From: Peribacillus sp. ACCC06369
Lineage (GTDB): Bacteria; Bacillota; Bacilli; Bacillales; DSM-1321
Direction of reading: 5' to 3'
Assembly (NCBI RefSeq): GCF_030348945.1
Contig: NZ_JAUCEN010000002.1
Location: forward strand, 2,852,001 to 2,916,000
DNA: 64,000 bases
The notes under the pieces are model-generated. The model saw nothing but the letters and a program-made list of their open reading frames with translations. It had not been told where the DNA came from and did no database searches. A program made the position numbers and the translations under genes. Numbering within the stretch: position 1 is the first letter of the stretch; the number at the start of each line of letters is the position of its first letter. Below are positions 1 to 64,000 of this stretch, piece by piece.

Positions 1-166
1 GAAGTTCCTCATTATTTGAATACGCGATAAAAAAATCCACATCTCCACACTCCATGCATAGCAAGAGTTTTTCTTCTAGTGCTTCTTGATAGGATTTCTG
101 AACGATCTCCTTCAAAATGGCTTCAATCTTTTCAGGATTAGTTAGTTTAATTTTAGTCTGGATCAC
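1..166 (-). CDS. Unrecognised small protein, cut by the window edge
   Basis: The first 55 codons of a leftward gene run off the left end of the window. The start is a GTG at 166 (read on the minus strand), 4 nt after a GGAGGGA ribosome binding site. The visible N-terminus is Lys/Glu-rich and predicted helical (IEAILKEIVQKSYQEALEE), then carries a CMEC pair around residues 37-40 that could be one half of a metal site, followed by GDVDFFIAYSN. I do not recognise the family and the rest is missing. Confidence 0.55.
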   Translation of the reverse strand, partial: MIQTKIKLTNPEKIEAILKEIVQKSYQEALEEKLLLCMECGDVDFFIAYSNNEEL

Positions 167-503
167 AAAATCCCTCCAATTTAATAAAATGACATTTAAA
201 AAGTATATGCCAGTTTAATGAAAAATAAAAAAAGCAAGCTCACCCTTTGATCAATATTAAATGAAACTGCTATAAGTCCGTTCCTAATTAACCCATAAAT
301 CCAAATGGAATCCAAAGCCATCATTTCGTTCCTTAACCTAGACGCGTATGATAACCTTTACTCCACCTGCTCACTATAAGTGGAATTTGCCTAAACTTGA
401 TCATCAAGGGCAACGCATGTAATCCGGATCCCTGCGCATTTGTAAGGAATTCTCCGCCTCGTGTATATATTAAGTTTGCCCGCATAATCAGAATGATAAT
501 CTT
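167..503. other. Intergenic stretch with nothing recognised
   Basis: AT-rich spacer between the left-edge gene and the AEC transporter. A rightward open frame begins at 397 but runs antisense through the 3' end of the transporter, has no ribosome binding site and no family resemblance. No clear terminator or operator was seen. Confidence 0.5.
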
Positions 504-1406
504 CTATAATACAAAGAAAAAGATAATCGGAAGCGTAATCAAGCTTAATGAAGTACTAATGAACGTAGCACTTGAGACGAATTCAGGTTCTGTATTGAAT
601 TGGAGCGCATACATCGTAGTGTTGGCCGCCGTTGGCATGGCAGCTACGATAATCATGATATGCCTGACCATTTCATCCACTGGTAAGGCAAGTGATAACA
701 GGAATGCAATGGCTGGCGAAACAGCAAGTTTAAGAAGAAGTGAAACTGATAGCTTACGATAGGCAATTTTTCTCAGTGAAATGTTGGCTAGCTGCATTCC
801 GAGTGTAATCATAATTGTTGGGATTGCTGCATTTGCAACAAGGTTAATAGCTTCCATAACCGAATTGCTTAATGGAATTTTCACAAACTGAAAAACCGCA
901 CCTGCAATAGCTCCATACACGATTGGCATCCTGAATACTGCTTTAAGCGCTGTTTGGACTCCATTACCTTCCGGGCTGCCCTTCGCTGCGAAATAGATGC
1001 CAATGGTGCACATGACTAACTGCTGACCCACCATCAGGATGATCGCATAATCGAGTCCTGCTGCACCGAATAACAGGAAAATGACTGGTGTTCCGTAATT
1101 CCCGTTATTCATGAATGCCGATGCCAATATCATGCCGCTTGTTTCGGTAACTGAATAATTACGGAAAAACGATATGATATAGACTACCAGTATGAGAGAA
1201 AGACAGAGTACTATCGTGAAAAGGAACAGATAAAAATAATCAATCGTAAATTCTGCGGAATAAAAAGTTCGGAACACAAGAAAAGGTGACATTAAATATA
1301 ATGCCATCGTGGAAATCGATTTTGTATCAAGTTTAAACTTTTTCTGACCGACGTACCCTAAAACAAAAATACCGAATATCGGTAAAAGAACGCCCAAAAA
1401 TCCCAT
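504..1406 (-). CDS. AEC (auxin efflux carrier) family transporter
   Basis: A 300-residue integral membrane protein with about ten hydrophobic segments in two halves, the AEC/malate-permease type layout. The N-terminus (GVLLPIFGIFVLGYVGQKKFKLD) and the mid-protein NNGNYGTPV motif are typical of the family, in which members move dicarboxylates or other organic anions across the cytoplasmic membrane. The start is placed at the ATG at 1406, which follows a GAAGGTGAG site by a few bases; an upstream in-frame extension of 25 codons has no site and no family resemblance. It stands divergent from guaD, so it may or may not share its regulation. Substrate cannot be read from the sequence. Confidence 0.85.
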   Translation of the reverse strand: MGFLGVLLPIFGIFVLGYVGQKKFKLDTKSISTMALYLMSPFLVFRTFYSAEFTIDYFYLFLFTIVLCLSLILVVYIISFFRNYSVTETSGMILASAFMNNGNYGTPVIFLLFGAAGLDYAIILMVGQQLVMCTIGIYFAAKGSPEGNGVQTALKAVFRMPIVYGAIAGAVFQFVKIPLSNSVMEAINLVANAAIPTIMITLGMQLANISLRKIAYRKLSVSLLLKLAVSPAIAFLLSLALPVDEMVRHIMIIVAAMPTAANTTMYALQFNTEPEFVSSATFISTSLSLITLPIIFFFVL

Positions 1407-1651
1407 ACATCTCACCTTCATAATCCTATGATTTTCTTCTAACAATATCAGTTTTATCATTATTTGTAAAAATTCTTTCAAATCGTTCCTGATTCTAACG
1501 TCATATATTCTAACATATAATGATTTTTCTTTATTTTCAGAAAATTATATTCAATTTTTGTCTATATATGGTATATTATTTATTATATTTACGTTAAAAA
1601 ACGTAACATCAACACAATTGATTTATTAATAAATGAAGGGGTGTTTTTTTA

Positions 1652-2119
1652 GTGGATGTAAAATTCATGGAGATGGCCGTTCGGCTAGCAAATGAAAATG
1701 TATTGGCAAAGAACGGTGGACCTTTCGGTGCTATAATCGTAAAAGACGGCAAAGTTGTAGGAAGAGGATGTAATAATGTGACAACAGCCAACGATCCCAC
1801 AGCTCACGCCGAAGTACAGGCGATACGTGATGCATGCAGGAATCTCAATAGCTTCCAGCTTACAGATTGTGAAATATACACTAGCTGCGAACCTTGTCCA
1901 ATGTGCATCGGTGCCATTTATTGGGCACGTCCAAAAGCCATTTATTACTCATGCACTAAAGAAGACGCTGCACTTATTGGTTTTGATGATCACTTTATAT
2001 ACCAAGAACTTGCCCTGCCAATGAAAAACCGCACTATTAAAATGGAACAAATGTCTTTCAATGACCACGATTTACCATTCCGGACATGGGAGACCCATAT
2101 TGAAAAAGTAAAATATTAA
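1652..2119 (+). CDS. guaD: Guanine deaminase
   Basis: A 155-residue cytosine-deaminase-fold enzyme, the length of Bacillus GuaD (about 156). It hydrolyses guanine to xanthine and ammonia in the cytoplasm. The zinc site is visible as His52-Ala-Glu54 (ligand and proton shuttle) and Cys82-Pro-Met-Cys85. The start is a GTG at 1652, 8 nt after AAGGGGTG. It is followed 32 bp later by adenine deaminase on the same strand, so the pair forms a purine-base deamination unit feeding ammonia and xanthine/hypoxanthine to nitrogen salvage. No purine riboswitch was seen in the 170 bp upstream. A tRNA or cytidine deaminase is less likely given the close GuaD resemblance. Confidence 0.93.
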   Translation: MDVKFMEMAVRLANENVLAKNGGPFGAIIVKDGKVVGRGCNNVTTANDPTAHAEVQAIRDACRNLNSFQLTDCEIYTSCEPCPMCIGAIYWARPKAIYYSCTKEDAALIGFDDHFIYQELALPMKNRTIKMEQMSFNDHDLPFRTWETHIEKVKY

Positions 2120-2151
2120 TATGTTATATCTTTGCCAAAGGGGTTACGAAT

Positions 2152-3915
2152 ATGAAAAAAAACTTGCTTAAAAGGAGAATAGACGTCGCCGCAGGCAAAA
2201 CGCCTGCAGACTGCGTCATTAAAAACGGGCAAATTATAAATGTATTCAATGGTGATACCTATTCAGGCGATATTGCCATTGTCGATGGTTTTATTGCTGG
2301 CATTGGGAGTTATGAGGGTATTTCAGAAATTGATGCTGCTGGAAAATTCGTATCCCCTTCTTTCATTGATGGCCATGTCCACATTGAATCTTCGATGGTC
2401 AGGCCTTCTGAACTCGCAAAAATCCTCCTTTTACATGGTGTGACCAGCATCGTTGCGGATCCTCATGAAATAGCCAATGTTTCCGGTAAAAAGGGCATTC
2501 ATTATATGATTGAACAATCCGGCCAACTTCCTTTTGACTTCTACTTCATGATGCCATCTTGTGTACCTGCTACGGAGTTTGAACATTCTGGCGCTGTCTT
2601 AAGAAGTGAAGATCTAAATTCATTTTATCAAAACCCGAAAGTGCTTGGTTTAGCCGAAGTTATGAATTTCCCGGCTGTTTCACATACGGAGGATGATATG
2701 CTGCAAAAATTATACGATGCAAATAGACTAGGCAAAAGCATAGATGGCCATGCAGCTGGATTATCCGAACAACAGCTCAATGTTTATATGAGTGCCGGCA
2801 TTAAAACGGATCATGAATGCACTACAGCGGAAGAGGCAAAAGAAAGACTGCGAAAAGGAATGTATCTTATGATCAGGGAAGGTACTGTTGCCAAAGATTT
2901 ATTAAACCTGGTTCCAGCCATTAATGAGCTGAACTCCCGCCGTTGTTTATTCGTCACCGATGACCGGCACCTCGATGATATTGTTTCTGAAGGAAGTATC
3001 GATCACAACGTTCGACTTTCCATAGAAAATGGTATCCCACCAATTACCGCGATTCAAATGGCGACCATCAATGCTGCAGAATGTTTTGGTTTAAAGGAAC
3101 ACGGTGCTATAGCACCCGGATACAAGGCAGACTTCCTTCTATTAGATGATCTCGATACAATCATCATCCATTCGGTCTTTAAAGAGGGAAAACCTATGGT
3201 CCAAAATAATCGATTACTGAACTTTCCTGAAAAGGAACAGGTTATTGACGACGGTTTGAAGCACTCCGTTAAATTTCATGAAATAACGGAAGATGATTTG
3301 GCGATACCTTTTAAAAATAATCTTGCTAATATTATTGAGATTACTCCAAACAGTTTGATTACAAAGCATTCGATTGAACCGGTTACACTTAATCGTGATG
3401 GTCTATTCCAGTTCTCTGAACATGTTGATCATATAAAACTAGCAGTTATTGAACGGCATCATATGACCAAACAATTAGGTCTTGGAATCGTCAAAGGGCT
3501 TGGTTTGAAATCAGGCGCAATTGCCACTACAGTAGCCCATGATTCACATAATTTAATCATTGCCGGCACGAATGACCAAGATATGCTAAGGGCAGCAAAG
3601 GAAATCAAAAAGATGCAGGGTGGATTGGCCGTAATCCAAAATGGGAAAATACTAGCTTCCCTTCCCCTTCCAATAGCTGGATTGATGAGTGAATGCACAT
3701 ATATGGATGTGGTTCATTCATTGAAACGAATCGATGAAGCCCTTTTGAAACTCGGTGCCAACAGGCATTTCAACCCTTTCCTTACACTTGCGTTCTTGGC
3801 GTTACCTGTCATCCCGGAAATTAAACTGACGGATCAGGGCTTATTTTCCGTTACTGAGTTTAGGCATATTCCTATTGAAGCCGTTACGCCTGCCGATAAG
3901 TTCAATCTACTTTGA
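2152..3915 (+). CDS. ade: Adenine deaminase
   Basis: A 587-residue amidohydrolase of the bacterial adenine deaminase family, converting adenine to hypoxanthine and ammonia. The metal-binding HVH sits at residues 75-77 in the signature DGHVHIESS, and the whole chain matches the usual two-domain length (about 580). The start ATG at 2152 follows an AAAGGGG site. It is co-directional with guaD (gap 32 bp), a sensible operon because both recover nitrogen from purine bases. A GC-rich hairpin right at the stop codon probably ends the transcript. Confidence 0.95.
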   Translation: MKKNLLKRRIDVAAGKTPADCVIKNGQIINVFNGDTYSGDIAIVDGFIAGIGSYEGISEIDAAGKFVSPSFIDGHVHIESSMVRPSELAKILLLHGVTSIVADPHEIANVSGKKGIHYMIEQSGQLPFDFYFMMPSCVPATEFEHSGAVLRSEDLNSFYQNPKVLGLAEVMNFPAVSHTEDDMLQKLYDANRLGKSIDGHAAGLSEQQLNVYMSAGIKTDHECTTAEEAKERLRKGMYLMIREGTVAKDLLNLVPAINELNSRRCLFVTDDRHLDDIVSEGSIDHNVRLSIENGIPPITAIQMATINAAECFGLKEHGAIAPGYKADFLLLDDLDTIIIHSVFKEGKPMVQNNRLLNFPEKEQVIDDGLKHSVKFHEITEDDLAIPFKNNLANIIEITPNSLITKHSIEPVTLNRDGLFQFSEHVDHIKLAVIERHHMTKQLGLGIVKGLGLKSGAIATTVAHDSHNLIIAGTNDQDMLRAAKEIKKMQGGLAVIQNGKILASLPLPIAGLMSECTYMDVVHSLKRIDEALLKLGANRHFNPFLTLAFLALPVIPEIKLTDQGLFSVTEFRHIPIEAVTPADKFNLL

Positions 3916-3935
3916 CCCCCTACCCGGGGGTTTCT
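3915..3935 (+). terminator. Probable terminator after ade
   Basis: The ade stop codon runs into an ACCCCC/GGGGGT stem (arms 3915-3920 and 3926-3931, loop of 5) followed by TTTCT. The U-run is short, so strength is uncertain. Confidence 0.5.
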
Positions 3936-4060
3936 CCCATTCACCCCCAAAATTTCTATATGAATAATGTTATAACTCAACTTAAATCGGGAAAAGGATA
4001 TAATCGGTATCATCTATGTTAAAATAAAAAAAACACAAATCTTTCTTGGAGGAGATAAAT

Positions 4061-5119
4061 ATGGCAAAACATGATCAACAGACCATCATTGGATATATTG
4101 GCACTTACACAAAAGGAAACAGCAAAGGTATTTATCGCTTTACTTTAGATACAGCAGAAGGAAAACTCAGTACACCGGTTCTTGCAGCAGAATTAACTGA
4201 TCCGACTTATGTCGCCATCAGCCAGGACAAAAAGAATCTCTACGCCATTTTAAAAGAAGCGGGCAGCGGTGGGGTTTCTTCCTATTCGATTAATGAAGAA
4301 TCGGGTGAACTTACCTTCTTGGGCCAACAATTGACACCGAATGGCTCTTCCTGCCATATAAGTGTCGACAGCAAGAAACAGGTCTTGATCACTTCCAGTT
4401 ATGGAGATGGCCTGATTGAATCATATCCGCTTCATGACAATGCGACCCCTTTGCCAGTATCATCCACCATTCAACATGAGGGTCAAGGACCGAATGAAGA
4501 ACGTCAGGAAAAAGCACACACTCACTTCGCTGGTTTCACACCGGATGAAAGGTTCATTGCTGTAGTCGACCTCGGAATAGATAAAGTAATAACCTATAAA
4601 ATACATAATGGGGTTTTGGAAGAAGTAAACAGTTTATCTGTTGCTCCCGGCAGCGGACCGCGGCATTTGACCTTCCACCCAAACGGAAAATTTGCGTATG
4701 TCATGGCAGAACTTGTACCGGAAGTCATTGTTTTGAGCTTCGATAGTCTATCGGGAAGCTTTTCTGAATTGCAAACTGTTCGGACCGTTCCGGAAGATTT
4801 CAAGGAAAATAACCAAGGAAGCGCCATTCATATTTCAGATGACGGGAAATTCATTTATGCCGCAAACCGCGGACATGATAGTATTGCCGTTTACCAAATC
4901 CATCAAGAAACAGGCAAACTGGCATTCGTGGAACTGGTTTCTACCGAAGGACATTGGCCACGTGATTTTTCATTGGACCCAAGCGGAAAATTCCTGATCG
5001 CTTCTAATGAACAATCAGGAAACCTGACACTATTTGCACGGAATGAACAGGACGGAAAATTAACATTGTTGCAAAAAGATGTTCAAGTTCCCTTCCCTGT
5101 TTGTGTAAAATTCCTTTAG
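4061..5119 (+). CDS. Lactonase-family seven-bladed beta-propeller (6-phosphogluconolactonase type)
   Basis: A 352-residue cytoplasmic protein without a signal peptide, made of repeated blade-like units ending in motifs such as GKFAYVMAE, GKFIYAANRGHDSIAVY and GKFLIASNEQSGNLTLF. This is the YkgB/Pgl beta-propeller lactonase family; characterised members hydrolyse 6-phosphogluconolactone in the pentose phosphate pathway. GPRHLTFHPNG and HWPRDFSLDPSG are the family's most conserved stretches and contain its putative catalytic His/Arg residues. The ATG at 4061 is preferred because it lies 6 nt after GGAGGAG. It is monocistronic, with its own -10-like TATAAT at 3999-4004 and a strong terminator downstream. 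The exact lactone substrate is inferred. Confidence 0.85.
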   Translation: MAKHDQQTIIGYIGTYTKGNSKGIYRFTLDTAEGKLSTPVLAAELTDPTYVAISQDKKNLYAILKEAGSGGVSSYSINEESGELTFLGQQLTPNGSSCHISVDSKKQVLITSSYGDGLIESYPLHDNATPLPVSSTIQHEGQGPNEERQEKAHTHFAGFTPDERFIAVVDLGIDKVITYKIHNGVLEEVNSLSVAPGSGPRHLTFHPNGKFAYVMAELVPEVIVLSFDSLSGSFSELQTVRTVPEDFKENNQGSAIHISDDGKFIYAANRGHDSIAVYQIHQETGKLAFVELVSTEGHWPRDFSLDPSGKFLIASNEQSGNLTLFARNEQDGKLTLLQKDVQVPFPVCVKFL

Positions 5120-5135
5120 TTCTATAATTAAAAAA

Positions 5136-5173
5136 GGATTGAAGCTTTTACCACAGCTTCAATCCCTTTTTTT
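5136..5173. terminator. Strong terminator between convergent genes
   Basis: GGATTGAAGCT (5136-5146) pairs with AGCTTCAATCC (5155-5165) and is followed by a T-run on the plus strand; the A-run on the left side makes it usable from both directions. It separates the lactonase gene from the nuclease gene. Confidence 0.85.
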
Positions 5174-5185
5174 ATAAATCCTTCT

Positions 5186-5983
5186 TTAATTCCATTTCTC
5201 CGCCATTTCCGGAAAATCTATAAATGGGTTTCGATTACCCTGAATTTCATGTATAGCCTGGTTTCTATGTTTTTCATAAATGCTGACCGGAAAAAGCCGG
5301 TGCCATTCCAAAAGCAGTGCCAGGTTAATTTTGCCGCTATCGATGATTCCCTCATATCTTAATAAAAAATACATGGTAGCTCTCGCTACGATACCTTTTC
5401 CATATTCAGGTTCGAATTTACCTTCATCAGATTTCCCGCAACCCGCCTTTATACCGGCAGCCGATGCTTCTGGGATATAATCCTCAAAATCATAGTATGG
5501 AAAGTTACTCCGGCTGCTGTTACAAGTTGGTTCACAAGCAAACAGATGGTGCAAATCTCCCCTCATCGGTTCTTTTTTATTGAACCATGATTGAGGTACG
5601 ACATGTTCACAATTAACGAGCATGTTGTCCATCTTTGTTGATTCAATGCCTCTTGACAACACTTCAAGTATACGGATATCTTCCTCAATGACTTCCACAG
5701 GATCCATTCCTTTACCGGAATACAGACTTTTCAGTTTGCCATTTTCCTGTAAGTCCACCCAAGGGTAAACATGACGATGTGGTGAGTAGTTCAGCTGGTT
5801 TTTATGGGTTGTCACAAGCAGGTCCTTCAATCCTTCTCGGTCCAAGGAATCATCTTGATAGTATACACGCTTAAGTTCCTGATCTTTGGATTCATCATAG
5901 TATTCGCGGTTTTCATTGAAGTTCACAAACGCAGCCATTGCCATTGCCCGTTCTTTTTCAAGTACTTCAAAACTATTCTTCAT
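5186..5983 (-). CDS. Endonuclease I family nuclease, apparently intracellular
   Basis: A 265-residue member of the endonuclease I family (E. coli EndA, Bacillus BsnI/YurI type), nonspecific nucleases with a beta-beta-alpha metal finger. The active-site segment is visible as CEHVVPQSWF (Glu126-His127), followed by DLHHLF at 143-148 and the conserved CNSSRSN region near 154-160. Characterised relatives are usually secreted, but this protein begins MKNSFEVLEKERAM with no hydrophobic signal, so it should stay in the cell or leave by another route. The start ATG at 5983 has a GGGGAG site 8 nt upstream. It stands alone; nothing nearby hints at an immunity partner. Confidence 0.85.
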   Translation of the reverse strand: MKNSFEVLEKERAMAMAAFVNFNENREYYDESKDQELKRVYYQDDSLDREGLKDLLVTTHKNQLNYSPHRHVYPWVDLQENGKLKSLYSGKGMDPVEVIEEDIRILEVLSRGIESTKMDNMLVNCEHVVPQSWFNKKEPMRGDLHHLFACEPTCNSSRSNFPYYDFEDYIPEASAAGIKAGCGKSDEGKFEPEYGKGIVARATMYFLLRYEGIIDSGKINLALLLEWHRLFPVSIYEKHRNQAIHEIQGNRNPFIDFPEMAEKWN

Positions 5984-6076
5984 CCACTCATCTCCCCACT
6001 TCTATTAAAACCTAACTTTTACCATATATAAAGTTTAATAGAAATCGAACGAAAAAAAAAGGTGCTTTAGAAGGGT

Positions 6077-6691
6077 CTAACGAAGAATTTCAATAAAATG
6101 GGTAAGGATTTTTGCTGTCATTCCCCAGATTACACGATCGTTATATAAGTAAAAATATTCTTCCATCTGTTTTGGCTGCCATTTATAATTCTCTCCGCCA
6201 AAGATTAAATCATGGGGGAAGTTTTCATGTGGTTCCACTTTATACTTCACATGAAATATCTCTGGCGGTTTTTCCATGAAAAAGGATAGCGGGACCGTAA
6301 AAATGGTTTCTACCTCAGCTGGATTAGGTATTATCCGTTGATGGTCACGAACAAATCCTGCATAAGGATAAACAATCATGCCAAAAGGAGATACCAAATA
6401 ATCAATTGGAAAGACATTATAGATATCTTCTTTATTTAAATTAAGTTCCTCGTATGTCTCCCTTAGTGCAGCCGCCTGTTCATCATGGTCCAACTTGTCT
6501 ATTTTACCGCCTGGAAAACAGATATCCCCTGGCTGCCTCCTCAGTTTGTGTGAACGCTCTTCAAATAGAACGTGTATTCCATCCTCCTTCTCTATTAGGG
6601 GTACCAATACGGCATACTTTGAAAAATTCCCACTCCCTAAAATTTCAGGGGTATGTAATGTGAGTTTTTTTGTTATATCTTCAGTTTTCAT
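6077..6691 (-). CDS. NUDIX hydrolase, CoA pyrophosphatase type
   Basis: A 204-residue NUDIX protein. The Nudix box is seen around residues 66-85 as FPGGKID...ALRETYEEL, preceded by LFEERSHKLRRQPGDICFPGG, which matches the extra motif of the coenzyme A pyrophosphatase subfamily (NudL/YcsA-like). Such enzymes cleave CoA and acyl-CoA to 4'-phosphopantetheine and 3',5'-ADP in cofactor turnover. The ATG at 6691 is chosen because GAGGTGA lies 5 nt upstream; a GTG three codons earlier overlaps that site. It is a single gene, followed by the divergent-looking spacer to its right and the nuclease gene to its left. Confidence 0.85.
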   Translation of the reverse strand: MKTEDITKKLTLHTPEILGSGNFSKYAVLVPLIEKEDGIHVLFEERSHKLRRQPGDICFPGGKIDKLDHDEQAAALRETYEELNLNKEDIYNVFPIDYLVSPFGMIVYPYAGFVRDHQRIIPNPAEVETIFTVPLSFFMEKPPEIFHVKYKVEPHENFPHDLIFGGENYKWQPKQMEEYFYLYNDRVIWGMTAKILTHFIEILR

Positions 6692-7274
6692 GTCCCTCAC
6701 CTCTTCTGACGGAATATTGACGATATGAGATCGGTTTATTTTCTACCACTCTTATCATTCCATTTTCAAACATACGCTATAACTAAGCAAGGAAAACGAT
6801 TCCAATATGTTCCCTTTAATTCATAATAGATTACTTAACCTCTATATTCTTGTTTTTTTCATACAATATAGGCCCTTAACATCCAAGAAAAGGAGGAATT
6901 AAACCTTTTTCCATTACACTAAATCTCTCATTTCATTTCCATGGGGAAAATATATTCATTAATAACCTATGTGATTAGCTAATTTGTGGATGGGCGATCA
7001 CTGATAGGTTTTTCTCACTATTGATGGGATGCACATCATCCATATGGATCATTTAACAATAGATAAAAGCACCGGTCAAAGTTCTGAACGGTGCTCAAAC
7101 GAAACACAGCAGTCTCAATTAAAAAGTAAAGTCTGGATCCAATCTTTGTTAATTAACAAAACCGAATGTATAAGAGAAAATTAATAGGTACATATAGAAA
7201 TCCACTTTAATACTGAATTTTCAGAAATCTGATTTGTGGCCACTCATTCTATTATTTCCCGAGGTTCGTAATAT
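6692..7274. other. Long gene-free spacer
   Basis: About 580 bp of AT-rich DNA between the NUDIX gene and the aminotransferase gene. Apart from the hairpin at 7064-7095 no coding frame, RNA gene or operator was recognised. Confidence 0.5.
7064..7095 (-). terminator. Candidate terminator for the aminotransferase operon
   Basis: AGCACCG (7068-7074) pairs with CGGTGCT (7089-7095); read leftward the stem ends in TTTTAT. It lies about 180 bp past the aminotransferase stop codon, so it may end that leftward transcript. Confidence 0.4.
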
Positions 7275-8615
7275 TTATAGTTCTGTTAGCGCTCGCTTTA
7301 CTGTCGTTACGATGAATAAGAAGTCCTCTTCAGTTATGCTAAGTGGAGGAGCAAGGGTCAGGACATTATTGAAGCCCGCTACCGTATCACCATTTTTACC
7401 TATGATCAGCCCCTTTTCTTTGCATGACGCAATCATTTTATTGATTTTGGAAAGTTCGATCGGCTGTTTTATCCCTTTATCTTCCACCAGTTCAATTCCT
7501 ACCAACAAACCTTTCCCACGCACATCGCCAACATTAGGATGAGATTTGATTTCTTCAAATTCTTGCAGCAAGCGAAACCCTAACTCTTTAGAACGTTCTA
7601 TAAGTTTTTCATTTTCATATATTTCAATATTCTTCAAAGCAAGGGCACAGGAAGCTGGATTGCCACCAAAAGTATTTACATGACGAAAGCGGTCATAATC
7701 ATCTGTACCGATGTATGCTTCATAAATTTCACGTTTGACGGCTGTGGCGGATAACGGCAGGTAAGCGCTTGTGATTCCTTTAGCCATTGTTACGATGTCC
7801 GGTTTTACATCATAGTTCATAAATCCGAATTTCTTCCCAGTACGGCCAAACCCGCAAATGACCTCATCCGAAATGAGAAGGACGCCATTTTTCTCACAAA
7901 TTTCTTTCACACGTTTCATATATCCATCAGGTGGCATCAAAACTCCGCCTCCTGTGATGATAGGTTCCATTATTACCGCAGCCACCGTTTCGCTCAACTC
8001 CCATGTAATGGTACGGTCAATTTCCGCCGCACTTTTTTCGCCGCTTTCATCCTCTGGATTTCGGTAAGTATCAGGCGGTGATACATGAAGAAATCCTGGG
8101 GCGAGTGGTTCATATTTATACTTCCGCTGCGCCTGCCCGGTAGCTGCCAGGGCTCCCATCGAATTTCCATGATAGCCGCGATAACGGGAAATGAATTTAT
8201 AACGTCCATGTTCACCTTTTTGCTGATGATACTGCCGAGCAATTTTAAAAGCAGTCTCATTTGCTTCTGAACCGCTGTTAGAGAAGAAAATCACATAATC
8301 CCCACCCAGCCATTCATTTAACTTCTCTGCTAGCTTAATAGCCGGAATGTGGCTGTTCGTTAAAGGGGCATAAGGAAGTTCCTTCAACTGTTCGTAAGCT
8401 GCTTCAGCCAGTTCCGTTCGACCATAACCCACGTTGACACACCATAACCCTGACATCCCATCCAAGTAGCGATTTCCATCAACATCCGTTATCCATGCTC
8501 CTTGCCCGTTTTTGACCACCATTGTCCCAGGGTTGGGTTCAGCCCCTTTCATATGATGCCAAACATATTTGCCATCCATTGCCTTAAGATCCTGACCCTG
8601 TTTTTCAACCTGCAT
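7275..8615 (-). CDS. Class III aminotransferase, probably beta-alanine/omega-amino acid:pyruvate
   Basis: A 446-residue PLP enzyme of aminotransferase class III. The cofactor lysine is Lys279 in TMAKGIT, the pyridine-binding Asp is Asp250 in LLISDEV, and SNSGSEANE (112-120) is the phosphate-binding turn. Subfamily features (WHHMKG near the start, SGLWCVNVGYG) resemble omega-amino acid:pyruvate aminotransferases. It lies directly behind an acylating (methyl)malonate-semialdehyde dehydrogenase on the same strand, which fits a two-step route from beta-alanine through malonate semialdehyde to acetyl-CoA. Start ATG 8615 follows GGGGGAG; an in-frame ATG at 8684 has no site. Taurine, GABA or another omega-amine is possible as substrate. 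Confidence 0.88.
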   Translation of the reverse strand: MQVEKQGQDLKAMDGKYVWHHMKGAEPNPGTMVVKNGQGAWITDVDGNRYLDGMSGLWCVNVGYGRTELAEAAYEQLKELPYAPLTNSHIPAIKLAEKLNEWLGGDYVIFFSNSGSEANETAFKIARQYHQQKGEHGRYKFISRYRGYHGNSMGALAATGQAQRKYKYEPLAPGFLHVSPPDTYRNPEDESGEKSAAEIDRTITWELSETVAAVIMEPIITGGGVLMPPDGYMKRVKEICEKNGVLLISDEVICGFGRTGKKFGFMNYDVKPDIVTMAKGITSAYLPLSATAVKREIYEAYIGTDDYDRFRHVNTFGGNPASCALALKNIEIYENEKLIERSKELGFRLLQEFEEIKSHPNVGDVRGKGLLVGIELVEDKGIKQPIELSKINKMIASCKEKGLIIGKNGDTVAGFNNVLTLAPPLSITEEDFLFIVTTVKRALTEL

Positions 8616-8685
8616 AAGCCACACTCCCCCAATCATAATGTATAAAGGAGGGCCGACCACAAACTGCGTCGACCCCTTTTTCATA

Positions 8686-10143
8686 TCAGTATCTTGCCGT
8701 TAACATTTTCTTTCTAGTGTAAAATTCCACTCCGTCTTTTCCATTGGCATGAAGGTCTCCATAAAACGAACTTTTATATCCGGAAAATGGAAAGAATGCC
8801 ATTGGCGCGGGTACCCCAAGGTTAATACCAAGCATTCCTGCATCAATTTCTTCACGAAATTCCCGGATGGCTTTTGCACTATCCGTATAGAGGCAGGCAC
8901 CATTGGCAAATTCGGATTGATTGGTCAAATCGATTGCTTCTTCAAGGGTATTAACCCGTACTATGGATAAGACAGGGGCAAAAATTTCATCACTCCATAT
9001 TTTCATGTTTGTATTTACATGATCAAATAATGTCGGTCCAACGTAATAGCCATTTTCCTGATCGCCTTCATTCCTGCCATCACGAAGGAGGACAGCTCCT
9101 TCTTTTTCCCCAATTTCAATATATTGTTCTGTTCTCTTTTTATGTGTATCACGGATCACGGGTCCAAGGAAAACGCCCTTATCCATTCCATTTCCAATCT
9201 TGATGTCATCCGCTGCAGCCTTTAATCTCTCAACGAGCGAATCTCCCACTTCTCCCACTGCAACTACCACCGATGCAGCCATGCAGCGCTCGCCTGCAGA
9301 TCCGAAAGCGGCATTGGTTATGTTCGTTACCGCATTTTCCAGGTCTGCATCAGGCATGACGATTGAATGGTTTTTCGCTCCTGATAAAGCCTGGACACGT
9401 TTTTTATTGGCAGCTGCCGTTTTGTAAACATACTCTGCGACAGGCTGGGATCCTACAAAAGATACCGCTTTAATGTCTTCATGTTCCAAAATCCCGTTCA
9501 CGACATCATGGGCACCATGGACAATATTGACGACACCATCCGGAACACCGGCTTCCGTCAATAATTCTACAAGACGGTTGGCTAAGAGCGGTGTCCGTTC
9601 TGAAGGTTTTAAAATAAACGTATTGCCACAGGCTATTGCAAGCGGGAACATCCAACATGGCACCATCATCGGGAAATTAAACGGCGTAATCCCGGCAACG
9701 ACACCCATTGGATAACGGTACATGCCAGATTCAATGCCTGGAGAAATGTCAGGAAGTTGACTGCCCATCATTAAGGTAGGCGCACCTGCAGCGAACTCCA
9801 CGCATTCAATCCCACGTTGAACCTCACCATATGCTTCTGTATAGCTTTTTCCATTTTCAATCGTGACCAGCTTTGCCAGTTCATCCCAGTGTTCTATCAA
9901 TAATTGCTGGTAACGGAATAAGAAGCGCGCCCTTTTTGGCACGGCCACCTTTTTCCATTCTTTATACGCATTTTTAGCAACCTTAACCGCTTGGTTTACA
10001 TCTTCCCTTGTGGAAAGGGGTACGATTGCCAAAGCTTCTCCTGTTGCCGGATTTGGCACTTCTTCATGTTTCGATGTTGAGGAATCCACCCATTTGCCAC
10101 CGATATAATTTTTCAACGTTTCTACATCATTGATAACTGCCAT
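8686..10143 (-). CDS. mmsA: CoA-acylating methylmalonate/malonate-semialdehyde dehydrogenase
   Basis: A 485-residue aldehyde dehydrogenase of the MmsA/IolA subgroup, which oxidises (methyl)malonate semialdehyde with NAD+ and CoA to propionyl- or acetyl-CoA plus CO2. The nucleophile is Cys287 in [12 protein letters not shown]. The subgroup's diagnostic segments [20 protein letters not shown] and [20 protein letters not shown] are present; these differ from ordinary ALDHs, and there is no general-base Glu in the usual place (SGAKNH at 254-259 instead), as expected for the acylating group. The ATG at 10143 has GGAGGGT 7 nt upstream. First gene of a two-gene unit with the aminotransferase; no inositol genes are near, so beta-alanine or valine-type substrates are favoured over inositol. 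Confidence 0.92.
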
Positions 10144-10342
10144 TAAAGAAACCCTCCATTTCAACACGATTTCATAGTTTCATTATATTTTTCAAACGGA
10201 CTTTTTACATTAGACGTTTTGTATAGTTTTTAATTCAATATTTGCACATATTGTTTGTTTTTGATTTTCCTATATTCATGAAAAGAATTCACCATGTAGA
10301 ATCTCCTTTGTACTTTCCCTTTACCGGAAGCCCTCACACCCA

Positions 10343-10891
10343 TCATTTAATAATGGAGTATAGCTTTAGGTCTTGATGCTTTCCCTTAACAAACATTCCT
10401 TTTCTTATGACTCCCTCAAAAGACATACCCGCCTTTTGCATGACTCGCTCTGAACCAAAATTTTCAACGAAGCAGCGTGCTTGTATTCGAACCAGGTTCA
10501 TATTTTCGAAGCCAAAGGCAATTATCTTTTGGGCAGCCTCAGTCATTAAGCCACTCCCCCAATATTCGGGTGCCAATACATACCCGATTTCGGCACTATG
10601 ATGATTAACCTGCCATGAAACAAAGTCAATAGTACCAATCAACTTACCACTTTCCTTGTGTTGTATGCCCCATGGAGCGATTTTCTTATCCTCATAATTT
10701 TGTAGGATGAATCTGATAAAATCCTTTGTATCACTTAGGGAACGATGGGCTTCCCATGTTACGTAGCGGGAAACTTCACTGTTGGATGCATACGCGAACA
10801 TGTTTTCTGCATCACTCATGGTGACTTTCCTCATAACCAACCGTTTTGATTCTATAATAGGCAGCTGTCCATATATGTCTTTCACGTTCAT
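10343..10891 (-). CDS. GNAT acetyltransferase, RimJ/RimL-like
   Basis: A 182-residue N-acetyltransferase of the GNAT fold, RimJ/RimL subgroup, whose members acetylate protein N-termini or small amines with acetyl-CoA. The opening IESKRLVMRKVTMSDAENMFAYASN, the IGYVLAPEYWGSGLMTEA acetyl-CoA loop and the VRIQARCFVENFGSERVMQKAGM tail are characteristic. Start ATG 10891 follows a GGGGTG site. It is a lone gene divergent from the 2-hydroxyacid dehydrogenase; substrate unknown. Confidence 0.85.
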   Translation of the reverse strand: MNVKDIYGQLPIIESKRLVMRKVTMSDAENMFAYASNSEVSRYVTWEAHRSLSDTKDFIRFILQNYEDKKIAPWGIQHKESGKLIGTIDFVSWQVNHHSAEIGYVLAPEYWGSGLMTEAAQKIIAFGFENMNLVRIQARCFVENFGSERVMQKAGMSFEGVIRKGMFVKGKHQDLKLYSIIK

Positions 10892-11011
10892 GATTACACC
10901 CCATTCCATTTATTATCAGTATTATAACAAGATTGTTAACCAATCTCTTTCTCAATTGAAAAATTATTGAAACTTACGTATAATTCAGAAAAATGATTAC
11001 GGAGGATAATT

Positions 11012-11968
11012 ATGCCAAAAAGAAAACTCATAATAAGCCAAAACTTGAATGTGCTCTTATTACAGAAGATTAAAGAATTGGTTCCCGAGTGGACTGTCAT
11101 CACCGGAAGATCTCCGGAAATATGGAAGGATCATCTAGCCGATGTTGAAGTAATCGCAGGCTGGAAAACGGAAATGGCTGAATCCATCGATGCAAGCGAA
11201 GTAAAATGGATCCAGACATGGAGTGCCGGAGTGAATGCCTTACCCCTGGAAAGTTTGGAACAAAAGAACGTGCAGATTACAACTGCAAATGGCGTCCATG
11301 CCTATCCCATTTCAGAAACCATTTTCGCGTTAATGCTTGCTTTAACAAGAAAAATAGATACATATATTAAGCAACAGCAGGTGAAGACTTGGCATCACGC
11401 AAATATGAAGCAGGAAATTCATGAAAAGACCATCGGGATCATCGGTGTTGGAAAAATCGGAAAGGAAACAGCTAAAATTGCCAAGGCTTTTGGCATGTCC
11501 GTATTAGGAATGCGCCATTCCGGTAAATCTGAAGAATTTGTCGATGAGATGTTCACACAAAATCAATTGAATGATCTCCTTCCTAAGTGCGATTATATTG
11601 TCGTGACATTACCATTGACCCCAGAAACACGGAATATGTTCGGGAAAAACGAATTCCGACTAATGAAGCCTTCCGCTTTTTTCATTAATATAGGAAGGGG
11701 AAATCTCGTTATTCAAAACGAATTGGTCCAAGCTCTCAAGGACAAAGATATTGCTGGTGCTGGACTTGATGTGTTTGAAACGGAGCCACTTCCTGGGAAG
11801 AGCCCATTATGGGAGATGGACAATGTAATCATCACGCCGCACACATCCGGTAATACGGAATATTACGACCAACGGCTTATTCAGGATATTTTCATGCCGA
11901 ATTTAGAGAATTACCTAAATGGTAAACACCCCTCAATTAATTTACTTGATTACAGAAAAGGGTATTAA
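11012..11968 (+). CDS. D-2-hydroxyacid dehydrogenase, NAD(P)-dependent
   Basis: A 318-residue member of the D-isomer-specific 2-hydroxyacid dehydrogenases, which reduce 2-keto acids or oxidise D-2-hydroxy acids. The Rossmann motif GVGKIG is at 145-150 and the catalytic Arg229 (NIGRG), Glu258 (FETEP) and His277 (TPHTSG) are all present. GGAGG lies 7 nt before the ATG at 11012. It is a single gene, divergent from the GNAT gene and upstream of cspC with its own promoter between. Phosphoglycerate dehydrogenase is unlikely because the regulatory domain is absent. Confidence 0.9.
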   Translation: MPKRKLIISQNLNVLLLQKIKELVPEWTVITGRSPEIWKDHLADVEVIAGWKTEMAESIDASEVKWIQTWSAGVNALPLESLEQKNVQITTANGVHAYPISETIFALMLALTRKIDTYIKQQQVKTWHHANMKQEIHEKTIGIIGVGKIGKETAKIAKAFGMSVLGMRHSGKSEEFVDEMFTQNQLNDLLPKCDYIVVTLPLTPETRNMFGKNEFRLMKPSAFFINIGRGNLVIQNELVQALKDKDIAGAGLDVFETEPLPGKSPLWEMDNVIITPHTSGNTEYYDQRLIQDIFMPNLENYLNGKHPSINLLDYRKGY

Positions 11969-12013
11969 GAATTGTAAAACACCATGCACAATAAATAATC
12001 TTACTTTGTTTGC

Positions 12014-12042
12014 TTGCAGATTCCGACATTATCTGTTATATT
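12014..12042 (+). promoter_or_regulatory. cspC promoter
   Basis: TTGCAG (12014-12019), 17 bp, TATATT (12037-12042): a good sigma-A promoter. It would give a transcript with a leader of about 100 nt before cspC, typical of cold-shock genes. Confidence 0.6.
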
Positions 12043-12048
12043 TAAAAA

Positions 12049-12152
12049 GAATTATTTTTGTTCGGGAAGATTGATAAGTGAAACACTTTTCGTCTAATGA
12101 TTGAGCAAGGGTAGTAACACAATGTGTGGATTCACACTAGGAGGCAACAACA
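12049..12152 (+). promoter_or_regulatory. Long 5' leader of cspC
   Basis: About 104 untranslated nt between the inferred transcription start and the ATG. A small stem GTGTG (12124-12128) / CACAC (12133-12137) ends one base before the AGGAGG ribosome binding site at 12139-12144, so folding could influence access to it. Temperature-dependent leader structure is established for csp mRNAs; for this copy it is inference. Confidence 0.5.
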
Positions 12153-12353
12153 ATGGAACAAGGTAAAGTAAAATGGTTTAACGCAGAAAAAGGATTTGGC
12201 TTCATCGAACGCGAAAACGGAGACGATGTATTCGTACATTTCTCAGCTATCCAAAGCGAAGGATTCAAATCATTAGACGAAGGTCAAGAAGTTACTTTTG
12301 AAGTTGAGCAAGGTCAACGTGGACCCCAAGCTACTAACGTTCAAAAAGCATAA
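12153..12353 (+). CDS. cspC: Cold-shock protein CspC
   Basis: A 66-residue single-domain cold-shock protein (OB fold) that binds single-stranded RNA/DNA and keeps mRNA unfolded. RNP1 (KGFGFIE, residues 13-19) and RNP2 (VFVHF, 26-30) are intact. The N-terminus [20 protein letters not shown] and the tail ATNVQKA are closer to B. subtilis CspC than to CspB or CspD as I recall them. It has a perfect AGGAGG site, its own promoter and long leader, and a terminator behind it. Confidence 0.95.
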
Positions 12354-12370
12354 TTTTAATACAATATATA

Positions 12371-12401
12371 ACGGACTCTACTTGTAGGGTCTGTTTTTTT
12401 T
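12371..12401 (+). terminator. cspC terminator
   Basis: ACGGACTCTAC (12371-12381) pairs with AGGGTCTGT and neighbours (12384-12394, including G-U pairs), followed by a run of eight or more T. Confidence 0.8.
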
Positions 12402-12411
12402 GATTAAAAAG

Positions 12412-12447
12412 CAAAAATAAAAAAACCCTATTCGCAGGGAATAGGGG
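12412..12447 (-). terminator. Terminator of the crotonase gene
   Basis: CCCTATTC (12426-12433) and GAATAGGG (12439-12446) form a stem; on the minus strand it is followed by a T-rich run (complement of 12412-12425). It serves the leftward crotonase gene. Confidence 0.75.
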
Positions 12448-12570
12448 AACATGAAACAAGTTTAGTAAATGGTAAACACAGTATAACACACTAAGAAAGG
12501 AAACCCTAATTTATCCGAAAAGTAAAAATTATCACTCACTTCCACAGGCTCCCTGACTACCATTCATTTC

Positions 12571-13425
12571 TTATTTCTTATCCACTTCATATGTTCGATC
12601 CGTTCCCCAAGGATAAAACGGAGGCATATCACTACTGCTTTTCATCTTGAAATCAGCTTTCCTTTTTTTCAAGAACGCTTCAATCCCTTCTATTGCATCC
12701 GCTTGTTTTCCGGTCCAATGAATCATTTTCGATTCTATTTTATGTGATTCAACAGGATGGTTAGCACCGAGCATGGTCCACATTAACTGCCGGGATAACG
12801 TCACGGAGACAGAAGATGTATTTTCTGCAATGTCTGATGCAATCTCCATTGCAGCAGACATCAATTCATCCGGCTCGACGATCTTGTTTACCAACCTTCC
12901 CTCATATGCTTCACTGGCCGAAATCATCCTGCCGGTAAAAATCCATTCGGAAGCTTTACCCATTCCGACAAGCCTAGGCAAGAACCAGCCGCTGCATGCT
13001 TCCATCGTTATCCCTCGCCTCGCAAATACAAAACCCATTTTTGAATCTGTAGACGCAATTCTAATGTCCATGGGCAAAGTCATTGTGATACCAATCCCAA
13101 CTGCCGCTCCATTAATGGCCGCTATCATAGGTTTCTTCATCTCAAAAATTCGTAATGACAACATCCCCCCTGCATCGCGGTATTCAACCAAAGGAGTGTG
13201 ATCCATAAAGGTTTCTGCACCTTTTTCCAAATCCATTCCAGCACAGTAAGCATCCCCAGCGCCAGTTATAATAACGGCTCGTACGTCATCATTTTCATCC
13301 GCTTCATCAAAAGCATGGATCATCTCCTCACACATCTTTTCATTGAAAGCATTCATTTTTTCAGGACGATTAAGAGTAACAATCATGACTCGATCGACGA
13401 TTTCACTAGTTATCGTGGAATACAA
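12571..13425 (-). CDS. Enoyl-CoA hydratase/isomerase (crotonase) family protein
   Basis: A 284-residue crotonase-fold enzyme acting on acyl-CoA thioesters. The oxyanion-hole segments are visible as AYCAGMDLEKG (about 57-67) and AAINGAAVGIGITMTLPMDIRIA (near 101-123). In place of the usual second catalytic Glu pair the chain has FARRGITMEACSGWFLPRLVG, with one acidic residue in the expected helix, as in several hydratase/isomerase subgroups. The start is a TTG at 13425, 7 nt after GGAGGAG; earlier ATGs lack a site. The C-terminal FYPWGTDRTYEVDKK tail is longer than the fold needs. Single gene; the specific acyl-CoA is unknown. Confidence 0.85.
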   Translation of the reverse strand: MYSTITSEIVDRVMIVTLNRPEKMNAFNEKMCEEMIHAFDEADENDDVRAVIITGAGDAYCAGMDLEKGAETFMDHTPLVEYRDAGGMLSLRIFEMKKPMIAAINGAAVGIGITMTLPMDIRIASTDSKMGFVFARRGITMEACSGWFLPRLVGMGKASEWIFTGRMISASEAYEGRLVNKIVEPDELMSAAMEIASDIAENTSSVSVTLSRQLMWTMLGANHPVESHKIESKMIHWTGKQADAIEGIEAFLKKRKADFKMKSSSDMPPFYPWGTDRTYEVDKK

Positions 13426-13610
13426 TATCAGTCTCCTCCTTCTCTCAAAAATTGAAATATTCAACAGATTTTTAATTTTACATATAATTACATTTTATCT
13501 GTTTTATTTTCAGATTCCTAGTTATTTATTTTTACAAACTGATAATTAATTTAGTCTGCAAAAATAATCGCTTCTATCTAAAATATTTTACATAAATATG
13601 TAAAAAAAGA

Positions 13611-13637
13611 CCAGTCGCAAATGCAACTGGTTTTTTT
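13611..13637. terminator. Terminator at the end of the opp operon
   Basis: CCAGT (13611-13615) and ACTGG (13626-13630), with inner GC pairing, are flanked by A-run and T-run, so the stem works in both directions. It ends oppF transcription. Confidence 0.8.
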
Positions 13638-13639
13638 AT

Positions 13640-14632
13640 TTACCAATATAAATGACAAGCAACGAAATGCCCCGGTTTTTGTTCTTTCCATTCAGGTGCA
13701 GCACTGGAGCATATCTCCATCGCTTTTGGGCAGCGAGTGCGGAATACACAGCCACTTGGCGGATTGATCGGACTTGGTACATCGCCTTTAAGTACGATTC
13801 TTTCCCGTTTAATAGTGGGGTCTGGAATCGGCACTGCAGAAAGCAAAGCTTGCGTGTAAGGATGCAGCGGATCTTTCGTTAAAGAATCACTATCCGAAAG
13901 TTCCATCATTCTTCCAAGGTACATGACTAAAATGCGATCTGAAATATACTTGACCATCGATAAATCATGCGCGATGAATAAATAAGTCAATCCCATTTCT
14001 TTTTGTAGCTCTTTTAATAAGTTCACTACTTGAGCTTGTATCGAAACATCCAAGGCAGAAATCGGTTCATCACATACGATGAATTTAGGATTTAAAGCCA
14101 ACGCCCTTGCAATTCCAATACGCTGGCGTTGTCCACCGCTGAATTCATGCGGAAAACGAGTGATATGTTCCGGACTTAAACCAACCAGCTTCAACAGGTC
14201 TTCCACCCGTTTTTTTCTCTCTTTACCTTTTGATATCCCATGAATGGCAAGTGGTTCCCCAATCAATTCCTCCACCTTCATCCTTGGGTTCAAGGAAGCG
14301 TATGGATCTTGGAAAATCATCTGTATTTCACGGCGGATATGTGACATTTCCCCCGGTTTGTAATCGAAGATATTTTTCCCCTGAAACAGAACTTCTCCGT
14401 CTGTCGGTTCATAAAGTCGGGTAATTGTACGACCGGCTGTCGATTTACCACAACCGCTTTCCCCAACAAGGCCGACCGTTTCCCCTGGGTAGATTTTGAG
14501 ATCCAAACCATCTACCGCTTTCAGCGACTGAGAACCAACAGGAAAATATTTCTTCAAATTCTTAATTTCAACAAGAGGAGAATTTTCGTTGACTGTCTTT
14601 TCTTTTACTGACTTATTTTTTAGTGAAACCAT
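13640..14632 (-). CDS. oppF: Oligopeptide ABC transporter ATP-binding protein OppF
   Basis: A 330-residue ABC ATPase of the oligopeptide permease. Walker A (GESGCGKST), the [15 protein letters not shown] signature, Walker B ([12 protein letters not shown]) and the C-terminal oligopeptide/dipeptide extension with Cys residues ([14 protein letters not shown]) are intact. It pairs with OppD to power peptide import through OppB/OppC. ATG 14632 follows AAGGAGGAG by 5 nt, and 13 bp separate it from the oppD stop. It is the last gene of the leftward oppABCDF operon. Confidence 0.95.
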
Positions 14633-14645
14633 TGGTTCTCCTCCT

Positions 14646-15662
14646 TTATACATTAGTCGGTGCTTGTACCTGTGTTGCTTTTGCCATTGGGTGGTGTAGC
14701 CAGCATGCGGCTGTCTGTCCCACTTCGACTACTTCAAGTTCCGGATCATGGTCTTTGCACACTTTCATTGCGGATTCACATCTTGGATAAAAAGGGCATC
14801 CTTTTGGCGGATCCAATAAATCGGGCGGTGATCCGATAATGGGAACCAACGGTGCCGTTTTTTCCATATCCAGCCTTGGCACCGTTTTAAGCAAGCCTCT
14901 TGTATATGGATGCTGTGGATTTGAAAATATAGCTTCTACTGTACCAGTCTCCACAACCTTACCTGCATACATGACGACTACCCGTTCGCAAGTTTCCGCA
15001 ACCACACCTAAATCATGAGTGATTAAAATGATGGAAGTATCCATTCTGCGTTGGATATCTTTCATCAGTTCCAAAATTTGCGCTTGTATCGTTACATCCA
15101 ATGCCGTTGTAGGTTCATCGGCGATTAATAATTTCGGTTCACAAGCTAGAGCCATTGCTATCATCGCCCTTTGGCGCATACCACCTGAAAACTCATGTGG
15201 ATATTGCTGCATCCTTTTTTCCGGCTGAGGAATACCTACCAGTTTAAGCGTTTCCAACGCCCGTTCGTATGCATCTTTTCGGGACATATTTTTATTATGC
15301 TTTAAAATGCCTTCCATGATTTGGCTGCCGATTTTTGTCGTTGGATTGAGAGAAGTCATTGGATCCTGGAAAATCATGCTGATTTCATTTCCGCGAATCT
15401 TCTGCATTTCCTTTTCACTCATTTTAATAAGGTCTTTGCCGCCAAAGTTTATTGACCCTTTTCCATACTCTGCTGGAGGTGTTTCCAGTAATCTCATGAT
15501 GGATTTCGCAGTAACACTTTTGCCGCATCCGGACTCTCCAACAATGGCAACGGCTTCCCCTTTTTTCACTTCAAAGTTCACGCCGCGTACTGCTTGCACT
15601 TTTCCTGCATAAGTATGGAAGGTGATGTGTAAATCGTTGACTTCCAATAGGTTCTCCATCAT
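14646..15662 (-). CDS. oppD: Oligopeptide ABC transporter ATP-binding protein OppD
   Basis: A 338-residue ABC ATPase with Walker [10 protein letters not shown], signature [15 protein letters not shown], Walker [13 protein letters not shown], and the C-terminal segment [14 protein letters not shown] of the Opp/Dpp group. Two consecutive ATG codons (15662 and 15659) follow AGGAGG by 4 and 7 nt; the second may be the one used. Fourth gene of the opp operon, 46 bp after oppC. Confidence 0.95.
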
Positions 15663-15708
15663 CGTCCCTCCTATTCTAGTAATATCAAATCTTTATGTTA
15701 GGACTCAT

Positions 15709-16638
15709 TTATTTCCGTAGTTTTGGATCTAGGGCATCCTGCAGTCCGTCACCAGCAACATTGAACGCGAACATGGTTAAGGAAATCAATATTGCCGGGA
15801 TTAATAGTTGATAGAAATTCCCTACCAAAATGCTTCCCAGGGCATCACTTGTCAATGTTCCCCAACTTGCCTGAGGTGCTGGCACTCCCAATCCCAAAAA
15901 GCTTAGAGTAGCTTCGGCAAAAATAGCAGTGGGTACAGTCAACGTTAAATTAACAAGGATCGGTCCCATTGTATTCGGAATCATGTGTTTTCTTAAAGTC
16001 CAGCTCGTATTGGCTCCAGAGATGGTTGCTGCATGGATATATTCATTCTCTTTTAGTTGTAAAACCTGTCCCCTTACCAGTCGCGCCATTGGAATCCAGC
16101 CTGTAATTGACATCGCAATGATGATCGGCAAAATACCAGGTTTTAATACGACCATCATTAAGATAACCATCAATAGGTATGGAATCGCATAAATCACTTC
16201 AGCAAACCGCATCATGATATTATCCGTGCGTCCACCACGAATGGCTGAAATCCCGCCATAAAGGACACCAATCAAAAAGTCAATCAGCGCAGCCATCAAT
16301 CCAATGAACAAGGATATCCTTGCACCATACCAAGCTCGCGTGAATAGATCCCTACCTGCTGAATCCGTTCCAAACCAGTGCTCGCTATTTGGGCTAAGAT
16401 TCTTTTTCTCGAAATCTTGTCCATAATAAGTATATCCGTTAATATATGGCCCAAAAATCGCCAGCAAGACCAAGAGGATAATAAGAACAAATCCAGTCAT
16501 CGCCAGTTTATTTTCTTTAAAGCGACGCCAGACGTCAGACCAATATGAAACTGTTGGTCTGGCAATTCTTTCTGCTTCCTTAAAGTTCCCTTCAGCGGGT
16601 TGGAACATATCTTCGGTTAAATGCACTTTATCTGCCAT
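15709..16638 (-). CDS. oppC: Oligopeptide ABC transporter permease OppC
   Basis: A 309-residue inner-membrane permease with the long cytoplasmic N-terminus and about six transmembrane spans of OppC/DppC proteins. The periplasmic-side GTDSAGRDLFTRAWYGARISL motif and the cytoplasmic EAA loop (EYIHAATISGANTSWTLRKHMIPN) that docks the ATPases are present. Its ATG overlaps the last base of the oppB stop codon (TAATG), so translation of the two permeases is coupled. Confidence 0.95.
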   Translation of the reverse strand: MADKVHLTEDMFQPAEGNFKEAERIARPTVSYWSDVWRRFKENKLAMTGFVLIILLVLLAIFGPYINGYTYYGQDFEKKNLSPNSEHWFGTDSAGRDLFTRAWYGARISLFIGLMAALIDFLIGVLYGGISAIRGGRTDNIMMRFAEVIYAIPYLLMVILMMVVLKPGILPIIIAMSITGWIPMARLVRGQVLQLKENEYIHAATISGANTSWTLRKHMIPNTMGPILVNLTLTVPTAIFAEATLSFLGLGVPAPQASWGTLTSDALGSILVGNFYQLLIPAILISLTMFAFNVAGDGLQDALDPKLRK

Positions 16639-17567
16639 TATTTCTTCTCCCCCGTCACTTTAATTCTCGGATCAATTAACGTATAGGCTATATCAACGAT
16701 GAATATCAATAGGATAAGCACCGCACTATACACAATTGTGGAACCAAGAATGACCGGGTAGTCTCGGTTGGATATTCCCTTTACGAACATATCTCCCATG
16801 CCCGGTATTCCAAAAATACGTTCAATGATGAAGCTTCCTGTCACGATATTAGCAGTCAGGATACCCAGAATCGTGATAATCGGCAATAACGCATTCCGAA
16901 TGGCATGTTTGATAATGACACCGCTCCGTTTCAATCCTTTGGCCTTTGCTGTCAAAATGTAATCCTGTCCCATTACTTCAAGCATGCTTGTCCGCATCAA
17001 TCTCGCGATGAAAGCAAGAGGCATCATTGACAGGGCAATGGATGGTAAAATGGTATGCTGCCATGTCGCCCATGTAGCAACAGGGAATATATTCCATTTT
17101 ATTGCAAAATAATTGATTAAAATAGTCGCCAAGATAAAGTTCGGGACAGAGATCCCTACGATGGCAATGACCATTGATAAATAGTCGGGCCATTTATTTC
17201 TTTTCAGTGATGCCACGACACCCAAAATGAGCCCAAAGAAGATGGCAATCACCAATGCTTGTGCCCCTAAGTGCAAGGACACTGGAAAACCCTTCAAAAT
17301 GTAATCATTCACGGAAATGGAAGAGGATTTTAATGAAGGACCAAAATCAAATTGAACGACTTCCAATAAATAATTCCCATATTGGGTCAACAACGGCTTG
17401 TCCAATCCATAGTGGACTTGAAGGTTTTCATAAACAGCAGGAGGCATAGCTCCTTCTTTAGCAAATGGATTTCCCGGAATCGTATGCATTATGATGAACG
17501 TTAATGTAATAACTGCCCATAAAGTAATAATCGCCCATTTAAAACGATTTAATGTATATCTCAACAT
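16638..17567 (-). CDS. oppB: Oligopeptide ABC transporter permease OppB
   Basis: A 309-residue permease with an N-terminal span (RFKWAIITLWAVITLTFIIMH), the PGNPFAKEG motif and a conserved EAA loop (DYILTAKAKGLKRSGVIIKHAIRN), as in OppB/DppB. ATG 17567 follows GGGGTGATTACC. It forms the membrane channel with OppC. The 133 bp between oppA and this gene hold a strong hairpin that probably lowers expression of the membrane part relative to OppA. Confidence 0.95.
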   Translation of the reverse strand: MLRYTLNRFKWAIITLWAVITLTFIIMHTIPGNPFAKEGAMPPAVYENLQVHYGLDKPLLTQYGNYLLEVVQFDFGPSLKSSSISVNDYILKGFPVSLHLGAQALVIAIFFGLILGVVASLKRNKWPDYLSMVIAIVGISVPNFILATILINYFAIKWNIFPVATWATWQHTILPSIALSMMPLAFIARLMRTSMLEVMGQDYILTAKAKGLKRSGVIIKHAIRNALLPIITILGILTANIVTGSFIIERIFGIPGMGDMFVKGISNRDYPVILGSTIVYSAVLILLIFIVDIAYTLIDPRIKVTGEKK

Positions 17568-17646
17568 GGTAATCACCCCAATCATCGATTTTCTAAGGAG
17601 TTGAAAACGGAAATGAATTCATGAAATATTCAAATTCGCAATTGAA

Positions 17647-17683
17647 AAATGGGGTATGTCCTAAATCGGACATACCTCCCATT
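17647..17683 (-). terminator. Attenuator hairpin between oppA and oppB
   Basis: AAATGGG (17647-17653) and CCCATTT (17677-17683) close an outer stem, and GGTATGTCC (17653-17661) and GGACATACC (17668-17676) an inner one. Read leftward it ends CCCCATTTTTC. A partial terminator here would give more oppA than oppBCDF transcript, as usual for binding-protein operons. Confidence 0.7.
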
Positions 17684-17700
17684 TCACTTTTATCCTTCTA

Positions 17701-19335
17701 TTATTTTTTATCCGCGTAAATAAAGTTCGGATAAGCATTAATCGGAGCAAAAACTCCAGTAACATTCGATTTAACCATATATGGTTTTGTATAGAAGTAA
17801 ACCGGAAGGATCGGCATTTCTTCGATCAGAACTTCCTCTGCTTTATGTAAAGCAGCCATGCGTTCTTTTGGATCCATTGTAGATTTTGCCTCTTTTAATA
17901 AACCATCATATTCTTTGTTCGACCAATTTGCATCATTATAGGCACCGTCTGTTTCCCAAAGCATGAAAGTCATTGGGTCAACATAGTCACCAACCCATCC
18001 TGCACGGGAAATTTCAAAGTCGCCAGCTTTTTCACGATCAAGCTTAACTTGGAATTCTGCATTTTCAAGTGTCACTTCAACACCCAGGTTATCGCGCCAC
18101 ATTCCTTGAACGGCTTCAGCAATTTTCTTATGAGTATCTAAAGTATTATACAAAATTGAAAAATCAGGTAATTCTTTCATGCCTTCTTCAGCAAGACCTT
18201 CTTTTAACAATTTCTTGGCTTCAGCAACGTTTTCCTCAAATAGGTTACCTGTATTTTCCTGGAAATCTCCAGTTGCATCAGGAATGCCCGGCGGGATTAC
18301 TCCAAAGGCAGGTTTTTGACCACCTTGAGCAACATTTTCAGTAATTTTTTTACGTTCGATAGCCATTGAAAGCGCTTTCCTTACCTTTGCATTATTGAAA
18401 GGCTTTACTTCCGTATTAAAGTTGTAATAGTAAACAGCAAGTTCTGCGCCGTTTTTGAATTCTTTGTCGCCAGAATTAACCAATTGTCCTTGTACATCCA
18501 CTGGCAGCGGATAAGCGATATCCAATTCGCCACTCTGATACATTTGCCATGCTGTATTTTCATCTTCAATCAGAGCAAAGTTAACTGCATCCAATTTAAT
18601 TTTGTCTTTATCGTAGTAATTTTCATTCTTTTCGATTTTCAGGCTTTCTTTATGTTTCCACTCGGTTAATTTGAATGGACCGTTCGATACGTGTGTTTTT
18701 GCATCCAAAGCCCATTTTGGATTTTCTTCCTGTACCTTTTTATTGATTGGATAGAAAGTATAGAAGGAAGTCAAGTCAAGGAAATACGGTGTAGGCTGTT
18801 CCAAAGTAACTACTAATGTATGTTCGTCTGTCGCTTTAACCCCTACGTCCTCTTCCTTCCCTTTCTTACTGTTGTAAGCTTCCCCGCCTTTAAGATAATA
18901 AAGTTGGTAAGCATAGTCAGCAGCCGTTTCCGGTTTCAAAGCATATTTCCAAGCATATTCGAAGTCATTGGCTGTAAGCGGATCTCCATTTGACCATTTC
19001 AAACCATCTTTCAATTTGAATGTCCATGTTAATCCATCTTCACTGATTTCCCACGATTCTGCAGAACCAGGCACGATTTTGCCTTCTTCTGTTTTCTTAG
19101 TCAATCCCTCAAACGTATGTTCAAGGATCCATGATTCATGAGTACCTTGAGCATTGGCAGGGTGAAGCGAACCAGGTTCACTTGAGTTGTTTACGTTTAA
19201 TACTTTTGATTTGGCTGAGTCACCCGAGCCGCCTTCTTTTTCATTCGAAGTTTCCTTCGAACCGCCGTTACATGCCGCAAGAATAAGCATGATGGCCATA
19301 AGAAGAGCAAGCACTGAAAATTTAGACTTTTTCAA
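17701..19335 (-). CDS. oppA: Oligopeptide-binding lipoprotein OppA
   Basis: A 544-residue solute-binding protein of family 5. The signal peptide ends in the lipobox LAAC with the lipid-modified Cys22, followed by a Gly/Ser/Lys-rich linker, so the mature protein is tethered outside the membrane. SEPGSLHPANAQGTHESWILEHTFEGL and EDGLTWTFKLKDGLKWSNGDPLTANDFEYAWKY-type segments are classic OppA. It captures extracellular peptides for OppBC. In Bacillus such permeases also import signalling peptides for sporulation and competence. First gene of the operon, preceded by an unusually long gene-free region. Confidence 0.95.
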   Translation of the reverse strand: MKKSKFSVLALLMAIMLILAACNGGSKETSNEKEGGSGDSAKSKVLNVNNSSEPGSLHPANAQGTHESWILEHTFEGLTKKTEEGKIVPGSAESWEISEDGLTWTFKLKDGLKWSNGDPLTANDFEYAWKYALKPETAADYAYQLYYLKGGEAYNSKKGKEEDVGVKATDEHTLVVTLEQPTPYFLDLTSFYTFYPINKKVQEENPKWALDAKTHVSNGPFKLTEWKHKESLKIEKNENYYDKDKIKLDAVNFALIEDENTAWQMYQSGELDIAYPLPVDVQGQLVNSGDKEFKNGAELAVYYYNFNTEVKPFNNAKVRKALSMAIERKKITENVAQGGQKPAFGVIPPGIPDATGDFQENTGNLFEENVAEAKKLLKEGLAEEGMKELPDFSILYNTLDTHKKIAEAVQGMWRDNLGVEVTLENAEFQVKLDREKAGDFEISRAGWVGDYVDPMTFMLWETDGAYNDANWSNKEYDGLLKEAKSTMDPKERMAALHKAEEVLIEEMPILPVYFYTKPYMVKSNVTGVFAPINAYPNFIYADKK

Positions 19336-20057
19336 AAAATATTCCCCCTCATCTTTAATCTTTTTTCGAATACTCCCATTTATGAGATTATCCTTCTACC
19401 ACCTATTAATTGTTCGTATAGTACATTCCGAATGTCAACGAGGAAAGTGAGAAGCATTCATTGCAGGAATCCACCAAAAAACTAGCGAACCGTTTGCATA
19501 AATCTGTGTTTCTACCTAAATAAACCAATTAATGCAGTTTACTAGTTAAAAATCACCCTCTTTCCAACCTCGCCAGGGTACTATACCTCGAATTAAAGAT
19601 GTTGAATTTTAAGTATATTACGAATAAATCAAAAAATCAATAAACTGATGAGTACTTTTTCACAAGATAGTAATTAATTGCTAATCAATTCGATCTAGAT
19701 AATAGGTAAATAGAATCGAGCAACCTAATTATTGTAAAATGACTTTCGGCATCTATCTTTTTTCCACATTGTTTAATACCAGTATTCATATATGTTCGCT
19801 TGTCTTACCATTGTTATTTTTTTCTAAATATTCTAATAATTTAAGTCAGTTAGGTTGCTAAGCCCACTTTCCTAGCAAACCATTTTAAAACAAATGATAC
19901 ATTTTAGTAGAATAATACATTACCTGAAAAAAATACTGGGTTTTAATTTTTTAAATCCCAAATAATGGGGAATAACTATAGGGGAATAGAAATATTATAT
20001 CAGTTTCTCAACTATATTCACGCTTCAGCCACCACGAAAAAAGAACCTAACTCTAAC
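19336..20057. other. Long region upstream of oppA with complementary segments
   Basis: About 720 bp of AT-rich DNA without a coding frame. On the minus (oppA) strand three segments can pair in alternative ways: a GGTTTGCTA-type segment near 19874-19882, TAGCAACCTAA ending at 19850, and TTAGGTTGCT at 19719-19728; the last two form a perfect 10-bp match 121 bp apart. A TTGACA-like hexamer is at about 19430-19435 but lacks a well-spaced -10. The promoter of oppA was not pinned down. Confidence 0.4.
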
Positions 20058-20492
20058 TCATTTATGATTAAATAAATATAATGACACGAAAAGTAAGCAT
20101 ATGCCTGCCACCTTTTTCGCATCCAAAGGGATGCGTACCCCTCCAAATAAACCGAAATGGTCAATGACAGCCCCAATCAGTATCTGACCTGCGATAACCC
20201 CAACCAATGCAGGGGCCACTCCAATCTGCGGGACAACCAATATAATAACAATGACATAAATGGCCCCTAGAAGTCCGCCTATCAATTGCCATTTAGGTAC
20301 AGTCGAAATTGCAGAAATATTTCCGTTTCCAGCAAACAAAACAATAAATAATAAAGCGAGTGTCCCGATTCCAAACGAAATGAAAGAAGCTTCAATGACC
20401 CCCACCTTTTTCCCTAATCCACCATTGATTTGCCCTTGTATGGCAATGGTAATGCCACCTAGGACCGCAAGCAACGGAAATAATATCTTCAC
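20058..20492 (-). CDS. YdcZ-type (DUF606) small membrane transporter
   Basis: A protein of about 144 residues with five hydrophobic segments, of the DUF606/YdcZ branch of the drug/metabolite transporter superfamily. The pattern GGITIAIQGQINGGLGKKVG, SFGIGTLALL, LIGGLLGAIYV and APALVGVIAGQILIGAVIDHFG is typical. A GTG at 20492 is preferred: AAGGAG lies 10 nt before it, whereas the upstream GTG at 20519 has none. Many members act as paired proteins; no partner gene is adjacent here. Substrate unknown. Confidence 0.75.
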   Translation of the reverse strand: MKILFPLLAVLGGITIAIQGQINGGLGKKVGVIEASFISFGIGTLALLFIVLFAGNGNISAISTVPKWQLIGGLLGAIYVIVIILVVPQIGVAPALVGVIAGQILIGAVIDHFGLFGGVRIPLDAKKVAGICLLFVSLYLFNHK

Positions 20493-20621
20493 AATGATTT
20501 TGCTCCTTTTTATGTCCACCCGGACCGATTAATGAATTCGCATTCCATTTTAACATGAAAAATATGTATATTGTCCTTTAGTGATATAAAATCATCTGTA
20601 AGGGAGAGATAATCTACAAAT

Positions 20622-20645
20622 AAAAAAACTGGCACTTTGGGCCAG
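20622..20645 (-). terminator. Terminator of the GNAT gene
   Basis: CTGGC (20629-20633) pairs with GCCAG (20641-20645); on the minus strand a run of seven T follows. It ends the leftward acetyltransferase transcript. Confidence 0.75.
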
Positions 20646-20672
20646 CTGCAATGTTCTATACTAAACTAAAAT

Positions 20673-21245
20673 CTATTTGATCACTGAATTCCTTTGTTGC
20701 CGTAACTGGCAATACTCTGTACTTAACAAGGAAAATACCAGGGCATCATGCGATTGTTCACGAAGAAATAGATAACTTCGGAGGCTGCCTTCCTCTTTAA
20801 ATCCAAATTTCTTCAATAGGTTTCTAGATGCAATATTATCCTTGAAAGTTAAAGCGGCAATTCTGTATAGTCTTAATTCTTCGAAGCAATAGCGTAATAC
20901 TTCATTAACAGCTTCGGATGTGAAATGTTGCCTCCAATAATCCGGATGGATTTCATATCCTATTTCGGCACGTTTATTGGCAAGGCTCATTTGATTCAGG
21001 CCAACGGTACCGATGAATTTGCCTGAATCTTTCAAAATAACCCCCCACCGCATCCCACGTTTGTTTATATAAGCACTTTTAAACGAGTCAATTAAGCGGC
21101 GGGCATCTTCAACTAGAGTTAAACTTTCTATCCCATCATACTTGGTCACTTCATCTTTAGAGAGAATTTCAAACAGACTCTCGGCATGATGGTGACCTAT
21201 TTCGATTAAACACAGCCTTTCTGTTTCCAATTCCTTAAACCACAT
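20673..21245 (-). CDS. GNAT acetyltransferase, RimJ/RimL-like
   Basis: A 190-residue GNAT-fold protein opening FKELETERLCLIEIGHHHAESLFEIL, with the acetyl-CoA segment IGYEIHPDYWRQHFTSEAVNEVL and the tail NIASRNLLKKFGFKEEGSLRSYLF. It is a second member of the same subfamily as the gene at 10343, but not a close copy. In the acetyl-CoA loop the usual GxG is replaced by RQHF, so cofactor binding may be altered. GGGGGGATTC precedes the ATG at 21245. Substrate unknown. Confidence 0.83.
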   Translation of the reverse strand: MWFKELETERLCLIEIGHHHAESLFEILSKDEVTKYDGIESLTLVEDARRLIDSFKSAYINKRGMRWGVILKDSGKFIGTVGLNQMSLANKRAEIGYEIHPDYWRQHFTSEAVNEVLRYCFEELRLYRIAALTFKDNIASRNLLKKFGFKEEGSLRSYLFLREQSHDALVFSLLSTEYCQLRQQRNSVIK

Positions 21246-21777
21246 CGAAGAATCCCCCCGTATATTCAGCTGTCTATTAAATTCTATTCATGAAGAAGTG
21301 ATACCTGTCTTAATGGACAATTCTTTTAAATTCGTATTTTTAGGGAACAATGCCATTCCGTATGTCCTTTGACATCAAATCCCTGTGTTTGTGTAAGAAT
21401 GACGTAAACCATCCTGTTCCCGCCTTAACCTAATAAGAAATAACAATTAGGTTGTTCTTAGGACCATTTAATTATTTCACTTGTTCTATACAGCTACTTT
21501 CGTTTTGATGTCCTTATTATTTACCCTGACAAACATAGCTTGCCAAACGTAAAATGATTCTTTATCTACACGAGAAAATTCTTCCAATCTATCAAAAAGT
21601 CCTATGATTTTGGTTTACCATTGACACTTCCAGGTTATTTGGACCCTTATCATTCAAGTTCTCATCCGATACCTTTTTCCCAGTCCAATAAAGAATGAGA
21701 TTGACCAAATTTTACACAAAATAATTTTTATAGGATACTATACTTCCAATCCAGATATTATACTAGGAGGAAACAAA
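21246..21777. other. Gene-free region upstream of the CAP-domain gene
   Basis: About 530 bp with no supported coding frame. Near its right end TTTACA followed after 17 bp by GATACT (about 21710-21740) could be a weak promoter for the downstream gene. Nothing else was recognised. Confidence 0.4.
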
Positions 21778-22404
21778 ATGAAGAAAATAATCCTTTTATC
21801 AGCACTGTCACTATCCCTTTTATCTCCAACAGTTGCCCTGGGAGCCGATACTTACGAGGTAGCAAAAGGAGATACCTTAACGAAAATTGCTTCTGAATAC
21901 GATGTCAGCATTTCCGAATTACTTAAAACGAACCCCGCTATAAAAGATTCAAATCAAATACAAATTGGACAAATCATAAATCTGCCTACATCCACACACA
22001 TAGCTGATCAAGAAAATAGTCAGTCAGTTGAACAGCAGGTTCTTAATTTAGTGAACGAAGAACGTTCAAAATCCGGCCTCCCTTCACTTGAAATGGATAC
22101 AGCCATTTCCAAGGTTGCAAATCTGAAATCTGAAGATATGCGTGATAGTAATTATTTCAATCATGCAAGCCCAACCTACGGATCGCCTTTCGATATGATG
22201 AAATCCTTTGGGATCAGCTACAGGTACGCAGGAGAAAATATCGCAGCAGGTCAGCCCAGTGCGGATGCTGTCATGAAATCATGGATGAACAGCCCCGGAC
22301 ACAAGGCCAATATTCTGAACAAGAACTATACCCATATTGGAATTGGACATGTGACAGGAGGGAAGTACACCCACTATTGGACCCAGCAATTCATTGGAAA
22401 TTGA
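21778..22404 (+). CDS. Secreted LysM-CAP (SCP/PR1) domain protein, YkwD-like
   Basis: A 208-residue secreted protein. Residues 1-22 are a signal peptide (KKIILLSALSLSLLSPTVALG). Residues 25-69 are one LysM domain (TYEVAKGDTLTKIASEYDVSI...IGQIINLP) that should bind peptidoglycan. After a short linker, residues about 86-206 are a CAP/SCP domain with the motifs FNHASPTYGSPF, GENIAAGQPSADAVMKSWMNSPGHKANIL and YTHYWTQQF. GGAGGAAAC-type site lies 7 nt before the ATG. Bacillus relatives (YkwD; LysM-bearing spore-coat proteins) suggest a role at the cell wall or spore surface; the biochemical function of bacterial CAP domains is unclear. Confidence 0.9.
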   Translation: MKKIILLSALSLSLLSPTVALGADTYEVAKGDTLTKIASEYDVSISELLKTNPAIKDSNQIQIGQIINLPTSTHIADQENSQSVEQQVLNLVNEERSKSGLPSLEMDTAISKVANLKSEDMRDSNYFNHASPTYGSPFDMMKSFGISYRYAGENIAAGQPSADAVMKSWMNSPGHKANILNKNYTHIGIGHVTGGKYTHYWTQQFIGN

Positions 22405-22412
22405 AATCTTTT

Positions 22413-22440
22413 GAGGCGGAAGATTTCCGCCTCTTTTTTT
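22413..22440 (+). terminator. Terminator after the CAP gene
   Basis: GAGGCGGAA (22413-22421) pairs with TTCCGCCTC (22425-22433) and is followed by seven T: a textbook intrinsic terminator. Confidence 0.9.
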
Positions 22441-22553
22441 ATCATTACCCTCCCTTCCTAATCTACGGCTTTCCCCCTCATCCATTAATTTTGAACCTGT
22501 TCACCTACAGTATGATACCTTCAATAATAAAACGTTCGTCATTTATTTTTTTG

Positions 22554-22582
22554 TTGGAGGGATACAAATGGAAAACAGTTAA
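22554..22582 (+). other. Four-codon ORF with a strong ribosome binding site
   Basis: TTGGAGGG (22554-22561) is followed after 6 nt by ATG-GAA-AAC-AGT-TAA (22568-22582), encoding only MENS. It lies about 95 bp before the HTH-TPR regulator gene. It could be a leader peptide, a decayed start of a longer gene, or chance. Confidence 0.3.
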
Positions 22583-22629
22583 AGTAGTTATATCATACTA
22601 TCTTTCAATTATCTTCCTGATAAAAATAA

Positions 22630-22645
22630 ATTATGTTAAAATAGA
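22630..22645 (+). promoter_or_regulatory. Possible extended -10 promoter of the HTH-TPR gene
   Basis: TATGTTAAAAT near 22634-22644 contains TG-N-TAAAAT, an extended -10 element about 35 nt before the start codon. No good -35 is visible. Confidence 0.35.
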
Positions 22646-22677
22646 AATCTAGACATAGGTATAAAGGGGCATTTGCA

Positions 22678-23559
22678 ATGAAAATAGAGGTTGGCTCTGT
22701 TATCCACGAATTACGAATAAAACAAAACCTTACAAGAGAAGAACTGGCTAAGGATATATGTGAACCTAATATCCTGTTAGATTATGAAAGAAGCATCACT
22801 TCTCCAACAATTGATGAATTGGCACTTTTTGCGGATAAACTTAAAGTTGACCTGCCCTACTTCTTCACTACCAAAAATGAACCAATTTATAATTACATAG
22901 AAACCATTAAACTTTTGATAAACAAATATAGACGCACTCGTAATTATGAAGCAATCTATGAAATCGTCCAAAAAGAAATGGCAACGGCACCGGAAAAATC
23001 GATATCATTTTATCAATTCTTGAAATGGCATGAAGGTATAGCTTTTTTTTATTTGTACAATGACAAACAAAAGACTATAGAATTATTGAATGAGGCCATT
23101 CGGATTACAATGGGTAAACGTGTCATTCTACATCAACAGGAGATAGCAATACTAAATAGTATCGGAATCATCCATTTTAAAACGAAGAATTATGAAGAGG
23201 CCATAACCATCTTTAATGAAGCATTGGAATTTATCGAGAATATTCCCCATGTGAATCAAGAAGGTACAATTATCGTGAAGATCATTCATGGATTAGCACA
23301 AACATTGACTGAGCTTCAATACTATCAGGAATCGTTAAATTATACCCTTAAAGGGATCAACATTTGTAATTCGATAGAATCATTATATTTATATGCAGAA
23401 CTTCATCTTTTAACTGGTAAAAATCTGATTAATCTCCAACAACCTGACGAAGGACTGCAATATATAAATCAAGCCAAGAACATTTTCAGTCTTCAAAGAA
23501 ACGAAGAATTCGTACAAATTGTCGAAGATGAATTGGAGAGCATTTTACAATTCATCTGA
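22678..23559 (+). CDS. HTH-TPR transcriptional regulator, RRNPP-like
   Basis: A 293-residue protein with an N-terminal XRE-type helix-turn-helix (residues 5-60: VIHELRIKQNLTREELAKDIC...TIDELALFADKLKV) and a C-terminal array of TPR-like helix pairs (about 70-290), e.g. IGIIHFKTKNYEEAITIFNEALEFI and LQYYQESLNYTLKGINI. This architecture is shared by PlcR, NprR, Rgg-like and PrgX regulators, which bind imported oligopeptides. AAGGGGC precedes the ATG. No pheromone-precursor gene with a signal sequence was found on either side, so it may respond to a distant peptide or work without one. Its targets are unknown; the LysM-CAP gene upstream is a candidate by position only. Confidence 0.8.
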   Translation: MKIEVGSVIHELRIKQNLTREELAKDICEPNILLDYERSITSPTIDELALFADKLKVDLPYFFTTKNEPIYNYIETIKLLINKYRRTRNYEAIYEIVQKEMATAPEKSISFYQFLKWHEGIAFFYLYNDKQKTIELLNEAIRITMGKRVILHQQEIAILNSIGIIHFKTKNYEEAITIFNEALEFIENIPHVNQEGTIIVKIIHGLAQTLTELQYYQESLNYTLKGINICNSIESLYLYAELHLLTGKNLINLQQPDEGLQYINQAKNIFSLQRNEEFVQIVEDELESILQFI

Positions 23560-23578
23560 ACTTAATTTGATAAAAAAA

Positions 23579-23620
23579 GGTAGAGATTGCTTTGATAAAA
23601 GCACTTCTCTATCTTTTTTT
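23579..23620 (+). terminator. Terminator of the HTH-TPR gene
   Basis: GGTAGAG...GCTTT (23579-23593) pairs with AAAGC...CTCTATC (23598-23613), then seven T. Confidence 0.8.
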
Positions 23621-23746
23621 ATAGCATCGTCTGATCAGAAATCGCTTTAATCCAGGATTGTTCAATCTCGCCCTTACATTACACTTTCAATTGCTAACCT
23701 ATGTCAGCTATAATAGATTAATGAAATTCTACTGGAGGAAAAAAAA

Positions 23747-24346
23747 TTGTCTAATAGATTAGGTTTAGTACTAGACGTGGAAACAACTGGTTTACGTCCC
23801 TCTTCCGATGAAATTATCGAACTTGCCCTTATACTCTTTACATACAGCAGTGAAACAGGGGAAATTATTAATCTTATTGATCAAGAATCATTTTTAAGGG
23901 AGCCTCTCTCCTATCAAGCAAGAAGTAATTATGATCAAGCATACAGGATTCATGGAATTCCATACAGCTCCGTTGAAGGAAAAAGTTTTCACGATGAAAA
24001 AATTAAATCCTTCATAGCCCGTACTGATTCGATTTTCGCACATAATGCTTCTTTCGATAGAAGTTTTCTCTACCAAATGTATCCGGAAATCAATGATCAA
24101 AAGTGGTTCTGTACGATGCGGAATGTACCTTGGAAGCAATACGGATTCGAGAATAGTAAACTCTTAACATTACTGCAGGCACATAATATCACCAATTTCC
24201 AAACACACAGAGCTCTGGACGATATTTCTTACCTAATGGAACTTATGAGAAAACCTGGCCCTTCTGGTCACCCTTATTTAAAAGATGTCATTGCTAAAAA
24301 TCCGATGAAGAAATATGCACCTGCCACTCAAAAGTCAAGGGTATAG
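23747..24346 (+). CDS. DnaQ-like DEDDh 3'-5' exonuclease
   Basis: A 199-residue exonuclease of the DEDDh (RNase T/DnaQ) superfamily. The metal ligands are visible: Asp10 and Glu12 (LVLDVETTGLRPSSDEIIE), Asp104 (AHNASFDRSFL), and His154/Asp159 (HRALDDISYL). It is a stand-alone domain, so it may be a proofreading-type or RNA/DNA-trimming enzyme rather than part of PolC. The start is TTG at 23747, 8 nt after GGAGG; no ATG lies nearby in frame. It is followed by the repeat region at 24.5 kb. Substrate unknown. Confidence 0.88.
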   Translation: MSNRLGLVLDVETTGLRPSSDEIIELALILFTYSSETGEIINLIDQESFLREPLSYQARSNYDQAYRIHGIPYSSVEGKSFHDEKIKSFIARTDSIFAHNASFDRSFLYQMYPEINDQKWFCTMRNVPWKQYGFENSKLLTLLQAHNITNFQTHRALDDISYLMELMRKPGPSGHPYLKDVIAKNPMKKYAPATQKSRV

Positions 24347-24474
24347 CATCTGTTTAAATACTTTTACACTCTTGTACAGGTTGCGCCATAGTTTTATCAC
24401 TATAATCGTTTTTTGACATCTTTCCCTTTTCCTTGTGAACAGGAAGCGCTTGGCACATATATTCAGGTTATCAA

Positions 24475-24557
24475 TAAAAAACAGCGACCAATTACGGGAC
24501 GCTGTTTCAGTTTGTAGACAAAGGGGGTTCGGAATTAAAAAATTCCGAACCCCCTTT
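24475..24557. repeat. Double-hairpin repeat, left copy
   Basis: Two adjacent stems: AAACAGCG (24479-24486) with CGCTGTTT (24500-24507), and AAAGGGGGTTCGGAATT (24520-24536) with its exact 17-base complement at 24541-24557 around an AAAA loop. Between them stands TGTAGACAAA. The same order of elements (ACAGCGACC, CGCTGTTTCAG, TGTAGACAAA, long stem) recurs in opposite orientation at 24812-24893. The long stem can end the exonuclease transcript. Confidence 0.75.
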
Positions 24558-24660
24558 GAAATATGTTTAGAAAGCATCCTCATCACCTCAATTTTTATAA
24601 TTCTATTTTAAAACAATAAAGACTTTAGGCAAAAGGGTTCTATCTAAAAGTTAAAACAAA

Positions 24661-24789
24661 GTTGATTGGAGCGGAAGGTGAGAGACTCCTGCGGGAAAAG
24701 CGCGTCCAGGGGAGACCCCGCATGCGCAAAGGCGCCGAGGAGGCTCCCGGACCGCCCGCGGAAAGCGAGTGCCTGGAGCGGAAATCAAC
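24661..24789. repeat. GC-rich dispersed repeat element, 129 bp
   Basis: A sharply GC-rich block in AT-rich surroundings, bounded by GTTGATT (24661-24667) and AATCAAC (24783-24789) as terminal inverted repeats, with GGAGCGGAA near both ends. Internal pieces such as GAGACTCCTGCGGGAAAAGC and GGACCGCCCGCGGAAAGCGAG match a repeat I remember as scattered in many Bacillaceae genomes. It carries no gene and is likely a REP/MITE-like or structured-RNA element. Only one copy is in the window. Confidence 0.65.
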
Positions 24790-24811
24790 GTCTAAATTGT
24801 ACACCCATAAA

Positions 24812-24893
24812 AAAACTGTAGACAAACTCGATTTTCATCGAGTTTGTCTACAGTCTGAAACAGCGACCCATGACGGGTCGCTGTTTTTTTTGA
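24812..24893. repeat. Double-hairpin repeat, right (inverted) copy; terminators
   Basis: ACTGTAGACAAACTCGA (24815-24831) pairs with its exact complement at 24838-24854, and AAACAGCGACCC (24858-24869) with GGGTCGCTGTTT (24875-24886), followed by eight T on the plus strand. Read leftward the first stem is followed by seven T, which ends the yhgE-like transcript. It is the mirror image of the repeat at 24475-24557. Confidence 0.8.
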
Positions 24894-27290
24894 TCATTGT
24901 ACAGTTGCATCTTCCTGTTTTTCATTTAATACGCCGTTCAATTTTTTATACCGGAAAATAAAGTACGTGAGTGATAATAATAATGCCACAACAAGGAATA
25001 TGGCCAATATGCTAAGATTATGCCACATGAAGCTATAATCTCCTGTTGAGATGACTGCTCGGAAAGCATTAATCGAATAAGTCATCGGTAAGAATGGTGT
25101 GAACCCTTGCAGGAAGCCAGGAACCAATTCATTCGGGAATGTTCCGCCACTGCTGGTCAGTTGAAGAATCAAAATTAATAATGCTATGAACCGGCCAGGA
25201 TTATCAAAGGCTGAACCCAGGAACTGGATGATAGCCATGAATGTGCAGCTAGCAAGAATGCTTACTGCAAAAAACAGCGGCAGGCTCGTAACATCAATTC
25301 CAAGTCCTAAAATTAAAATCGAGTCCACCAATACGGCTTGAAAGATTCCTATGAGGGCCATGACGCTGTATTTACTAATAAACCAGCTAAATCCACTTGC
25401 AGGCTTAACAGCAGGATCTCTTAACGGGAATATGATCGTCAGAACGATAGCCCCGATATATAAACTCAATGAAATTAAATATGGTGCAAAACTAGTGCCA
25501 TAGTTCGGTACATTATTTATTGGCAATTTATCCACTTTAACTGGACTTGCGAACATGTCATATACTTCTTCATTTGATTTTATGTTACCAGCTTCGTTTG
25601 CCCCATCCTTCAATTCGTCATGTAATTCTTCAGATCCATCTGAAAGTTTGGCAATTCCATCTTGTAACTTGATAGCTCCATTGGCCAGTTCTCCCATACC
25701 ACTAGTAAGGCTGGATGAACCTTCTTTCAACTTATCCGTTCCTGTAACTAGACCTTTAGAACCGTCCGAAAGCTGTGAGGTTCCACTTGATAATTGCTTG
25801 GAACCATCTTCAAGTTGATCAAGTCCGCTTACCAAGTTGTTGCTGCCTTCGGTTAACTGACCAAGCCCACTCTGTGCTGAATCTATACTATCGCCAAACG
25901 TCGTCAATCCAGAAACCAATTGACCTTGACCATTTTTCAGTTCATTCGCTCCATTGGCAAGTTTATCCTGAGCTTGCTTCAATTGAGTAAAACCACCGCT
26001 TAGCGCACTTGAGCCTTCACCTAACTGATTTGCGCCATCACTAAGACTGTTTGAGCCCTTAGCAATTTCGGATGCACTGGCTGATAGTTTCCCTACTCCT
26101 TCAGAAACTCCTTTACTGCCTTCGCTTATGCGGGTTAGAGAAGCAATCACTCCATCCAAACGCGCTTTCTCGCCAGGATCATCAGTAGCTTCGGATTGTT
26201 GTTTCAATCCGGAAATAACTTCTTCCAAACCTGCTGAAACTTCAGAAGCCCCCACTTTCGCTTCGCTCGATGCTGCACTCCATTCAGACAATGAACCTGA
26301 CAGCTGATCAGCACCAGCGGCCACGCCATTTGCCCCCTCTGTCAAAGCGGGCAGCTTTTCTTCTATTTGATTGAAGCCCTCTAATGACTGCTGCAGTCCA
26401 GATGCCAATTCACCGGTACCCGCTTCAGATTTCTTGGCTCCTTGCAAAAGCTCGGATTGCCCATCTTTCATTTGTCCAACACCAGAGCTAAACTGTTGTA
26501 ACCCTTGATTAAGCTCTTTTGATCCTGCAGCTGCGGAACCTACCCCATTTGAAAAGGTCAATGATTTTTCGGCTAGTTTTTCAAGGTTTTCATGGATTTC
26601 TACAGAACCTGAATGAACGGAATCAATTCCTTCATCCACTTTTTTAGAACCTTCTTTAGCAGAGTTAATCCCATCACCAAGTTCACTTGATCCGTTCTTC
26701 ACTGTATCTGTTCCGTCTTTCAATTCTCCAGCTCCATCACTGGCACTTTTGAGTCCGTCAGCCACTTCGTTCAAATTGTCGAACATTGACTCCGCATAGG
26801 TTTTCGTAACGGCTGACGAAACTTCACCTTTGATTCTCTCCGAAGCTGCGTCACCTATTTTAGTAGATATATAGTTGAACCCTTCATTGGACGTGTAAAT
26901 TAAATCCAGTTTTTCCGGATTGTCCTCTTGTAAGGTCGTTGCATTTTTCGAAAAGTTTTTCGGGATTTCAATTTTCATGTAATAATCTTGATTTTTCAGA
27001 CCTTCATTGGCTTCCTTTTGACTGACGAAATGCCAATCGAAATCCTTTTTCTCCTTTAACTCCTTGACTAAGTCTTTTCCTATTGTAAGTTCCGATTCAT
27101 TGAACTCGGCACCTTCATCCATATTGACAATGGCAACTGGCAATTGGTCCACCTTACCGTATGGATCCCAAAATGCCCAAAGGAACGTGCCGCTGTATAA
27201 CAAGGGAATCATTATGATCCCGATTATGGAAATGAGTATCATAGGATGTTTTATAATGGCTAAAAATTCACCCTTTAAAGATTTTAACAC
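24894..27290 (-). CDS. YhgE/Pip domain membrane protein
   Basis: A protein of about 798 residues with one N-terminal membrane span (IIKHPMILISIIGIIMIPLLYSGTFLWAFWDP), an extracytoplasmic YhgE domain, a very long low-complexity heptad/11-mer region (about residues 165-590, repeats of the type LxxGxxxLxxGSxxLxxG), and a C-terminal ABC-2-like membrane domain with about five or six spans. This is the YhgE/Pip (phage infection protein) family; relatives are phage receptors in lactococci and neighbours of type VII secretion. The start is taken as GTG 27290, 11 nt after GGAGG; a TTG at 27299 lies only 2 nt after it. The repeat region creates long open frames on the opposite strand that are not genes. 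Confidence 0.88.
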   Translation of the reverse strand: MLKSLKGEFLAIIKHPMILISIIGIIMIPLLYSGTFLWAFWDPYGKVDQLPVAIVNMDEGAEFNESELTIGKDLVKELKEKKDFDWHFVSQKEANEGLKNQDYYMKIEIPKNFSKNATTLQEDNPEKLDLIYTSNEGFNYISTKIGDAASERIKGEVSSAVTKTYAESMFDNLNEVADGLKSASDGAGELKDGTDTVKNGSSELGDGINSAKEGSKKVDEGIDSVHSGSVEIHENLEKLAEKSLTFSNGVGSAAAGSKELNQGLQQFSSGVGQMKDGQSELLQGAKKSEAGTGELASGLQQSLEGFNQIEEKLPALTEGANGVAAGADQLSGSLSEWSAASSEAKVGASEVSAGLEEVISGLKQQSEATDDPGEKARLDGVIASLTRISEGSKGVSEGVGKLSASASEIAKGSNSLSDGANQLGEGSSALSGGFTQLKQAQDKLANGANELKNGQGQLVSGLTTFGDSIDSAQSGLGQLTEGSNNLVSGLDQLEDGSKQLSSGTSQLSDGSKGLVTGTDKLKEGSSSLTSGMGELANGAIKLQDGIAKLSDGSEELHDELKDGANEAGNIKSNEEVYDMFASPVKVDKLPINNVPNYGTSFAPYLISLSLYIGAIVLTIIFPLRDPAVKPASGFSWFISKYSVMALIGIFQAVLVDSILILGLGIDVTSLPLFFAVSILASCTFMAIIQFLGSAFDNPGRFIALLILILQLTSSGGTFPNELVPGFLQGFTPFLPMTYSINAFRAVISTGDYSFMWHNLSILAIFLVVALLLSLTYFIFRYKKLNGVLNEKQEDATVQ

Positions 27291-27435
27291 GCCTACCAAG
27301 TCCTCCTTTACGACGAATATGCCGTTTATTTAATCTATTTCAGTGAAAAACGGATTGAAGAATACATAATTAAGTCAATTGCTTCTGCAATATATATTTA
27401 TCATCCTTTATCTATATATTACGTTCAAAACAAAA

Positions 27436-27469
27436 AATGACTAATGACTATATCGTTCATTCGGTCATT
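27436..27469. promoter_or_regulatory. Possible TetR-type operator upstream of the yhgE-like gene
   Basis: AATGAC (27443-27448, also at 27436-27441) faces GTCATT (27464-27469) with 15 bp between, about 150 bp before the yhgE-like start. In B. subtilis yhgE has a TetR neighbour (YhgD); no tetR gene is present here, so the site is speculative. Confidence 0.3.
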
Positions 27470-27623
27470 ATCACGAAAATAATATAACATTTATCCATCT
27501 TTTTATCAATATTTTTTCACTGTCTTACATCCTAAATTCACTATTTTTCTTTATATATCCTATACACATTGCATTTATGGCTGAATAATTCTTTTATCAT
27601 CAGCTGAAAAATTAGCCCTGATA

Positions 27624-27671
27624 TTTCACACAAAAAAAGGCATCCATTATGGACACCTTTTTTGTGTGAAA
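27624..27671. terminator. Terminator after the nitronate monooxygenase gene
   Basis: TTCACACAAAAAA-GG (from 27625) pairs with CC-TTTTTTGTGTGAA (to 27671) around a TCC/GGA inner stem. A-run and T-run make it bidirectional; it ends the leftward gene at 27711. Confidence 0.8.
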
Positions 27672-27695
27672 ATAAGCTATATTCGCATAATTAAA

Positions 27696-27709
27696 TGAAG
27701 CGCTTTCAT
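27696..27709. promoter_or_regulatory. Candidate cre (CcpA) site
   Basis: TGAAGCGCTTTCAT closely fits the catabolite-responsive element consensus, centred on GCGC. It sits immediately after the stop codon of the monooxygenase gene, 400 bp before the yhgE-like gene, so what it would control is unclear. Confidence 0.4.
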
Positions 27710-27710
27710 A

Positions 27711-28709
27711 TCATTTTGATATGATGCCTTTTAATTTTTCCGCCTGCCCAGTCAATTTCTCTAAGGATTCCTGATACTCTTTTTCTAATTGTTTTATGAT
27801 GCCGGCAGCGGTATCTATTTTTTTAATCGCCCCTACACCATGACCTGCTGACCAAATATCGCGCCACGCTTTAGAGTCAGATGATTTGGACATGCTGTCA
27901 AAGTCGACTTTTTCTTTTTTTGCTAATTGTTTTGGGTCCATGCCTTGCTTTCTGATGCTCGGTTTCAGCATATTGCAATTAACGCCTGAAAATGCATCAG
28001 TCAAGATGATGTCATCATGATCAGAATCGACAAGCATTTCACGATATTCATCATTTGCCCTGCTCTCTTTTGCCACGATAAAACGTGTTCCCATATAAGC
28101 CAGATCTGCTCCTGCAGCCTGAGCCGCCAAAATACTGTGACCAGTACTAATTGATCCTGCAAGCAAAATGATTCCGTCCCAGAATGTCCTTACGCTGTCA
28201 ACGAAAGCAAAACTATTTATCTCACCCGCATGACCGCCGGCTCCCGCAGCAACTAAGATCAATCCATCCACACCTGACTCGGCAGCTTTTTTTGCAAATT
28301 CCACAGAGCTGACATCCGAAAAGACCAAACCGCCATAGCTATGTACCACATCCACCACATGTTTTGGTGAACCTAATGATGTAATGACAATGGGAGGCTG
28401 ATGTTTTTTGACCAGTTCCAATTCTTCATCAAGACGGCTATAAGTACGGTGGACAACCATATTCATTGCCCATGGAGCAATCTTTGAGCCTGGTTCTTTC
28501 TCCCCTGCTGCATTCAATGTGTCGTTTATGTCACCCATCCATTGATCCAGTACCTCTATTGGCCGCGCGTTCGGCGCTGGAAAAGAGCCAATCACCCCAT
28601 TCAAACAGCATTCTTTCACTAACTCAGGACCGGATATTAAAAACATAGGTGCTGAGATAACTGGTAAAGATAATTGATTCCACCAATGTTCAGGCAAACT
28701 TCTTCTCAT
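27711..28709 (-). CDS. Nitronate monooxygenase family FMN oxidoreductase
   Basis: A 332-residue TIM-barrel flavoprotein of the 2-nitropropane dioxygenase/nitronate monooxygenase family, which oxidises alkyl nitronates such as propionate 3-nitronate to carbonyl compounds with FMN and O2. Family segments seen: PVISAPMFLISGPELV, ILVAAGAGGHAGE (phosphate-binding loop near residue 155, with the His equivalent to the catalytic base), and AGADLAYMGTRF. The last 35 residues form a Lys/Glu-rich helix. The start is the ATG at 28709. Single gene; a role in flavin-dependent enone or nitro-toxin detoxification is also possible. Confidence 0.88.
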   Translation of the reverse strand: MRRSLPEHWWNQLSLPVISAPMFLISGPELVKECCLNGVIGSFPAPNARPIEVLDQWMGDINDTLNAAGEKEPGSKIAPWAMNMVVHRTYSRLDEELELVKKHQPPIVITSLGSPKHVVDVVHSYGGLVFSDVSSVEFAKKAAESGVDGLILVAAGAGGHAGEINSFAFVDSVRTFWDGIILLAGSISTGHSILAAQAAGADLAYMGTRFIVAKESRANDEYREMLVDSDHDDIILTDAFSGVNCNMLKPSIRKQGMDPKQLAKKEKVDFDSMSKSSDSKAWRDIWSAGHGVGAIKKIDTAAGIIKQLEKEYQESLEKLTGQAEKLKGIISK

Positions 28710-28836
28710 CTATGAAACCTCCCATTTTTAATATATTACCAAAATATAACACTACAAGATAATCATACTTCTAAAATACACAATTTTCAAGAAATTAATT
28801 CAGGAGCTGAACTTCATCATCATGCAAGCCATTTCA

Positions 28837-28872
28837 TAAAAAACTGTATATGGAAAAGGGCCCATATACAGT
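28837..28872 (-). terminator. Terminator of the HAD phosphatase gene
   Basis: ACTGTATATGG (28843-28853) pairs with CCATATACAGT (28862-28872); leftward the stem is followed by six T. It begins 7 bp after the gene's stop codon. Confidence 0.85.
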
Positions 28873-28878
28873 ATCGAT

Positions 28879-29622
28879 TCAATTTGAAAGCACCCATTTA
28901 CGAATGGCTTTAGCCACACCGTCTTCTTCGTTGGTTGCTGTCATCCAATCTGCTTTTTCTTTCACAATTTCTTGGGCATTTCCCATTGCCACTCCCACTT
29001 TTGCTTCAGAAATCATGGCAAGGTCATTAAGGCTGTCTCCTACCGCCATAACATTATCCATAGTAATATCGAGGAATGAACATACAAGCTTTATCGCTTT
29101 CGCTTTATTGACTCCCATGGCATTCACTTCAATATTCGTTGGGCTTGAATTGCTTATTTCAAAAGTTCCTTTTGATAACAGTTCATCCATGATGATTTTG
29201 CGGATGCCTTCATCATTTGTATCAAAACCGAATTTAAGCCACTGCGAATCATGGATTTTTTCAGGCATTTCAGCTCTGTAAATATTATCGCAACTAATTG
29301 CCCAAAAATGCGTACCATGTTTTTGGCTTAATTCCCACATCCACTGTATGGACTCACTATCGACGATATTCCTTTCCACCAGTTTTCCTTGATTATCGTA
29401 AATTTCGCTTCCGTTTACCGTAATGAGGTATGATTGGAGTTCCATTGACTTGGCAAAATCACTGCATGTAGCATAGGATCTTCCCGTGCTCAATACAACA
29501 AAAACCCCTTGATTTTCGGCTTCTTTAATCGCTCTCCTATTTTCTTCGGATATTTCTCCTGCAATATTTAGAAGAGTGCCATCCATGTCAAGTGCAACTA
29601 ATTTAATATCAGGTTTCTTCAT
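28879..29622 (-). CDS. Cof-type HAD-IIB family phosphatase
   Basis: A 247-residue haloacid dehalogenase-like hydrolase. Motif I is VALDMDGTLLN (residues 8-18, nucleophile Asp10), motif II VLSTGRSYA, motif III Lys near KAKAIKLV, motif IV AVGDSLNDLAMI. The cap between motifs II and III is the C2B type of the Cof/YcsE group, which dephosphorylates sugar phosphates, pyridoxal phosphate or flavin precursors. GGAAGGGTGA precedes the ATG. Monocistronic; the substrate cannot be told. Confidence 0.9.
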   Translation of the reverse strand: MKKPDIKLVALDMDGTLLNIAGEISEENRRAIKEAENQGVFVVLSTGRSYATCSDFAKSMELQSYLITVNGSEIYDNQGKLVERNIVDSESIQWMWELSQKHGTHFWAISCDNIYRAEMPEKIHDSQWLKFGFDTNDEGIRKIIMDELLSKGTFEISNSSPTNIEVNAMGVNKAKAIKLVCSFLDITMDNVMAVGDSLNDLAMISEAKVGVAMGNAQEIVKEKADWMTATNEEDGVAKAIRKWVLSN

Positions 29623-29808
29623 TCTTATTCACCCTTCCTTAATCCTTCTTATGTAACTATGTCCATGATAGCTTATTTTGCATGCACATGGAAAGAACGT
29701 GAAGTATTGAACAAGCATTACCATGGAGGTTGTGATTTTTCCATTTCCAATTGTAAAATAGGTATTGATGTTTTTATGAATTAGTATATGGAAATGAATG
29801 TCGTGAAA

Positions 29809-29836
29809 CAAGGTCACATCATTTTTTGTGACCTTG
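29809..29836. repeat. Perfect inverted repeat in a spacer
   Basis: CAAGGTCAC (29809-29817) and GTGACCTTG (29828-29836) form a 9-bp stem with a 10-nt loop between the HAD and CDF genes, lacking a T-run after it. It may be a terminator relic or an operator. Confidence 0.45.
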
Positions 29837-29912
29837 AGCATCAATCCGGATTCGATTAAATATAAATTTATCCTTATCCGAACACTTTGTATTCTAGAAC
29901 TCTAAACATTCT

Positions 29913-30908
29913 CTACTTCCCATCTTTTTCCATTTCATTCAATTCTTTTTTAATCTGACCTTCCCATTTTGGAATACCGTCATTTTCATCAAATTCTATG
30001 ATGACATCCGTGACTCCTCTTTCCTTGAATATCTCATTAAACAGGCGATCTTTGATGTCATCAGCCTGGGCGATTGAAATATGGGGATCAAGTTCCACTT
30101 CAAGTTCAACATGAAAGTCCTCCCCTTCTTTTATTACGGCCAGTTTCTGTATATCCCTTACATCTGGGTCACCCATGACCATAGAACCAATCTTTTGACG
30201 CATTTCTATATCCGCTTCCCCAAGAGCGCCTGCAGCATTATCAAGGAAAACCCTTCCAACCACATAGAACATACCGAGACCAATCATGACAGAAGCAACA
30301 CCTTCCGCTTGAATGAAGGGCGTGAAGTTTGCTAATAAGATGGCAATTATCGCAAGCACTCCACCTCCAGTTGCTACCATATCTTCCATGAATACTAATT
30401 TCGTCGCTGGTTTTGCTCTTTTTAAACCAGCAAAACTCTTAAAAATGACGGCTGTACCTTTAGCTTCGATTCCAGTCTCATGCACCACTTCTTTCATCGC
30501 TTTAAATAAAACATATGATTCCAACACAACAGCTAACGAAAGAACGGACAAGTTAATAATGATTCCAGTTGATTCTACTGGGTGCAATATGTGATGAAAC
30601 CCTTCTTTAATGGTTTCATAAGACATGATCCCGACAACCAAAACCGCCCCTAATAAAACGAGGTTAACCAAACGCCCAAAGCCATCAGGGAATCGATCAG
30701 TTGGTGACTTTTTACTAAGTGCAGAACCGATGAAGACAAAAAACTGATTCGCAGCATCTCCCAAAGTATGTAAGGTTTCAGCGAACATAGCGACATTTCC
30801 TGTCATGAAATAAGCAATTCCCTTTAGCACAGCGATGATACTATTCACACATGCAGCAATGAACGCCGATTTATTACCTTGTTTTAATAAACGGAATAAT
30901 TCTTTCAT
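29913..30908 (-). CDS. Cation diffusion facilitator (CDF) transporter
   Basis: A 331-residue CDF-family divalent metal exporter with six predicted spans and a cytoplasmic C-terminal domain (about 235-330). The second-helix metal site is His47-x3-Asp51 (HTLGD). In helix five the usual HxxxD is replaced by Glu175-Asp176-x2-Ala179 (FMEDMVATGG), as in the ZnT9-like branch, so metal preference or transport activity may differ from ordinary zinc exporters. The start ATG 30908 follows GGGGGG. A 16-bp inverted repeat lies 50-180 bp upstream. Confidence 0.88.
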   Translation of the reverse strand: MKELFRLLKQGNKSAFIAACVNSIIAVLKGIAYFMTGNVAMFAETLHTLGDAANQFFVFIGSALSKKSPTDRFPDGFGRLVNLVLLGAVLVVGIMSYETIKEGFHHILHPVESTGIIINLSVLSLAVVLESYVLFKAMKEVVHETGIEAKGTAVIFKSFAGLKRAKPATKLVFMEDMVATGGGVLAIIAILLANFTPFIQAEGVASVMIGLGMFYVVGRVFLDNAAGALGEADIEMRQKIGSMVMGDPDVRDIQKLAVIKEGEDFHVELEVELDPHISIAQADDIKDRLFNEIFKERGVTDVIIEFDENDGIPKWEGQIKKELNEMEKDGK

Positions 30909-30960
30909 ATTAATGCCCCCCCTTATCTTTAAATAAATCCATTATCTTAGTGTATTATCC

Positions 30961-31084
30961 CCAACACTGGAATATATGAAACCACTAAAGGGAAAAACTC
31001 CAAACTAAACGAATTCAGAATAACTGGCATTACTATGTTTTTTATATGTTGTATCTCCCACACACGATTATATTCCAGTGTTGG
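30961..31084. repeat. 16-bp perfect inverted repeat enclosing 92 bp
   Basis: CCAACACTGGAATATA (30961-30976) recurs exactly inverted at 31069-31084. The pair stands between the CDF start codon and the terminator of the next gene. The enclosed 92 bp are AT-rich without a coding frame. It could be a small mobile-element scar, a pair of operators for a looping regulator, or a long stem. Confidence 0.6.
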
Positions 31085-31162
31085 ACGCATAAATTCTAAT
31101 AAGGTCACAAAAAACTCATTCTTTTTATTCGGAACTGATTAATGCGATTTGAGATCCTTACA

Positions 31163-31197
31163 AAAAAAGGGAGTAAGCAGTTGCTTACTCCCTTTTT
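31163..31197. terminator. Terminator overlapping the end of the 31196 gene
   Basis: GGGAGTAAGCA (31169-31179) pairs exactly with TGCTTACTCCC (31182-31192), flanked by A-run and T-run, so it works in both directions. Confidence 0.85.
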
Positions 31198-31954
31198 AAG
31201 CTTCCATCCCCTTTTTCACTAACTTAGATGGATTATTTACTTTATATCGTATTTCTTTATTGTATTTTTTATCGACCACTTTTCCATCAAATTCGATTTC
31301 GTCCCCTTCTTCGAGCTCAGCTTTTTTTAATGTCTTGCTATATCCACACCAAGCATCACCGATTGTCAGTTCAGGTTCCGTTGTCACCTTGACATTCTCC
31401 AAGAGTATGACTTCATCTTCTTCACCAGTGAAATGGTTCATTTTCGCCGTGAACTCCTTGACAGTTGCGGTGAAATGCACTTTTTCCCCAGGTAAATCCA
31501 ACTTAGGTTTTGCTGTCGCCTTTTTACTTTTGGTTTTTGCTTTTTTTGGTTCTTCACTTAGCTGATCCGATGTTTCCGTAATTGGGGCTTCCATCACCTG
31601 TTCCTCTTCACTTGGAACTGCGGATGTTTCGGAAACCGGTCCGCTCAACAACTCTTTTCCGAAACTGGAGCTTTGCATTTCCTTTAAATAGGAAGGGTTA
31701 ATGCAACTAAGCTTTCCATTCTCAAATTCAACGACCACCGTGTCAAGACCGTTTCCATATTGTTCATAACCTGCCAATTTGACTTTCCCTTGAAAACTGC
31801 CGCTTTTATATAATAGTTCTCTTTTAACCGAACGGGCAGTGAATAATTTCCACTCCATTCCTTTAGCGATATAGTCCGTATCATCTAAAAAAGGGATATA
31901 CTCTCCTCTTGGTGCGATATAATGAATCAAATCTTCAGCTGGAGTTTCAGCCAC
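31196..31954 (-). CDS. Uncharacterised protein with OB-like C-terminal domain
   Basis: A 252-residue soluble protein I cannot assign. Residues 1-95 form one domain (AEDLIHYIAPRGEYIPFLDDTDYIAKGMEWKLF...). Residues 105-140 are an acidic linker rich in Glu/Ser/Thr followed by a Lys/Ala stretch (KKAKTKSKKATAKPK). Residues 150-250 look like a small beta-barrel: GEKVHFTATVKEFTA, EVILLENVKV, GDEIEFDGKVVDK, EIRYKVNNPSKL, the pattern of an OB fold. The basic linker and OB-like domain suggest nucleic-acid binding, but this is inference. The GTG at 31954 is chosen because AGGAG lies 8 nt upstream. It stands alone between CDF and permease genes. Confidence 0.7.
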   Translation of the reverse strand: MAETPAEDLIHYIAPRGEYIPFLDDTDYIAKGMEWKLFTARSVKRELLYKSGSFQGKVKLAGYEQYGNGLDTVVVEFENGKLSCINPSYLKEMQSSSFGKELLSGPVSETSAVPSEEEQVMEAPITETSDQLSEEPKKAKTKSKKATAKPKLDLPGEKVHFTATVKEFTAKMNHFTGEEDEVILLENVKVTTEPELTIGDAWCGYSKTLKKAELEEGDEIEFDGKVVDKKYNKEIRYKVNNPSKLVKKGMEA

Positions 31955-32133
31955 AGTCACCACTCCTAATCTTTTCTATAGATTATATTCTAGCAAAGGA
32001 TTTCAAAGTTGCAAATGAATGAGTTTATCATAATTGAATGTCCCCTCTAAAAATCGTTCAGAAGTGATGGCATTCAGAGTTCCGAACATCTTTCAATTCC
32101 CCCCATACAATGAATACCATCTTTTTTAAACTA

Positions 32134-32168
32134 GAAAAAAGGCTGCTCACTAAGAGCAGCACTTTTAT
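32134..32168 (-). terminator. Terminator of the amino acid permease gene
   Basis: GCTGCTC (32142-32148) and GAGCAGC (32154-32160) form the stem; six T follow on the minus strand. Confidence 0.75.
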
Positions 32169-32213
32169 TAGAATAGTCAATCTTTTCTCCTTGGACAAAA
32201 ACGACTACATCCT

Positions 32214-33623
32214 TTACCCTTCTTTAACTTGAATTTTTTTTAGTTTACCGTCTTGTTCAGGAGTCATTACATTTTTCTTATGATAAAACAGAAAGTATGA
32301 CCCTATAACAAGAATCGTGAGAAGGCTTGTAAGAAAGAATTGCAACCGCATGGAATCAATAAATGCTTGAGCAACAAATATAATAAATAATACTGCAATA
32401 GTCGCGTAGGTTAAGTAAGGGAATAGCCACATTTTCACTTTAAGTGTTCCGGGATTTTCTTTTTCAGTCTTTTTCCTCAAATACAGATGAGAAAAAGCGA
32501 TAAATATATACATGATCATAGTGACTCCTCCCGAGCTATTTGCGAGAAAAGCAAACAATTTATCAGGGGAAACAAATTTAAATGTCGTACACACATAAGC
32601 AAAGAAAACACATGCCATTAACGCCCAAATCGGGATTCCCCTCTTATTCACACGGGATAGGATTTTCGGTGCATCACCTTTTTTTGCTAAAGAGTATAAC
32701 ATACGTGAGCTTGTATATAGCCCTGAATTCAAAACAGAAAGCAATGATATGAAGATTACAATATTCATAACTTGACCCGCTGCCGGGAGGCCTGCCATAT
32801 CAAAAACGCTGGCATAGGGGGTTTTCAGTAAATCTTCAGCCCCCTGTGGGATTACGATAACTAAAATAGCCACTGAGCCGACAAAGAAAAGAAGGAGACG
32901 CCATACAACAGCGTTTATGGCTTTAATAATATTTTTTTCAGGGTTTTCAGACTCTCCTGCAGCAATGGCAGCAACCTCACTACCCGATAAAGAGAAGGTA
33001 ATGAATATCACACTAAGGAGGACCGGAAGAAAACCATTTGGAAAAAACCCTCCATTTCCGGTAATGTTGGCAAGTCCTGGTGAATCAAATCCAGGAACAA
33101 ATCCAAAAATCATCGCTGCACCCAGGAATAGGAAGATGACAATGGCTGTCACTTTCATGAAAGCTAACCAGTATTCAAATTCACCATAAGCTTTGACTGA
33201 ATATATATTCGTAACCATCATTAAAATAGGGAAAGAAAGACTAGCAGCCCACATGGGTATGGCAGGAAACCAATCATGAACCATAGTACCCAATAAAGTT
33301 GTTTCTATAGCAATAATGATAACCCAGTTGAACCAGTACAACCAGCCAATCGTATATCCGGCCCAAGGGCCCATTGCCTGATGTGCATATGTTGAAAAGG
33401 ATCCGCTATCAGGGTTCACCACAGCCATTTCACCCAGCATGCGCATGATGAGCACGATCATCAATCCTGCGATTATATACGATATAATAGCACCAGGTCC
33501 TGCTGAACCTATTATTGTTCCGCTTCCGATAAATAGTCCTGCCCCAATGACCCCTCCAATAGAAATCATTGTGACATGCCTGGTCTTGAGACCATGTTTC
33601 AGTTCATTTGTTTGAAAAGCCAC
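32214..33623 (-). CDS. Amino acid permease, AAT/GabP-like APC family
   Basis: A permease of about 469 residues with twelve hydrophobic segments. The APC signature is at the start: LKTRHVTMISIGGVIGAGLFIGSG, followed by AGPGAIISYIIAGLMIVLIMRMLGEMAV and SFSTYAHQAMGPWAGYTIGWLYW, typical of the amino acid transporter (AAT) subfamily that includes GabP, RocC and AroP-like carriers. It imports an amino acid with protons. The likely start is GTG 33623, behind GGTGA; an in-frame ATG at 33635 overlaps that site. Monocistronic, with a long spacer upstream. Substrate not determinable. Confidence 0.88.
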   Translation of the reverse strand: MAFQTNELKHGLKTRHVTMISIGGVIGAGLFIGSGTIIGSAGPGAIISYIIAGLMIVLIMRMLGEMAVVNPDSGSFSTYAHQAMGPWAGYTIGWLYWFNWVIIIAIETTLLGTMVHDWFPAIPMWAASLSFPILMMVTNIYSVKAYGEFEYWLAFMKVTAIVIFLFLGAAMIFGFVPGFDSPGLANITGNGGFFPNGFLPVLLSVIFITFSLSGSEVAAIAAGESENPEKNIIKAINAVVWRLLLFFVGSVAILVIVIPQGAEDLLKTPYASVFDMAGLPAAGQVMNIVIFISLLSVLNSGLYTSSRMLYSLAKKGDAPKILSRVNKRGIPIWALMACVFFAYVCTTFKFVSPDKLFAFLANSSGGVTMIMYIFIAFSHLYLRKKTEKENPGTLKVKMWLFPYLTYATIAVLFIIFVAQAFIDSMRLQFFLTSLLTILVIGSYFLFYHKKNVMTPEQDGKLKKIQVKEG

Positions 33624-34475
33624 TATTGTCACCATCCTCTAAAACTGTCAATTTAACGTTTTGCAAGCAGAAAACTACTGCTCATGGGTACCCTAGTAGA
33701 AATCTTTCATTCAAAACAATGTTTGCAGTCTATCCCCCTGTTTCACCAATGCTTTTATGAGGCCAAATTTGGTCGTTAAGAAAAAAGTTATATGTATGCT
33801 GTAACGCTTATACTATTTACCTTATCCGCTTTTCCCATTTAAACTTCCTCTTTTTCTATCTACAGCCCCTAAACGAAACACGCGAAAAGTATAATGATCC
33901 TTGATGGATTTTGCTCTTTTTACTTATTGTTATGTATAAAATATAATTTCACACCCTTGCCATATCTTTCTAAAAGCACCCTCTCTCCAAATAAATTTAT
34001 ACATATTTATTAAAGCAATATCCATGCCAAAAAAAGGATGGTTAGTTCAATAGGATTTAACGCTTTTGTGAATTTAATTTGATTCAATAATGAATCAAAA
34101 ATACAATATATGATTCATAAATTAATTATTCCCCCCTTTTGATTCACATTCGAATTAAAAAATGACAATTTAATTGATATCTTTTAAATTATCGACAAAA
34201 ATTATCGACTAAAAATTTCAAGGTGGATTCTAGGATATTTTTCATAAAATGTGAAAAAATGACTAAGGGGGGGCGATAAAAATAAGATGCCAAAATCCAA
34301 ATTATGAATTTTGACATCTTCCAAATGGATTTATTTCCACTAAGACTGATTCTTCGTCCGGGATATGCATCCGCTACTAATCCAAGACCTACTACATGCT
34401 TCGGAAAATAAGGATATGTATGAATAAAGCTGTATGTAAAGTCCTGTAGGTTATGTATCAAATCATTATAAAAAT
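33624..34475. other. 850-bp gene-free spacer
   Basis: AT-rich DNA between the permease and histidine kinase genes. A leftward frame of 90 codons at 34189-34461 starts with TTG without a ribosome binding site; one part of it (around 34320-34410) reads like real protein (KHVVGLGLVADAYPGRR) but matches nothing I know, and may be a gene relic. A CCAAATTTGG palindrome is at 33763-33772. No RNA gene was seen. Confidence 0.4.
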
Positions 34476-35618
34476 TTAGTACTGAACAATTGGGAAATGG
34501 ATGCTGAATGTGGTCAAATTTTCATTAGAGTCACAATTCATATATCCATCATTACTTTCAATGATCTTTTTACATACGTATAATCCAATTCCCGTTCCTA
34601 ACTCTTTTGTTGTGACAAAGGGCTCAAAAATAGATTCGATCAATTCACTGGCAATGGCCGGTCCATTATTAGAAATTCGAATTATTCTTTCATTCGCCTC
34701 AATTAAAGAGTTTATCCTCAAAATTCTAGGGTGTTCCCTATCCTTTAAAGCATCAATGGAATTAATGAAAAGATTCAAGAATACTTGTTTTAACCCATCC
34801 TTGCTCGCTGTCATGACTAAGTTTGGATAAATATCTATTTCCACATTAACGCTGGCATCCACAATATTCGCATAAGTCAATTCTTGTATTTCTTCAATTA
34901 ACTTTAATACGGAAATTTCCTCTCTTTGTTCCTCATTAAAATCAGATTTGGAGGTATGGAGGAATTGGGTTATCCTGAAATTCAACTGATTTAATTCATA
35001 ATCAATGATATCCAAATATTTCAACCCTGGATTCTCCCGCTTCAATAATTTATTGAACCCCATGATAGCTGTAAGCGGGTTTCGGAACTCATGTACAAAG
35101 CTTGAAGATATCTGTCCCAGTACCGCTAATTTATCTTTGTGGTTTTCACTTATATAAGACTTTTTTTCCTCAATCACTTCATTTGTTAGATTCGTATATC
35201 TCGTTACTGCATGATAGCTGAACGAATCAAAGTGCAAGTTAATGTCATTAATGAATTTCTGCATATAATAAATGGGGATATTCGTCCCAAAAACATTTCT
35301 GATTATGATATTTCTCCCTAAATTGATATTATATAGAAAATCCCCGATGTTAATATTTGCTTCAAGACGTTCTTTTGCAACCTGGTAAGCCAACCTTATC
35401 AGCACGTCTTCCGACAATGCCTCCTTGAACGTTTGTATGACCAGTGAGTACATCCCATATCCATTTTCTTTAACTTTTTCTTTGTAGGGGTCTATTTCAT
35501 TGATCTTAATGGTCTCGTTCCATTCATTTAAAAACAAAGATTCATTTTCTTCCAGATATCGAATCAAAACATTTTTATACTCCTTATGTTCAGATGACAA
35601 CTCCATACTATTGACCAC
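34476..35618 (-). CDS. Soluble orphan sensor histidine kinase
   Basis: A 380-residue cytoplasmic histidine kinase without membrane spans. The N-terminal half (about 1-150) is an all-helical sensor of the HisK_N type known from Bacillus sporulation-related kinases. The dimerisation helix carries the phosphorylated His176 in SSFVHEFRNPLTAIMGF, and the ATPase domain has the N box (LFINSIDAL), G1 (ISNNGPAI) and G2 (GTGIGLYVCKKI). The likely start is the GTG at 35618 behind AAGGGG; the ATG four codons on is 16 nt away. No response regulator is adjacent, so it may feed a phosphorelay such as Spo0F, which is inference. Confidence 0.85.
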   Translation of the reverse strand: MVNSMELSSEHKEYKNVLIRYLEENESLFLNEWNETIKINEIDPYKEKVKENGYGMYSLVIQTFKEALSEDVLIRLAYQVAKERLEANINIGDFLYNINLGRNIIIRNVFGTNIPIYYMQKFINDINLHFDSFSYHAVTRYTNLTNEVIEEKKSYISENHKDKLAVLGQISSSFVHEFRNPLTAIMGFNKLLKRENPGLKYLDIIDYELNQLNFRITQFLHTSKSDFNEEQREEISVLKLIEEIQELTYANIVDASVNVEIDIYPNLVMTASKDGLKQVFLNLFINSIDALKDREHPRILRINSLIEANERIIRISNNGPAIASELIESIFEPFVTTKELGTGIGLYVCKKIIESNDGYMNCDSNENLTTFSIHFPIVQY

Positions 35619-35839
35619 ACATCCCCTTGCGGAATTTTAGATACTATATCAATAACATCATTCTATATGAGATTTTGATTTCCTGCACTTCATTATTTAT
35701 TGTTTTGAAGATGAAAAGTAGCTTGTAAGGAGACAAGGTTTGCTGGTCCGCATATAGTTGCTTGCGATAACAAAGAAACGACCAAATCAGGTCAGAGATT
35801 TTCATAAAAAGGAAACTCTTCATTCCTGCTTTTTATATC

Positions 35840-37681
35840 CTAAGAATCTCTTACTTTTTGAAAGTTCATTCCGTATTTTTTCATTTTTCTATAAAGTGTA
35901 TTTCGGCCGATATCAAGTTGTTTTGCGGCGTTACTGATATTTCCATTTGTTCGTTCCAAGGCATTCCTGATAAGTTTGGTTTCTTGTTCTCGAAAGTTTC
36001 TTGGTTCTCGATCGGCATTTGCCTTTTCTTCAAGTGTAATGGAAGAAACAGGGCAAAGTGCCTCGAGTAAGTCCCTTGTAATCGGACCATTATCAGCTAG
36101 GAATGCAGCCTGTCCGAGCACGTTTTGCAATTCACGGAAATTTCCTGGCCACGAATATTCCAAAATGAATGTTTTAGCTTCGTGGGTTAATTCGGTATGT
36201 TCGCTCTTATATGCTAAACCTTCTAAAATGTATTCTGCTAACAGTAATAAATCTTTACGACTCCTGAGATTTGGAAGTTTTAACGATAATCCACACAGGC
36301 GAAAAAATAGATCGGCACGGAATTCCCCTGCTTCAATTTCTTTTTGTAAGTCTTTGTTTGTGGCGGCAATGACCCTTACATCGATTGGAATGGAAGCATG
36401 TCCACCGACACGGGTCACACATCTTTCCTGAAGCACGCGAAGCAGAGTCGCTTGAGCTGGAAGCGGCATGTCCCCGATTTCATCCAAAAACAGGGTTCCG
36501 CCATCAGCAGCTTCGAACTTCCCCTTATGTCCGCCGCTTTTTGCGCCAGTAAAGGCACCCTTTTCATACCCGAATAACTCACTTTCCAATAAGTTCTCGG
36601 GTATTGCGCTGCAGTTTATAGCGATGAACGGTTTATCGCTTCTTAAGCTAACCCCATGAATGGATTGAGCGAACAGTTCTTTTCCCGTTCCACTTTCTCC
36701 AGTGATTAGAAGACTGATATCAAGTGTTGCTGCCCTTTTGGCAATGGATATGGTTTGATTCATTTGTGGATCATTACTGATTATATCGGTAAATTGATAT
36801 CGATTAGTTAAACCATCATTCAATTTTTGTTTTTTTAACCGTAGGATCACGGAGGACTGATTTTCTATATTTTTACCAAGGGTCTGAACTGTGTATTCCT
36901 GGTCTTTTATTGAAATCTTCTGTTCTAAAACAAGCGGGTCTAATCTTGATATTATATTCGGTATCGGTTTTTTCAATGTGCCAATAACTTTGGACGCCGC
37001 AATGTTGAGATTTGTAACTTTTCCCTCTTTATCAAGGGTGATTAGAGGATCAGGGTATTGATCATATATAAAATAAAGGTTTTTCTCCCTTTTTTGAGAA
37101 TGTGACAATAAGAGTGCTTGTTTGATGCTATCAGCCACCCTCTGAACCAGGCTAATGGAAAAAGGATGATAATTCTGTTGATGGCTGCTTAAATTCAAGA
37201 CACCAAGCAGATGCCCATCAGGGTGATAAATGGGGGAAGCGGCGCAAGTAAGGAAATGGTTATCCTGATGAAAGTGTTGATTGCCATGAATCAATACGGG
37301 TTTTTTCTCTATAATGGCTGTTCCTATTGCATTTGTCCCTTTTGATTCCTCTAGCCAATTGGCCCCTTTTCTGAGGGAAACATTATCTGCATGCCGAACG
37401 AAAGCTGGATCGCCAACTGTTTCGATGATATAACCTTCAGGAGCAGCAAGTAATAAAATGGACTCCAAGCCATTAATCGAGCTATGAACTTCCTCTAAAA
37501 TGGGGGAAGAATGGTACAGCAGTTCTGCATATTGATCGTGGTATTCGGCCAACTCAAATGCGCCAAGCATATCTTCCTTATCCATCGTGCTAGGCTGAAG
37601 TCCTTTTGAATGGCACCGCTTCCATGATTCTTGAATAAATGCCGGAACGGTTCCTTTATCCGCGCTAATATTAATAGACAT
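35840..37681 (-). CDS. Sigma-54-dependent activator, AcoR-like
   Basis: A 613-residue enhancer-binding protein. Residues about 60-195 are a GAF-type sensor, 200-280 a PAS-like segment, 300-525 the AAA+ domain with Walker A GESGTGKE (328-335) and the sigma-54 contact loop GAFTGA (375-380), and about 565-605 a Fis-type HTH (ISNAAKQLDIGRNTLYRKMKKYG). The order matches AcoR of acetoin operons. It is transcribed away from the dhaS-like gene, and the intervening region contains both a -24/-12 promoter and a large palindrome, so it almost certainly activates that gene in response to an aldehyde, alcohol or related signal. GGGAGG precedes the ATG. Confidence 0.92.
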   Translation of the reverse strand: MSINISADKGTVPAFIQESWKRCHSKGLQPSTMDKEDMLGAFELAEYHDQYAELLYHSSPILEEVHSSINGLESILLLAAPEGYIIETVGDPAFVRHADNVSLRKGANWLEESKGTNAIGTAIIEKKPVLIHGNQHFHQDNHFLTCAASPIYHPDGHLLGVLNLSSHQQNYHPFSISLVQRVADSIKQALLLSHSQKREKNLYFIYDQYPDPLITLDKEGKVTNLNIAASKVIGTLKKPIPNIISRLDPLVLEQKISIKDQEYTVQTLGKNIENQSSVILRLKKQKLNDGLTNRYQFTDIISNDPQMNQTISIAKRAATLDISLLITGESGTGKELFAQSIHGVSLRSDKPFIAINCSAIPENLLESELFGYEKGAFTGAKSGGHKGKFEAADGGTLFLDEIGDMPLPAQATLLRVLQERCVTRVGGHASIPIDVRVIAATNKDLQKEIEAGEFRADLFFRLCGLSLKLPNLRSRKDLLLLAEYILEGLAYKSEHTELTHEAKTFILEYSWPGNFRELQNVLGQAAFLADNGPITRDLLEALCPVSSITLEEKANADREPRNFREQETKLIRNALERTNGNISNAAKQLDIGRNTLYRKMKKYGMNFQKVRDS

Positions 37682-37879
37682 TGAATAAGTCCTCCCGTAT
37701 GTAAAATCCAGTAAACTGCCACTGTTTTTCGATTCAATTTCAATTAGGCAACTCTAAACAATCTTCAGTTTAAGAGTATTAAGGGGTAATCCATATAATT
37801 TAATTATAACAGAAAATTCAGATATCCACCAAAATGAAAATTGCCTTTTTGCCAAGTATTAAACGTTTTTGGTCCATAC

Positions 37880-37917
37880 TGGAACACCTAACTGTTCCAA
37901 AGTGGAACAGTTAGGTG
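37880..37917. promoter_or_regulatory. Enhancer (UAS) for the sigma-54 activator
   Basis: CACCTAACTGTTCCA (37885-37899) and its exact complement TGGAACAGTTAGGTG (37903-37917) face each other across 3 bp, and a further TGGAACA is at 37880-37886. TGTTCC-type half sites are usual for AcoR-like enhancer-binding proteins. The block ends 45 bp before the -24 element. Confidence 0.75.
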
Positions 37918-37961
37918 ACTTCCTTCGATCCAATTCCCTTGATTTTATTGGTTTTTTATTA

Positions 37962-37979
37962 TTGGCATAAGTCTTGCAT
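37962..37979 (+). promoter_or_regulatory. Sigma-54 (-24/-12) promoter of dhaS
   Basis: TTGGCATAAGTCTTGCA: the -24 GG (37964-37965) and -12 GC (37976-37977) are 10 bp apart, the required spacing, and both hexamers fit TGGCA/TTGCA. Confidence 0.85.
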
Positions 37980-38202
37980 AATTACATGATGAGTAATTGA
38001 TTCCTTTTTGATAAGGGGGGAAAGAACCAAGTAAGTCGAAAGCCCTGTATTCCGTTGGGTAGTGTTTTCCTTATGCAACAGATCAGCCAATGGGAAATTC
38101 TTATTGAAGACATAAGCATATGCCTGATCCATTTACTTAGAGAACGCAATTGTCCGGACAGATTTTCATGATCGAACTTTAATATGAAAAGGGGTATTAT
38201 AC

Positions 38203-39684
38203 ATGGAACAAACTATTAAACTTAATCCGCGAGTGCAAGAATTCTTAAAGGGCACTAAAAAGCTATTGATCAATGGGGAATTGGTGGAAGCTGCTTCAGG
38301 AAAAACCTTTGAGACTCTCGATCCTTCAAATGGGAAGGTTCTGGCCATTGTGAGTGAAGCAGGACCAGAAGATGTAGATAAAGCAGTCAAAGCAGCCCGC
38401 AAGGCTTTCGACAACGGGCCCTGGAAAAAAATGAGTGCATCGGAACGCAGTCGCCTCATTTATAAGTTAGCGGACCTAATGGAGGATCATAAAGAAGCGT
38501 TAGCACAATTAGATACCCTGGATAATGGTAAGCCAATTGGTGAAACCACTAATGCCGACGTCCCCCTCGCCATTGATCACTTCCGTTATTATGCTGGATG
38601 GACCACTAAGATAGTGGGTCAAACAATTCCTGTTGCAGGAAATTACTTTAATTATACCCGTCATGAAGCAGTTGGAGTGGTAGGACAAATCATCCCTTGG
38701 AATTTCCCCCTTCTTATGGCAGCATGGAAATTAGGTGCAGCCCTTGCAACCGGATGTACGATCGTTTTAAAACCAGCGGAGCAAACGCCGCTTTCAGCAT
38801 TATATTTAGGGCAATTGGCGCTTGAAGCCGGTTTTCCTCCTGGTGTTCTTAATGTCATACCTGGATTCGGGGAAACAGCAGGATCACCGCTTGTAGACCA
38901 TCCTGATGTCGATAAAATTGCCTTTACCGGTTCAACCTCAGTAGGGAAAATGATCATGCGTCAAGCTTCGGGCACTGTGAAAAAAATCTCGTTGGAACTA
39001 GGTGGGAAATCACCTAATATCATTTTACCGGATGCAGATATGAGTAAAGCCATTCCTGGTGCTTTGATGGGCATCATGTTTAATCAAGGACAAGTTTGCT
39101 GTGCCGGTTCCCGACTGTACATTCAGAAGAAATCCTATGATAACGTGGTAGCTGACTTAGTGTCCCACGCAAAAAATATTAAACAAGGGGCCGGTCTTGA
39201 TCCATCAACCCAGATAGGGCCATTGGTATCCAGTGAACAACTGGAAAGAGTGGGCAGTTATATTGAAAAAGGGAAGTCTGAAGGAGCTGAAGTGGTTACA
39301 GGGGGCAATTACGGACAAGGTGAGGGTTATTTTGTAGCACCTACAATATTTGCAGGTGTTGAAGATGAAATGACAATCGCTAAAGAAGAAATCTTCGGTC
39401 CTGTTGTAGCTGCCATGCCTTTTGACGATTTGGACGATGTGATAAACCGTGCAAATAACTCTGAATATGGATTGGCCGCTGGTTTATGGACACAAGATGT
39501 AAAAAAAGCCCATTATGTGGCTAATGAATTAAAGGCAGGTACAGTTTGGGTAAACTGTTATAACGCCTTTGATGCAGCTTCTCCATTTGGTGGTTATAAA
39601 CAAAGTGGAATCGGTCGGGAAATGGGCAGTTATGCATTGGATAATTATACGGAAGTTAAAAGTGTATGGATTAACTTAAACTAA
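38203..39684 (+). CDS. dhaS: NAD(P)-dependent aldehyde dehydrogenase, DhaS-like
   Basis: A 493-residue aldehyde dehydrogenase very close in pattern to B. subtilis DhaS. The nucleophile is Cys299 (FNQGQVCCAGSR), the general base Glu265 (SLELGGKSPN), and the Rossmann loop FTGSTSVGK (241-249). It oxidises aldehydes to carboxylates in the cytoplasm. AAAGGGG precedes the ATG. Its transcription is expected to depend on sigma-54 and the divergent AcoR-like activator. It is a single gene with a terminator; no alcohol dehydrogenase or acetoin genes accompany it, so the inducing substrate stays open. Confidence 0.92.
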   Translation: MEQTIKLNPRVQEFLKGTKKLLINGELVEAASGKTFETLDPSNGKVLAIVSEAGPEDVDKAVKAARKAFDNGPWKKMSASERSRLIYKLADLMEDHKEALAQLDTLDNGKPIGETTNADVPLAIDHFRYYAGWTTKIVGQTIPVAGNYFNYTRHEAVGVVGQIIPWNFPLLMAAWKLGAALATGCTIVLKPAEQTPLSALYLGQLALEAGFPPGVLNVIPGFGETAGSPLVDHPDVDKIAFTGSTSVGKMIMRQASGTVKKISLELGGKSPNIILPDADMSKAIPGALMGIMFNQGQVCCAGSRLYIQKKSYDNVVADLVSHAKNIKQGAGLDPSTQIGPLVSSEQLERVGSYIEKGKSEGAEVVTGGNYGQGEGYFVAPTIFAGVEDEMTIAKEEIFGPVVAAMPFDDLDDVINRANNSEYGLAAGLWTQDVKKAHYVANELKAGTVWVNCYNAFDAASPFGGYKQSGIGREMGSYALDNYTEVKSVWINLN

Positions 39685-39819
39685 CAAAAAGAATGATCGC
39701 TCCATTTGGCTCAGACATTGCAATTGAAATGCATCTGGATATTGGGAATTAGTCACTCATTCAATTCATGTATTAATAAAGACATTAGAGCCTGTTTTCG
39801 TTTCCTTTAAATATTCGCA

Positions 39820-39857
39820 AAAGGGTGTCCAAAGTCCGGACTTTTGACACCCTTTCC
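39820..39857 (+). terminator. Terminator of dhaS
   Basis: AAAGGGTGTC (39820-39829) pairs with GACACCCTTT (39846-39855) with further pairing through AGTCCGGACT in the middle. Confidence 0.75.
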
Positions 39858-39885
39858 TTGTTTTGGTAACTTATTCTAGACAAAA

Positions 39886-39918
39886 AGAAGAGACCTTTCA
39901 TTTTCGAAAGGTCTCTTT
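39886..39918 (-). terminator. Terminator of the terC-like gene
   Basis: AAGAGACCTTTC (39888-39899) pairs exactly with GAAAGGTCTCTT (39906-39917), with a T-rich run following on the minus strand. Confidence 0.8.
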
Positions 39919-39925
39919 AGGCTAA

Positions 39926-40633
39926 TTATCCATTACGTTCGATTTGCATTTTTTCTCTGTTTGCTTTTTCTTTTTCGATATTTTTCTGTCTTGAAATCCC
40001 GGCAACCAGGATTCCAATTACCACTATTGCTTCAAATCCATATTTAATGAAGGGATTTGCAAAGTAGTCTTGCATGAAAGGTTCAGCTACGATCATTTTA
40101 GAAGCTGTCCAGCCTAGTATTCCCGCACCAATTATTATGATGAATGGGAAGCGTTCGATCAGTTTCAGGATCAAAGTGCTTCCATACATCACTACTGGAA
40201 TTGATACAAGTAAACCGATCACCACTAAAGTGAAGTTACCATGAGAAGCACCTGCAACCGCTAGGACATTGTCCAATCCCATCAATGCATCTGCAATAAT
40301 GATAGTTTTTATGGCAGCCCACATAGAGTCTGCAGGCTTCAAATCATGTTCTTCTTCATCGATAAGGAGCTTATAAGCAATCCATACAAGAAGTAATCCC
40401 CCTATTAAATGCAGTCCTGGCACCTCTAAGAGCCAAACAACCAGCAGCGTTGCGATGATCCTTATCACTATTGCCCCGACCGCTCCCCATATTATCACCT
40501 TTTTTTGCTGATCTTTTGGAAGCTTTCTTGCAGCCAATCCAATAAGGATCGCATTATCACCGGCAAGAACCAAATCTATCATAATGATCGCTAAAAGTCC
40601 TGAAATAAATTCACCTGTTAAAAAATCCAACAC
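39926..40633 (-). CDS. TerC-family manganese exporter
   Basis: A 235-residue TerC family membrane protein with seven hydrophobic segments, like B. subtilis YkoY/YjbE. The two acidic repeats thought to bind metal are visible: IDLVLAGDNAI (19-29) and ADALMGLDNVLAV (near 115-127). Characterised relatives export Mn2+ and help metallate secreted enzymes. The start is GTG 40633, 5 nt after GGAGG. A yybP-ykoY (Mn2+) riboswitch with its terminator lies directly upstream, so expression rises with manganese. The charged C-terminal tail (QKNIEKEKANREKMQIE) is cytoplasmic. Confidence 0.92.
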   Translation of the reverse strand: MLDFLTGEFISGLLAIIMIDLVLAGDNAILIGLAARKLPKDQQKKVIIWGAVGAIVIRIIATLLVVWLLEVPGLHLIGGLLLVWIAYKLLIDEEEHDLKPADSMWAAIKTIIIADALMGLDNVLAVAGASHGNFTLVVIGLLVSIPVVMYGSTLILKLIERFPFIIIIGAGILGWTASKMIVAEPFMQDYFANPFIKYGFEAIVVIGILVAGISRQKNIEKEKANREKMQIERNG

Positions 40634-40653
40634 ATTTTCCTCCTTTATACAAA

Positions 40654-40795
40654 AATAAAGAGACCTCTGCCATTTATGGCAAAGGTCTCGCTAAGCACTA
40701 AATGAATTAGGCCAATAAAGCCGGTGGAATCCCACGTAATGACGACTTTATTTCAGGTTATCCCTGACGCTACTCCCCTTCACGGGAATAAAGAA
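40654..40795 (-). ncRNA. yybP-ykoY manganese riboswitch with terminator
   Basis: On the minus strand the leader holds the hallmark GGGGAGTAGCGTC (40766-40778), a CAGGGATAACCTG stem, AAAGTCGTCATTACGTGGG, and the closing ACCGGCTTTATT, matching the B. subtilis ykoY leader as I recall it. The expression platform is the stem AGACCT-TGCC (40661-40671) / GGCA-AGGTCT (40677-40688), followed by a T-rich run (complement of 40651-40659), ending just before the gene's ribosome binding site. Mn2+ binding is known to disrupt the terminator in this class. Confidence 0.92.
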
Positions 40796-40950
40796 TATGT
40801 AATTCTTTTGATATCTTCCCTTAGGAATCTACCAAGAAAAAATATCACTAATCCAGTATACCAAAAATACAAATAAAATAAAGTAAAAAATAAGAGATTG
40901 GAATAATATTCATGAACTTTACCTAGCCCATCACCTTTCAACGGATAATA

Positions 40951-42438
40951 TCAGTCAATCATCCCAGCTAGTTTTAGGCATAATTCGTTTCCTAGGTTTT
41001 TGATATAACCCAAATCCTTCCCCCATAGATATTGATTACTTAAGATGGCCTCTATCAATTGTAAAAGTGAAATATCTCCACTCTCATAACGAAGCCAATG
41101 TTCCCTAAAAAATTCAATTGTCTTTATATCGTCTTTAACGACATATTCTTTACCCGTAAAGCTTTTACCTATATAATTCCCATTCACTTCGTAAACCTTA
41201 TAAAATCGGATCAGGCCCGAAAAACCTCGTACGATGCAGTCAGGCAGGCTACCTTTCGCCTTATAATATTCCTCTAAAGTTGGCAGGAGACGAACCCTGA
41301 ATTTCGAAATGCTATTCAGCGAAATATCGGCAAGGAGGTGATGTACATAGGGATTCATAAATCGTTCAAGAACGCTTTTCCCATATAGCATCATCTCATT
41401 ATGAGCAAAAGGTAATGTAGGGATTATTTCCTCTTCGATGGCCATGCTCAAGTATCTGTAGAAATCCGGATGATCGATTGCCTGTTTTACTTCTACCAAT
41501 CCAGATAAAATGCCTAGAGGAGCCATCAAGGTATGTGAACCATTAAGAATCCGTACTTTTCTCATTTGATAAGGTACTAAATCTTTAACCCAACGCACAT
41601 TTAATCCGGCTTTTTGTAAAGGTAGACGTTCATCAATAGAAGGGTCACCTTCAATAGCCCATAAATGATAGGGTTCAGCCGTATTTAGGAGAGTATCCTT
41701 ATATTCCCATTCCTCAAATAGTTTTTCCGACTCATTAGCCGGGAATCCTGTTACGATACGGTCTACAAGCGAGTTTAAAAATAGGTTGTCCTGGTCCACC
41801 CACTCCATGAATGGCTTTGGTAAACCCCAATCACTGCCATGCTTGAGAACACATTCCTTCAATGAATCACCATTTCTCTCTAAAAGCTCACAAGGTAGCA
41901 TGATGAGTCCTTTTTCCGCATCACCGTTGAAATGCAGATAACGCCGATATAAAAATGCAGTCAGTTTTCCTGGAAAAGATTCAATCGGCACTCCTTCTTC
42001 CAAAGGAATCGGCTGATATTTGATTCCTGCTTCGGTCGTGTTGGAAACTACAAATTCCAATGCAGGGTTTTCGGATAATGTTAAAAATTCCATCCATTCA
42101 TCATAAGGATCAATTACCTTTGAAAAAACAGAAATGATCTCTGGATGTTCCACTTTCTCACCTTGGTGGAAACCCCTTAACAGTAATGTATACAGTCCAT
42201 CTTGCCGCTTTAGTTCCTCTATTTTCCCTTTTCCAGCGGGACGAGGCTGGGTAACAGCAATACTTCCCAGGAAATGGCCTTGTTTATTACATTCATATAT
42301 CATCCAATCAAAGAAGCCGCGGAGAAAATTCCCCTCCCCAATCTGCAATACCTTTATGGGAAAATCCATCATATGTTGATTTTGGACAGCTTTTGTATCT
42401 TTACTCAGACTCTTCAGGTGACCTTTATTCATGTACAT
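40951..42438 (-). CDS. uxaB: Tagaturonate reductase (altronate oxidoreductase)
   Basis: A 495-residue polyol/mannitol dehydrogenase-like enzyme of the UxaB type, reducing D-tagaturonate to D-altronate with NADH. The N-terminal Rossmann segment VLQIGEGNFLRGFFDWM, FVVSNTTEAGI and the RILNGSHTLMAPLG motif (with the catalytic-type Asn-His region) are characteristic. ATG 42438 follows AAAGGAG by 10 nt; a second ATG is two codons on. It is the last gene of uxaA - zinc dehydrogenase - uxaB. Its product altronate is the substrate of UxaA upstream in the same unit. Confidence 0.93.
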   Translation of the reverse strand: MYMNKGHLKSLSKDTKAVQNQHMMDFPIKVLQIGEGNFLRGFFDWMIYECNKQGHFLGSIAVTQPRPAGKGKIEELKRQDGLYTLLLRGFHQGEKVEHPEIISVFSKVIDPYDEWMEFLTLSENPALEFVVSNTTEAGIKYQPIPLEEGVPIESFPGKLTAFLYRRYLHFNGDAEKGLIMLPCELLERNGDSLKECVLKHGSDWGLPKPFMEWVDQDNLFLNSLVDRIVTGFPANESEKLFEEWEYKDTLLNTAEPYHLWAIEGDPSIDERLPLQKAGLNVRWVKDLVPYQMRKVRILNGSHTLMAPLGILSGLVEVKQAIDHPDFYRYLSMAIEEEIIPTLPFAHNEMMLYGKSVLERFMNPYVHHLLADISLNSISKFRVRLLPTLEEYYKAKGSLPDCIVRGFSGLIRFYKVYEVNGNYIGKSFTGKEYVVKDDIKTIEFFREHWLRYESGDISLLQLIEAILSNQYLWGKDLGYIKNLGNELCLKLAGMID

Positions 42439-42521
42439 GACCAAAAAACTCCTTTCTCATAGGAATATCCAATTCGGAATACAATTTCAAGTGGTAGTCC
42501 TTAAGACCTGAAACCTTAAAC

Positions 42522-43535
42522 TTATATTTCAACAATGGCCTTGATCACTTTAGCTTCAGGAGTTAACCACCCTTCAAACTGATTGATCATTTCATCCATA
42601 TGTGTGCGGTGTGTAATATACTGACTCATATCCAACTTATCATTTTTCAGCGTATTTACGACATAGTCAAAGTCAACCCTTGTTGCATTACGGCTTCCCA
42701 TTAATGTAAGCTCTTTACTGTGGAATTCAGGATCATTAAAGGAAATATCCGCTTTAACCAAACCTACATATATCAATCTTCCGCCGTGAGCAGGGAATTT
42801 AAATGAATCCATCATTGATTTAGCATTACCTGTCGCATCAAATACGACGCTGGGCATATCTCCATTTGTCAATTCAGCTAATTTCTCCATTGGATTCTCC
42901 AATACGTTCAAAGAATAATCGACATTTGCCCATTTGCCAGCAAACGCAAGGCGTTCATCATTTACATCCATTGCGATCACCTTCGCACCCTGTTCCTTAG
43001 CGAATGCCATGACTCCCAAACCAATTGGACCAGCACCAATTACAAGTGCAAATTCCCCTTTATGAATAGCAGCCCGTCTGACCGCGTGGGCCCCTATACT
43101 TAAAGGCTCTATCATTGCCGATTGGTCAAGTGTAAGACCCTCGGTTTTCACCAAATGATCATAAGGAACCGTAATCCATTCACACATACCGCCTTCCTTA
43201 TGTACACCCAACACTTTCATATCCGTACAGCAATTCGTTTTTCCATTTCTGCATGCGATGCATTTTCCACATTCCATATAGGGAATGATTGATACTTGAT
43301 CCCCGACATTCAATCCTGATGCGTTCTCCGGTAGGGATTCAATATAACCGGATAGTTCATGGCCAAGTATTCGAGGATAGCTAAAAAAGGGTTGATTACC
43401 TCCATATGCATGAATATCAGTACCGCATATTCCTATGCGCCGCACACGAATCAAAGCTTCCCCCGGGTTTGGAACTGGTTTTTCCGACACGATCATCTTA
43501 AATTCAAAAGGTTGTTCACAAACGATAGTCTTCAC
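42522..43535 (-). CDS. Zinc-dependent dehydrogenase, candidate L-galactonate 5-dehydrogenase
   Basis: A 337-residue medium-chain zinc dehydrogenase. Catalytic zinc ligands Cys37, His59 and Glu60 (GICGTD, LGHELSG), structural zinc cysteines 89, 92, 95 and 103, and the NAD loop GAGPIG (167-172) are all present. It sits between uxaA and uxaB. E. coli LgoD, of the same family, oxidises L-galactonate to D-tagaturonate, exactly the substrate of UxaB, so that is the best guess; L-gulonate or another sugar acid is possible. The start is GTG 43535, 9 nt after GGAG. It has a family relative at 51411 in the other branch. Confidence 0.85.
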   Translation of the reverse strand: MKTIVCEQPFEFKMIVSEKPVPNPGEALIRVRRIGICGTDIHAYGGNQPFFSYPRILGHELSGYIESLPENASGLNVGDQVSIIPYMECGKCIACRNGKTNCCTDMKVLGVHKEGGMCEWITVPYDHLVKTEGLTLDQSAMIEPLSIGAHAVRRAAIHKGEFALVIGAGPIGLGVMAFAKEQGAKVIAMDVNDERLAFAGKWANVDYSLNVLENPMEKLAELTNGDMPSVVFDATGNAKSMMDSFKFPAHGGRLIYVGLVKADISFNDPEFHSKELTLMGSRNATRVDFDYVVNTLKNDKLDMSQYITHRTHMDEMINQFEGWLTPEAKVIKAIVEI

Positions 43536-43566
43536 TGATTAACACTCCTTTTTTATGAGATATGTA

Positions 43567-45072
43567 TTAAAGAATGACTCCTTCTTTAAAAATGCTTATC
43601 TCCTTATAACCGAATTTTTCATTATTCGTTTTCTTTTTACCGGATGAAAGTTCAAGGATGTATTGGAATAAATCGTCCTTTAATTCATCGATCTTTTGAC
43701 CTTCAATTAACCGCCCTGCATTATAATCAATCCAGTGCTTTTTACGATCGGCCAATTCTGAATTCGTAGCTATTTTTACAGTTGGCACCGGACCGCCAAA
43801 AGGTGTTCCCCTTCCTGTGGTGAATAGAACGATATGTGCGCCCGCTGCTGCCAAGGCCGTCACCGAAATCAGGTCATTCCCGGGAGCATTGATCAAATTC
43901 AATCCATACTTCACTACTCGTTCACCATATGGGCTTACATCCACTACAGTGGCATGGCCCCCTTTTTGCGTGCATCCAAGTGATTTTTCCTCCAGTGTAC
44001 TTATGCCGCCCTCCTTGTTTCCAGGTGAAGGGTTTTCATAAATTTCCTGATCATGGCGAATGAAATACTGTTTGAAATCATTAATAAGGCCAACGATTTT
44101 ATTAAAGGTTTCTTCATCCTTTGCCCTGTTCATTAATATCGTTTCCGCTCCAAACATCTCAGGAACCTCTGTCAATATCGTGGTACCGCCTTGTTCTACT
44201 ATAAGGTCGGAAACCGCACCAACCAATGGATTAGCGGTAATGCCTGAAAAACCATCGGAACCCCCGCACTTCAAGCCTATTTTCAACTTTGAAACCGGTA
44301 CGGGCATTCGTACGAACCCTTCCGCATATTCCACTAATTCTCCCATTAAACGTAAGCCGATCTCTAATTCATCATCAACCTCTTGGGCTTTTAAAAATTT
44401 AATTCGATTTGGAGGAAATTCGCCTATTACTTCTTTAAATGCCTCGATTTGATTGTTCTCACATCCCAATCCTACAACCAAAACTCCGGCTGCATTCGGA
44501 TGTTGAGCCAAGGCCGCTAATAGCTTTTGGGTATGGGTCAAATCATCTCCTAATTGAGAACAACCGTAGGGATGGGAAAAATTATGAACCCCATCAATTT
44601 GGCGATCTTTAAACTGCTCATTGCCCATTTTAGCTAGAACTTCACATGTTTTATTGATGCAACCGACCGTGTTGATGATCCAGATTTCATTCCGGATACC
44701 CACTTCCCCATTTTCACGGATAAATCCTTGGAAGGTATGATTTTGACTTGGCTCTTCTGTATCTTGAATGCTAGGTTTATAGGAATAATCCAATATACCC
44801 TGCAAACCGGATGCTAGATTATGGGTGTGAACCCAATCCCCTATGGAGATATCTTCTTTAGCTTTTCCGATCGAGTAGCCAAATTTGATTACGTCCCCCC
44901 CTCGTTTTACCGGTTTCACTGACATCTTATGCCCTTTAGGAATGTCATCACTTGCCTTTATATGGATCATACCGCTGTCTTCTGTTTGAATCTGGAGGCT
45001 CTGTCCTTTATGAATCTCCTCCAAGGAAATAACCACATCATCATTTGAATGCAATTGAACAAATTTATTCAT
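43567..45072 (-). CDS. uxaA: Altronate dehydratase
   Basis: A 501-residue full-length UxaA: an N-terminal SAF-type domain (residues 1-95, ending in GDWVHTHNL) joined to the large catalytic domain with the conserved cysteines and GCENNQIE, GLKCGGSDGFSGITANP, LGCTQKGG and GRGTPFGGP motifs. It dehydrates D-altronate to 2-keto-3-deoxy-D-gluconate, using an iron cofactor in characterised members. AAGGAGGGG precedes the ATG. It is first in its unit, divergent from the AraC regulator, with an inverted repeat in the leader. Confidence 0.94.
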   Translation of the reverse strand: MNKFVQLHSNDDVVISLEEIHKGQSLQIQTEDSGMIHIKASDDIPKGHKMSVKPVKRGGDVIKFGYSIGKAKEDISIGDWVHTHNLASGLQGILDYSYKPSIQDTEEPSQNHTFQGFIRENGEVGIRNEIWIINTVGCINKTCEVLAKMGNEQFKDRQIDGVHNFSHPYGCSQLGDDLTHTQKLLAALAQHPNAAGVLVVGLGCENNQIEAFKEVIGEFPPNRIKFLKAQEVDDELEIGLRLMGELVEYAEGFVRMPVPVSKLKIGLKCGGSDGFSGITANPLVGAVSDLIVEQGGTTILTEVPEMFGAETILMNRAKDEETFNKIVGLINDFKQYFIRHDQEIYENPSPGNKEGGISTLEEKSLGCTQKGGHATVVDVSPYGERVVKYGLNLINAPGNDLISVTALAAAGAHIVLFTTGRGTPFGGPVPTVKIATNSELADRKKHWIDYNAGRLIEGQKIDELKDDLFQYILELSSGKKKTNNEKFGYKEISIFKEGVIL

Positions 45073-45097
45073 TTTGTCCCCTCCTTATCATGGGTGA

Positions 45098-45120
45098 TGA
45101 CGTTCAAAGAGCAAACGTCA
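45098..45120. promoter_or_regulatory. Inverted repeat upstream of uxaA
   Basis: TGACGTT (45098-45104) and AACGTCA (45114-45120), 9 bp apart, with a further ACGTTT right after. It lies 26-48 bp before the uxaA start codon in the uxaA/araC divergent region. It may be an operator, perhaps for the AraC-type protein or another repressor. Confidence 0.4.
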
Positions 45121-45271
45121 ATACGTTTAGAAAGCCCTTTCATTTTTGTGTTTAAATATACTTTCTATTGAATCTATTATCATTTTAACATCAATATTTG
45201 AAATATAAATTGCATATTTTGCTATAAATATACTCATTCTTGTTGTATTATACTTTCAGGAGCTGAACGAA

Positions 45272-46141
45272 ATGAAAAAAACCCATAATCCATTAGAACA
45301 TGATTTACTCTTCCCATTTTCTTTTGTCTATCAAGATACTAAAAGTCCTCAGACTGAATTGTCAGATCATATGCACGACCATTATGAAATTGTTTATGTT
45401 TATAACGGTAATGGGACCTTTTTTATCGGTGATGTGTTTTATGATATGCAGCAAGGGGATGTATTCCTGATCCCGAATAATACCATTCATAGAGCATTAC
45501 CCAACAAGGACAATCCTGTTACCTCCACCATTATCTTTTTCAGTCCAACATTAATATATAAAGATATGGTTGATGATTCTTTTTCATATTTACATTTGTT
45601 TGACCTAACAAAAAAGAGTAAGAATTATAAAATATCCTTGCCGCATAAGAAACAAGTAAAGATTGAAGAACAGCTCCAACTCATCCTGCAAGAGTCAACT
45701 AGCCATTCAATGGGTTCGAGACATGCTTGTTTACTGGTCGTTCACCAAATCATACTTGATTTATACCGTACCCGGATAAATGACAAACAAGATTTTACTG
45801 AGGGCAAAAGCTATAGTTCAGAATGGATCAAAGATATCTTAATTTATATTAATGACCATTTGGGTGAACCATTATCTTTGACGGTACTTGCACACAAAGC
45901 ATTGGTCAGTCCCGCTCATTTCAGCAGAGTTTTTAAGGAAACGACTGGAATTGGGCTAATCGTGTATTTAAATACGAAAAGGATCATCAAGGCAAAGGAA
46001 CTATTACTGGAAACGAATCACACCATTGCCAATATTGCTGAAATGTGTGGTTTTGAAAGCATGCCCCAATTTTATCGTACCTTTAAAAAATACAATGATA
46101 AGACACCTGCTGCATTTCGCAAAGAAAATCGTATGGGCTAG
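45272..46141 (+). CDS. AraC-family regulator with cupin sensor
   Basis: A 289-residue regulator: an N-terminal cupin (about 30-110; HMHDHYEIVYVYNGNGTFFIGDVFYDMQQGDVFLIPNNTIH) and a C-terminal double HTH of the AraC/XylS type (about 190-286; LSLTVLAHKALVSPAHFSRVFKETTG and IANIAEMCGFESMPQFYRTFKKYNDKTPAAFRK). Cupin-AraC proteins usually sense a sugar and activate the neighbouring catabolic operon. It is divergent from uxaA, so control of uxaA-dehydrogenase-uxaB is the natural inference. AGGAGCTGAACGAA precedes the ATG. Confidence 0.88.
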   Translation: MKKTHNPLEHDLLFPFSFVYQDTKSPQTELSDHMHDHYEIVYVYNGNGTFFIGDVFYDMQQGDVFLIPNNTIHRALPNKDNPVTSTIIFFSPTLIYKDMVDDSFSYLHLFDLTKKSKNYKISLPHKKQVKIEEQLQLILQESTSHSMGSRHACLLVVHQIILDLYRTRINDKQDFTEGKSYSSEWIKDILIYINDHLGEPLSLTVLAHKALVSPAHFSRVFKETTGIGLIVYLNTKRIIKAKELLLETNHTIANIAEMCGFESMPQFYRTFKKYNDKTPAAFRKENRMG

Positions 46142-46192
46142 GATGGTAAAATTCATGTCTGATAAACATGGAAAAATATCGATCAATTAAAA

Positions 46193-46240
46193 ATGGAAGT
46201 GTCTTCCCTTGATATTTCCTTTGGGAGACACTTCCATTCT
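46193..46240. terminator. Terminator between convergent araC-type and MFS genes
   Basis: ATGGAAGTGTCT (46193-46204) pairs exactly with AGACACTTCCAT (46226-46237), extended by TCCC/GGGA. T-runs on both sides suit both directions. Confidence 0.85.
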
Positions 46241-46249
46241 AACAATCTA

Positions 46250-47491
46250 TTACGCAGGCTTTCCTATCGGTTGTACAAAACGGATGACTGCAAGCGATGC
46301 AACGATGGCCAATCCACCTGCAAGTAAGAATGCAACTGTGTATGTGCCTGAGGTATCGACAATATATCCTGTTAAAGTCGGTCCGATAATTCCTGCTGTA
46401 TTTGCCAAGAAATGCATAAAGCCTCCAACAGATCCAACATTACCAGGGTCGACAACATCGTTGACGATTGCCCAGTAAATGGCACCAGTCAAATATAGAA
46501 AGAAGACGGAAAGTGCGACAAGTGTAACCGCACTGAGCGTTGTGGATACAAGTCCGGCAAAACCGATACATACCGCCGATAAGAACAAACATGTTACAAG
46601 TACGAGCTTACGTGAGAATAAAACACCTTTTTGAGCGAATTTTTTAAAAAAGAAATCCGACACGAATCCACCCAAAGCAAGTCCGATGAATCCAAAAATC
46701 CAAGGAATCACTGTAATGATACTCATATTTTCTACACTTAGGCCACGTGCATCCACCAAATAGCTTGGGAACCAAGTTAAGAAAAAGAAGAGAATATAGT
46801 TGTAAGAAAAAAAGGCTAGAGCTGTAAATAAAACCGTTTTTTGTTTTAAATAAAAGGTGAATTTCACCTTTTCTTCCGATGTTGCCGCTACATAAGATTT
46901 CCCCGTAAGTTTCTGTTCTTTTGACTCTTCTGGTTTTTCTTTAATGAATTTCCACCAGCAAATCGCCCATATAAGACCAATCACCATAATGGCAATGAAA
47001 GAAACTCTCCATCCATATGAGATCGCAATAAATCCAACTATTGGACCTGCAATTGCGCCACCAAGCGGTGTCCCGCTATTCGTTAAACCAACGATAGATG
47101 CCCGCTGATTCGCTGGGAACCAGTTATTAACCATTTTATTGATTGTTGCCGAAAGAGGACCTTCGCCCATCCCAAACAGTATGCGGATGACTATCATACT
47201 CGCAAAACCGACAGCAAGTACAAGTGCACCACTGAATAAAGACCAAACGATCATCGCAACAAAAAGCGTTAGCTTCGCACCCCATCTATCGGACGCCATT
47301 CCTCCAAGGAAGTTGAAGATGGCATATCCAACAGAAAAGCTACTAAAGATAATTCCCATCTGTGTTGCAGTTAAAGATAAATCATCTTGGATGAACGGAG
47401 CCGCAATGGACAGTGCAGATCGGTCCAGATAATTTATTACCCCTGCCAAGAACAAGAAAACGATGACCATTCCTCTACCATTTGAAAACAT
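46250..47491 (-). CDS. MFS transporter, hexuronate/sugar-acid type (ACS family)
   Basis: A 413-residue, 12-span major facilitator of the anion:cation symporter family, which includes ExuT (hexuronates), GudP (glucarate) and DgoT (galactonate). GVINYLDRSALSIAAPFIQDDL, the loop-2 motif GGMASDRWGAKLT, and FGMGEGPLSATINKMVNNWFP are typical. ATG 47491 follows GGGGGG by 6 nt; upstream in-frame ATGs lack a site. A LacI-type palindrome lies 93 bp before it, like those of the kdgK operon, so it is co-regulated. Substrate among hexuronates or aldonates is not settled. Confidence 0.88.
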   Translation of the reverse strand: MFSNGRGMVIVFLFLAGVINYLDRSALSIAAPFIQDDLSLTATQMGIIFSSFSVGYAIFNFLGGMASDRWGAKLTLFVAMIVWSLFSGALVLAVGFASMIVIRILFGMGEGPLSATINKMVNNWFPANQRASIVGLTNSGTPLGGAIAGPIVGFIAISYGWRVSFIAIMVIGLIWAICWWKFIKEKPEESKEQKLTGKSYVAATSEEKVKFTFYLKQKTVLFTALAFFSYNYILFFFLTWFPSYLVDARGLSVENMSIITVIPWIFGFIGLALGGFVSDFFFKKFAQKGVLFSRKLVLVTCLFLSAVCIGFAGLVSTTLSAVTLVALSVFFLYLTGAIYWAIVNDVVDPGNVGSVGGFMHFLANTAGIIGPTLTGYIVDTSGTYTVAFLLAGGLAIVASLAVIRFVQPIGKPA

Positions 47492-47583
47492 AAAGTACCC
47501 CCCTATACGCTTCAATAAATGCAGACGCATTTTTGGAAACGTTTCCATTTAATAACCAAGAGTAAAGCCTATATGACCTATAA

Positions 47584-47597
47584 CTAAATCGGTTTAG
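47584..47597. promoter_or_regulatory. LacI-type operator of the MFS gene
   Basis: CTAAATCGGTTTAG: a near-perfect 14-bp palindrome centred on CG, differing by one base from the palindrome at 54489 before kdgK. Expected target of the LacI-family regulator encoded just upstream. Confidence 0.65.
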
Positions 47598-47637
47598 AAT
47601 TCCCGCAATTAAGCGCTTTCTTTTTCACGGGAATTCT
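47596..47637. promoter_or_regulatory. Stem with cre-like loop after the LacI gene
   Basis: AGAATTCCCG (47596-47605) and CGGGAATTCT (47628-47637) are exact complements. The loop holds ATTAAGCGCTTTCT (47608-47621), similar to a CcpA cre site. Without a T-run it is a weak terminator at best; carbon-catabolite control of the MFS gene is possible. Confidence 0.4.
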
Positions 47638-47648
47638 TACATCCGGTT

Positions 47649-48656
47649 CTAACAAGAATTCCTTGAAAGCAAAGTCGGTTTCAAGCGATGGACACTTGTA
47701 TCCTCATTTCCTGTTTTATTGATTTGACTAAGCAGTAACTCTGCTGCCAAGTTGGCCATTTCAATGGCTGGCTGATTAACCGTTGTGATGGTCGGTGTAT
47801 AGAAACTGGCATACGGTACATCATCGATTCCTATGACCGCTATGTCATCAGGTATGTTGATTTCGTGCTGTTTCATATAACGCAATACCTCATTAAGGAC
47901 GATATCATTTCCTGCCAATATGGCTTGAGGCGGCTTTTCCAATTCGAAAAATTCTGAAAGTGCATTCGGGATTTCATCTACGTTCACTGTTTTAATATAT
48001 TCAGAATTAAATGGTATCCCATGTGACGCGAGTGAATCCTTGTACCCTTGGATCCGTTCGATTCGGGGACTGATATCGCGTATTATTGAAGTGGTCATGA
48101 TTGCAATGTTTTCAAAACCCCTTTCAACAAACCGATCAATGGCTAACTTGGAAGCAAGGTGATTATCGAGCATGACTGTTGCAATATTTAATTCCTCGAT
48201 CGTCCTATCCATGAAAACAATCGGGAATTGATCACTCTTCATCCGTTTATATAAATCCAGATTATCCCCTGTGGGAAAAATGATGATCCCATCCACTTGT
48301 TTAGCTCTTAGCATTTCAATATAATTTTTTTCCTTTTCAGGATTATCATCTGCATTGCATACGATAATATGGAACCCTTGTTCATAAAAGTAGTTTTCTA
48401 TAGCTCTAATAACTTGCGTTGAAAACGTATGAAGGATGTTGGCAACCACTACCCCAACTGTAAAAGTGGATTTTTGTTTTAAACTGCGCGCAATTATATT
48501 AGGCTGATAATTTAACTCTTCTATAGTTTCTTCAATTTTTTTCCTGGTTTTTTCACTCATATATTCGTATCGCTTGTTCAGGTATTGGGAAACCGTGCTT
48601 TTTGATACTTTCGCGTGATTGGCGACATCAGTAATTGTAATGGTTTTCATTTTCAT
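47649..48656 (-). CDS. LacI-family repressor of hexuronate genes (ExuR/KdgR-like)
   Basis: A 335-residue LacI-family protein: N-terminal HTH (residues 6-27; ITDVANHAKVSKSTVSQYLNK), hinge with ARSLKQKST, and a periplasmic-binding-type sensor domain (NILHTFSTQVIRAIENY, IFPTGDNLDLY, IDDVPYASFYTPTITTV). In B. subtilis ExuR and KdgR, both of this family and size, control hexuronate and KDG genes. Its position between uxuB and the MFS gene and the CG-centred palindromes nearby support the same role. Two in-frame ATGs (48656, 48650) follow AGGA. A palindrome over its own promoter suggests autoregulation. Confidence 0.88.
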   Translation of the reverse strand: MKMKTITITDVANHAKVSKSTVSQYLNKRYEYMSEKTRKKIEETIEELNYQPNIIARSLKQKSTFTVGVVVANILHTFSTQVIRAIENYFYEQGFHIIVCNADDNPEKEKNYIEMLRAKQVDGIIIFPTGDNLDLYKRMKSDQFPIVFMDRTIEELNIATVMLDNHLASKLAIDRFVERGFENIAIMTTSIIRDISPRIERIQGYKDSLASHGIPFNSEYIKTVNVDEIPNALSEFFELEKPPQAILAGNDIVLNEVLRYMKQHEINIPDDIAVIGIDDVPYASFYTPTITTVNQPAIEMANLAAELLLSQINKTGNEDTSVHRLKPTLLSRNSC

Positions 48657-48732
48657 TCATTCCTGTCGTGTTTTTTCATTTCTCTGCCTAAAGCCATAAA
48701 ACAATATGGCTTATTTATATAAGGAATATTTT

Positions 48733-48754
48733 ATTATAATTAGTAAAGCTTTAC
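48733..48754 (-). promoter_or_regulatory. Promoter and palindrome of the LacI gene
   Basis: On the minus strand a TATAAT -10 box (complement at about 48734-48739) lies just after the perfect palindrome GTAAAGCTTTAC (48743-48754), which occupies the spacer between -35 and -10. A repressor bound there would block RNA polymerase. Confidence 0.45.
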
Positions 48755-48854
48755 AATCACCTTCTGATGCAGTAAAAAAGTCAATTTCCCTTACCCTCGA
48801 ACTAATTGAATTAATGTACAATCGGTCACTTGATTGTTTTTTTTGGAACTGAAT

Positions 48855-49691
48855 TCAGACGCCTGAGTATGCCATGAAGCCCCCATCGACAGGTACCGTT
48901 ATTCCCGTGACAAAACCCGAATAGGATTCATCAACGAGCCACAGCAAAGTACCGAGTAAATCTTCAGGCTGACCAAAACGCTTCATTGGTGTCGCGGTAA
49001 TGATTTTATTAGACCTTTTTGTCATGCTCCCATCTTCGTTAAGCAACAGATCCCGGTTTTGCTTCGTCAAAAAGAATCCCGGAGCAATGGCATTCACTCG
49101 TAAACCCTCTTCGGCAAAATGGACAGCCATCCACATGGTGAAATTATTTATCGAAGCTTTGGCAGCACTATATGCTGGTACTTTAGTCATTGGAGCGTAG
49201 GAGCTCATGGAAGATACGTTTACGATAACTGGTGCTTCCACTTGCAATAACTCTTTTCCAAAAACCTGACTGGCCAAAAATGTACCGGTGAAATTGCTGG
49301 CAAAAACTTGAGAGAAACCATTTTCATCCAAATCAAAAAAGGATTTTCCTTCCGCTTCTTCCCCATATTTCTCTGGAGCTGTAATGGCATCAGGGTGATT
49401 GCCTCCCGCTCCATTTATTAATAGATCAACTCTACCGAATGTTTCTATTATTTTCTCCCTTGCATTCTCCAATGAAGTTCTATCCAAAACGTCTGTCGCG
49501 ATGGATATCGCAGCGCCCCCAGATTGTTCAATGAGTTCGACCACTTCTTGCCCTTTTTCAGCGGTTCTATTCAATATCGCTACCTTGACACCATGACGGG
49601 CCAATTCCACAGCCATTTTGGAACATAATACACCACTGCCTCCAGTGATTACCGCTACCCTGTTTGTTAGGTTTTCATGGATGGGAATCAT
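48855..49691 (-). CDS. uxuB: D-mannonate oxidoreductase (fructuronate reductase), SDR type
   Basis: A 278-residue short-chain dehydrogenase, the size of B. subtilis UxuB (YjmF). The nucleotide loop is TGGSGVLCS (16-24), NGAGG is at 93-97, and the catalytic residues are Ser161 area (VNVSSMSS), Tyr174 and Lys178 (PAYSAAKAS). It interconverts D-fructuronate and D-mannonate. Its ATG overlaps the uxuA stop (ATGA), so both are translated together, and AGGTGA sits inside the end of uxuA. Unlike the E. coli UxuB it is not of the long mannitol-dehydrogenase type. Confidence 0.92.
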   Translation of the reverse strand: MIPIHENLTNRVAVITGGSGVLCSKMAVELARHGVKVAILNRTAEKGQEVVELIEQSGGAAISIATDVLDRTSLENAREKIIETFGRVDLLINGAGGNHPDAITAPEKYGEEAEGKSFFDLDENGFSQVFASNFTGTFLASQVFGKELLQVEAPVIVNVSSMSSYAPMTKVPAYSAAKASINNFTMWMAVHFAEEGLRVNAIAPGFFLTKQNRDLLLNEDGSMTKRSNKIITATPMKRFGQPEDLLGTLLWLVDESYSGFVTGITVPVDGGFMAYSGV

Positions 49692-50764
49692 GATTTTTCA
49701 CCTAATTTAGTAGCTTCATATGCATCCCATAAACCTAGCAAATACATGATTCCCAGTGCTCTGTCATATAAACCGTAACCTGGGCGGCAAACTTCTCCCC
49801 AAATATGGCGGCCGTGGTCCGGTCTGACATAACCCGTATAATTTTGCTTATTCAATTCTTCCACAACACCCTGTATATTGATGGAACCATCTTGAGTATG
49901 ATGGGACGTTTCCACAAAGTCACCGTTTTCATAAATCTTCACATTGCGTATATGGGAGAAAGGTGCACGGTTTGCATACTTTTTAGCTACTTGGACCATA
50001 TCATTTTTTGGGTTTGCCCCCATCGAGCCTGTACACATGGTAAACGCATTCGACGGCGAATCCGAAATCGAGATCAGTTTTTCATAACTCGATTCTCCGG
50101 TGATGATTCTTGGCAAGCCAAAAATGGACCATGGCGGATCATCAGGATGTATTGCCATTTTTATACCGCAAGCCTCGGCAACAGGTAATATTTCTTTAAG
50201 GAATATTTCAAGATTCGCCCATAGCTGCTCCTCGTCCACAGCCTTGTAAGCTTCGAATAATTCAGAAATTTGATCCATCTTTTCGGGTTCCCAACCGGGT
50301 AAAGTTAAATCTGAAGCTTCGGTTACAGTACGAATTAAATCTTGCGGATCTAACGTATCCACTTTCGCCTTTTCATAAAATAAGGCAGTTGAGCCATCTT
50401 CCAAAGGATGGAACATTTCCGTCCGAGTCCAATCAAAGATCGGCATGAAGTTATAACAAATGACTTTCACACCAGCTTCCGAAAGATTGCGAATCGTCTC
50501 TTTGTATTTCTCTATATATATCATGCGATCTTCGTTACCCAATTTTATCGATTCATGGACATTTACACTCTCCACGACATCCGTGTGAAAACCAAATGAT
50601 TGGATATACTCGATTTCTTCTTTAATTTCTTCCTTTTCCCATACCTCACCAACAGGTTTTTGGTGTAGTGCCCAGACAATCCCTTTCACTCCAGGAATCT
50701 GTTTAATGTGCTCCAATGAAACAGTATCATTGTCTTTCCCGTACCATCTAAATGTAATGTTCAT
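49688..50764 (-). CDS. uxuA: Mannonate dehydratase
   Basis: A 358-residue UxuA, dehydrating D-mannonate to 2-keto-3-deoxy-D-gluconate with Mn2+/Fe2+. Conserved metal-site stretches are visible: VVESVNVHESIK, ICYNFMPIFDWTRT, GIKMAIHPDDPPW, FTMCTGSMGA, HIRNVKIY and YVRPDHGR. The ATG at 50764 is 6 nt after GGAGG; an adjacent ATG at 50767 is only 3 nt away. It follows kdgA by 12 bp and overlaps uxuB. Together UxuB and UxuA take fructuronate to KDG. Confidence 0.95.
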   Translation of the reverse strand: MNITFRWYGKDNDTVSLEHIKQIPGVKGIVWALHQKPVGEVWEKEEIKEEIEYIQSFGFHTDVVESVNVHESIKLGNEDRMIYIEKYKETIRNLSEAGVKVICYNFMPIFDWTRTEMFHPLEDGSTALFYEKAKVDTLDPQDLIRTVTEASDLTLPGWEPEKMDQISELFEAYKAVDEEQLWANLEIFLKEILPVAEACGIKMAIHPDDPPWSIFGLPRIITGESSYEKLISISDSPSNAFTMCTGSMGANPKNDMVQVAKKYANRAPFSHIRNVKIYENGDFVETSHHTQDGSINIQGVVEELNKQNYTGYVRPDHGRHIWGEVCRPGYGLYDRALGIMYLLGLWDAYEATKLGEKS

Positions 50765-50776
50765 CATGCACCTCCA

Positions 50777-51397
50777 TCATTCCGCAATTTTCTGCATGTA
50801 TTTTCTGCTTAACTCCACTGCTGCCTCATAGCCGCCATTCTTATAGGCTTTGTTCAAGTCACTGCCGATACCGATTGATACCGCGCCTGCATTCAGCCAG
50901 TCCTTCATATTGTCCAAATTAATTCCGCCCGTTGGCATGATCCTTACATTGGGCAGGGGACCATTAACCGACTTGATGAAAGAAGGTTCAAAATGGTTTG
51001 CCGGAAATAATTTTATAACATCACAACCTGCTTCCAATGCCATAGCCATTTCTCTAACTGTCATGCAACCAGGCATATAGGGAATGCCATATCGATTACA
51101 AAGCTCAGCAACACCATTGACAAAATAGGGACTGACGATAAAATTGGCACCAGCTAAAATCGCATGTCGTGCCGTTTCAGAATCCAGTACCGAGCCTGCT
51201 CCTAAAAGTGCATTCGTATTCTGCAATTCTTTGAAAGCTTCTTCAATTCCCGGAGTTGTGTAAGTCAATTCTATTGCCCGAACACCGCCATCCACAGCTG
51301 CTTTCGAAAGTTTTACTGCCTCCCCTGCATCTTGCCCACGGATAACAGCCACTACTTTCGTTTCCATTATTCGATGAATAATTGAATGTTTATCCAT
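50777..51397 (-). CDS. kdgA: KDPG/KHG aldolase
   Basis: A 206-residue class I aldolase of the KDPG family, splitting 2-keto-3-deoxy-6-phosphogluconate to pyruvate and glyceraldehyde 3-phosphate. The Schiff-base lysine is Lys129 (CDVIKLFPA) and the acid/base Glu43 (AIELTYTTPG); RIMPTGGINLDN is the phosphate loop. GGGGGT precedes the ATG. It completes the pathway together with kdgK in the same operon. A decayed relative of this enzyme is found at 59.9 kb. Confidence 0.94.
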   Translation of the reverse strand: MDKHSIIHRIMETKVVAVIRGQDAGEAVKLSKAAVDGGVRAIELTYTTPGIEEAFKELQNTNALLGAGSVLDSETARHAILAGANFIVSPYFVNGVAELCNRYGIPYMPGCMTVREMAMALEAGCDVIKLFPANHFEPSFIKSVNGPLPNVRIMPTGGINLDNMKDWLNAGAVSIGIGSDLNKAYKNGGYEAAVELSRKYMQKIAE

Positions 51398-51410
51398 AAC
51401 TCATACCCCC

Positions 51411-52430
51411 TTAATTAAAAACGATGATCGCTTTTCGAACTTGTTCTGGATGATTTTCAACAAAATTAAATGCCTCTTGGATATCATCGAGTGAAAATGT
51501 ATGGGTAACTAAACCTTCATGTCTTAGTCTGCCTTCATTTAACAGCTTGACCACTTTTGGGAACTGGTTGGTTTGCAATCTAGATCCTTTTACCGATACT
51601 TCCTTTTTAGTGATTGGCAGCTGGGAAACGGATGCAGGACGTTCATCAAAACCCAGTACGACAATCCGGCCAGCCGTTGATACGACATCGAATGACAATT
51701 CAAATGTCATCGGCAAGCATACTGCATCAATGACGACGTTGGCCCCTTCGCCCTTCGTCCATTCCTGTACTCGCTTTTGAACATCTTCTTTTCCCGCATG
51801 GACGGTAATATCGGCGCCGCTTACTTTAGCGAATTCCAAACGCTCATCACTTAAATCCGTGATCATCACTGATGCACCTTGAAGCTTTGCCATCTTTAAT
51901 ATGCAAATCCCAATAGGGCCTGCTCCTTGGATAAGCACTGTTTCCCCTTCCTCCACTTCGCCTCTCCAAACGGCCTGTGCGCCAATTGTATAAGGCTCAG
52001 CCAATACTATTTCTTCCCAAGTTAAAGCGGAATCCACAACATGTAATTGTTTCTCGGGAAGGACGAACCATTCCCTCATCCCACCATCTTCATGCACGCC
52101 AAAAACGGACAGTTTTTCACAAACATTTTGGCGACCTTTACGGCAAGCGTAACACTCCCCACAATAACTGATTGGCTCAATAACAACGTGGTCCCCCACT
52201 TTTATGCCCGCGACACCTTGACCTATCTCCACAACTTCTCCCGCTACCTCATGCCCAACTACCCGCGGCAGAGTTGCAAGGGGATTCGTACCATGGTAAA
52301 TATGCATATCCGATCCACAGATCCCGACTCTTTTTACTTTCACAAGTACATCCGTTGAGTTCGAAATCCGGGGTTTTTCCACTTCTTGAATGATAAGCTC
52401 ATGAGCTTTACGTACTTGAACCGCTTTCAT
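51411..52430 (-). CDS. Zinc-dependent dehydrogenase, YjmD-like (candidate L-gulonate 5-dehydrogenase)
   Basis: A 339-residue zinc alcohol dehydrogenase, the length of B. subtilis YjmD, which lies at the same place next to uxuA. Catalytic zinc ligands Cys38, His60, Glu61 (VGICGSD, VGHEVAG), structural cysteines 90, 93, 96 and 104, and NAD loop GAGPIG are intact. Family members beside mannonate dehydratase oxidise L-gulonate to D-fructuronate, which UxuB could use; galactitol-type substrates are also possible. ATG 52430 follows AGGTGG by 5 nt. Confidence 0.87.
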
Positions 52431-52439
52431 TTCTTCCAC

Positions 52440-53450
52440 CTACTTTGTAAGAAATTCATAAACACTTGCAGCTATCGTTATACCTTGTTTCAGGTTTTTT
52501 TCTTCATTGATTTGTTCAATCTCACCCGGTACATATACGCGTTCGAATCCTGGAGCAGGTTCAACCTGTTGCAGTTCTTCAATCATATGATCCATTTGTC
52601 CTAAAAATATATCGGTATCCGTAAAGAACGAAGGATTAATTACACAAAAATAGTGTCCCAGCTTCCGTTTCTTATCAAGATCGTCATACATTTTCCCAAT
52701 GTGCGGACCAAATGCCGCGCCTGCCAATAATCCAGAAAACACATCTACAATTACGGATAGACCATAGCCTTTCGGGCCGCCGAAAGTTGAAAGGGAAACG
52801 ACTTTATTTGGGTCTGTGACCGCAGCTCCATTTTCATCCACTCCCCATCCTTCAGGGATTTCCTTTTCTTCTTCACGCGCCTGAAGGATTTTCCCCCATG
52901 CAACATGGGAAGTTGCCATATCAAGGATAAAGGGTTTCTTTGTTTTAGCAGGAACTCCATAAGCGATTGGGTTTGTACCAAGAAATGAGGTTTTTCCTCC
53001 AAAAGGGACCACAATTTTATCGGTATGTGACATCGCAATGCCTATCAACTTTGCATCAGTGGCTTTTTGAACGAAATAGCTTAGTGCTCCGCAATGGCTG
53101 CTATTAAAAACAGTCACCATGCCCACTCCATTATTCCGAGCCATTTCAATCGCATGGTCCATGGCCACTTCGCCAATGACATGCCCAAATCCATCATCTC
53201 CATCAACCACACCGGTAACAGGCCCTGTCTTTTGGTAGGAAATCTGTGCATCGGGATTTATACCTCCTGCCAGTAAACGGTTTACATAATGCTCCGTTCG
53301 CAAAACACCATGGGAATTGACATTTCTTAGATCGGCATGAACCAATACCTCCGCGATTTTTCCGGCATTTTCTTCATTTAAACCCACTTTGGTCAGTTGT
53401 TTTATGACTAATCGTTTTGCTTCCTCAGCTTGTATCGTTACTGTTGTCAT
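52440..53450 (-). CDS. Malate/L-lactate dehydrogenase-like oxidoreductase, YjmC-like
   Basis: A 336-residue enzyme of the Ldh/YlbC (type 2 malate/L-lactate dehydrogenase) family, which also contains AllD and 2,3-diketogulonate reductase. Motifs: [19 protein letters not shown] (catalytic His near 48), [24 protein letters not shown] and [11 protein letters not shown]. subtilis YjmC stands in the equivalent place next to YjmD and uxuA, with no proven function. It may reduce or oxidise a keto/hydroxy sugar acid. AGGGGATAAA precedes the ATG; 10 bp separate it from the yjmD-like gene. Confidence 0.87.
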
Positions 53451-53476
53451 TTTATCCCCTCATTGCTTTCAGTCTT

Positions 53477-54430
53477 CTATCTTTCAATAACAGCCTCATT
53501 CTGTATGAAAGGCATTACTTCATCTAAATATGGTAAACCTTCATTGTCCCCTGAAACAGTTGTGACAAGAGCTCCTACACCATTAGCGAATGTCAATCTT
53601 TCATCGATGGATAGGCCATGAAGATATCCGTATATATAACCGGCATCATATCCATCCCCCGCTCCAACAGTATCTACCGGTATAACAGGGAAGGCTTCTT
53701 TTTCATGCCATTCTCTTTTTGTATATAGTTTTGAACCATGTTTCCCGTCTTTGATGACCAGCTGATCAATATCATTCAGTTTTGCAAATTCCGCCAATGA
53801 TTCTTCAGTGTCATTTCCAGTTATCAATTTTATTTCATCTAAACCTGTAAGCAAAATATCCACATATGGGAAAATATCGAAATAAACCGATCTCGCTTCC
53901 TCGATGGACCATAGTTTCAATCGGATATTCGGATCAAACGAAACAGGGATATTTTTTTGTTCCGCTATTTCCATCACCCTTTTGGCAATATCCACATTTT
54001 TGGGGTCTATAGCCAAGAAAACTCCAGTAAGATGGACTATATCAATCGCTTCAAACATCTTCTCCGTTATATCTTCCGGCTTTAAAGTCAGAATGGGAGA
54101 TTGATAACGGTAATAAAATGTCTTTCCGGAACCATCCTCCCGGATTTCTTTAAAGTTAATGGATGTTGGATATCCATCTACATAGGCAACATCACTCATG
54201 TCCACGCCTTCCCCGCGTGCGAAATTATATATGACTCTACCGAACTCGTCCTTGCCTAAACGGCTTAACCATTTTGCCCTCATGCCAAGCCTTGCACAGC
54301 CAATCGCAAAATTGAGTTCAGCGCCTCCTACTTTTCGCTCAAAACGGGTAACAAATCTTAAAGGTCCTGTTTCTTCCGGATTTAGCGTAATCATGGCGTC
54401 GCCGAGCGTTAAAACACCATATTTTGACAA
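53477..54430 (-). CDS. kdgK: 2-keto-3-deoxygluconate kinase
   Basis: A 317-residue PfkB-family sugar kinase, phosphorylating KDG at C6 with ATP. Family signatures are present: GGAELNFAIGCARLG near the N-terminus and PVDTVGAGDGYDAGYIYG near 240-258, with the catalytic Asp in GAGDGYDAG. The start is TTG 54430, 7 nt after GGAGG. It leads the operon kdgK - yjmC - yjmD - kdgA - uxuA - uxuB. Two LacI-type operators stand 59-93 bp upstream. Confidence 0.92.
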   Translation of the reverse strand: MSKYGVLTLGDAMITLNPEETGPLRFVTRFERKVGGAELNFAIGCARLGMRAKWLSRLGKDEFGRVIYNFARGEGVDMSDVAYVDGYPTSINFKEIREDGSGKTFYYRYQSPILTLKPEDITEKMFEAIDIVHLTGVFLAIDPKNVDIAKRVMEIAEQKNIPVSFDPNIRLKLWSIEEARSVYFDIFPYVDILLTGLDEIKLITGNDTEESLAEFAKLNDIDQLVIKDGKHGSKLYTKREWHEKEAFPVIPVDTVGAGDGYDAGYIYGYLHGLSIDERLTFANGVGALVTTVSGDNEGLPYLDEVMPFIQNEAVIER

Positions 54431-54488
54431 TACAGTACCTCCTTCTTTCGAACACTCAAGTAAAAAGTAAAACATGTGATCATACCCA

Positions 54489-54523
54489 CTAAATCGATTT
54501 AGTTAATTACTAAACCGGTTTGG
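54489..54523. promoter_or_regulatory. Two LacI-type operators before kdgK
   Basis: CTAAATCGATTTAG (54489-54502, a perfect palindrome) and CTAAACCGGTTTGG (54510-54523, one mismatch) are centred 21 bp apart, two helical turns, so two dimers can bind on one face. The same motif precedes the MFS gene at 47584. Confidence 0.75.
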
Positions 54524-54733
54524 TAAATCATAAGGAAATTGTAAATGAAAACCCTACCAAAAACAATAGAAAAGTTTGATAATTTGTAATTTTATTTTTA
54601 TTCGACCTATTCCCATGCATATTTCAGCTTAAACCATGGTAAATATCCATATTACGTAAAATCGGTATTGGATTTTTAATTGATTATCAGTTTCTGATTT
54701 TTTAACCTGGATATCTTATTAAAATTTTACTCT

Positions 54734-54763
54734 TTGCTATTAATTTGGAGTAAGTTGTATAAT
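54734..54763 (+). promoter_or_regulatory. Promoter of the EamA transporter gene
   Basis: TTGCTA (54734-54739), 18 bp, TATAAT (54758-54763), about 38 bp before the start codon. The rest of the 370-bp spacer from 54431 holds the kdgK operators and nothing else recognised. Confidence 0.5.
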
Positions 54764-54800
54764 ATATCAATTGTTAAATAAGTTTGAAAGGTTGTTTTGA

Positions 54801-55718
54801 ATGAGTTTTGTGAAAATTTACATCTTACTTACGGGAATTATGATCACATGGGGATTGAACGTTTCAGTTATTAAAATTTTAGTTGCGAATACACAGCCCG
54901 TAACAATAACATCATTGAGAATTTTTACAGCTTCCCTTGTAGTCATTATTATCCTTTTCTTTCTTGGTCTAATACGTCTTCCTAAAAAAAGTGAACTTTT
55001 TTACGTTTTTGGAGGAGCACTTTTGAGTGTCGTTTTTCATCATTATTTTTTAGCTGAGGGATTAACGAAGACTTCCGCTTCGAATGCTGGGCTGATTTTG
55101 GGCATGGGCCCTATTTTGACTGTCGTATTGACTATGATATTCTTTCGCAAAAAGCCCACATTAATCCGGCTTCTTGGCTTTATATGCGGTGCTTTAGGAG
55201 TGAGTTTTACCGTTATGGCAGGAAGTGGAGGAATACATTCTATTAATCTGGGGGACATTGATATTTTGCTTTCAATTCTGTCACAGGCGTTAAGTTTCAT
55301 TCTTATTAATAAAGCATCCAAAACAATGGATCCACGATTATTAACCGGCTACATGATGCTGATCGGGTCTTTTATCCTTTTTGCCATCAGCTTATGGAAA
55401 GAGCCTGATGGCTTATCTTCACTGGCAACTGCACCGCATTCCATCTGGGGAGCTTTCTTTTTCTCCGCTATTTTTGCCACTGCCCTTGGGCACATGGGCT
55501 ATAATTATGCAATTGGTCAGGTAGGCGCAGCAGAATCATCCATTTTTCTTAACTTAAACACTTTATTCTCTCTGTTAGGGGCAGCATTTTTCCTTAATGA
55601 AGCCATAGTGCCTGCACACTTCATTGGACTGATTTTCATTGTTTCAGGTGTATTGCTGGGCTCCGGGGCAATGGAAATTTGGATTCTTCAAAGGAAAAAT
55701 AAAGGGATATCTGCCTAG
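54801..55718 (+). CDS. EamA-domain (DMT superfamily) transporter
   Basis: A 305-residue membrane protein with ten hydrophobic segments in two EamA repeats (about residues 5-135 and 150-290). WGLNVSVIKILVANTQPVTITSLR opens the first repeat and FFSAIFATALGHMGYNYAIGQVGAAESSIFLNLNTLFSLLGAAFFLNE closes the second, both typical of drug/metabolite exporters. GAAAGG precedes the ATG. It is divergent from the hexuronate operon and has its own promoter and terminator. Substrate unknown. Confidence 0.88.
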   Translation: MSFVKIYILLTGIMITWGLNVSVIKILVANTQPVTITSLRIFTASLVVIIILFFLGLIRLPKKSELFYVFGGALLSVVFHHYFLAEGLTKTSASNAGLILGMGPILTVVLTMIFFRKKPTLIRLLGFICGALGVSFTVMAGSGGIHSINLGDIDILLSILSQALSFILINKASKTMDPRLLTGYMMLIGSFILFAISLWKEPDGLSSLATAPHSIWGAFFFSAIFATALGHMGYNYAIGQVGAAESSIFLNLNTLFSLLGAAFFLNEAIVPAHFIGLIFIVSGVLLGSGAMEIWILQRKNKGISA

Positions 55719-55752
55719 CGGCAACCGCATTACCTTGTTTCCGAATCTTTTC

Positions 55753-55806
55753 CTATGACACTACTATCCTTATTAAAAAAAGGAATTGTAGTGTCATAGT
55801 TTTTTT
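55753..55806 (+). terminator. Terminator of the EamA gene
   Basis: CTATGACACTAC (55753-55764) pairs exactly with GTAGTGTCATAG (55788-55799), followed by seven T. Confidence 0.85.
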
Positions 55807-56013
55807 ATACATGTACAATAGCGTATTACGTATGATACCGGCCAAACAACCAATGTATGAACAAGTCCATTGTAGTGTCCCCATTTGCACAGGCCTTTTG
55901 TTAGCTGTGCCATCCAACTTTTGTTGCATCAAATTCGCCTTGAACGGAAACCAACGAGACCATTTCCCCCTTATCTCAACCAAGAGAAACCCCTCGGAAA
56001 CATATTGTGAACT

Positions 56014-56053
56014 TAATAAAAAAAGAGACTGTCTATGCGTTACAGACAGCCTG
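56014..56053 (-). terminator. Terminator of the lar operon
   Basis: GACTGTCT (56027-56034) pairs with AGACAG-C (56044-56051); on the minus strand CTCTTTTTTT follows. It ends the leftward larE-larB-larC-nickel permease transcript. Confidence 0.8.
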
Positions 56054-56072
56054 AGATTCCCTTTATGCTATA

Positions 56073-56711
56073 TTAATTCGCCCAAAGCGCAAACAATCCT
56101 TCTGTCACACCCAATTTGTATATATAATAAAGACCGAATCCAAAACTTATAGCTCCCGCCAGTTTGATGAAGGTTCGGTTTAAACCGATATTCTTTCCAT
56201 TCAAAGCAAACGGTATGCCCAGTATAGTTGTAAAACACAGCATCCCAATAATCGTCCCTGCGCCAAATATAATTATATAGATGGATCCTTCACCTATACC
56301 GGTAACGGTAGACATCGTTAGGATGACCATTGCGGCACTGCCGGCGAGACCATGGACGAACCCAATTAATGCAGAAACCAAAAAAGGACGTAATCCATCA
56401 TGGTCGTTCGTGATATTAAGGCGGTCCTTAAATAAACTTTTCGCCCCAAGTATAACTAGCATAACACCAACACCGAATTCCAACGTCATGCTTAACGACT
56501 CCAGAATTTCCCCTTTCATCCAAATATACAGCATCCCTGTAAGAAACAGGGTACATGTATGGCCTATTCCCCAATACACCCCCGTTAGAGTGGAACGTGA
56601 TATTTTTTTCGTATTTCCTGCTGTGGTTGCAACTGCAATAACGTGATCCGGCTCTAACGAATGTTTTATCCCCAATAGGAAGCCTAATGTGAGAATCGAA
56701 ACGAAACTCAT
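56073..56711 (-). CDS. Nickel permease, UreH/NiCoT-like
   Basis: A 212-residue membrane protein with six hydrophobic segments. The helix-two signature His17-x4-Asp22-His23 (GIKHSLEPDHVIAVA) is the nickel/cobalt transporter motif HX4DH, and the length matches the short UreH-type proteins that accompany Bacillus urease genes. Here it ends an operon for a nickel cofactor, so nickel import for LarC is the natural role. ATG 56711 overlaps the larC2 stop (ATGA) and has GGAGGTGG upstream inside larC2. Confidence 0.88.
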   Translation of the reverse strand: MSFVSILTLGFLLGIKHSLEPDHVIAVATTAGNTKKISRSTLTGVYWGIGHTCTLFLTGMLYIWMKGEILESLSMTLEFGVGVMLVILGAKSLFKDRLNITNDHDGLRPFLVSALIGFVHGLAGSAAMVILTMSTVTGIGEGSIYIIIFGAGTIIGMLCFTTILGIPFALNGKNIGLNRTFIKLAGAISFGFGLYYIYKLGVTEGLFALWAN

Positions 56712-57184
56712 TTTTCCACCACCTCCCCGAGACACTTCCATACTTCTTCATACACCCGTTTAAGCGGTATTTTGTTTTGCATGGCAATTTTACGGCAATC
56801 TTCATATTCGGGTGCCTGCTGCATGGGCAAACCCTCATGGACCCCTCTCTTTATCGTCACTTTCCCCCATTGTGTATGCACATTGAAAAAAGATCGTTCG
56901 AGCCGGTGCACGGTAAGCGGATAGTAGCGTATACCAAGCGTCGTCGTTTCAGCAAATAATATTTTCTTCATTTTCGAAATCATCTGCTGTGAACAGAGAA
57001 GTTGCAATAACACCCCTGGTCGATTTTTTTTCATGAAGATTGGCGTATAATATACATCATTTGCTCCTGATTCAAACAGCAAATCCATTACATGTCCAAG
57101 CCATTCACCGGAAATATCATCCAGGTTAACTTCCATTTTTACCATTTGTCCATCAAGATGCTCATGATCAGGTGGGCGGTTCAT
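56708..57184 (-). CDS. larC: LarC2: C-terminal part of nickel-pincer cofactor cyclometallase
   Basis: 158 residues matching the C-terminal half of LarC, which inserts nickel into the pincer nucleotide in a CTP-dependent reaction. The segment VKMEVNLDDISGEWLGHVMDLLF corresponds to the ETNIDDM.GE motif that follows directly in one-piece LarC proteins. Its ATG overlaps the larC1 stop codon (ATGA), in the -1 frame relative to larC1. A split larC read through by ribosomal frameshift is described for Lactobacillus plantarum; here either frameshifting or coupled restart could supply both halves. Confidence 0.9.
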   Translation of the reverse strand: MNRPPDHEHLDGQMVKMEVNLDDISGEWLGHVMDLLFESGANDVYYTPIFMKKNRPGVLLQLLCSQQMISKMKKILFAETTTLGIRYYPLTVHRLERSFFNVHTQWGKVTIKRGVHEGLPMQQAPEYEDCRKIAMQNKIPLKRVYEEVWKCLGEVVEK

Positions 57185-58053
57185 TGAATCTCCCCGATGA
57201 TAATGCGAAGGACGTTCGGATGATTTTCAAATGTTTTTGTTCCCGCTCCATAGCCAATCGATTCGACAGTCATGGCTGGAAGCGAGCCAAATGTTTCAGC
57301 CAAAACCGCAGAGATGGCAGCACCGGTCGGCGTTGTTAATTCAGAACGAATATCGTTTGCGGCAATTGGTACCCCTTTTAATATTTCAAGAGTGGCAGGT
57401 GCAGGAACCGGATATATGCCGTGATCAATATGTATATGTCCAGACCCCGTGGGAATGGCTGATGACTGAACTGATTCGATACCTAGCTGATTGATTAAAA
57501 TTGCTGCGCCGATTATATCTATTATGGAATCTACCGCTCCTACCTCGTGAAAGTGAACTTTTTCGAGAGGAAGCCCGTGTATGTGCCCTTCCGCTTCACC
57601 AATCTTCCTAAAAATGGCGAGTGACATGTTCGATACCGATTCATTAAAGTTAGCCTCATTTATTGCCTCCACAATTTGTTTGTACGTACGGCTGCCATGA
57701 TGATTGTGAAGCACATGGCTATGATTGTGTTCGTGTTCATGGGTATGGTTATGCTCATGGCTATGACTGTGTTCATGTCGATTACTTTGGCTGTTTTCAT
57801 GACTATGTTCGTGACTGTGTTCGTGTTCATGTGGTTCCTCTGATCCACTGGTGAGAATGACATCAAATTTAGTACTCCTAATGCCATTTTTGACGACCTT
57901 CCCCCACGACAGAGTATATTCTTCATCTATGTTCAGCTTTTTTAACTCTTCTTCCATTTGTAAAGGATCTGCACCTGCATCAATCAACGCACCAATTACC
58001 ATATCTCCGCTTATGCCAGAAAAGCAGTCAAAATATAATGTCCTCATCATCAT
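57181..58053 (-). CDS. larC: LarC1: N-terminal part of nickel-pincer cofactor cyclometallase
   Basis: About 290 residues. The N-terminus MRTLYFDCFSGISGDMVIGALIDAGAD is the LarC family signature; VHFHEVGAVDSIIDIIGAAI and GSGHIHIDHGIYPVPAPATLEIL follow. Residues 75-119 are a His-rich insertion with 20 His in 45 positions (repeats of HEH, HSH), a likely nickel store. Three consecutive ATGs (58053, 58050, 58047) follow AAAGGAG; any may start. The gene overlaps the end of larB by about 26 bp and hands over to larC2 at ATGA. Confidence 0.92.
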   Translation of the reverse strand: MMMRTLYFDCFSGISGDMVIGALIDAGADPLQMEEELKKLNIDEEYTLSWGKVVKNGIRSTKFDVILTSGSEEPHEHEHSHEHSHENSQSNRHEHSHSHEHNHTHEHEHNHSHVLHNHHGSRTYKQIVEAINEANFNESVSNMSLAIFRKIGEAEGHIHGLPLEKVHFHEVGAVDSIIDIIGAAILINQLGIESVQSSAIPTGSGHIHIDHGIYPVPAPATLEILKGVPIAANDIRSELTTPTGAAISAVLAETFGSLPAMTVESIGYGAGTKTFENHPNVLRIIIGEIQ

Positions 58054-58798
58054 TGATCTCCTTTTTATGTACAAGTTTGTAAATAAGCGCTGCATTGTAG
58101 GCCGCACCAAATCCATTATCGATGTTTACCACACTTACACCTGATGCGCATGAATTGAGCATCGATAAAAGGGCCGATAAACCGTTAAAATTCGCACCGT
58201 ACCCGACACTTGTCGGCACAGCAATAATTGGATTCATGACAAGGCCTCCTAACACACTTGGTAGTGCCCCTTCCATACCCGCGACACAAACTGAAACGGT
58301 AGCACTTCGTATCTCGTCAATATGATCAAGGAGGCGGTGCAGCCCAGCAACACCAACATCGTAAATACGCCTGACTGGAATACCTAGAGTTTCGGCCGTC
58401 ACGGCTGCTTCTTCAGCAACCGGCAAATCTGAAGTCCCGGCGCATATTATTGCGATATATGTACCGTCGGATTTCGGCTTTTCTTTAACCCATGCAAGTG
58501 TCCGTGCAATCTCGTTATACTCAAAATCACTACATTCTTTTTGTACAAATACCGCTTTTTCCCGAGAAATACGCGTCACAAGCACGGAATTATTCCTTAT
58601 CCGCAGCGATTGGACGATCATTAAAATTTGTTCAGCTGTTTTCCCTTCTCCAAATACAATTTCGGGAAATCCTTGTCTCTTTTTACGATGGTGATCGATT
58701 TTTACAAATCCTAAATTTTCATAGGATGCAAGTTTTCCCTTTGCTTCCGCTGCAGTCAATGTACCATTTTGAACCTGCTCTAAAATGTCGTCAATCAT
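58028..58798 (-). CDS. larB: LarB: nickel-pincer nucleotide synthesis, NaAD carboxylase/hydrolase
   Basis: A 256-residue LarB. The family enzyme carboxylates the pyridinium ring of nicotinic acid adenine dinucleotide and removes AMP to give pyridinium-3,5-biscarboxylate mononucleotide. The C-terminal half (about 115-245) is a PurE-like carboxylase domain: IAIICAGTSDLPVAEEAAVTAE, YDVGVAGLHRLLDH, CVAGMEGALPSVLGGLV and IAVPTSVGYGANFNGLSALLSMLNSCASGV. ATG 58798 overlaps the larE stop (ATGA), with GGAAGAG just upstream. Confidence 0.94.
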   Translation of the reverse strand: MIDDILEQVQNGTLTAAEAKGKLASYENLGFVKIDHHRKKRQGFPEIVFGEGKTAEQILMIVQSLRIRNNSVLVTRISREKAVFVQKECSDFEYNEIARTLAWVKEKPKSDGTYIAIICAGTSDLPVAEEAAVTAETLGIPVRRIYDVGVAGLHRLLDHIDEIRSATVSVCVAGMEGALPSVLGGLVMNPIIAVPTSVGYGANFNGLSALLSMLNSCASGVSVVNIDNGFGAAYNAALIYKLVHKKEINDDEDIIF

Positions 58799-59610
58799 AA
58801 CATCTCTTCCTTTTCAAGCGTTATATTCATACTCCCGCTCTTATAGCCAGTGAGATCCAACGATACATACTTATAACCGAATTCCTTCAGCCGTTTCGTA
58901 ATCGCGACATGATATTGTAGCACTCGCGGCATATCAGCGGGTTCGACTTCAATTCGGGCCGTCTCCCCATGCGTCCGGACTCGTACCTGGTGAATATCCA
59001 TTGATTTTAAGTAAGCCTCTGACTTATCCACTTTCGTCAATTTTTCCTTTGTAATGATATCTCCATAGGCTATACGTGAGGATAGGCAAGCAAATGACGG
59101 TTTATTCCAGGTTGGCAAACCTGCTTCCTTGGACAATACTCTTATTTCTTCTTTGAACAAGTCGGCTTCCTGAAGCGGGCCCCTGATTCCTTTTTCTTTA
59201 GCAGCTTTCATACCTGGACGAAATTCGTTAGCATCATCAGCAATAACACCATAAATAATATTATTAAATTCATATTCTTCAAGAATAGGACGCAAGTGTT
59301 CAAATAAACTACTTTTACAAAAGTAGCAGCGATTTTGGTTATTTGCTGTATATCCAGGAATGGCTAACTCCGAAGTTTGAATGACACGATGGTTGGCGCC
59401 AATCCATTTTGATAGCATAAGTGCTTCATTCAACTCGCTCGAAGGATAGGTTTCCGAATCTGCTGTAATGGCTAACACATTATCATAACCCAATGTATCA
59501 ATAGCGACTTTAAGCAAAAACGTGCTGTCCACGCCTCCTGAAAAAGCGACCACAACCGTCTCCATTTTTTGGAGAATAGCCTGCAGGTTTCTGTACTTTT
59601 CTAGTAACAT
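58795..59610 (-). CDS. larE: LarE: ATP-dependent sacrificial sulfur transferase
   Basis: A 271-residue LarE. The PP-loop SGGVDS is at 24-29 and the family stretch NRCYFCKSSLF (Cys95, Cys98) and FACLSSRIAYG (Cys175) are present. The enzyme adenylates the pincer precursor and donates sulfur; in the L. plantarum enzyme one cysteine, placed like Cys175, is lost as dehydroalanine each cycle. AAAGGAGAAAAGTGCT precedes the ATG. First gene of the larE-larB-larC1-larC2-permease unit. No larA lies in the window. Confidence 0.94.
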   Translation of the reverse strand: MLLEKYRNLQAILQKMETVVVAFSGGVDSTFLLKVAIDTLGYDNVLAITADSETYPSSELNEALMLSKWIGANHRVIQTSELAIPGYTANNQNRCYFCKSSLFEHLRPILEEYEFNNIIYGVIADDANEFRPGMKAAKEKGIRGPLQEADLFKEEIRVLSKEAGLPTWNKPSFACLSSRIAYGDIITKEKLTKVDKSEAYLKSMDIHQVRVRTHGETARIEVEPADMPRVLQYHVAITKRLKEFGYKYVSLDLTGYKSGSMNITLEKEEML

Positions 59611-59742
59611 AGCACTTTTCTCCTTTCTGGTTTGAGGATTTCTGAATTTATTTTATGTTCCACCAGAAATAACACCCTGCTGGACCACTAAAAGATTGCC
59701 GAGATACTTTTGCAAATTTGCCGGAAAGGATGAAATACACAG

Positions 59743-60025
59743 CTATTTTTCATTCCCAGCGCTATTAAAGTGACACCCATATAAACGACGGCAAGCTATA
59801 GTTTTTTTTACGTTTGCCGAGAATTTTTTTGCAGTTTCTGACAGCCTGGAGTAGTCATCACCTGAAATCAAATTCGCAGGATTGATCAATGAACCACCAA
59901 GTCCCTCCGCGTTGGCAGCAGTCTAAAAAAAAGTGAGGTTGTCAAGGTTGACACCGCCAGCTCGCATAAGCGTGATGTGATGTGAGGAAGCGGCCCTTTA
60001 AGATTTTTTTTGTTACAACGTCCAT
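59743..60025 (-). pseudogene. Decayed KDPG/KHG aldolase gene
   Basis: Leftward translation in pieces gives the C-terminal part of a KDPG aldolase: KKILKGRFLTSHH in one frame, then after a frame change RAGGVNLDNLTFF, a TAG stop at 59923-59925, and TAANAEGLGGSLINPANL, GDDYSRLSETAKKFSANVKK. This follows the PTGGV...GGSLV.P..L..GDY..I...A pattern of the family. The catalytic first half is gone. It lies between larE and the FAH gene, whose region it fills (59611-60046 has no other gene). Confidence 0.75.
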
Positions 60026-60046
60026 GGCACCATCTTCTTTCTCTTG

Positions 60047-60910
60047 TCAGGCTATTACGTGATTGGAAAGCGTGCCGATCTTTTCAATACTGACGTTCAA
60101 CCGATCACCGTTTTTTAACCAGATTTTCGGATTGCGTCCCATTCCAACGCCAGGTGGTGTACCAGTTGCAATCAAATCACCTGGTTTAAGTGTCATGGAT
60201 TGTGATAAAAATGATATGATTTTCGGAACCGTAAAAATTAGGTTGCTGGTATTTGAATCCTGCATAATTTCACCGTTTAATTCAAGCGAAATCGCTAGAT
60301 TATGGGGATCGCCCACTTCATCATGTGTAACGACAACAGGCCCAAATGGAGCAAATGTGTCCGCCGTTTTGCCTCTTGACCACTGGCCGTCCTGAAATTG
60401 CAAATCTCGGGCGCTAATATCATTCATAATTGTATAGCCAAAAACATAGTCATTCGCCTCTTCTTCTGACACATGTTTCGCTTCTCTTCCAATGACAACC
60501 GCAAGCTCTGCTTCAAAGTCGACCTCGGTTGAATTAATTGGGATTTCAATCGCATCGTTATGGCCGGCAATCGCATTCGCATATTTTGAAAAAATGACCG
60601 GCGAAGCAGGTCGCTCCATCCCGGTTTCCTTGCAATGATCAATATAGTTAAGCCCGACGCAAATGATTTTTTCCGGCTGTGCAATTGGCGGCAGGACATT
60701 TACTTCTGACAGTCTGAATATCGCATCGTCATTTACCCGTTGCTCGATTAACTGTTCAGCACGTGTACGCAACTCGCTGCCTCGTTCTATGAATTTTTTC
60801 ATACAAGCAGGAAATTCATCTGAACCTAGAGCCGTTAAACTAATAATTCGATCATCTTGAACTAGGCCAATGTGCTGTTCGTCTTGTACGGAAAAAGTGA
60901 CTATTTTCAT
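60047..60910 (-). CDS. Fumarylacetoacetate hydrolase family protein
   Basis: A 287-residue FAH-fold enzyme with a short N-terminal domain and the catalytic core. Motifs seen: ICVGLNYIDHCKETG, PVIFSKYANAIAGHNDAIEIP, VDFEAELAVVIGREAKHV (metal-binding Glu pair), YTIMNDISARDLQ, and LKPGDLIATGTPPGVGMGRNP. Members cleave or hydrate acylpyruvates; in sugar-acid pathways they hydrolyse 2,4-diketo-3-deoxy acids such as 2,4-diketo-3-deoxy-L-fuconate or -rhamnonate. The adjacent dehydrogenase and aldolase genes favour such a role. GGGAGG precedes the ATG. Confidence 0.9.
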   Translation of the reverse strand: MKIVTFSVQDEQHIGLVQDDRIISLTALGSDEFPACMKKFIERGSELRTRAEQLIEQRVNDDAIFRLSEVNVLPPIAQPEKIICVGLNYIDHCKETGMERPASPVIFSKYANAIAGHNDAIEIPINSTEVDFEAELAVVIGREAKHVSEEEANDYVFGYTIMNDISARDLQFQDGQWSRGKTADTFAPFGPVVVTHDEVGDPHNLAISLELNGEIMQDSNTSNLIFTVPKIISFLSQSMTLKPGDLIATGTPPGVGMGRNPKIWLKNGDRLNVSIEKIGTLSNHVIA

Positions 60911-60924
60911 AATTCCTCCCTTTC

Positions 60925-61884
60925 TTACGTCAAAGCGTATGGTGTTTTTTCCCCTTTTAAGACCTGAACGATATTTCTTGCTGCTTTTTGACGAAGTTCA
61001 ACCATCGCTTCCTCAGAATACCAGGCGCTGTGCGGTGTAATAATGACATTGTCCATAGTGAGTAGTGGGCTATCGATGCGGACTGGCTCATTTTCTGTCA
61101 CATCAAGTGCTGCACCTGCAATTACCCCTCTTTCAAGTGCATCAGAAAGTGCTGTTTCATCGATTATCGGTCCACGTGCGGTGTTAATGATGACCGCATT
61201 TCTCTTCATTTGTTTAAGGCGCTCCTCGTTAATCAGATGGAACGTATCATCGATTAAGGGTACATGGACCGACAAATAATCGGCTTCACGAATAATTTCA
61301 TCGAGATCCATTTTTTGAACGCCGACAGCAGCCATCTCTGCCGACGATACAAATGGATCATAAGCAGCAGTTTTAAAGCCCAGCGGTTTCACCTTTTCAA
61401 TGAAACGGCGCGGAATGCGGCCAAAACCGAGAACTCCAACCGTTTGTTCGTTAAAACGATGAATCGGTACAGCCACTTTAAAGTCCCAGTTACCTCTTTT
61501 CACCTCATTGTTTAACAGCGTCACTTTACGTGACCATGAAAGCAATAGTGCCAATGCATGATTCGAAACTTCTTCCATGCCATAATCCGGAACATTGGCA
61601 ACCGTAATCCCCTTTTCTTTTGCCGCATCGAGATCAATTGTATTGACCCCGACACCGTAGCGGGATATGATTTTCGCGTTTTCGAGTGATGCAATTACGC
61701 GACGAGAAACAGGGGCATATTGATTTAGTATTGCGTCCGCATCCTTTGCCAGCTCAATAACTTCTTCTTCTGTTTTGCATTGTGCTTTAATAAAATCAAA
61801 GTCCAATCCGCTTTCTCGAAACACGTCTTCTTCATATTTCAAATGTTCAAATTCATAATCAGTTAATAATATTTTAAAGGCCAT
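60925..61884 (-). CDS. D-2-hydroxyacid dehydrogenase, C-terminal-binding-protein (CtBP) type
   Basis: A 319-residue D-isomer-specific hydroxyacid dehydrogenase. The Rossmann loop reads GFGRIPRR (about 154-161): the third glycine is replaced by Pro, a feature I associate with the CtBP-like bacterial branch. Catalytic Arg (NTARGP), Glu (TENEP) and His (TPHSAW) are present. It probably reduces or oxidises a sugar-derived keto/hydroxy acid. AGGAGTGG precedes the ATG; 14 bp separate its stop from the FAH start. The 75-bp gap upstream holds a CCCCC/GGGGG stem (61913-61931) without a T-run. Confidence 0.88.
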   Translation of the reverse strand: MAFKILLTDYEFEHLKYEEDVFRESGLDFDFIKAQCKTEEEVIELAKDADAILNQYAPVSRRVIASLENAKIISRYGVGVNTIDLDAAKEKGITVANVPDYGMEEVSNHALALLLSWSRKVTLLNNEVKRGNWDFKVAVPIHRFNEQTVGVLGFGRIPRRFIEKVKPLGFKTAAYDPFVSSAEMAAVGVQKMDLDEIIREADYLSVHVPLIDDTFHLINEERLKQMKRNAVIINTARGPIIDETALSDALERGVIAGAALDVTENEPVRIDSPLLTMDNVIITPHSAWYSEEAMVELRQKAARNIVQVLKGEKTPYALT

Positions 61885-61959
61885 TAGACTCCACTCCTAT
61901 AGATGGTAATAACCCCCTTAAAGGCAGGGGGATTCCTCCCGTTTCAGGTGAAAAATCAA

Positions 61960-62907
61960 TTATTTCACTGCTGCTTTTTCGACTTTCGCAATACCAAGTC
62001 CTTCAGCGCCAAGTTTCGATGTTTTAGCTTCTGGATAATATCGTTCAATCATTTGAATTCCAATTGCGGCACGGCGTACACGTTCCTGGGCGAGTGAGAT
62101 GTTCGTACTTTCCCATTGTTTCCCTGATGGGTATACGTCAGGGTGATTCCGAAGGCCAAACTTGATGTATACAGGCGCCAATGTACGGATGATTTCCGGT
62201 ATTTCATAATAGCGAAGAAAGCCGCCGAAGGTATCCGGCACTTCTACGTATAAATCAATTGGAATGTCTATTGATTGTCGGATCGCTGCAAGTTTAGACA
62301 GCGTTAATGCAGGTGGCACGTTGTAGGTATCCGCACCGATGTCTTCCATTAATTTAACGGATACTGGATTGGCTGGTCCCATTTGAACCGATACTTTAAC
62401 AACAAAATCTTCCGGGAGCTGTCCGTGTTTTTTCATCTCCTTCGTTATAAGAAGAAGTCCTTCATCCGCAACTAACGCACCGCGAAGACCAAGCGCCGCT
62501 CCTCTTTTCAGGTCTTCCATTGCATAAACAAGCTGGTCGGAGCCTTCATGGCGGATTCCCTGTGATTTTCCTCCCGGCGTAAGCGGTCCCGCACTTACAT
62601 CCCATGAACCCCTGGGGCCGACAAACAAACTCAGCTCCATACCGCGCTCTGCTGTCAATTCACACATTTCTTTAATTTCATCATCCGTTTGAAGCATGAT
62701 GCCGCTTCCTTGTGATATTCGGTGAATGGTCAATCCGAGTCGGTCAATTTCTTTCAGTGTTTCTTTTAGAGCAGCTGGTCCTTCTACACTTGGGAGTTCA
62801 ATGCGGTATTGAGCGCCATCTGGAAATGTTTTCGTTGAGGTCGGAAGTTCTTTAAGATCAGTTGATGGGTAGCCTAATTGTTCGAGCAATTCGCGTGATT
62901 CTTTCAT
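61960..62907 (-). CDS. Uncharacterised TIM-barrel-like protein, U32-peptidase-like
   Basis: A 315-residue soluble protein whose segments recall a TIM barrel: MELSLFVGPRGSWD, GLRGALVADEGLLLITKEM, FVVKVSVQMGPANPVSVKLMEDIGADTYNVPPALTL, IPIDLYVEVPDTFGGFLRYYEI and PVYIKFGLRNHPDVYPSG. Databases tend to file such proteins with U32-type peptidases, but no proteolytic role is apparent. Its ATG overlaps the stop of the DapA-type gene (TAATG), so the two proteins are made together, and the neighbours all act on sugar acids. A lyase, isomerase or epimerase of a sugar acid is conceivable; function unknown. Confidence 0.75.
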   Translation of the reverse strand: MKESRELLEQLGYPSTDLKELPTSTKTFPDGAQYRIELPSVEGPAALKETLKEIDRLGLTIHRISQGSGIMLQTDDEIKEMCELTAERGMELSLFVGPRGSWDVSAGPLTPGGKSQGIRHEGSDQLVYAMEDLKRGAALGLRGALVADEGLLLITKEMKKHGQLPEDFVVKVSVQMGPANPVSVKLMEDIGADTYNVPPALTLSKLAAIRQSIDIPIDLYVEVPDTFGGFLRYYEIPEIIRTLAPVYIKFGLRNHPDVYPSGKQWESTNISLAQERVRRAAIGIQMIERYYPEAKTSKLGAEGLGIAKVEKAAVK

Positions 62908-63815
62908 TATTGGACGCCTTCCTTCATGTCTAAAATTTTTAAAAGAGCAGCTACTTTATCACTCAAATCAGCAGGGTATACATCACATGGAGAACGGTGT
63001 CCAGCCGGCACGTCAAACCAGCGCTGATGAACGGCTTCTTTCATGGCTGTAAAAAATGTTGGACCGTAATTGTACACATCCATCAGTTTTGAAATCACTT
63101 GATGATATTTCTGTGCTTCAGCAAGATCACCTTTTTGATACGATTCATATAAATCAACGGATATTTCCGGCATAAAAACAGCGCTTCCATTGATGCTCCC
63201 CGCTGCACCAATCATTTGAGCCGGAAGCAAATGCTCGTCAAACGCAGAGAAGACGCGGAAATCACTGCGAACATTCTTCACTTCCTCCAGCACTTGACGA
63301 AGGTGGCCGAAATCACTGACCGTCTCTTTAATCCCAGTAATGTTTGAATGATCTTCGGCTAATTTTTTAATCAATTCGATTGATAAATTTTGTCCTGTTA
63401 AGAGCGGAATGTTATAAATGAAAACTTGCAGATTCGTATGATTCGCGACACTGGAAAAATGTCGGTATAGTTGCTCGTCAGATAGCTTCCAGTAATATGG
63501 GTTGACTACGAGAACGCCGTTCGCTCCATGTTCTTCAGCATAAGAAGTTAATTCAAGTACCTCTTTTAATGAGGTATGTCCGACGCCAACCATCACAGGC
63601 ACCCGTCCGTTAATGTGATTTATCATTTCACGTACGTATAATTTTCTTTCTTCCGTTGTAAGTGATGAGAACTCACCTGAACTTCCCATCAACAAAATAC
63701 CGTCAATATTCTTTGAAATTAATAAGTCGATATAACTTCTGTTCAGTGGTATATCTAAGTTCCCCGTTTCATCAAATAGGGTGACTACCGGTGGAATGAT
63801 GCCATGAAAGTTCAT
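62907..63815 (-). CDS. DapA/KDG-aldolase family lyase
   Basis: A 302-residue class I aldolase of the dihydrodipicolinate synthase/N-acetylneuraminate lyase family. The Schiff-base Lys163 (GIKETVSD), Tyr134 (FIYNIP) and the pyruvate-binding GSSGEFSSLT (45-54) are present. Among family members the sugar-acid neighbourhood favours a 2-keto-3-deoxy-sugar-acid aldolase or 5-keto-4-deoxyglucarate-type dehydratase over lysine biosynthesis. AAAGGAGGC precedes the ATG. It is the first intact gene of the group that runs left to the FAH gene. Confidence 0.88.
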   Translation of the reverse strand: MNFHGIIPPVVTLFDETGNLDIPLNRSYIDLLISKNIDGILLMGSSGEFSSLTTEERKLYVREMINHINGRVPVMVGVGHTSLKEVLELTSYAEEHGANGVLVVNPYYWKLSDEQLYRHFSSVANHTNLQVFIYNIPLLTGQNLSIELIKKLAEDHSNITGIKETVSDFGHLRQVLEEVKNVRSDFRVFSAFDEHLLPAQMIGAAGSINGSAVFMPEISVDLYESYQKGDLAEAQKYHQVISKLMDVYNYGPTFFTAMKEAVHQRWFDVPAGHRSPCDVYPADLSDKVAALLKILDMKEGVQ

Positions 63816-63835
63816 TGTTTTGCCTCCTTTTATTA

Positions 63836-64000
63836 CTATTCAGCGATGCTCCCGACTTCATGACGCCAAATTTGGTTTGTCCAATCATGTCCGGTTTCTG
63901 CTGACTGCTTCAATTTTCCCTCATCAATCTCCAAGACCCGGTTTATCCGGAATTTTCACATAACCAATTCTGTAGTCTGATTATTCCGAATTATTTACGA
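63836..64000 (-). pseudogene. Decayed tail of an enolase-superfamily sugar-acid dehydratase
   Basis: Read leftward from the window edge, one frame gives SDYRIGYVKIPDKPGLGD then stops, and the next frame continues EIDEGKLKQSAETGHDWTNQIWRHEVGSIAE to a TAG at 63836-63838. The two pieces together make the usual C-terminus of mandelate racemase-type dehydratases (GYV.IPD.PGLG.EIDE...), so about five bases are missing at the junction, and a further TAA stands just before SDYR. It is 20 bp upstream of the DapA-type gene, as the dehydratase of the same pathway would be. Confidence 0.7.

Follow-up and report, generated by a model that had tools for sequence, protein, structure and literature searches.

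Lactiplantibacillus plantarum LarA (PDB 5huq) binds the nickel-pincer nucleotide (NPN) through R75, K184 and H200 and has H108 and H174 as catalytic histidines. It acts by proton-coupled hydride transfer, and larC is split in the lar operon of this bacterium. Among other LarA homologues (LarAH), the D-gluconate 2-epimerases GntE1 and GntE2 belong to groups 19 and 20, and in the text of PMC7583248 GntEs are reported with E/V at the positions of F175/F176; LarAH10 has D-gluconate 2-epimerase activity though it is not a typical GntE. Geobacter LarAH32, of yet another family, mainly racemises 2-hydroxyglutarate but is also able to epimerise a C5 sugar diacid, D-arabinarate (PMC11770544). A stated puzzle is the occurrence of NPN genes with no recognised larA, said in PMC11796402 to apply to ~15 % of larBCE genomes. 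Weimberg/Route II clusters bring together a sugar-acid dehydratase, a 2-keto-3-deoxypentonate (KDP) dehydratase, an α-ketoglutarate semialdehyde (KGSA) dehydrogenase, a regulator and a transporter (PMC6336799).

The window analysed here (64 000 nt of a soil bacterium, ending at C2:2916000) contains an NPN operon, and a LarA homologue of group 22 (LarA22) lies outside it in the same run of 20 genes. The system has the fold, the NPN-ligand and catalytic positions and LarB/C/E in common with that of L. plantarum; the two LarA proteins, however, are only ~16 % identical, and no lactate genes were recognised in the run. Compared with GntE1 and GntE2, LarA22 falls into a different group, and its run has no gluconokinase but has an IlvD dehydratase and a KDP-to-α-ketoglutarate route. 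The components of Weimberg/Route II clusters occur together here as well, but they are combined with a predicted nickel-pincer epimerase and the genes for its cofactor, and uptake is by TRAP; none of the 20 genes was recognised as encoding a sugar 1-dehydrogenase or a lactonase. Our preferred reading, with a probability of about 0.7, is that the NPN operon serves LarA22 as its single client and that LarA22 is an aldonate (probably pentonate) 2-epimerase which widens the range of one dehydratase.

The NPN operon and the surrounding gene run

LarB, LarE and LarC each scored above their curated NCBIfam cut-offs, identifying an NPN biosynthesis operon, whilst the match of the permease to NicO was weak, just below the PF03824 cut-off (Table 1). 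The earlier note had described larE-larB-larC1-larC2-permease as overlapping throughout, which is borne out by the ORF coordinates: all five genes are on the same strand, with overlaps of 4 bp (larE/larB), 23–26 bp (larB/larC1, the latter starting with ATG at 58053 or 58050), 4 bp (larC1/larC2) and 4 bp (larC2/permease). The 375 positions of PF01969 are divided between larC1 (1–234) and larC2 (241–375), the seam being an ATGA overlap with larC2 in the −1 frame. Catabolite-control (cre) sites were discarded as a clue, with 11 matches in the window and none in 56073–59610.

Table 1. Features of the gene run (window positions, or positions on contig C2 where so marked)
Feature	Position	Strand	Description and evidence
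NicO-like nickel permease	56073-56711	(-)	PF03824 E 7.1e-6, 26.0 bits, cut-off 27.7
larC2	56708-57184	(-)	Nickel insertion, C-terminal part; NF052512 144.4 bits, cut-off 50
larC1	57181-58053	(-)	Nickel insertion, N-terminal part; TIGR00299 217.9 bits, cut-off 90
larB	58028-58798	(-)	Carboxylase/hydrolase, NPN synthesis; NF033503 309.6 bits, cut-off 175
larE	58795-59610	(-)	ATP-dependent sacrificial sulfur transferase, NPN synthesis; TIGR00268 357.8 bits, cut-off 150
KDPG/KHG aldolase remnant	59803-60025	(-)	Later part, frame-broken pieces; tblastn/blastn against L045, L065, L066, L069
FAH1, FAH-family hydrolase	60047-60910	(-)	Like 2,4-didehydro-3-deoxy-L-rhamnonate hydrolase; NF053535 249 bits, cut-off 500
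D-2-hydroxyacid dehydrogenase family, PGDH-like	60925-61884	(-)	PF02826/PF00389
U32-like protein, 315 aa	61960-62907	(-)	PF01136 24.5 bits
DapA-family aldolase	62907-63815	(-)	PDB 3n2x 245.5 bits, 2v8z 244.9 bits
Galactonate dehydratase (DgoD) remnant	63839-64000, continues past window	(-)	Comparison with relatives
ALDH to IlvD genes	C2:2916077-2922994	(-)	Outside window
larA homologue, group 22 (LarA22), 416 aa	C2:2923059-2924309	(-)	Outside window
TRAP genes	C2:2924334-2928352	(-)	Outside window

The run encodes an IlvD/EDD dehydratase, FAH2 (2-keto-3-deoxypentonate-dehydratase-like) and a ketoglutarate-semialdehyde dehydrogenase (ALDH), so that the Weimberg/Route II trio is present as judged by sequence. 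IlvD scored below the cut-offs of all eight NCBIfam models listed and FAH2 below those of all five listed; ALDH alone passed one. SAF and the C-terminal part of UxaA are also found in the cluster, and one receptor of the TRAP system is 50 % identical to a sugar-acid receptor. The nearest solved relative of the DapA-family aldolase is YagE, a probable 2-keto-3-deoxy-galactonate aldolase. All 21 NCBIfam models listed for the PGDH-like protein scored below their cut-offs, and the U32-like protein, kept in 16/30 loci of the same LarA22 type, gave one chance match in a PDB sequence search.

Two genes of the run have decayed. Joined to the aldolase remnant are about 14 bases from the start of a sugar-kinase gene, which is retained here in relatives (the intact L045 counterparts match PF01081 and PF00294), and relatives keep an intact DgoD between ALDH and DapA (NF010624, 666.3 bits in L072 and 673.3 bits in L045; cut-off 311). 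The idea that the epimerase had been lost along with nearby decayed genes must therefore be abandoned, as the remnants match the galactonate dehydratase and KDPG aldolase of relatives.

LarA22 as a member of the LarA superfamily

The window itself is indeed without larA, as had been stated; the LarA22 gene lies 7.06 kb beyond its right end and 11.4 kb upstream of the lar operon. Of the original description, a complete operon without lactate racemase, the presence of LarB, LarC and LarE holds, whereas the absence of larA was an effect of the window edge. The Lar_N and group-22 models gave one match each in the genome (5.62 Mb, 100 % complete), both to this gene, which by these two models is the only LarA homologue. 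An orphan cofactor operon was accordingly rejected, since a likely client is found in the same run.

LarA22 matched the NCBIfam model ‘nickel pincer cofactor-dependent isomerase, group 22’ with 556.7 bits (cut-off 400); its Lar_N match was 37.5–39.1 bits, compared with 215–244 bits for strong Lar_N matches in relatives. This family was assumed to be equivalent to LarAH group 22 of PMC7583248, and no assigned function for the group was found in the literature text covered (for PMC7583248, the main text). At E ≤ 0.001 the predicted fold matched LarA-family structures only. K171, H187, H93 and H158 of LarA22 aligned with LarA K184, H200, H108 and H174 (alignment E 0.22–0.3), and R61 corresponds to R75 by motif, outside the alignment that gave the other four residues. 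The NPN-ligand and both catalytic-histidine positions were invariant in 94/94 sequences. By predicted fold and by these positions, LarA22 is a member of the LarA superfamily.

LarA F175/F176 are replaced by T159 and F161 in LarA22. The marks of canonical lactate racemases (LAR group), F/F at these positions and a strong Lar_N match, are thus missing, and the group-22 assignment rules out a canonical lactate racemase. LarA22 also departs from the GntE signature (E, V, A, H) at the first two positions, the two that were compared.

A PDB search with the profile of alignment A1 returned 29 matches, of which 27 were not LarA, 26 of these being TAL repeat proteins. The non-LarA matches were taken as chance, and no single stretch passes alone.

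Co-occurrence of LarA and the cofactor genes

LarA, LarB and LarC were distributed identically, being found in the same 33/101 genomes, which represent 14/55 genera and are not independent. It is very unlikely that group 22 is not an NPN enzyme and that the lar operon has some other use or none: besides this shared distribution, the NPN-ligand and catalytic positions are invariant and the genome holds no further LarA homologue by the Lar_N and group-22 models. The larBCE genomes said to be without larA would fit such a view. Among the 348 genomes of a phylum sample, LarC was absent from 20/76 with group 22 above cut-off, which would fit it too. LarC was, however, also absent from 69/220 genomes of that sample with any Lar_N match, so its absence is not special to group 22.

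Gene neighbourhoods of group-22 relatives

Neighbouring genes (E ≤ 1e-20) were compared between 30 loci of the same type (clade A) and 50 loci of a sister clade (clade B; LarA22 proteins 54–59 % identical). Clade B loci carry a mannonate oxidoreductase-like SDR (41/50), gluconokinase (35/50), Gnd (29/50) and UxaC (9/50). UxuA and mannonate oxidoreductase (NF006132, 430.1 bits; cut-off 281) lie a few kilobases downstream in the genome studied here, and sugar kinase, KDPG aldolase and DgoD are kept in relatives' clusters. All this would suit a GntE-like D-mannonate/D-gluconate 2-epimerase, with IlvD as a gluconate dehydratase feeding KDG metabolism. Such a role for LarA22 nevertheless appears unlikely: gluconokinase was found at 0/30 clade A loci, and IlvD and FAH2 at 0/50 clade B loci; the two clades form separate groups on the tree (support 100/99 each), with several positions fixed differently between them; and minimal operons carry the KDP route alone.

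IlvD was not nearby at six of the 30 clade A loci; in genome G029 it is on one contig with the clade A larA22 but ~70 kb away, and at locus L097 UxaA stands beside larA22 in its place. UxaA-type genes adjoin group-22 larA in L097, L154 and L157 and occur near some distant paralogues too. KGSA dehydrogenase is also used in glucarate/galactarate breakdown. Together with the SAF and UxaA parts of the cluster, the UxaA-type neighbours and this further use of KGSA dehydrogenase could favour epimerisation of an aldarate or hexonate handled by a UxaA-type (galactarate/altronate dehydratase-like) enzyme rather than by IlvD, but three minimal thermophile operons keep IlvD, FAH2 and ALDH and UxaA was not seen there; we consider this explanation improbable.

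FAH2 relatives were found in 31/101 genomes, and in 10 of the 31 this IlvD was missing. Genome G092 has an IlvD-FAH2-ALDH cluster without larA, larB or larC, which indicates that the pathway can do without the epimerase. In haloarchaea, a group-22 gene of Haladaptatus L156 (504 bits) adjoins an L-lactate permease, and one of Haloarcula L155 adjoins LUD-domain and DUF4147 genes; these contexts would fit lactate or glycerate better, so group 22 is not uniform. Plasmid records matched in 113 cases, with gene context examined in seven; a Niallia plasmid record was without annotation at the matched locus.

A putative aldonate epimerisation module

According to the earlier note, the cofactor may be used by a LarA-like sugar-acid epimerase whose gene lies elsewhere or has been lost with the decayed genes. 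The first option agrees with the only LarA homologue found in the genome being a group-22 isomerase, not a canonical lactate racemase, in the same sugar-acid cluster, a place among sugar-acid enzymes that is kept in relatives. The contrary pattern, a canonical larA elsewhere with no LarA-like gene in related clusters, was looked for and was not what the genomes contained. LarA22 probably epimerises a sugar acid, as its neighbours suggest.

From what was directly established (genes, gene order, conserved residues, fold prediction and co-occurrence) we infer the following steps for an aldonate 2-epimerase. The TRAP transporter would import an aldonate, and LarA22 with NPN would take the C2 hydride and return it on the opposite face, interconverting C2-epimeric aldonates. 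The IlvD/EDD dehydratase would take one epimer to a 2-keto-3-deoxy acid, which no longer has stereocentres at C2 and C3. The substrate would most likely be a D-series pentonate, e.g. D-lyxonate/D-xylonate or D-ribonate/D-arabinonate, in which case FAH2 would give α-ketoglutarate semialdehyde and ALDH α-ketoglutarate (Weimberg/Route II), with the YagE-like aldolase as a Route I option. The epimerase and cofactor genes would form a module extending what one dehydratase can use. Against a pentonate, the UxaA-type genes and the galactonate-dehydratase, sugar-kinase and KDPG-aldolase genes of relatives would fit hexonates. The reading as a whole is weakened by the group-22 genomes without LarC, by the clade A loci and FAH2-bearing genomes that lack IlvD, by the G092 cluster without the epimerase and by the haloarchaeal contexts, and a 2020 LarA paper cautions that genomic context does not always indicate activity.

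More tentatively, at somewhat less than even odds, LarA22 may be a pentonate C2-epimerase, the first NPN enzyme to be placed in the metabolism of pentose acids, and group 22 may comprise at least two aldonate epimerases. LarA22 and its dedicated cofactor genes would be gained or lost as a unit on a Weimberg-type cluster, being present in Peribacillus and other Bacillales and absent from the similar G092 cluster, and would allow one stereospecific dehydratase to use both C2 epimers; the second group-22 family would be a gluconate/mannonate epimerase unlike known GntEs.

As this case shows, an NPN operon can look orphaned because of where a window ends and because its larA scores low against Lar_N. 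Many LarA-homologue groups are without a known substrate, and group 22 gains two testable predictions, each with its own clade and pathway. If the aldonate reading is true, LarA22 would offer a route to rare pentonates (D-lyxonate, D-ribonate) without an external redox cofactor, and the availability of nickel would restrict growth on some sugar acids.

The lar operon and the LarA homologue in its gene run

The earlier note had described larE, larB, larC1, larC2 and a nickel permease gene as five overlapping genes accompanied by no larA, and both points hold: the gene calls and gap table agree with the description, and no LarA homologue was found within the window. LarE, LarB, LarC1 and LarC2 were named by curated models, all well above cut-offs, and the fifth protein gave a weak NicO match. 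The split of larC (−1 frame, ATGA overlap) is shared with many relatives, and larC is one open frame in a few (e.g. G003, G050, G056 and G076). A search of the whole genome for LarA-family proteins, as the note had proposed, returned a single Lar_N match, beyond the right end of the window and on the strand of the lar operon; the NCBIfam group-22 isomerase model found this same gene (larA22) and no second one. The orphan appearance of the lar operon is a window-edge effect.

According to the sequence past the window and the gap table, the lar operon and larA22 belong to one 20-gene run with only two gaps of more than 75 bp. The first (261 bp) holds pieces of a galactonate dehydratase gene, and in the second (436 bp) the latter portion of a KDPG/KHG aldolase gene is joined to the opening 14 or so bases of a sugar kinase gene. 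The idea that a larA was lost with decayed genes was not borne out, the remnants being those of these three genes. All three are present at matching places in the relatives' loci L045, L065, L066 and L069. As in the own genome, intact copies were not seen there in L067 (G022) and L068 (G020). In L045, the galactonate dehydratase scored 673.3 bits (cut-off 311) and the eda-type aldolase 193.4 bits (cut-off 156); the PfkB-family kinase was nearest to KDG/KDGal kinases, under cut-offs.

Features of the 20-gene run and adjoining DNA (C2, contig NZ_JAUCEN010000002.1)
Feature	Position	Strand	Remarks
Run, start		minus	DctP1, DctQ, DctM, DctP2, larA22, IlvD, IclR, FAH2, SAF, UxaA C-part
Run, rest		minus	ALDH, DapA, U32-like, PGDH-like, FAH1, larE, larB, larC1, larC2, permease
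larA22	C2:2923059-2924309	minus	outside window
Lar_N match	C2:2923737-2924240	minus	in larA22
IlvD dehydratase		minus	734 aa; between larA22 and IclR
Galactonate dehydratase pieces	window 63839-64000		window part of 261-bp gap
U32-like protein	window 61960-62907		315 aa; in 16/30 clade A loci (best 80 of at least 586 relatives); no NCBIfam match at E≤0.001
KDPG/KHG aldolase remnant with sugar-kinase start	window 59803-60025		in 436-bp gap
lar operon	window 56073-59610	minus	five genes
larC1/larC2 overlap	window 57181-57184	minus	ATGA
Adjoining hexuronate/mannonate genes	window 43567-54475		galactarate/altronate dehydratase, MFS, LacI, mannonate oxidoreductase, UxuA, KDPG aldolase, zinc ADH, Ldh_2, PfkB kinase
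cre-like palindrome	window 47533-47548		perfect

Co-occurrence of group 22 with the cofactor genes

In a set of 101 genomes, made up of the own genome and 100 relatives, LarC, Lar_N and LarB above its cut-off each turned up in 33, and comparison of the lists showed an identical set; these fall in 14 of 55 genera, so the sample is effectively smaller than it looks. LarB matches under cut-off in other genomes were taken to be PurE-like; the organism's own LarB matches PurE too. Of the 33 genomes, 29 had group 22 (above the cut-off in 28; in pieces in G024, which is 87 % complete), and in 19 it was the sole source of Lar_N matches; G056, G076, G082 and G093 had strong Lar_N matches only. Two to four group-22 genes each were carried by G003, G009, G010, G015, G023, G029, G038, G042, G062 and G094; these genes, where fetched, had about 40–80 % identity to the own larA22 and differed in catabolic setting.

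The larA–LarC link was weaker in a phylum sample of 348 genomes: 198 had LarC, 220 had Lar_N (above the cut-off in 205) and 76 had group 22 over cut-off (119 at E≤0.001). LarC was missing from 20 of the 76 group-22 genomes and 69 of the 220 Lar_N genomes, and 46 genomes had LarC but neither Lar_N nor over-cut-off group 22; clients of the nickel-pincer nucleotide (NPN) and cofactor makers are often in separate genomes. Some NPN genomes that seem to lack larA may reflect a detection gap: in control genomes, Lar_N had no match in Haloferax volcanii, although group 22 and LarC are present, or in Corynebacterium glutamicum, the species that GntE1 comes from.

Gene order and predicted substrate

GTDB contigs were scanned with an alignment (A1) and the best 80 of at least 586 relatives were kept. 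Loci extended at most 10 kb either side, 10 of the 80 being shorter than 19 kb, so distant genes are undercounted. Clade A, the type of the own genome, comprised 30 loci (≥64 % identity) and clade B 50 (54–59 %). In these best 80, larA22 stood among sugar-acid genes, as the note's check of gene order had sought: clade A loci carried DctP2 (26), DctM (25), IclR (23), IlvD (25 at E 1e-8, 24 at E 1e-20), FAH2 (23), ALDH (19), DapA (17–18), UxaA C-part (18), DgoD (15), larE (10) and larB (8), and gluconokinase in 0 of 30. Clade B loci carried SDR (41), gluconokinase (35), Gnd (29) and UxaC (9), with IlvD and FAH2 each in 0 of 50. When 94 sequences were placed in a tree, the IlvD-linked rows (25) and the GntK-linked rows (35) each made up one side of a branch supported at 100/99 (34 unlabelled rows left out of the count), a separation matched by 0 of 500 shuffles; L129, counted in clade B, fell on clade A's side.

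The note's proposal of a sugar-acid epimerase as NPN client is well supported by gene context. FAH2 was by far closest to the Sulfolobus 2-keto-3-deoxy-D-arabinonate dehydratase 2q18 (234.7 bits; next solved protein 70.2). ALDH exceeded the KGSA dehydrogenase cut-off, YagE was the nearest solved relative of DapA, and DctP2 had 50 % identity to DctPAm, a sugar-acid receptor of Advenella; IlvD was below the cut-off of all eight NCBIfam models listed. FAH2 and the minimal form in thermophiles (L089, L091 and L092, the last beginning at DctP2), with TRAP, larA22, IlvD, IclR, FAH2, ALDH, larE, larB, larC and DapA, point to a pentonate as the probable substrate. A hexonate is possible instead, because the long cluster of relatives retains DgoD, KDPG aldolase, UxaA-type genes and a gene resembling KDG kinase.

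Dehydration removes stereochemistry at C2 and C3, so a C2-epimerase directly ahead of the dehydratase would widen the diet. The IlvD subfamily occurred in 21 of 101 genomes (G024 partial), with FAH2 in all 21 and group 22 in 20; FAH2 relatives occurred in 31 of 101, and in G029 IlvD lay about 70 kb from the clade A larA22. The exception, G092 (L159), has TRAP-IlvD-U32-IclR-FAH2-SAF-UxaA-ALDH-PGDH-FAH1, and larA, over-cut-off larB and larC were not found in its genome. It is taken as a natural comparison, in which the pathway would run on one epimer without the epimerase/cofactor module.

Group 22 in other phyla

Group-22 proteins of alphaproteobacterial plasmids (43–50 % identity, over cut-off) neighboured dehydratases of the IlvD type, aldolases of the DapA type and altronate dehydratases. 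LarC accompanied the gene in Sulfitobacter (L154); in Loktanella (L157) it was found together with LarC, larB and a predicted adenine nucleotide alpha hydrolase. A mandelate-racemase-family protein adjoined it in Rubrobacter (L153). Among haloarchaea, two FAH proteins were nearby in L158, and over-cut-off plasmid genes adjoined an L-lactate permease (L156) or LUD-domain and DUF4147 genes (L155); haloarchaeal group-22 proteins are frequently annotated 'DUF362'. Because these haloarchaeal contexts differ, group 22 may not be uniform and may also include lactate or glycerate racemases, and the sugar-acid reading is limited to clade A.

Relation to known LarA homologues and a prediction for clade B

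A study that sorted LarA homologues (LarAHs) into 25 groups assayed 13 proteins; its Table 1 lists none with the number 22, and the gluconate epimerases lie in groups 19 and 20 (PMC7583248). D-Arabinarate C2-epimerization is among newly found reactions (PMC11770544), in whose main text a term search gave no occurrence of xylonate, pentonate or galactonate. One-histidine LarAHs exist (PMC12611868), and pentose oxidation follows Routes I–III (PMC6336799). Further sources were PMC11796402, PMC5812351 and PMC12076931. No paper joining Weimberg with lactate racemase was found within the limited literature collection searched. Although this type of reaction is already known in the LarA superfamily, its setting in such a pathway and the division of group 22 into two clades are new here.

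A mannonate to 6-phosphogluconate route is described in L. suebicus, and GntE has been proposed in Thermotoga (PMC6978723). In clade B, the SDR of L144 scored 282.2 bits, barely above the mannonate-oxidoreductase cut-off of 281; the kinase of L126 (671.9 bits) exceeded the gluconokinase cut-off of 648.55 and that of L144 (480.4 bits) fell under it. As larA adjoins genes for an SDR resembling mannonate oxidoreductase, for gluconokinase and Gnd and, in some loci, for UxaC, the clade B proteins (L144, L126, L117 and others) are predicted to be a second gluconate/mannonate 2-epimerase family. If so, they would feed uronates into the pentose phosphate route.
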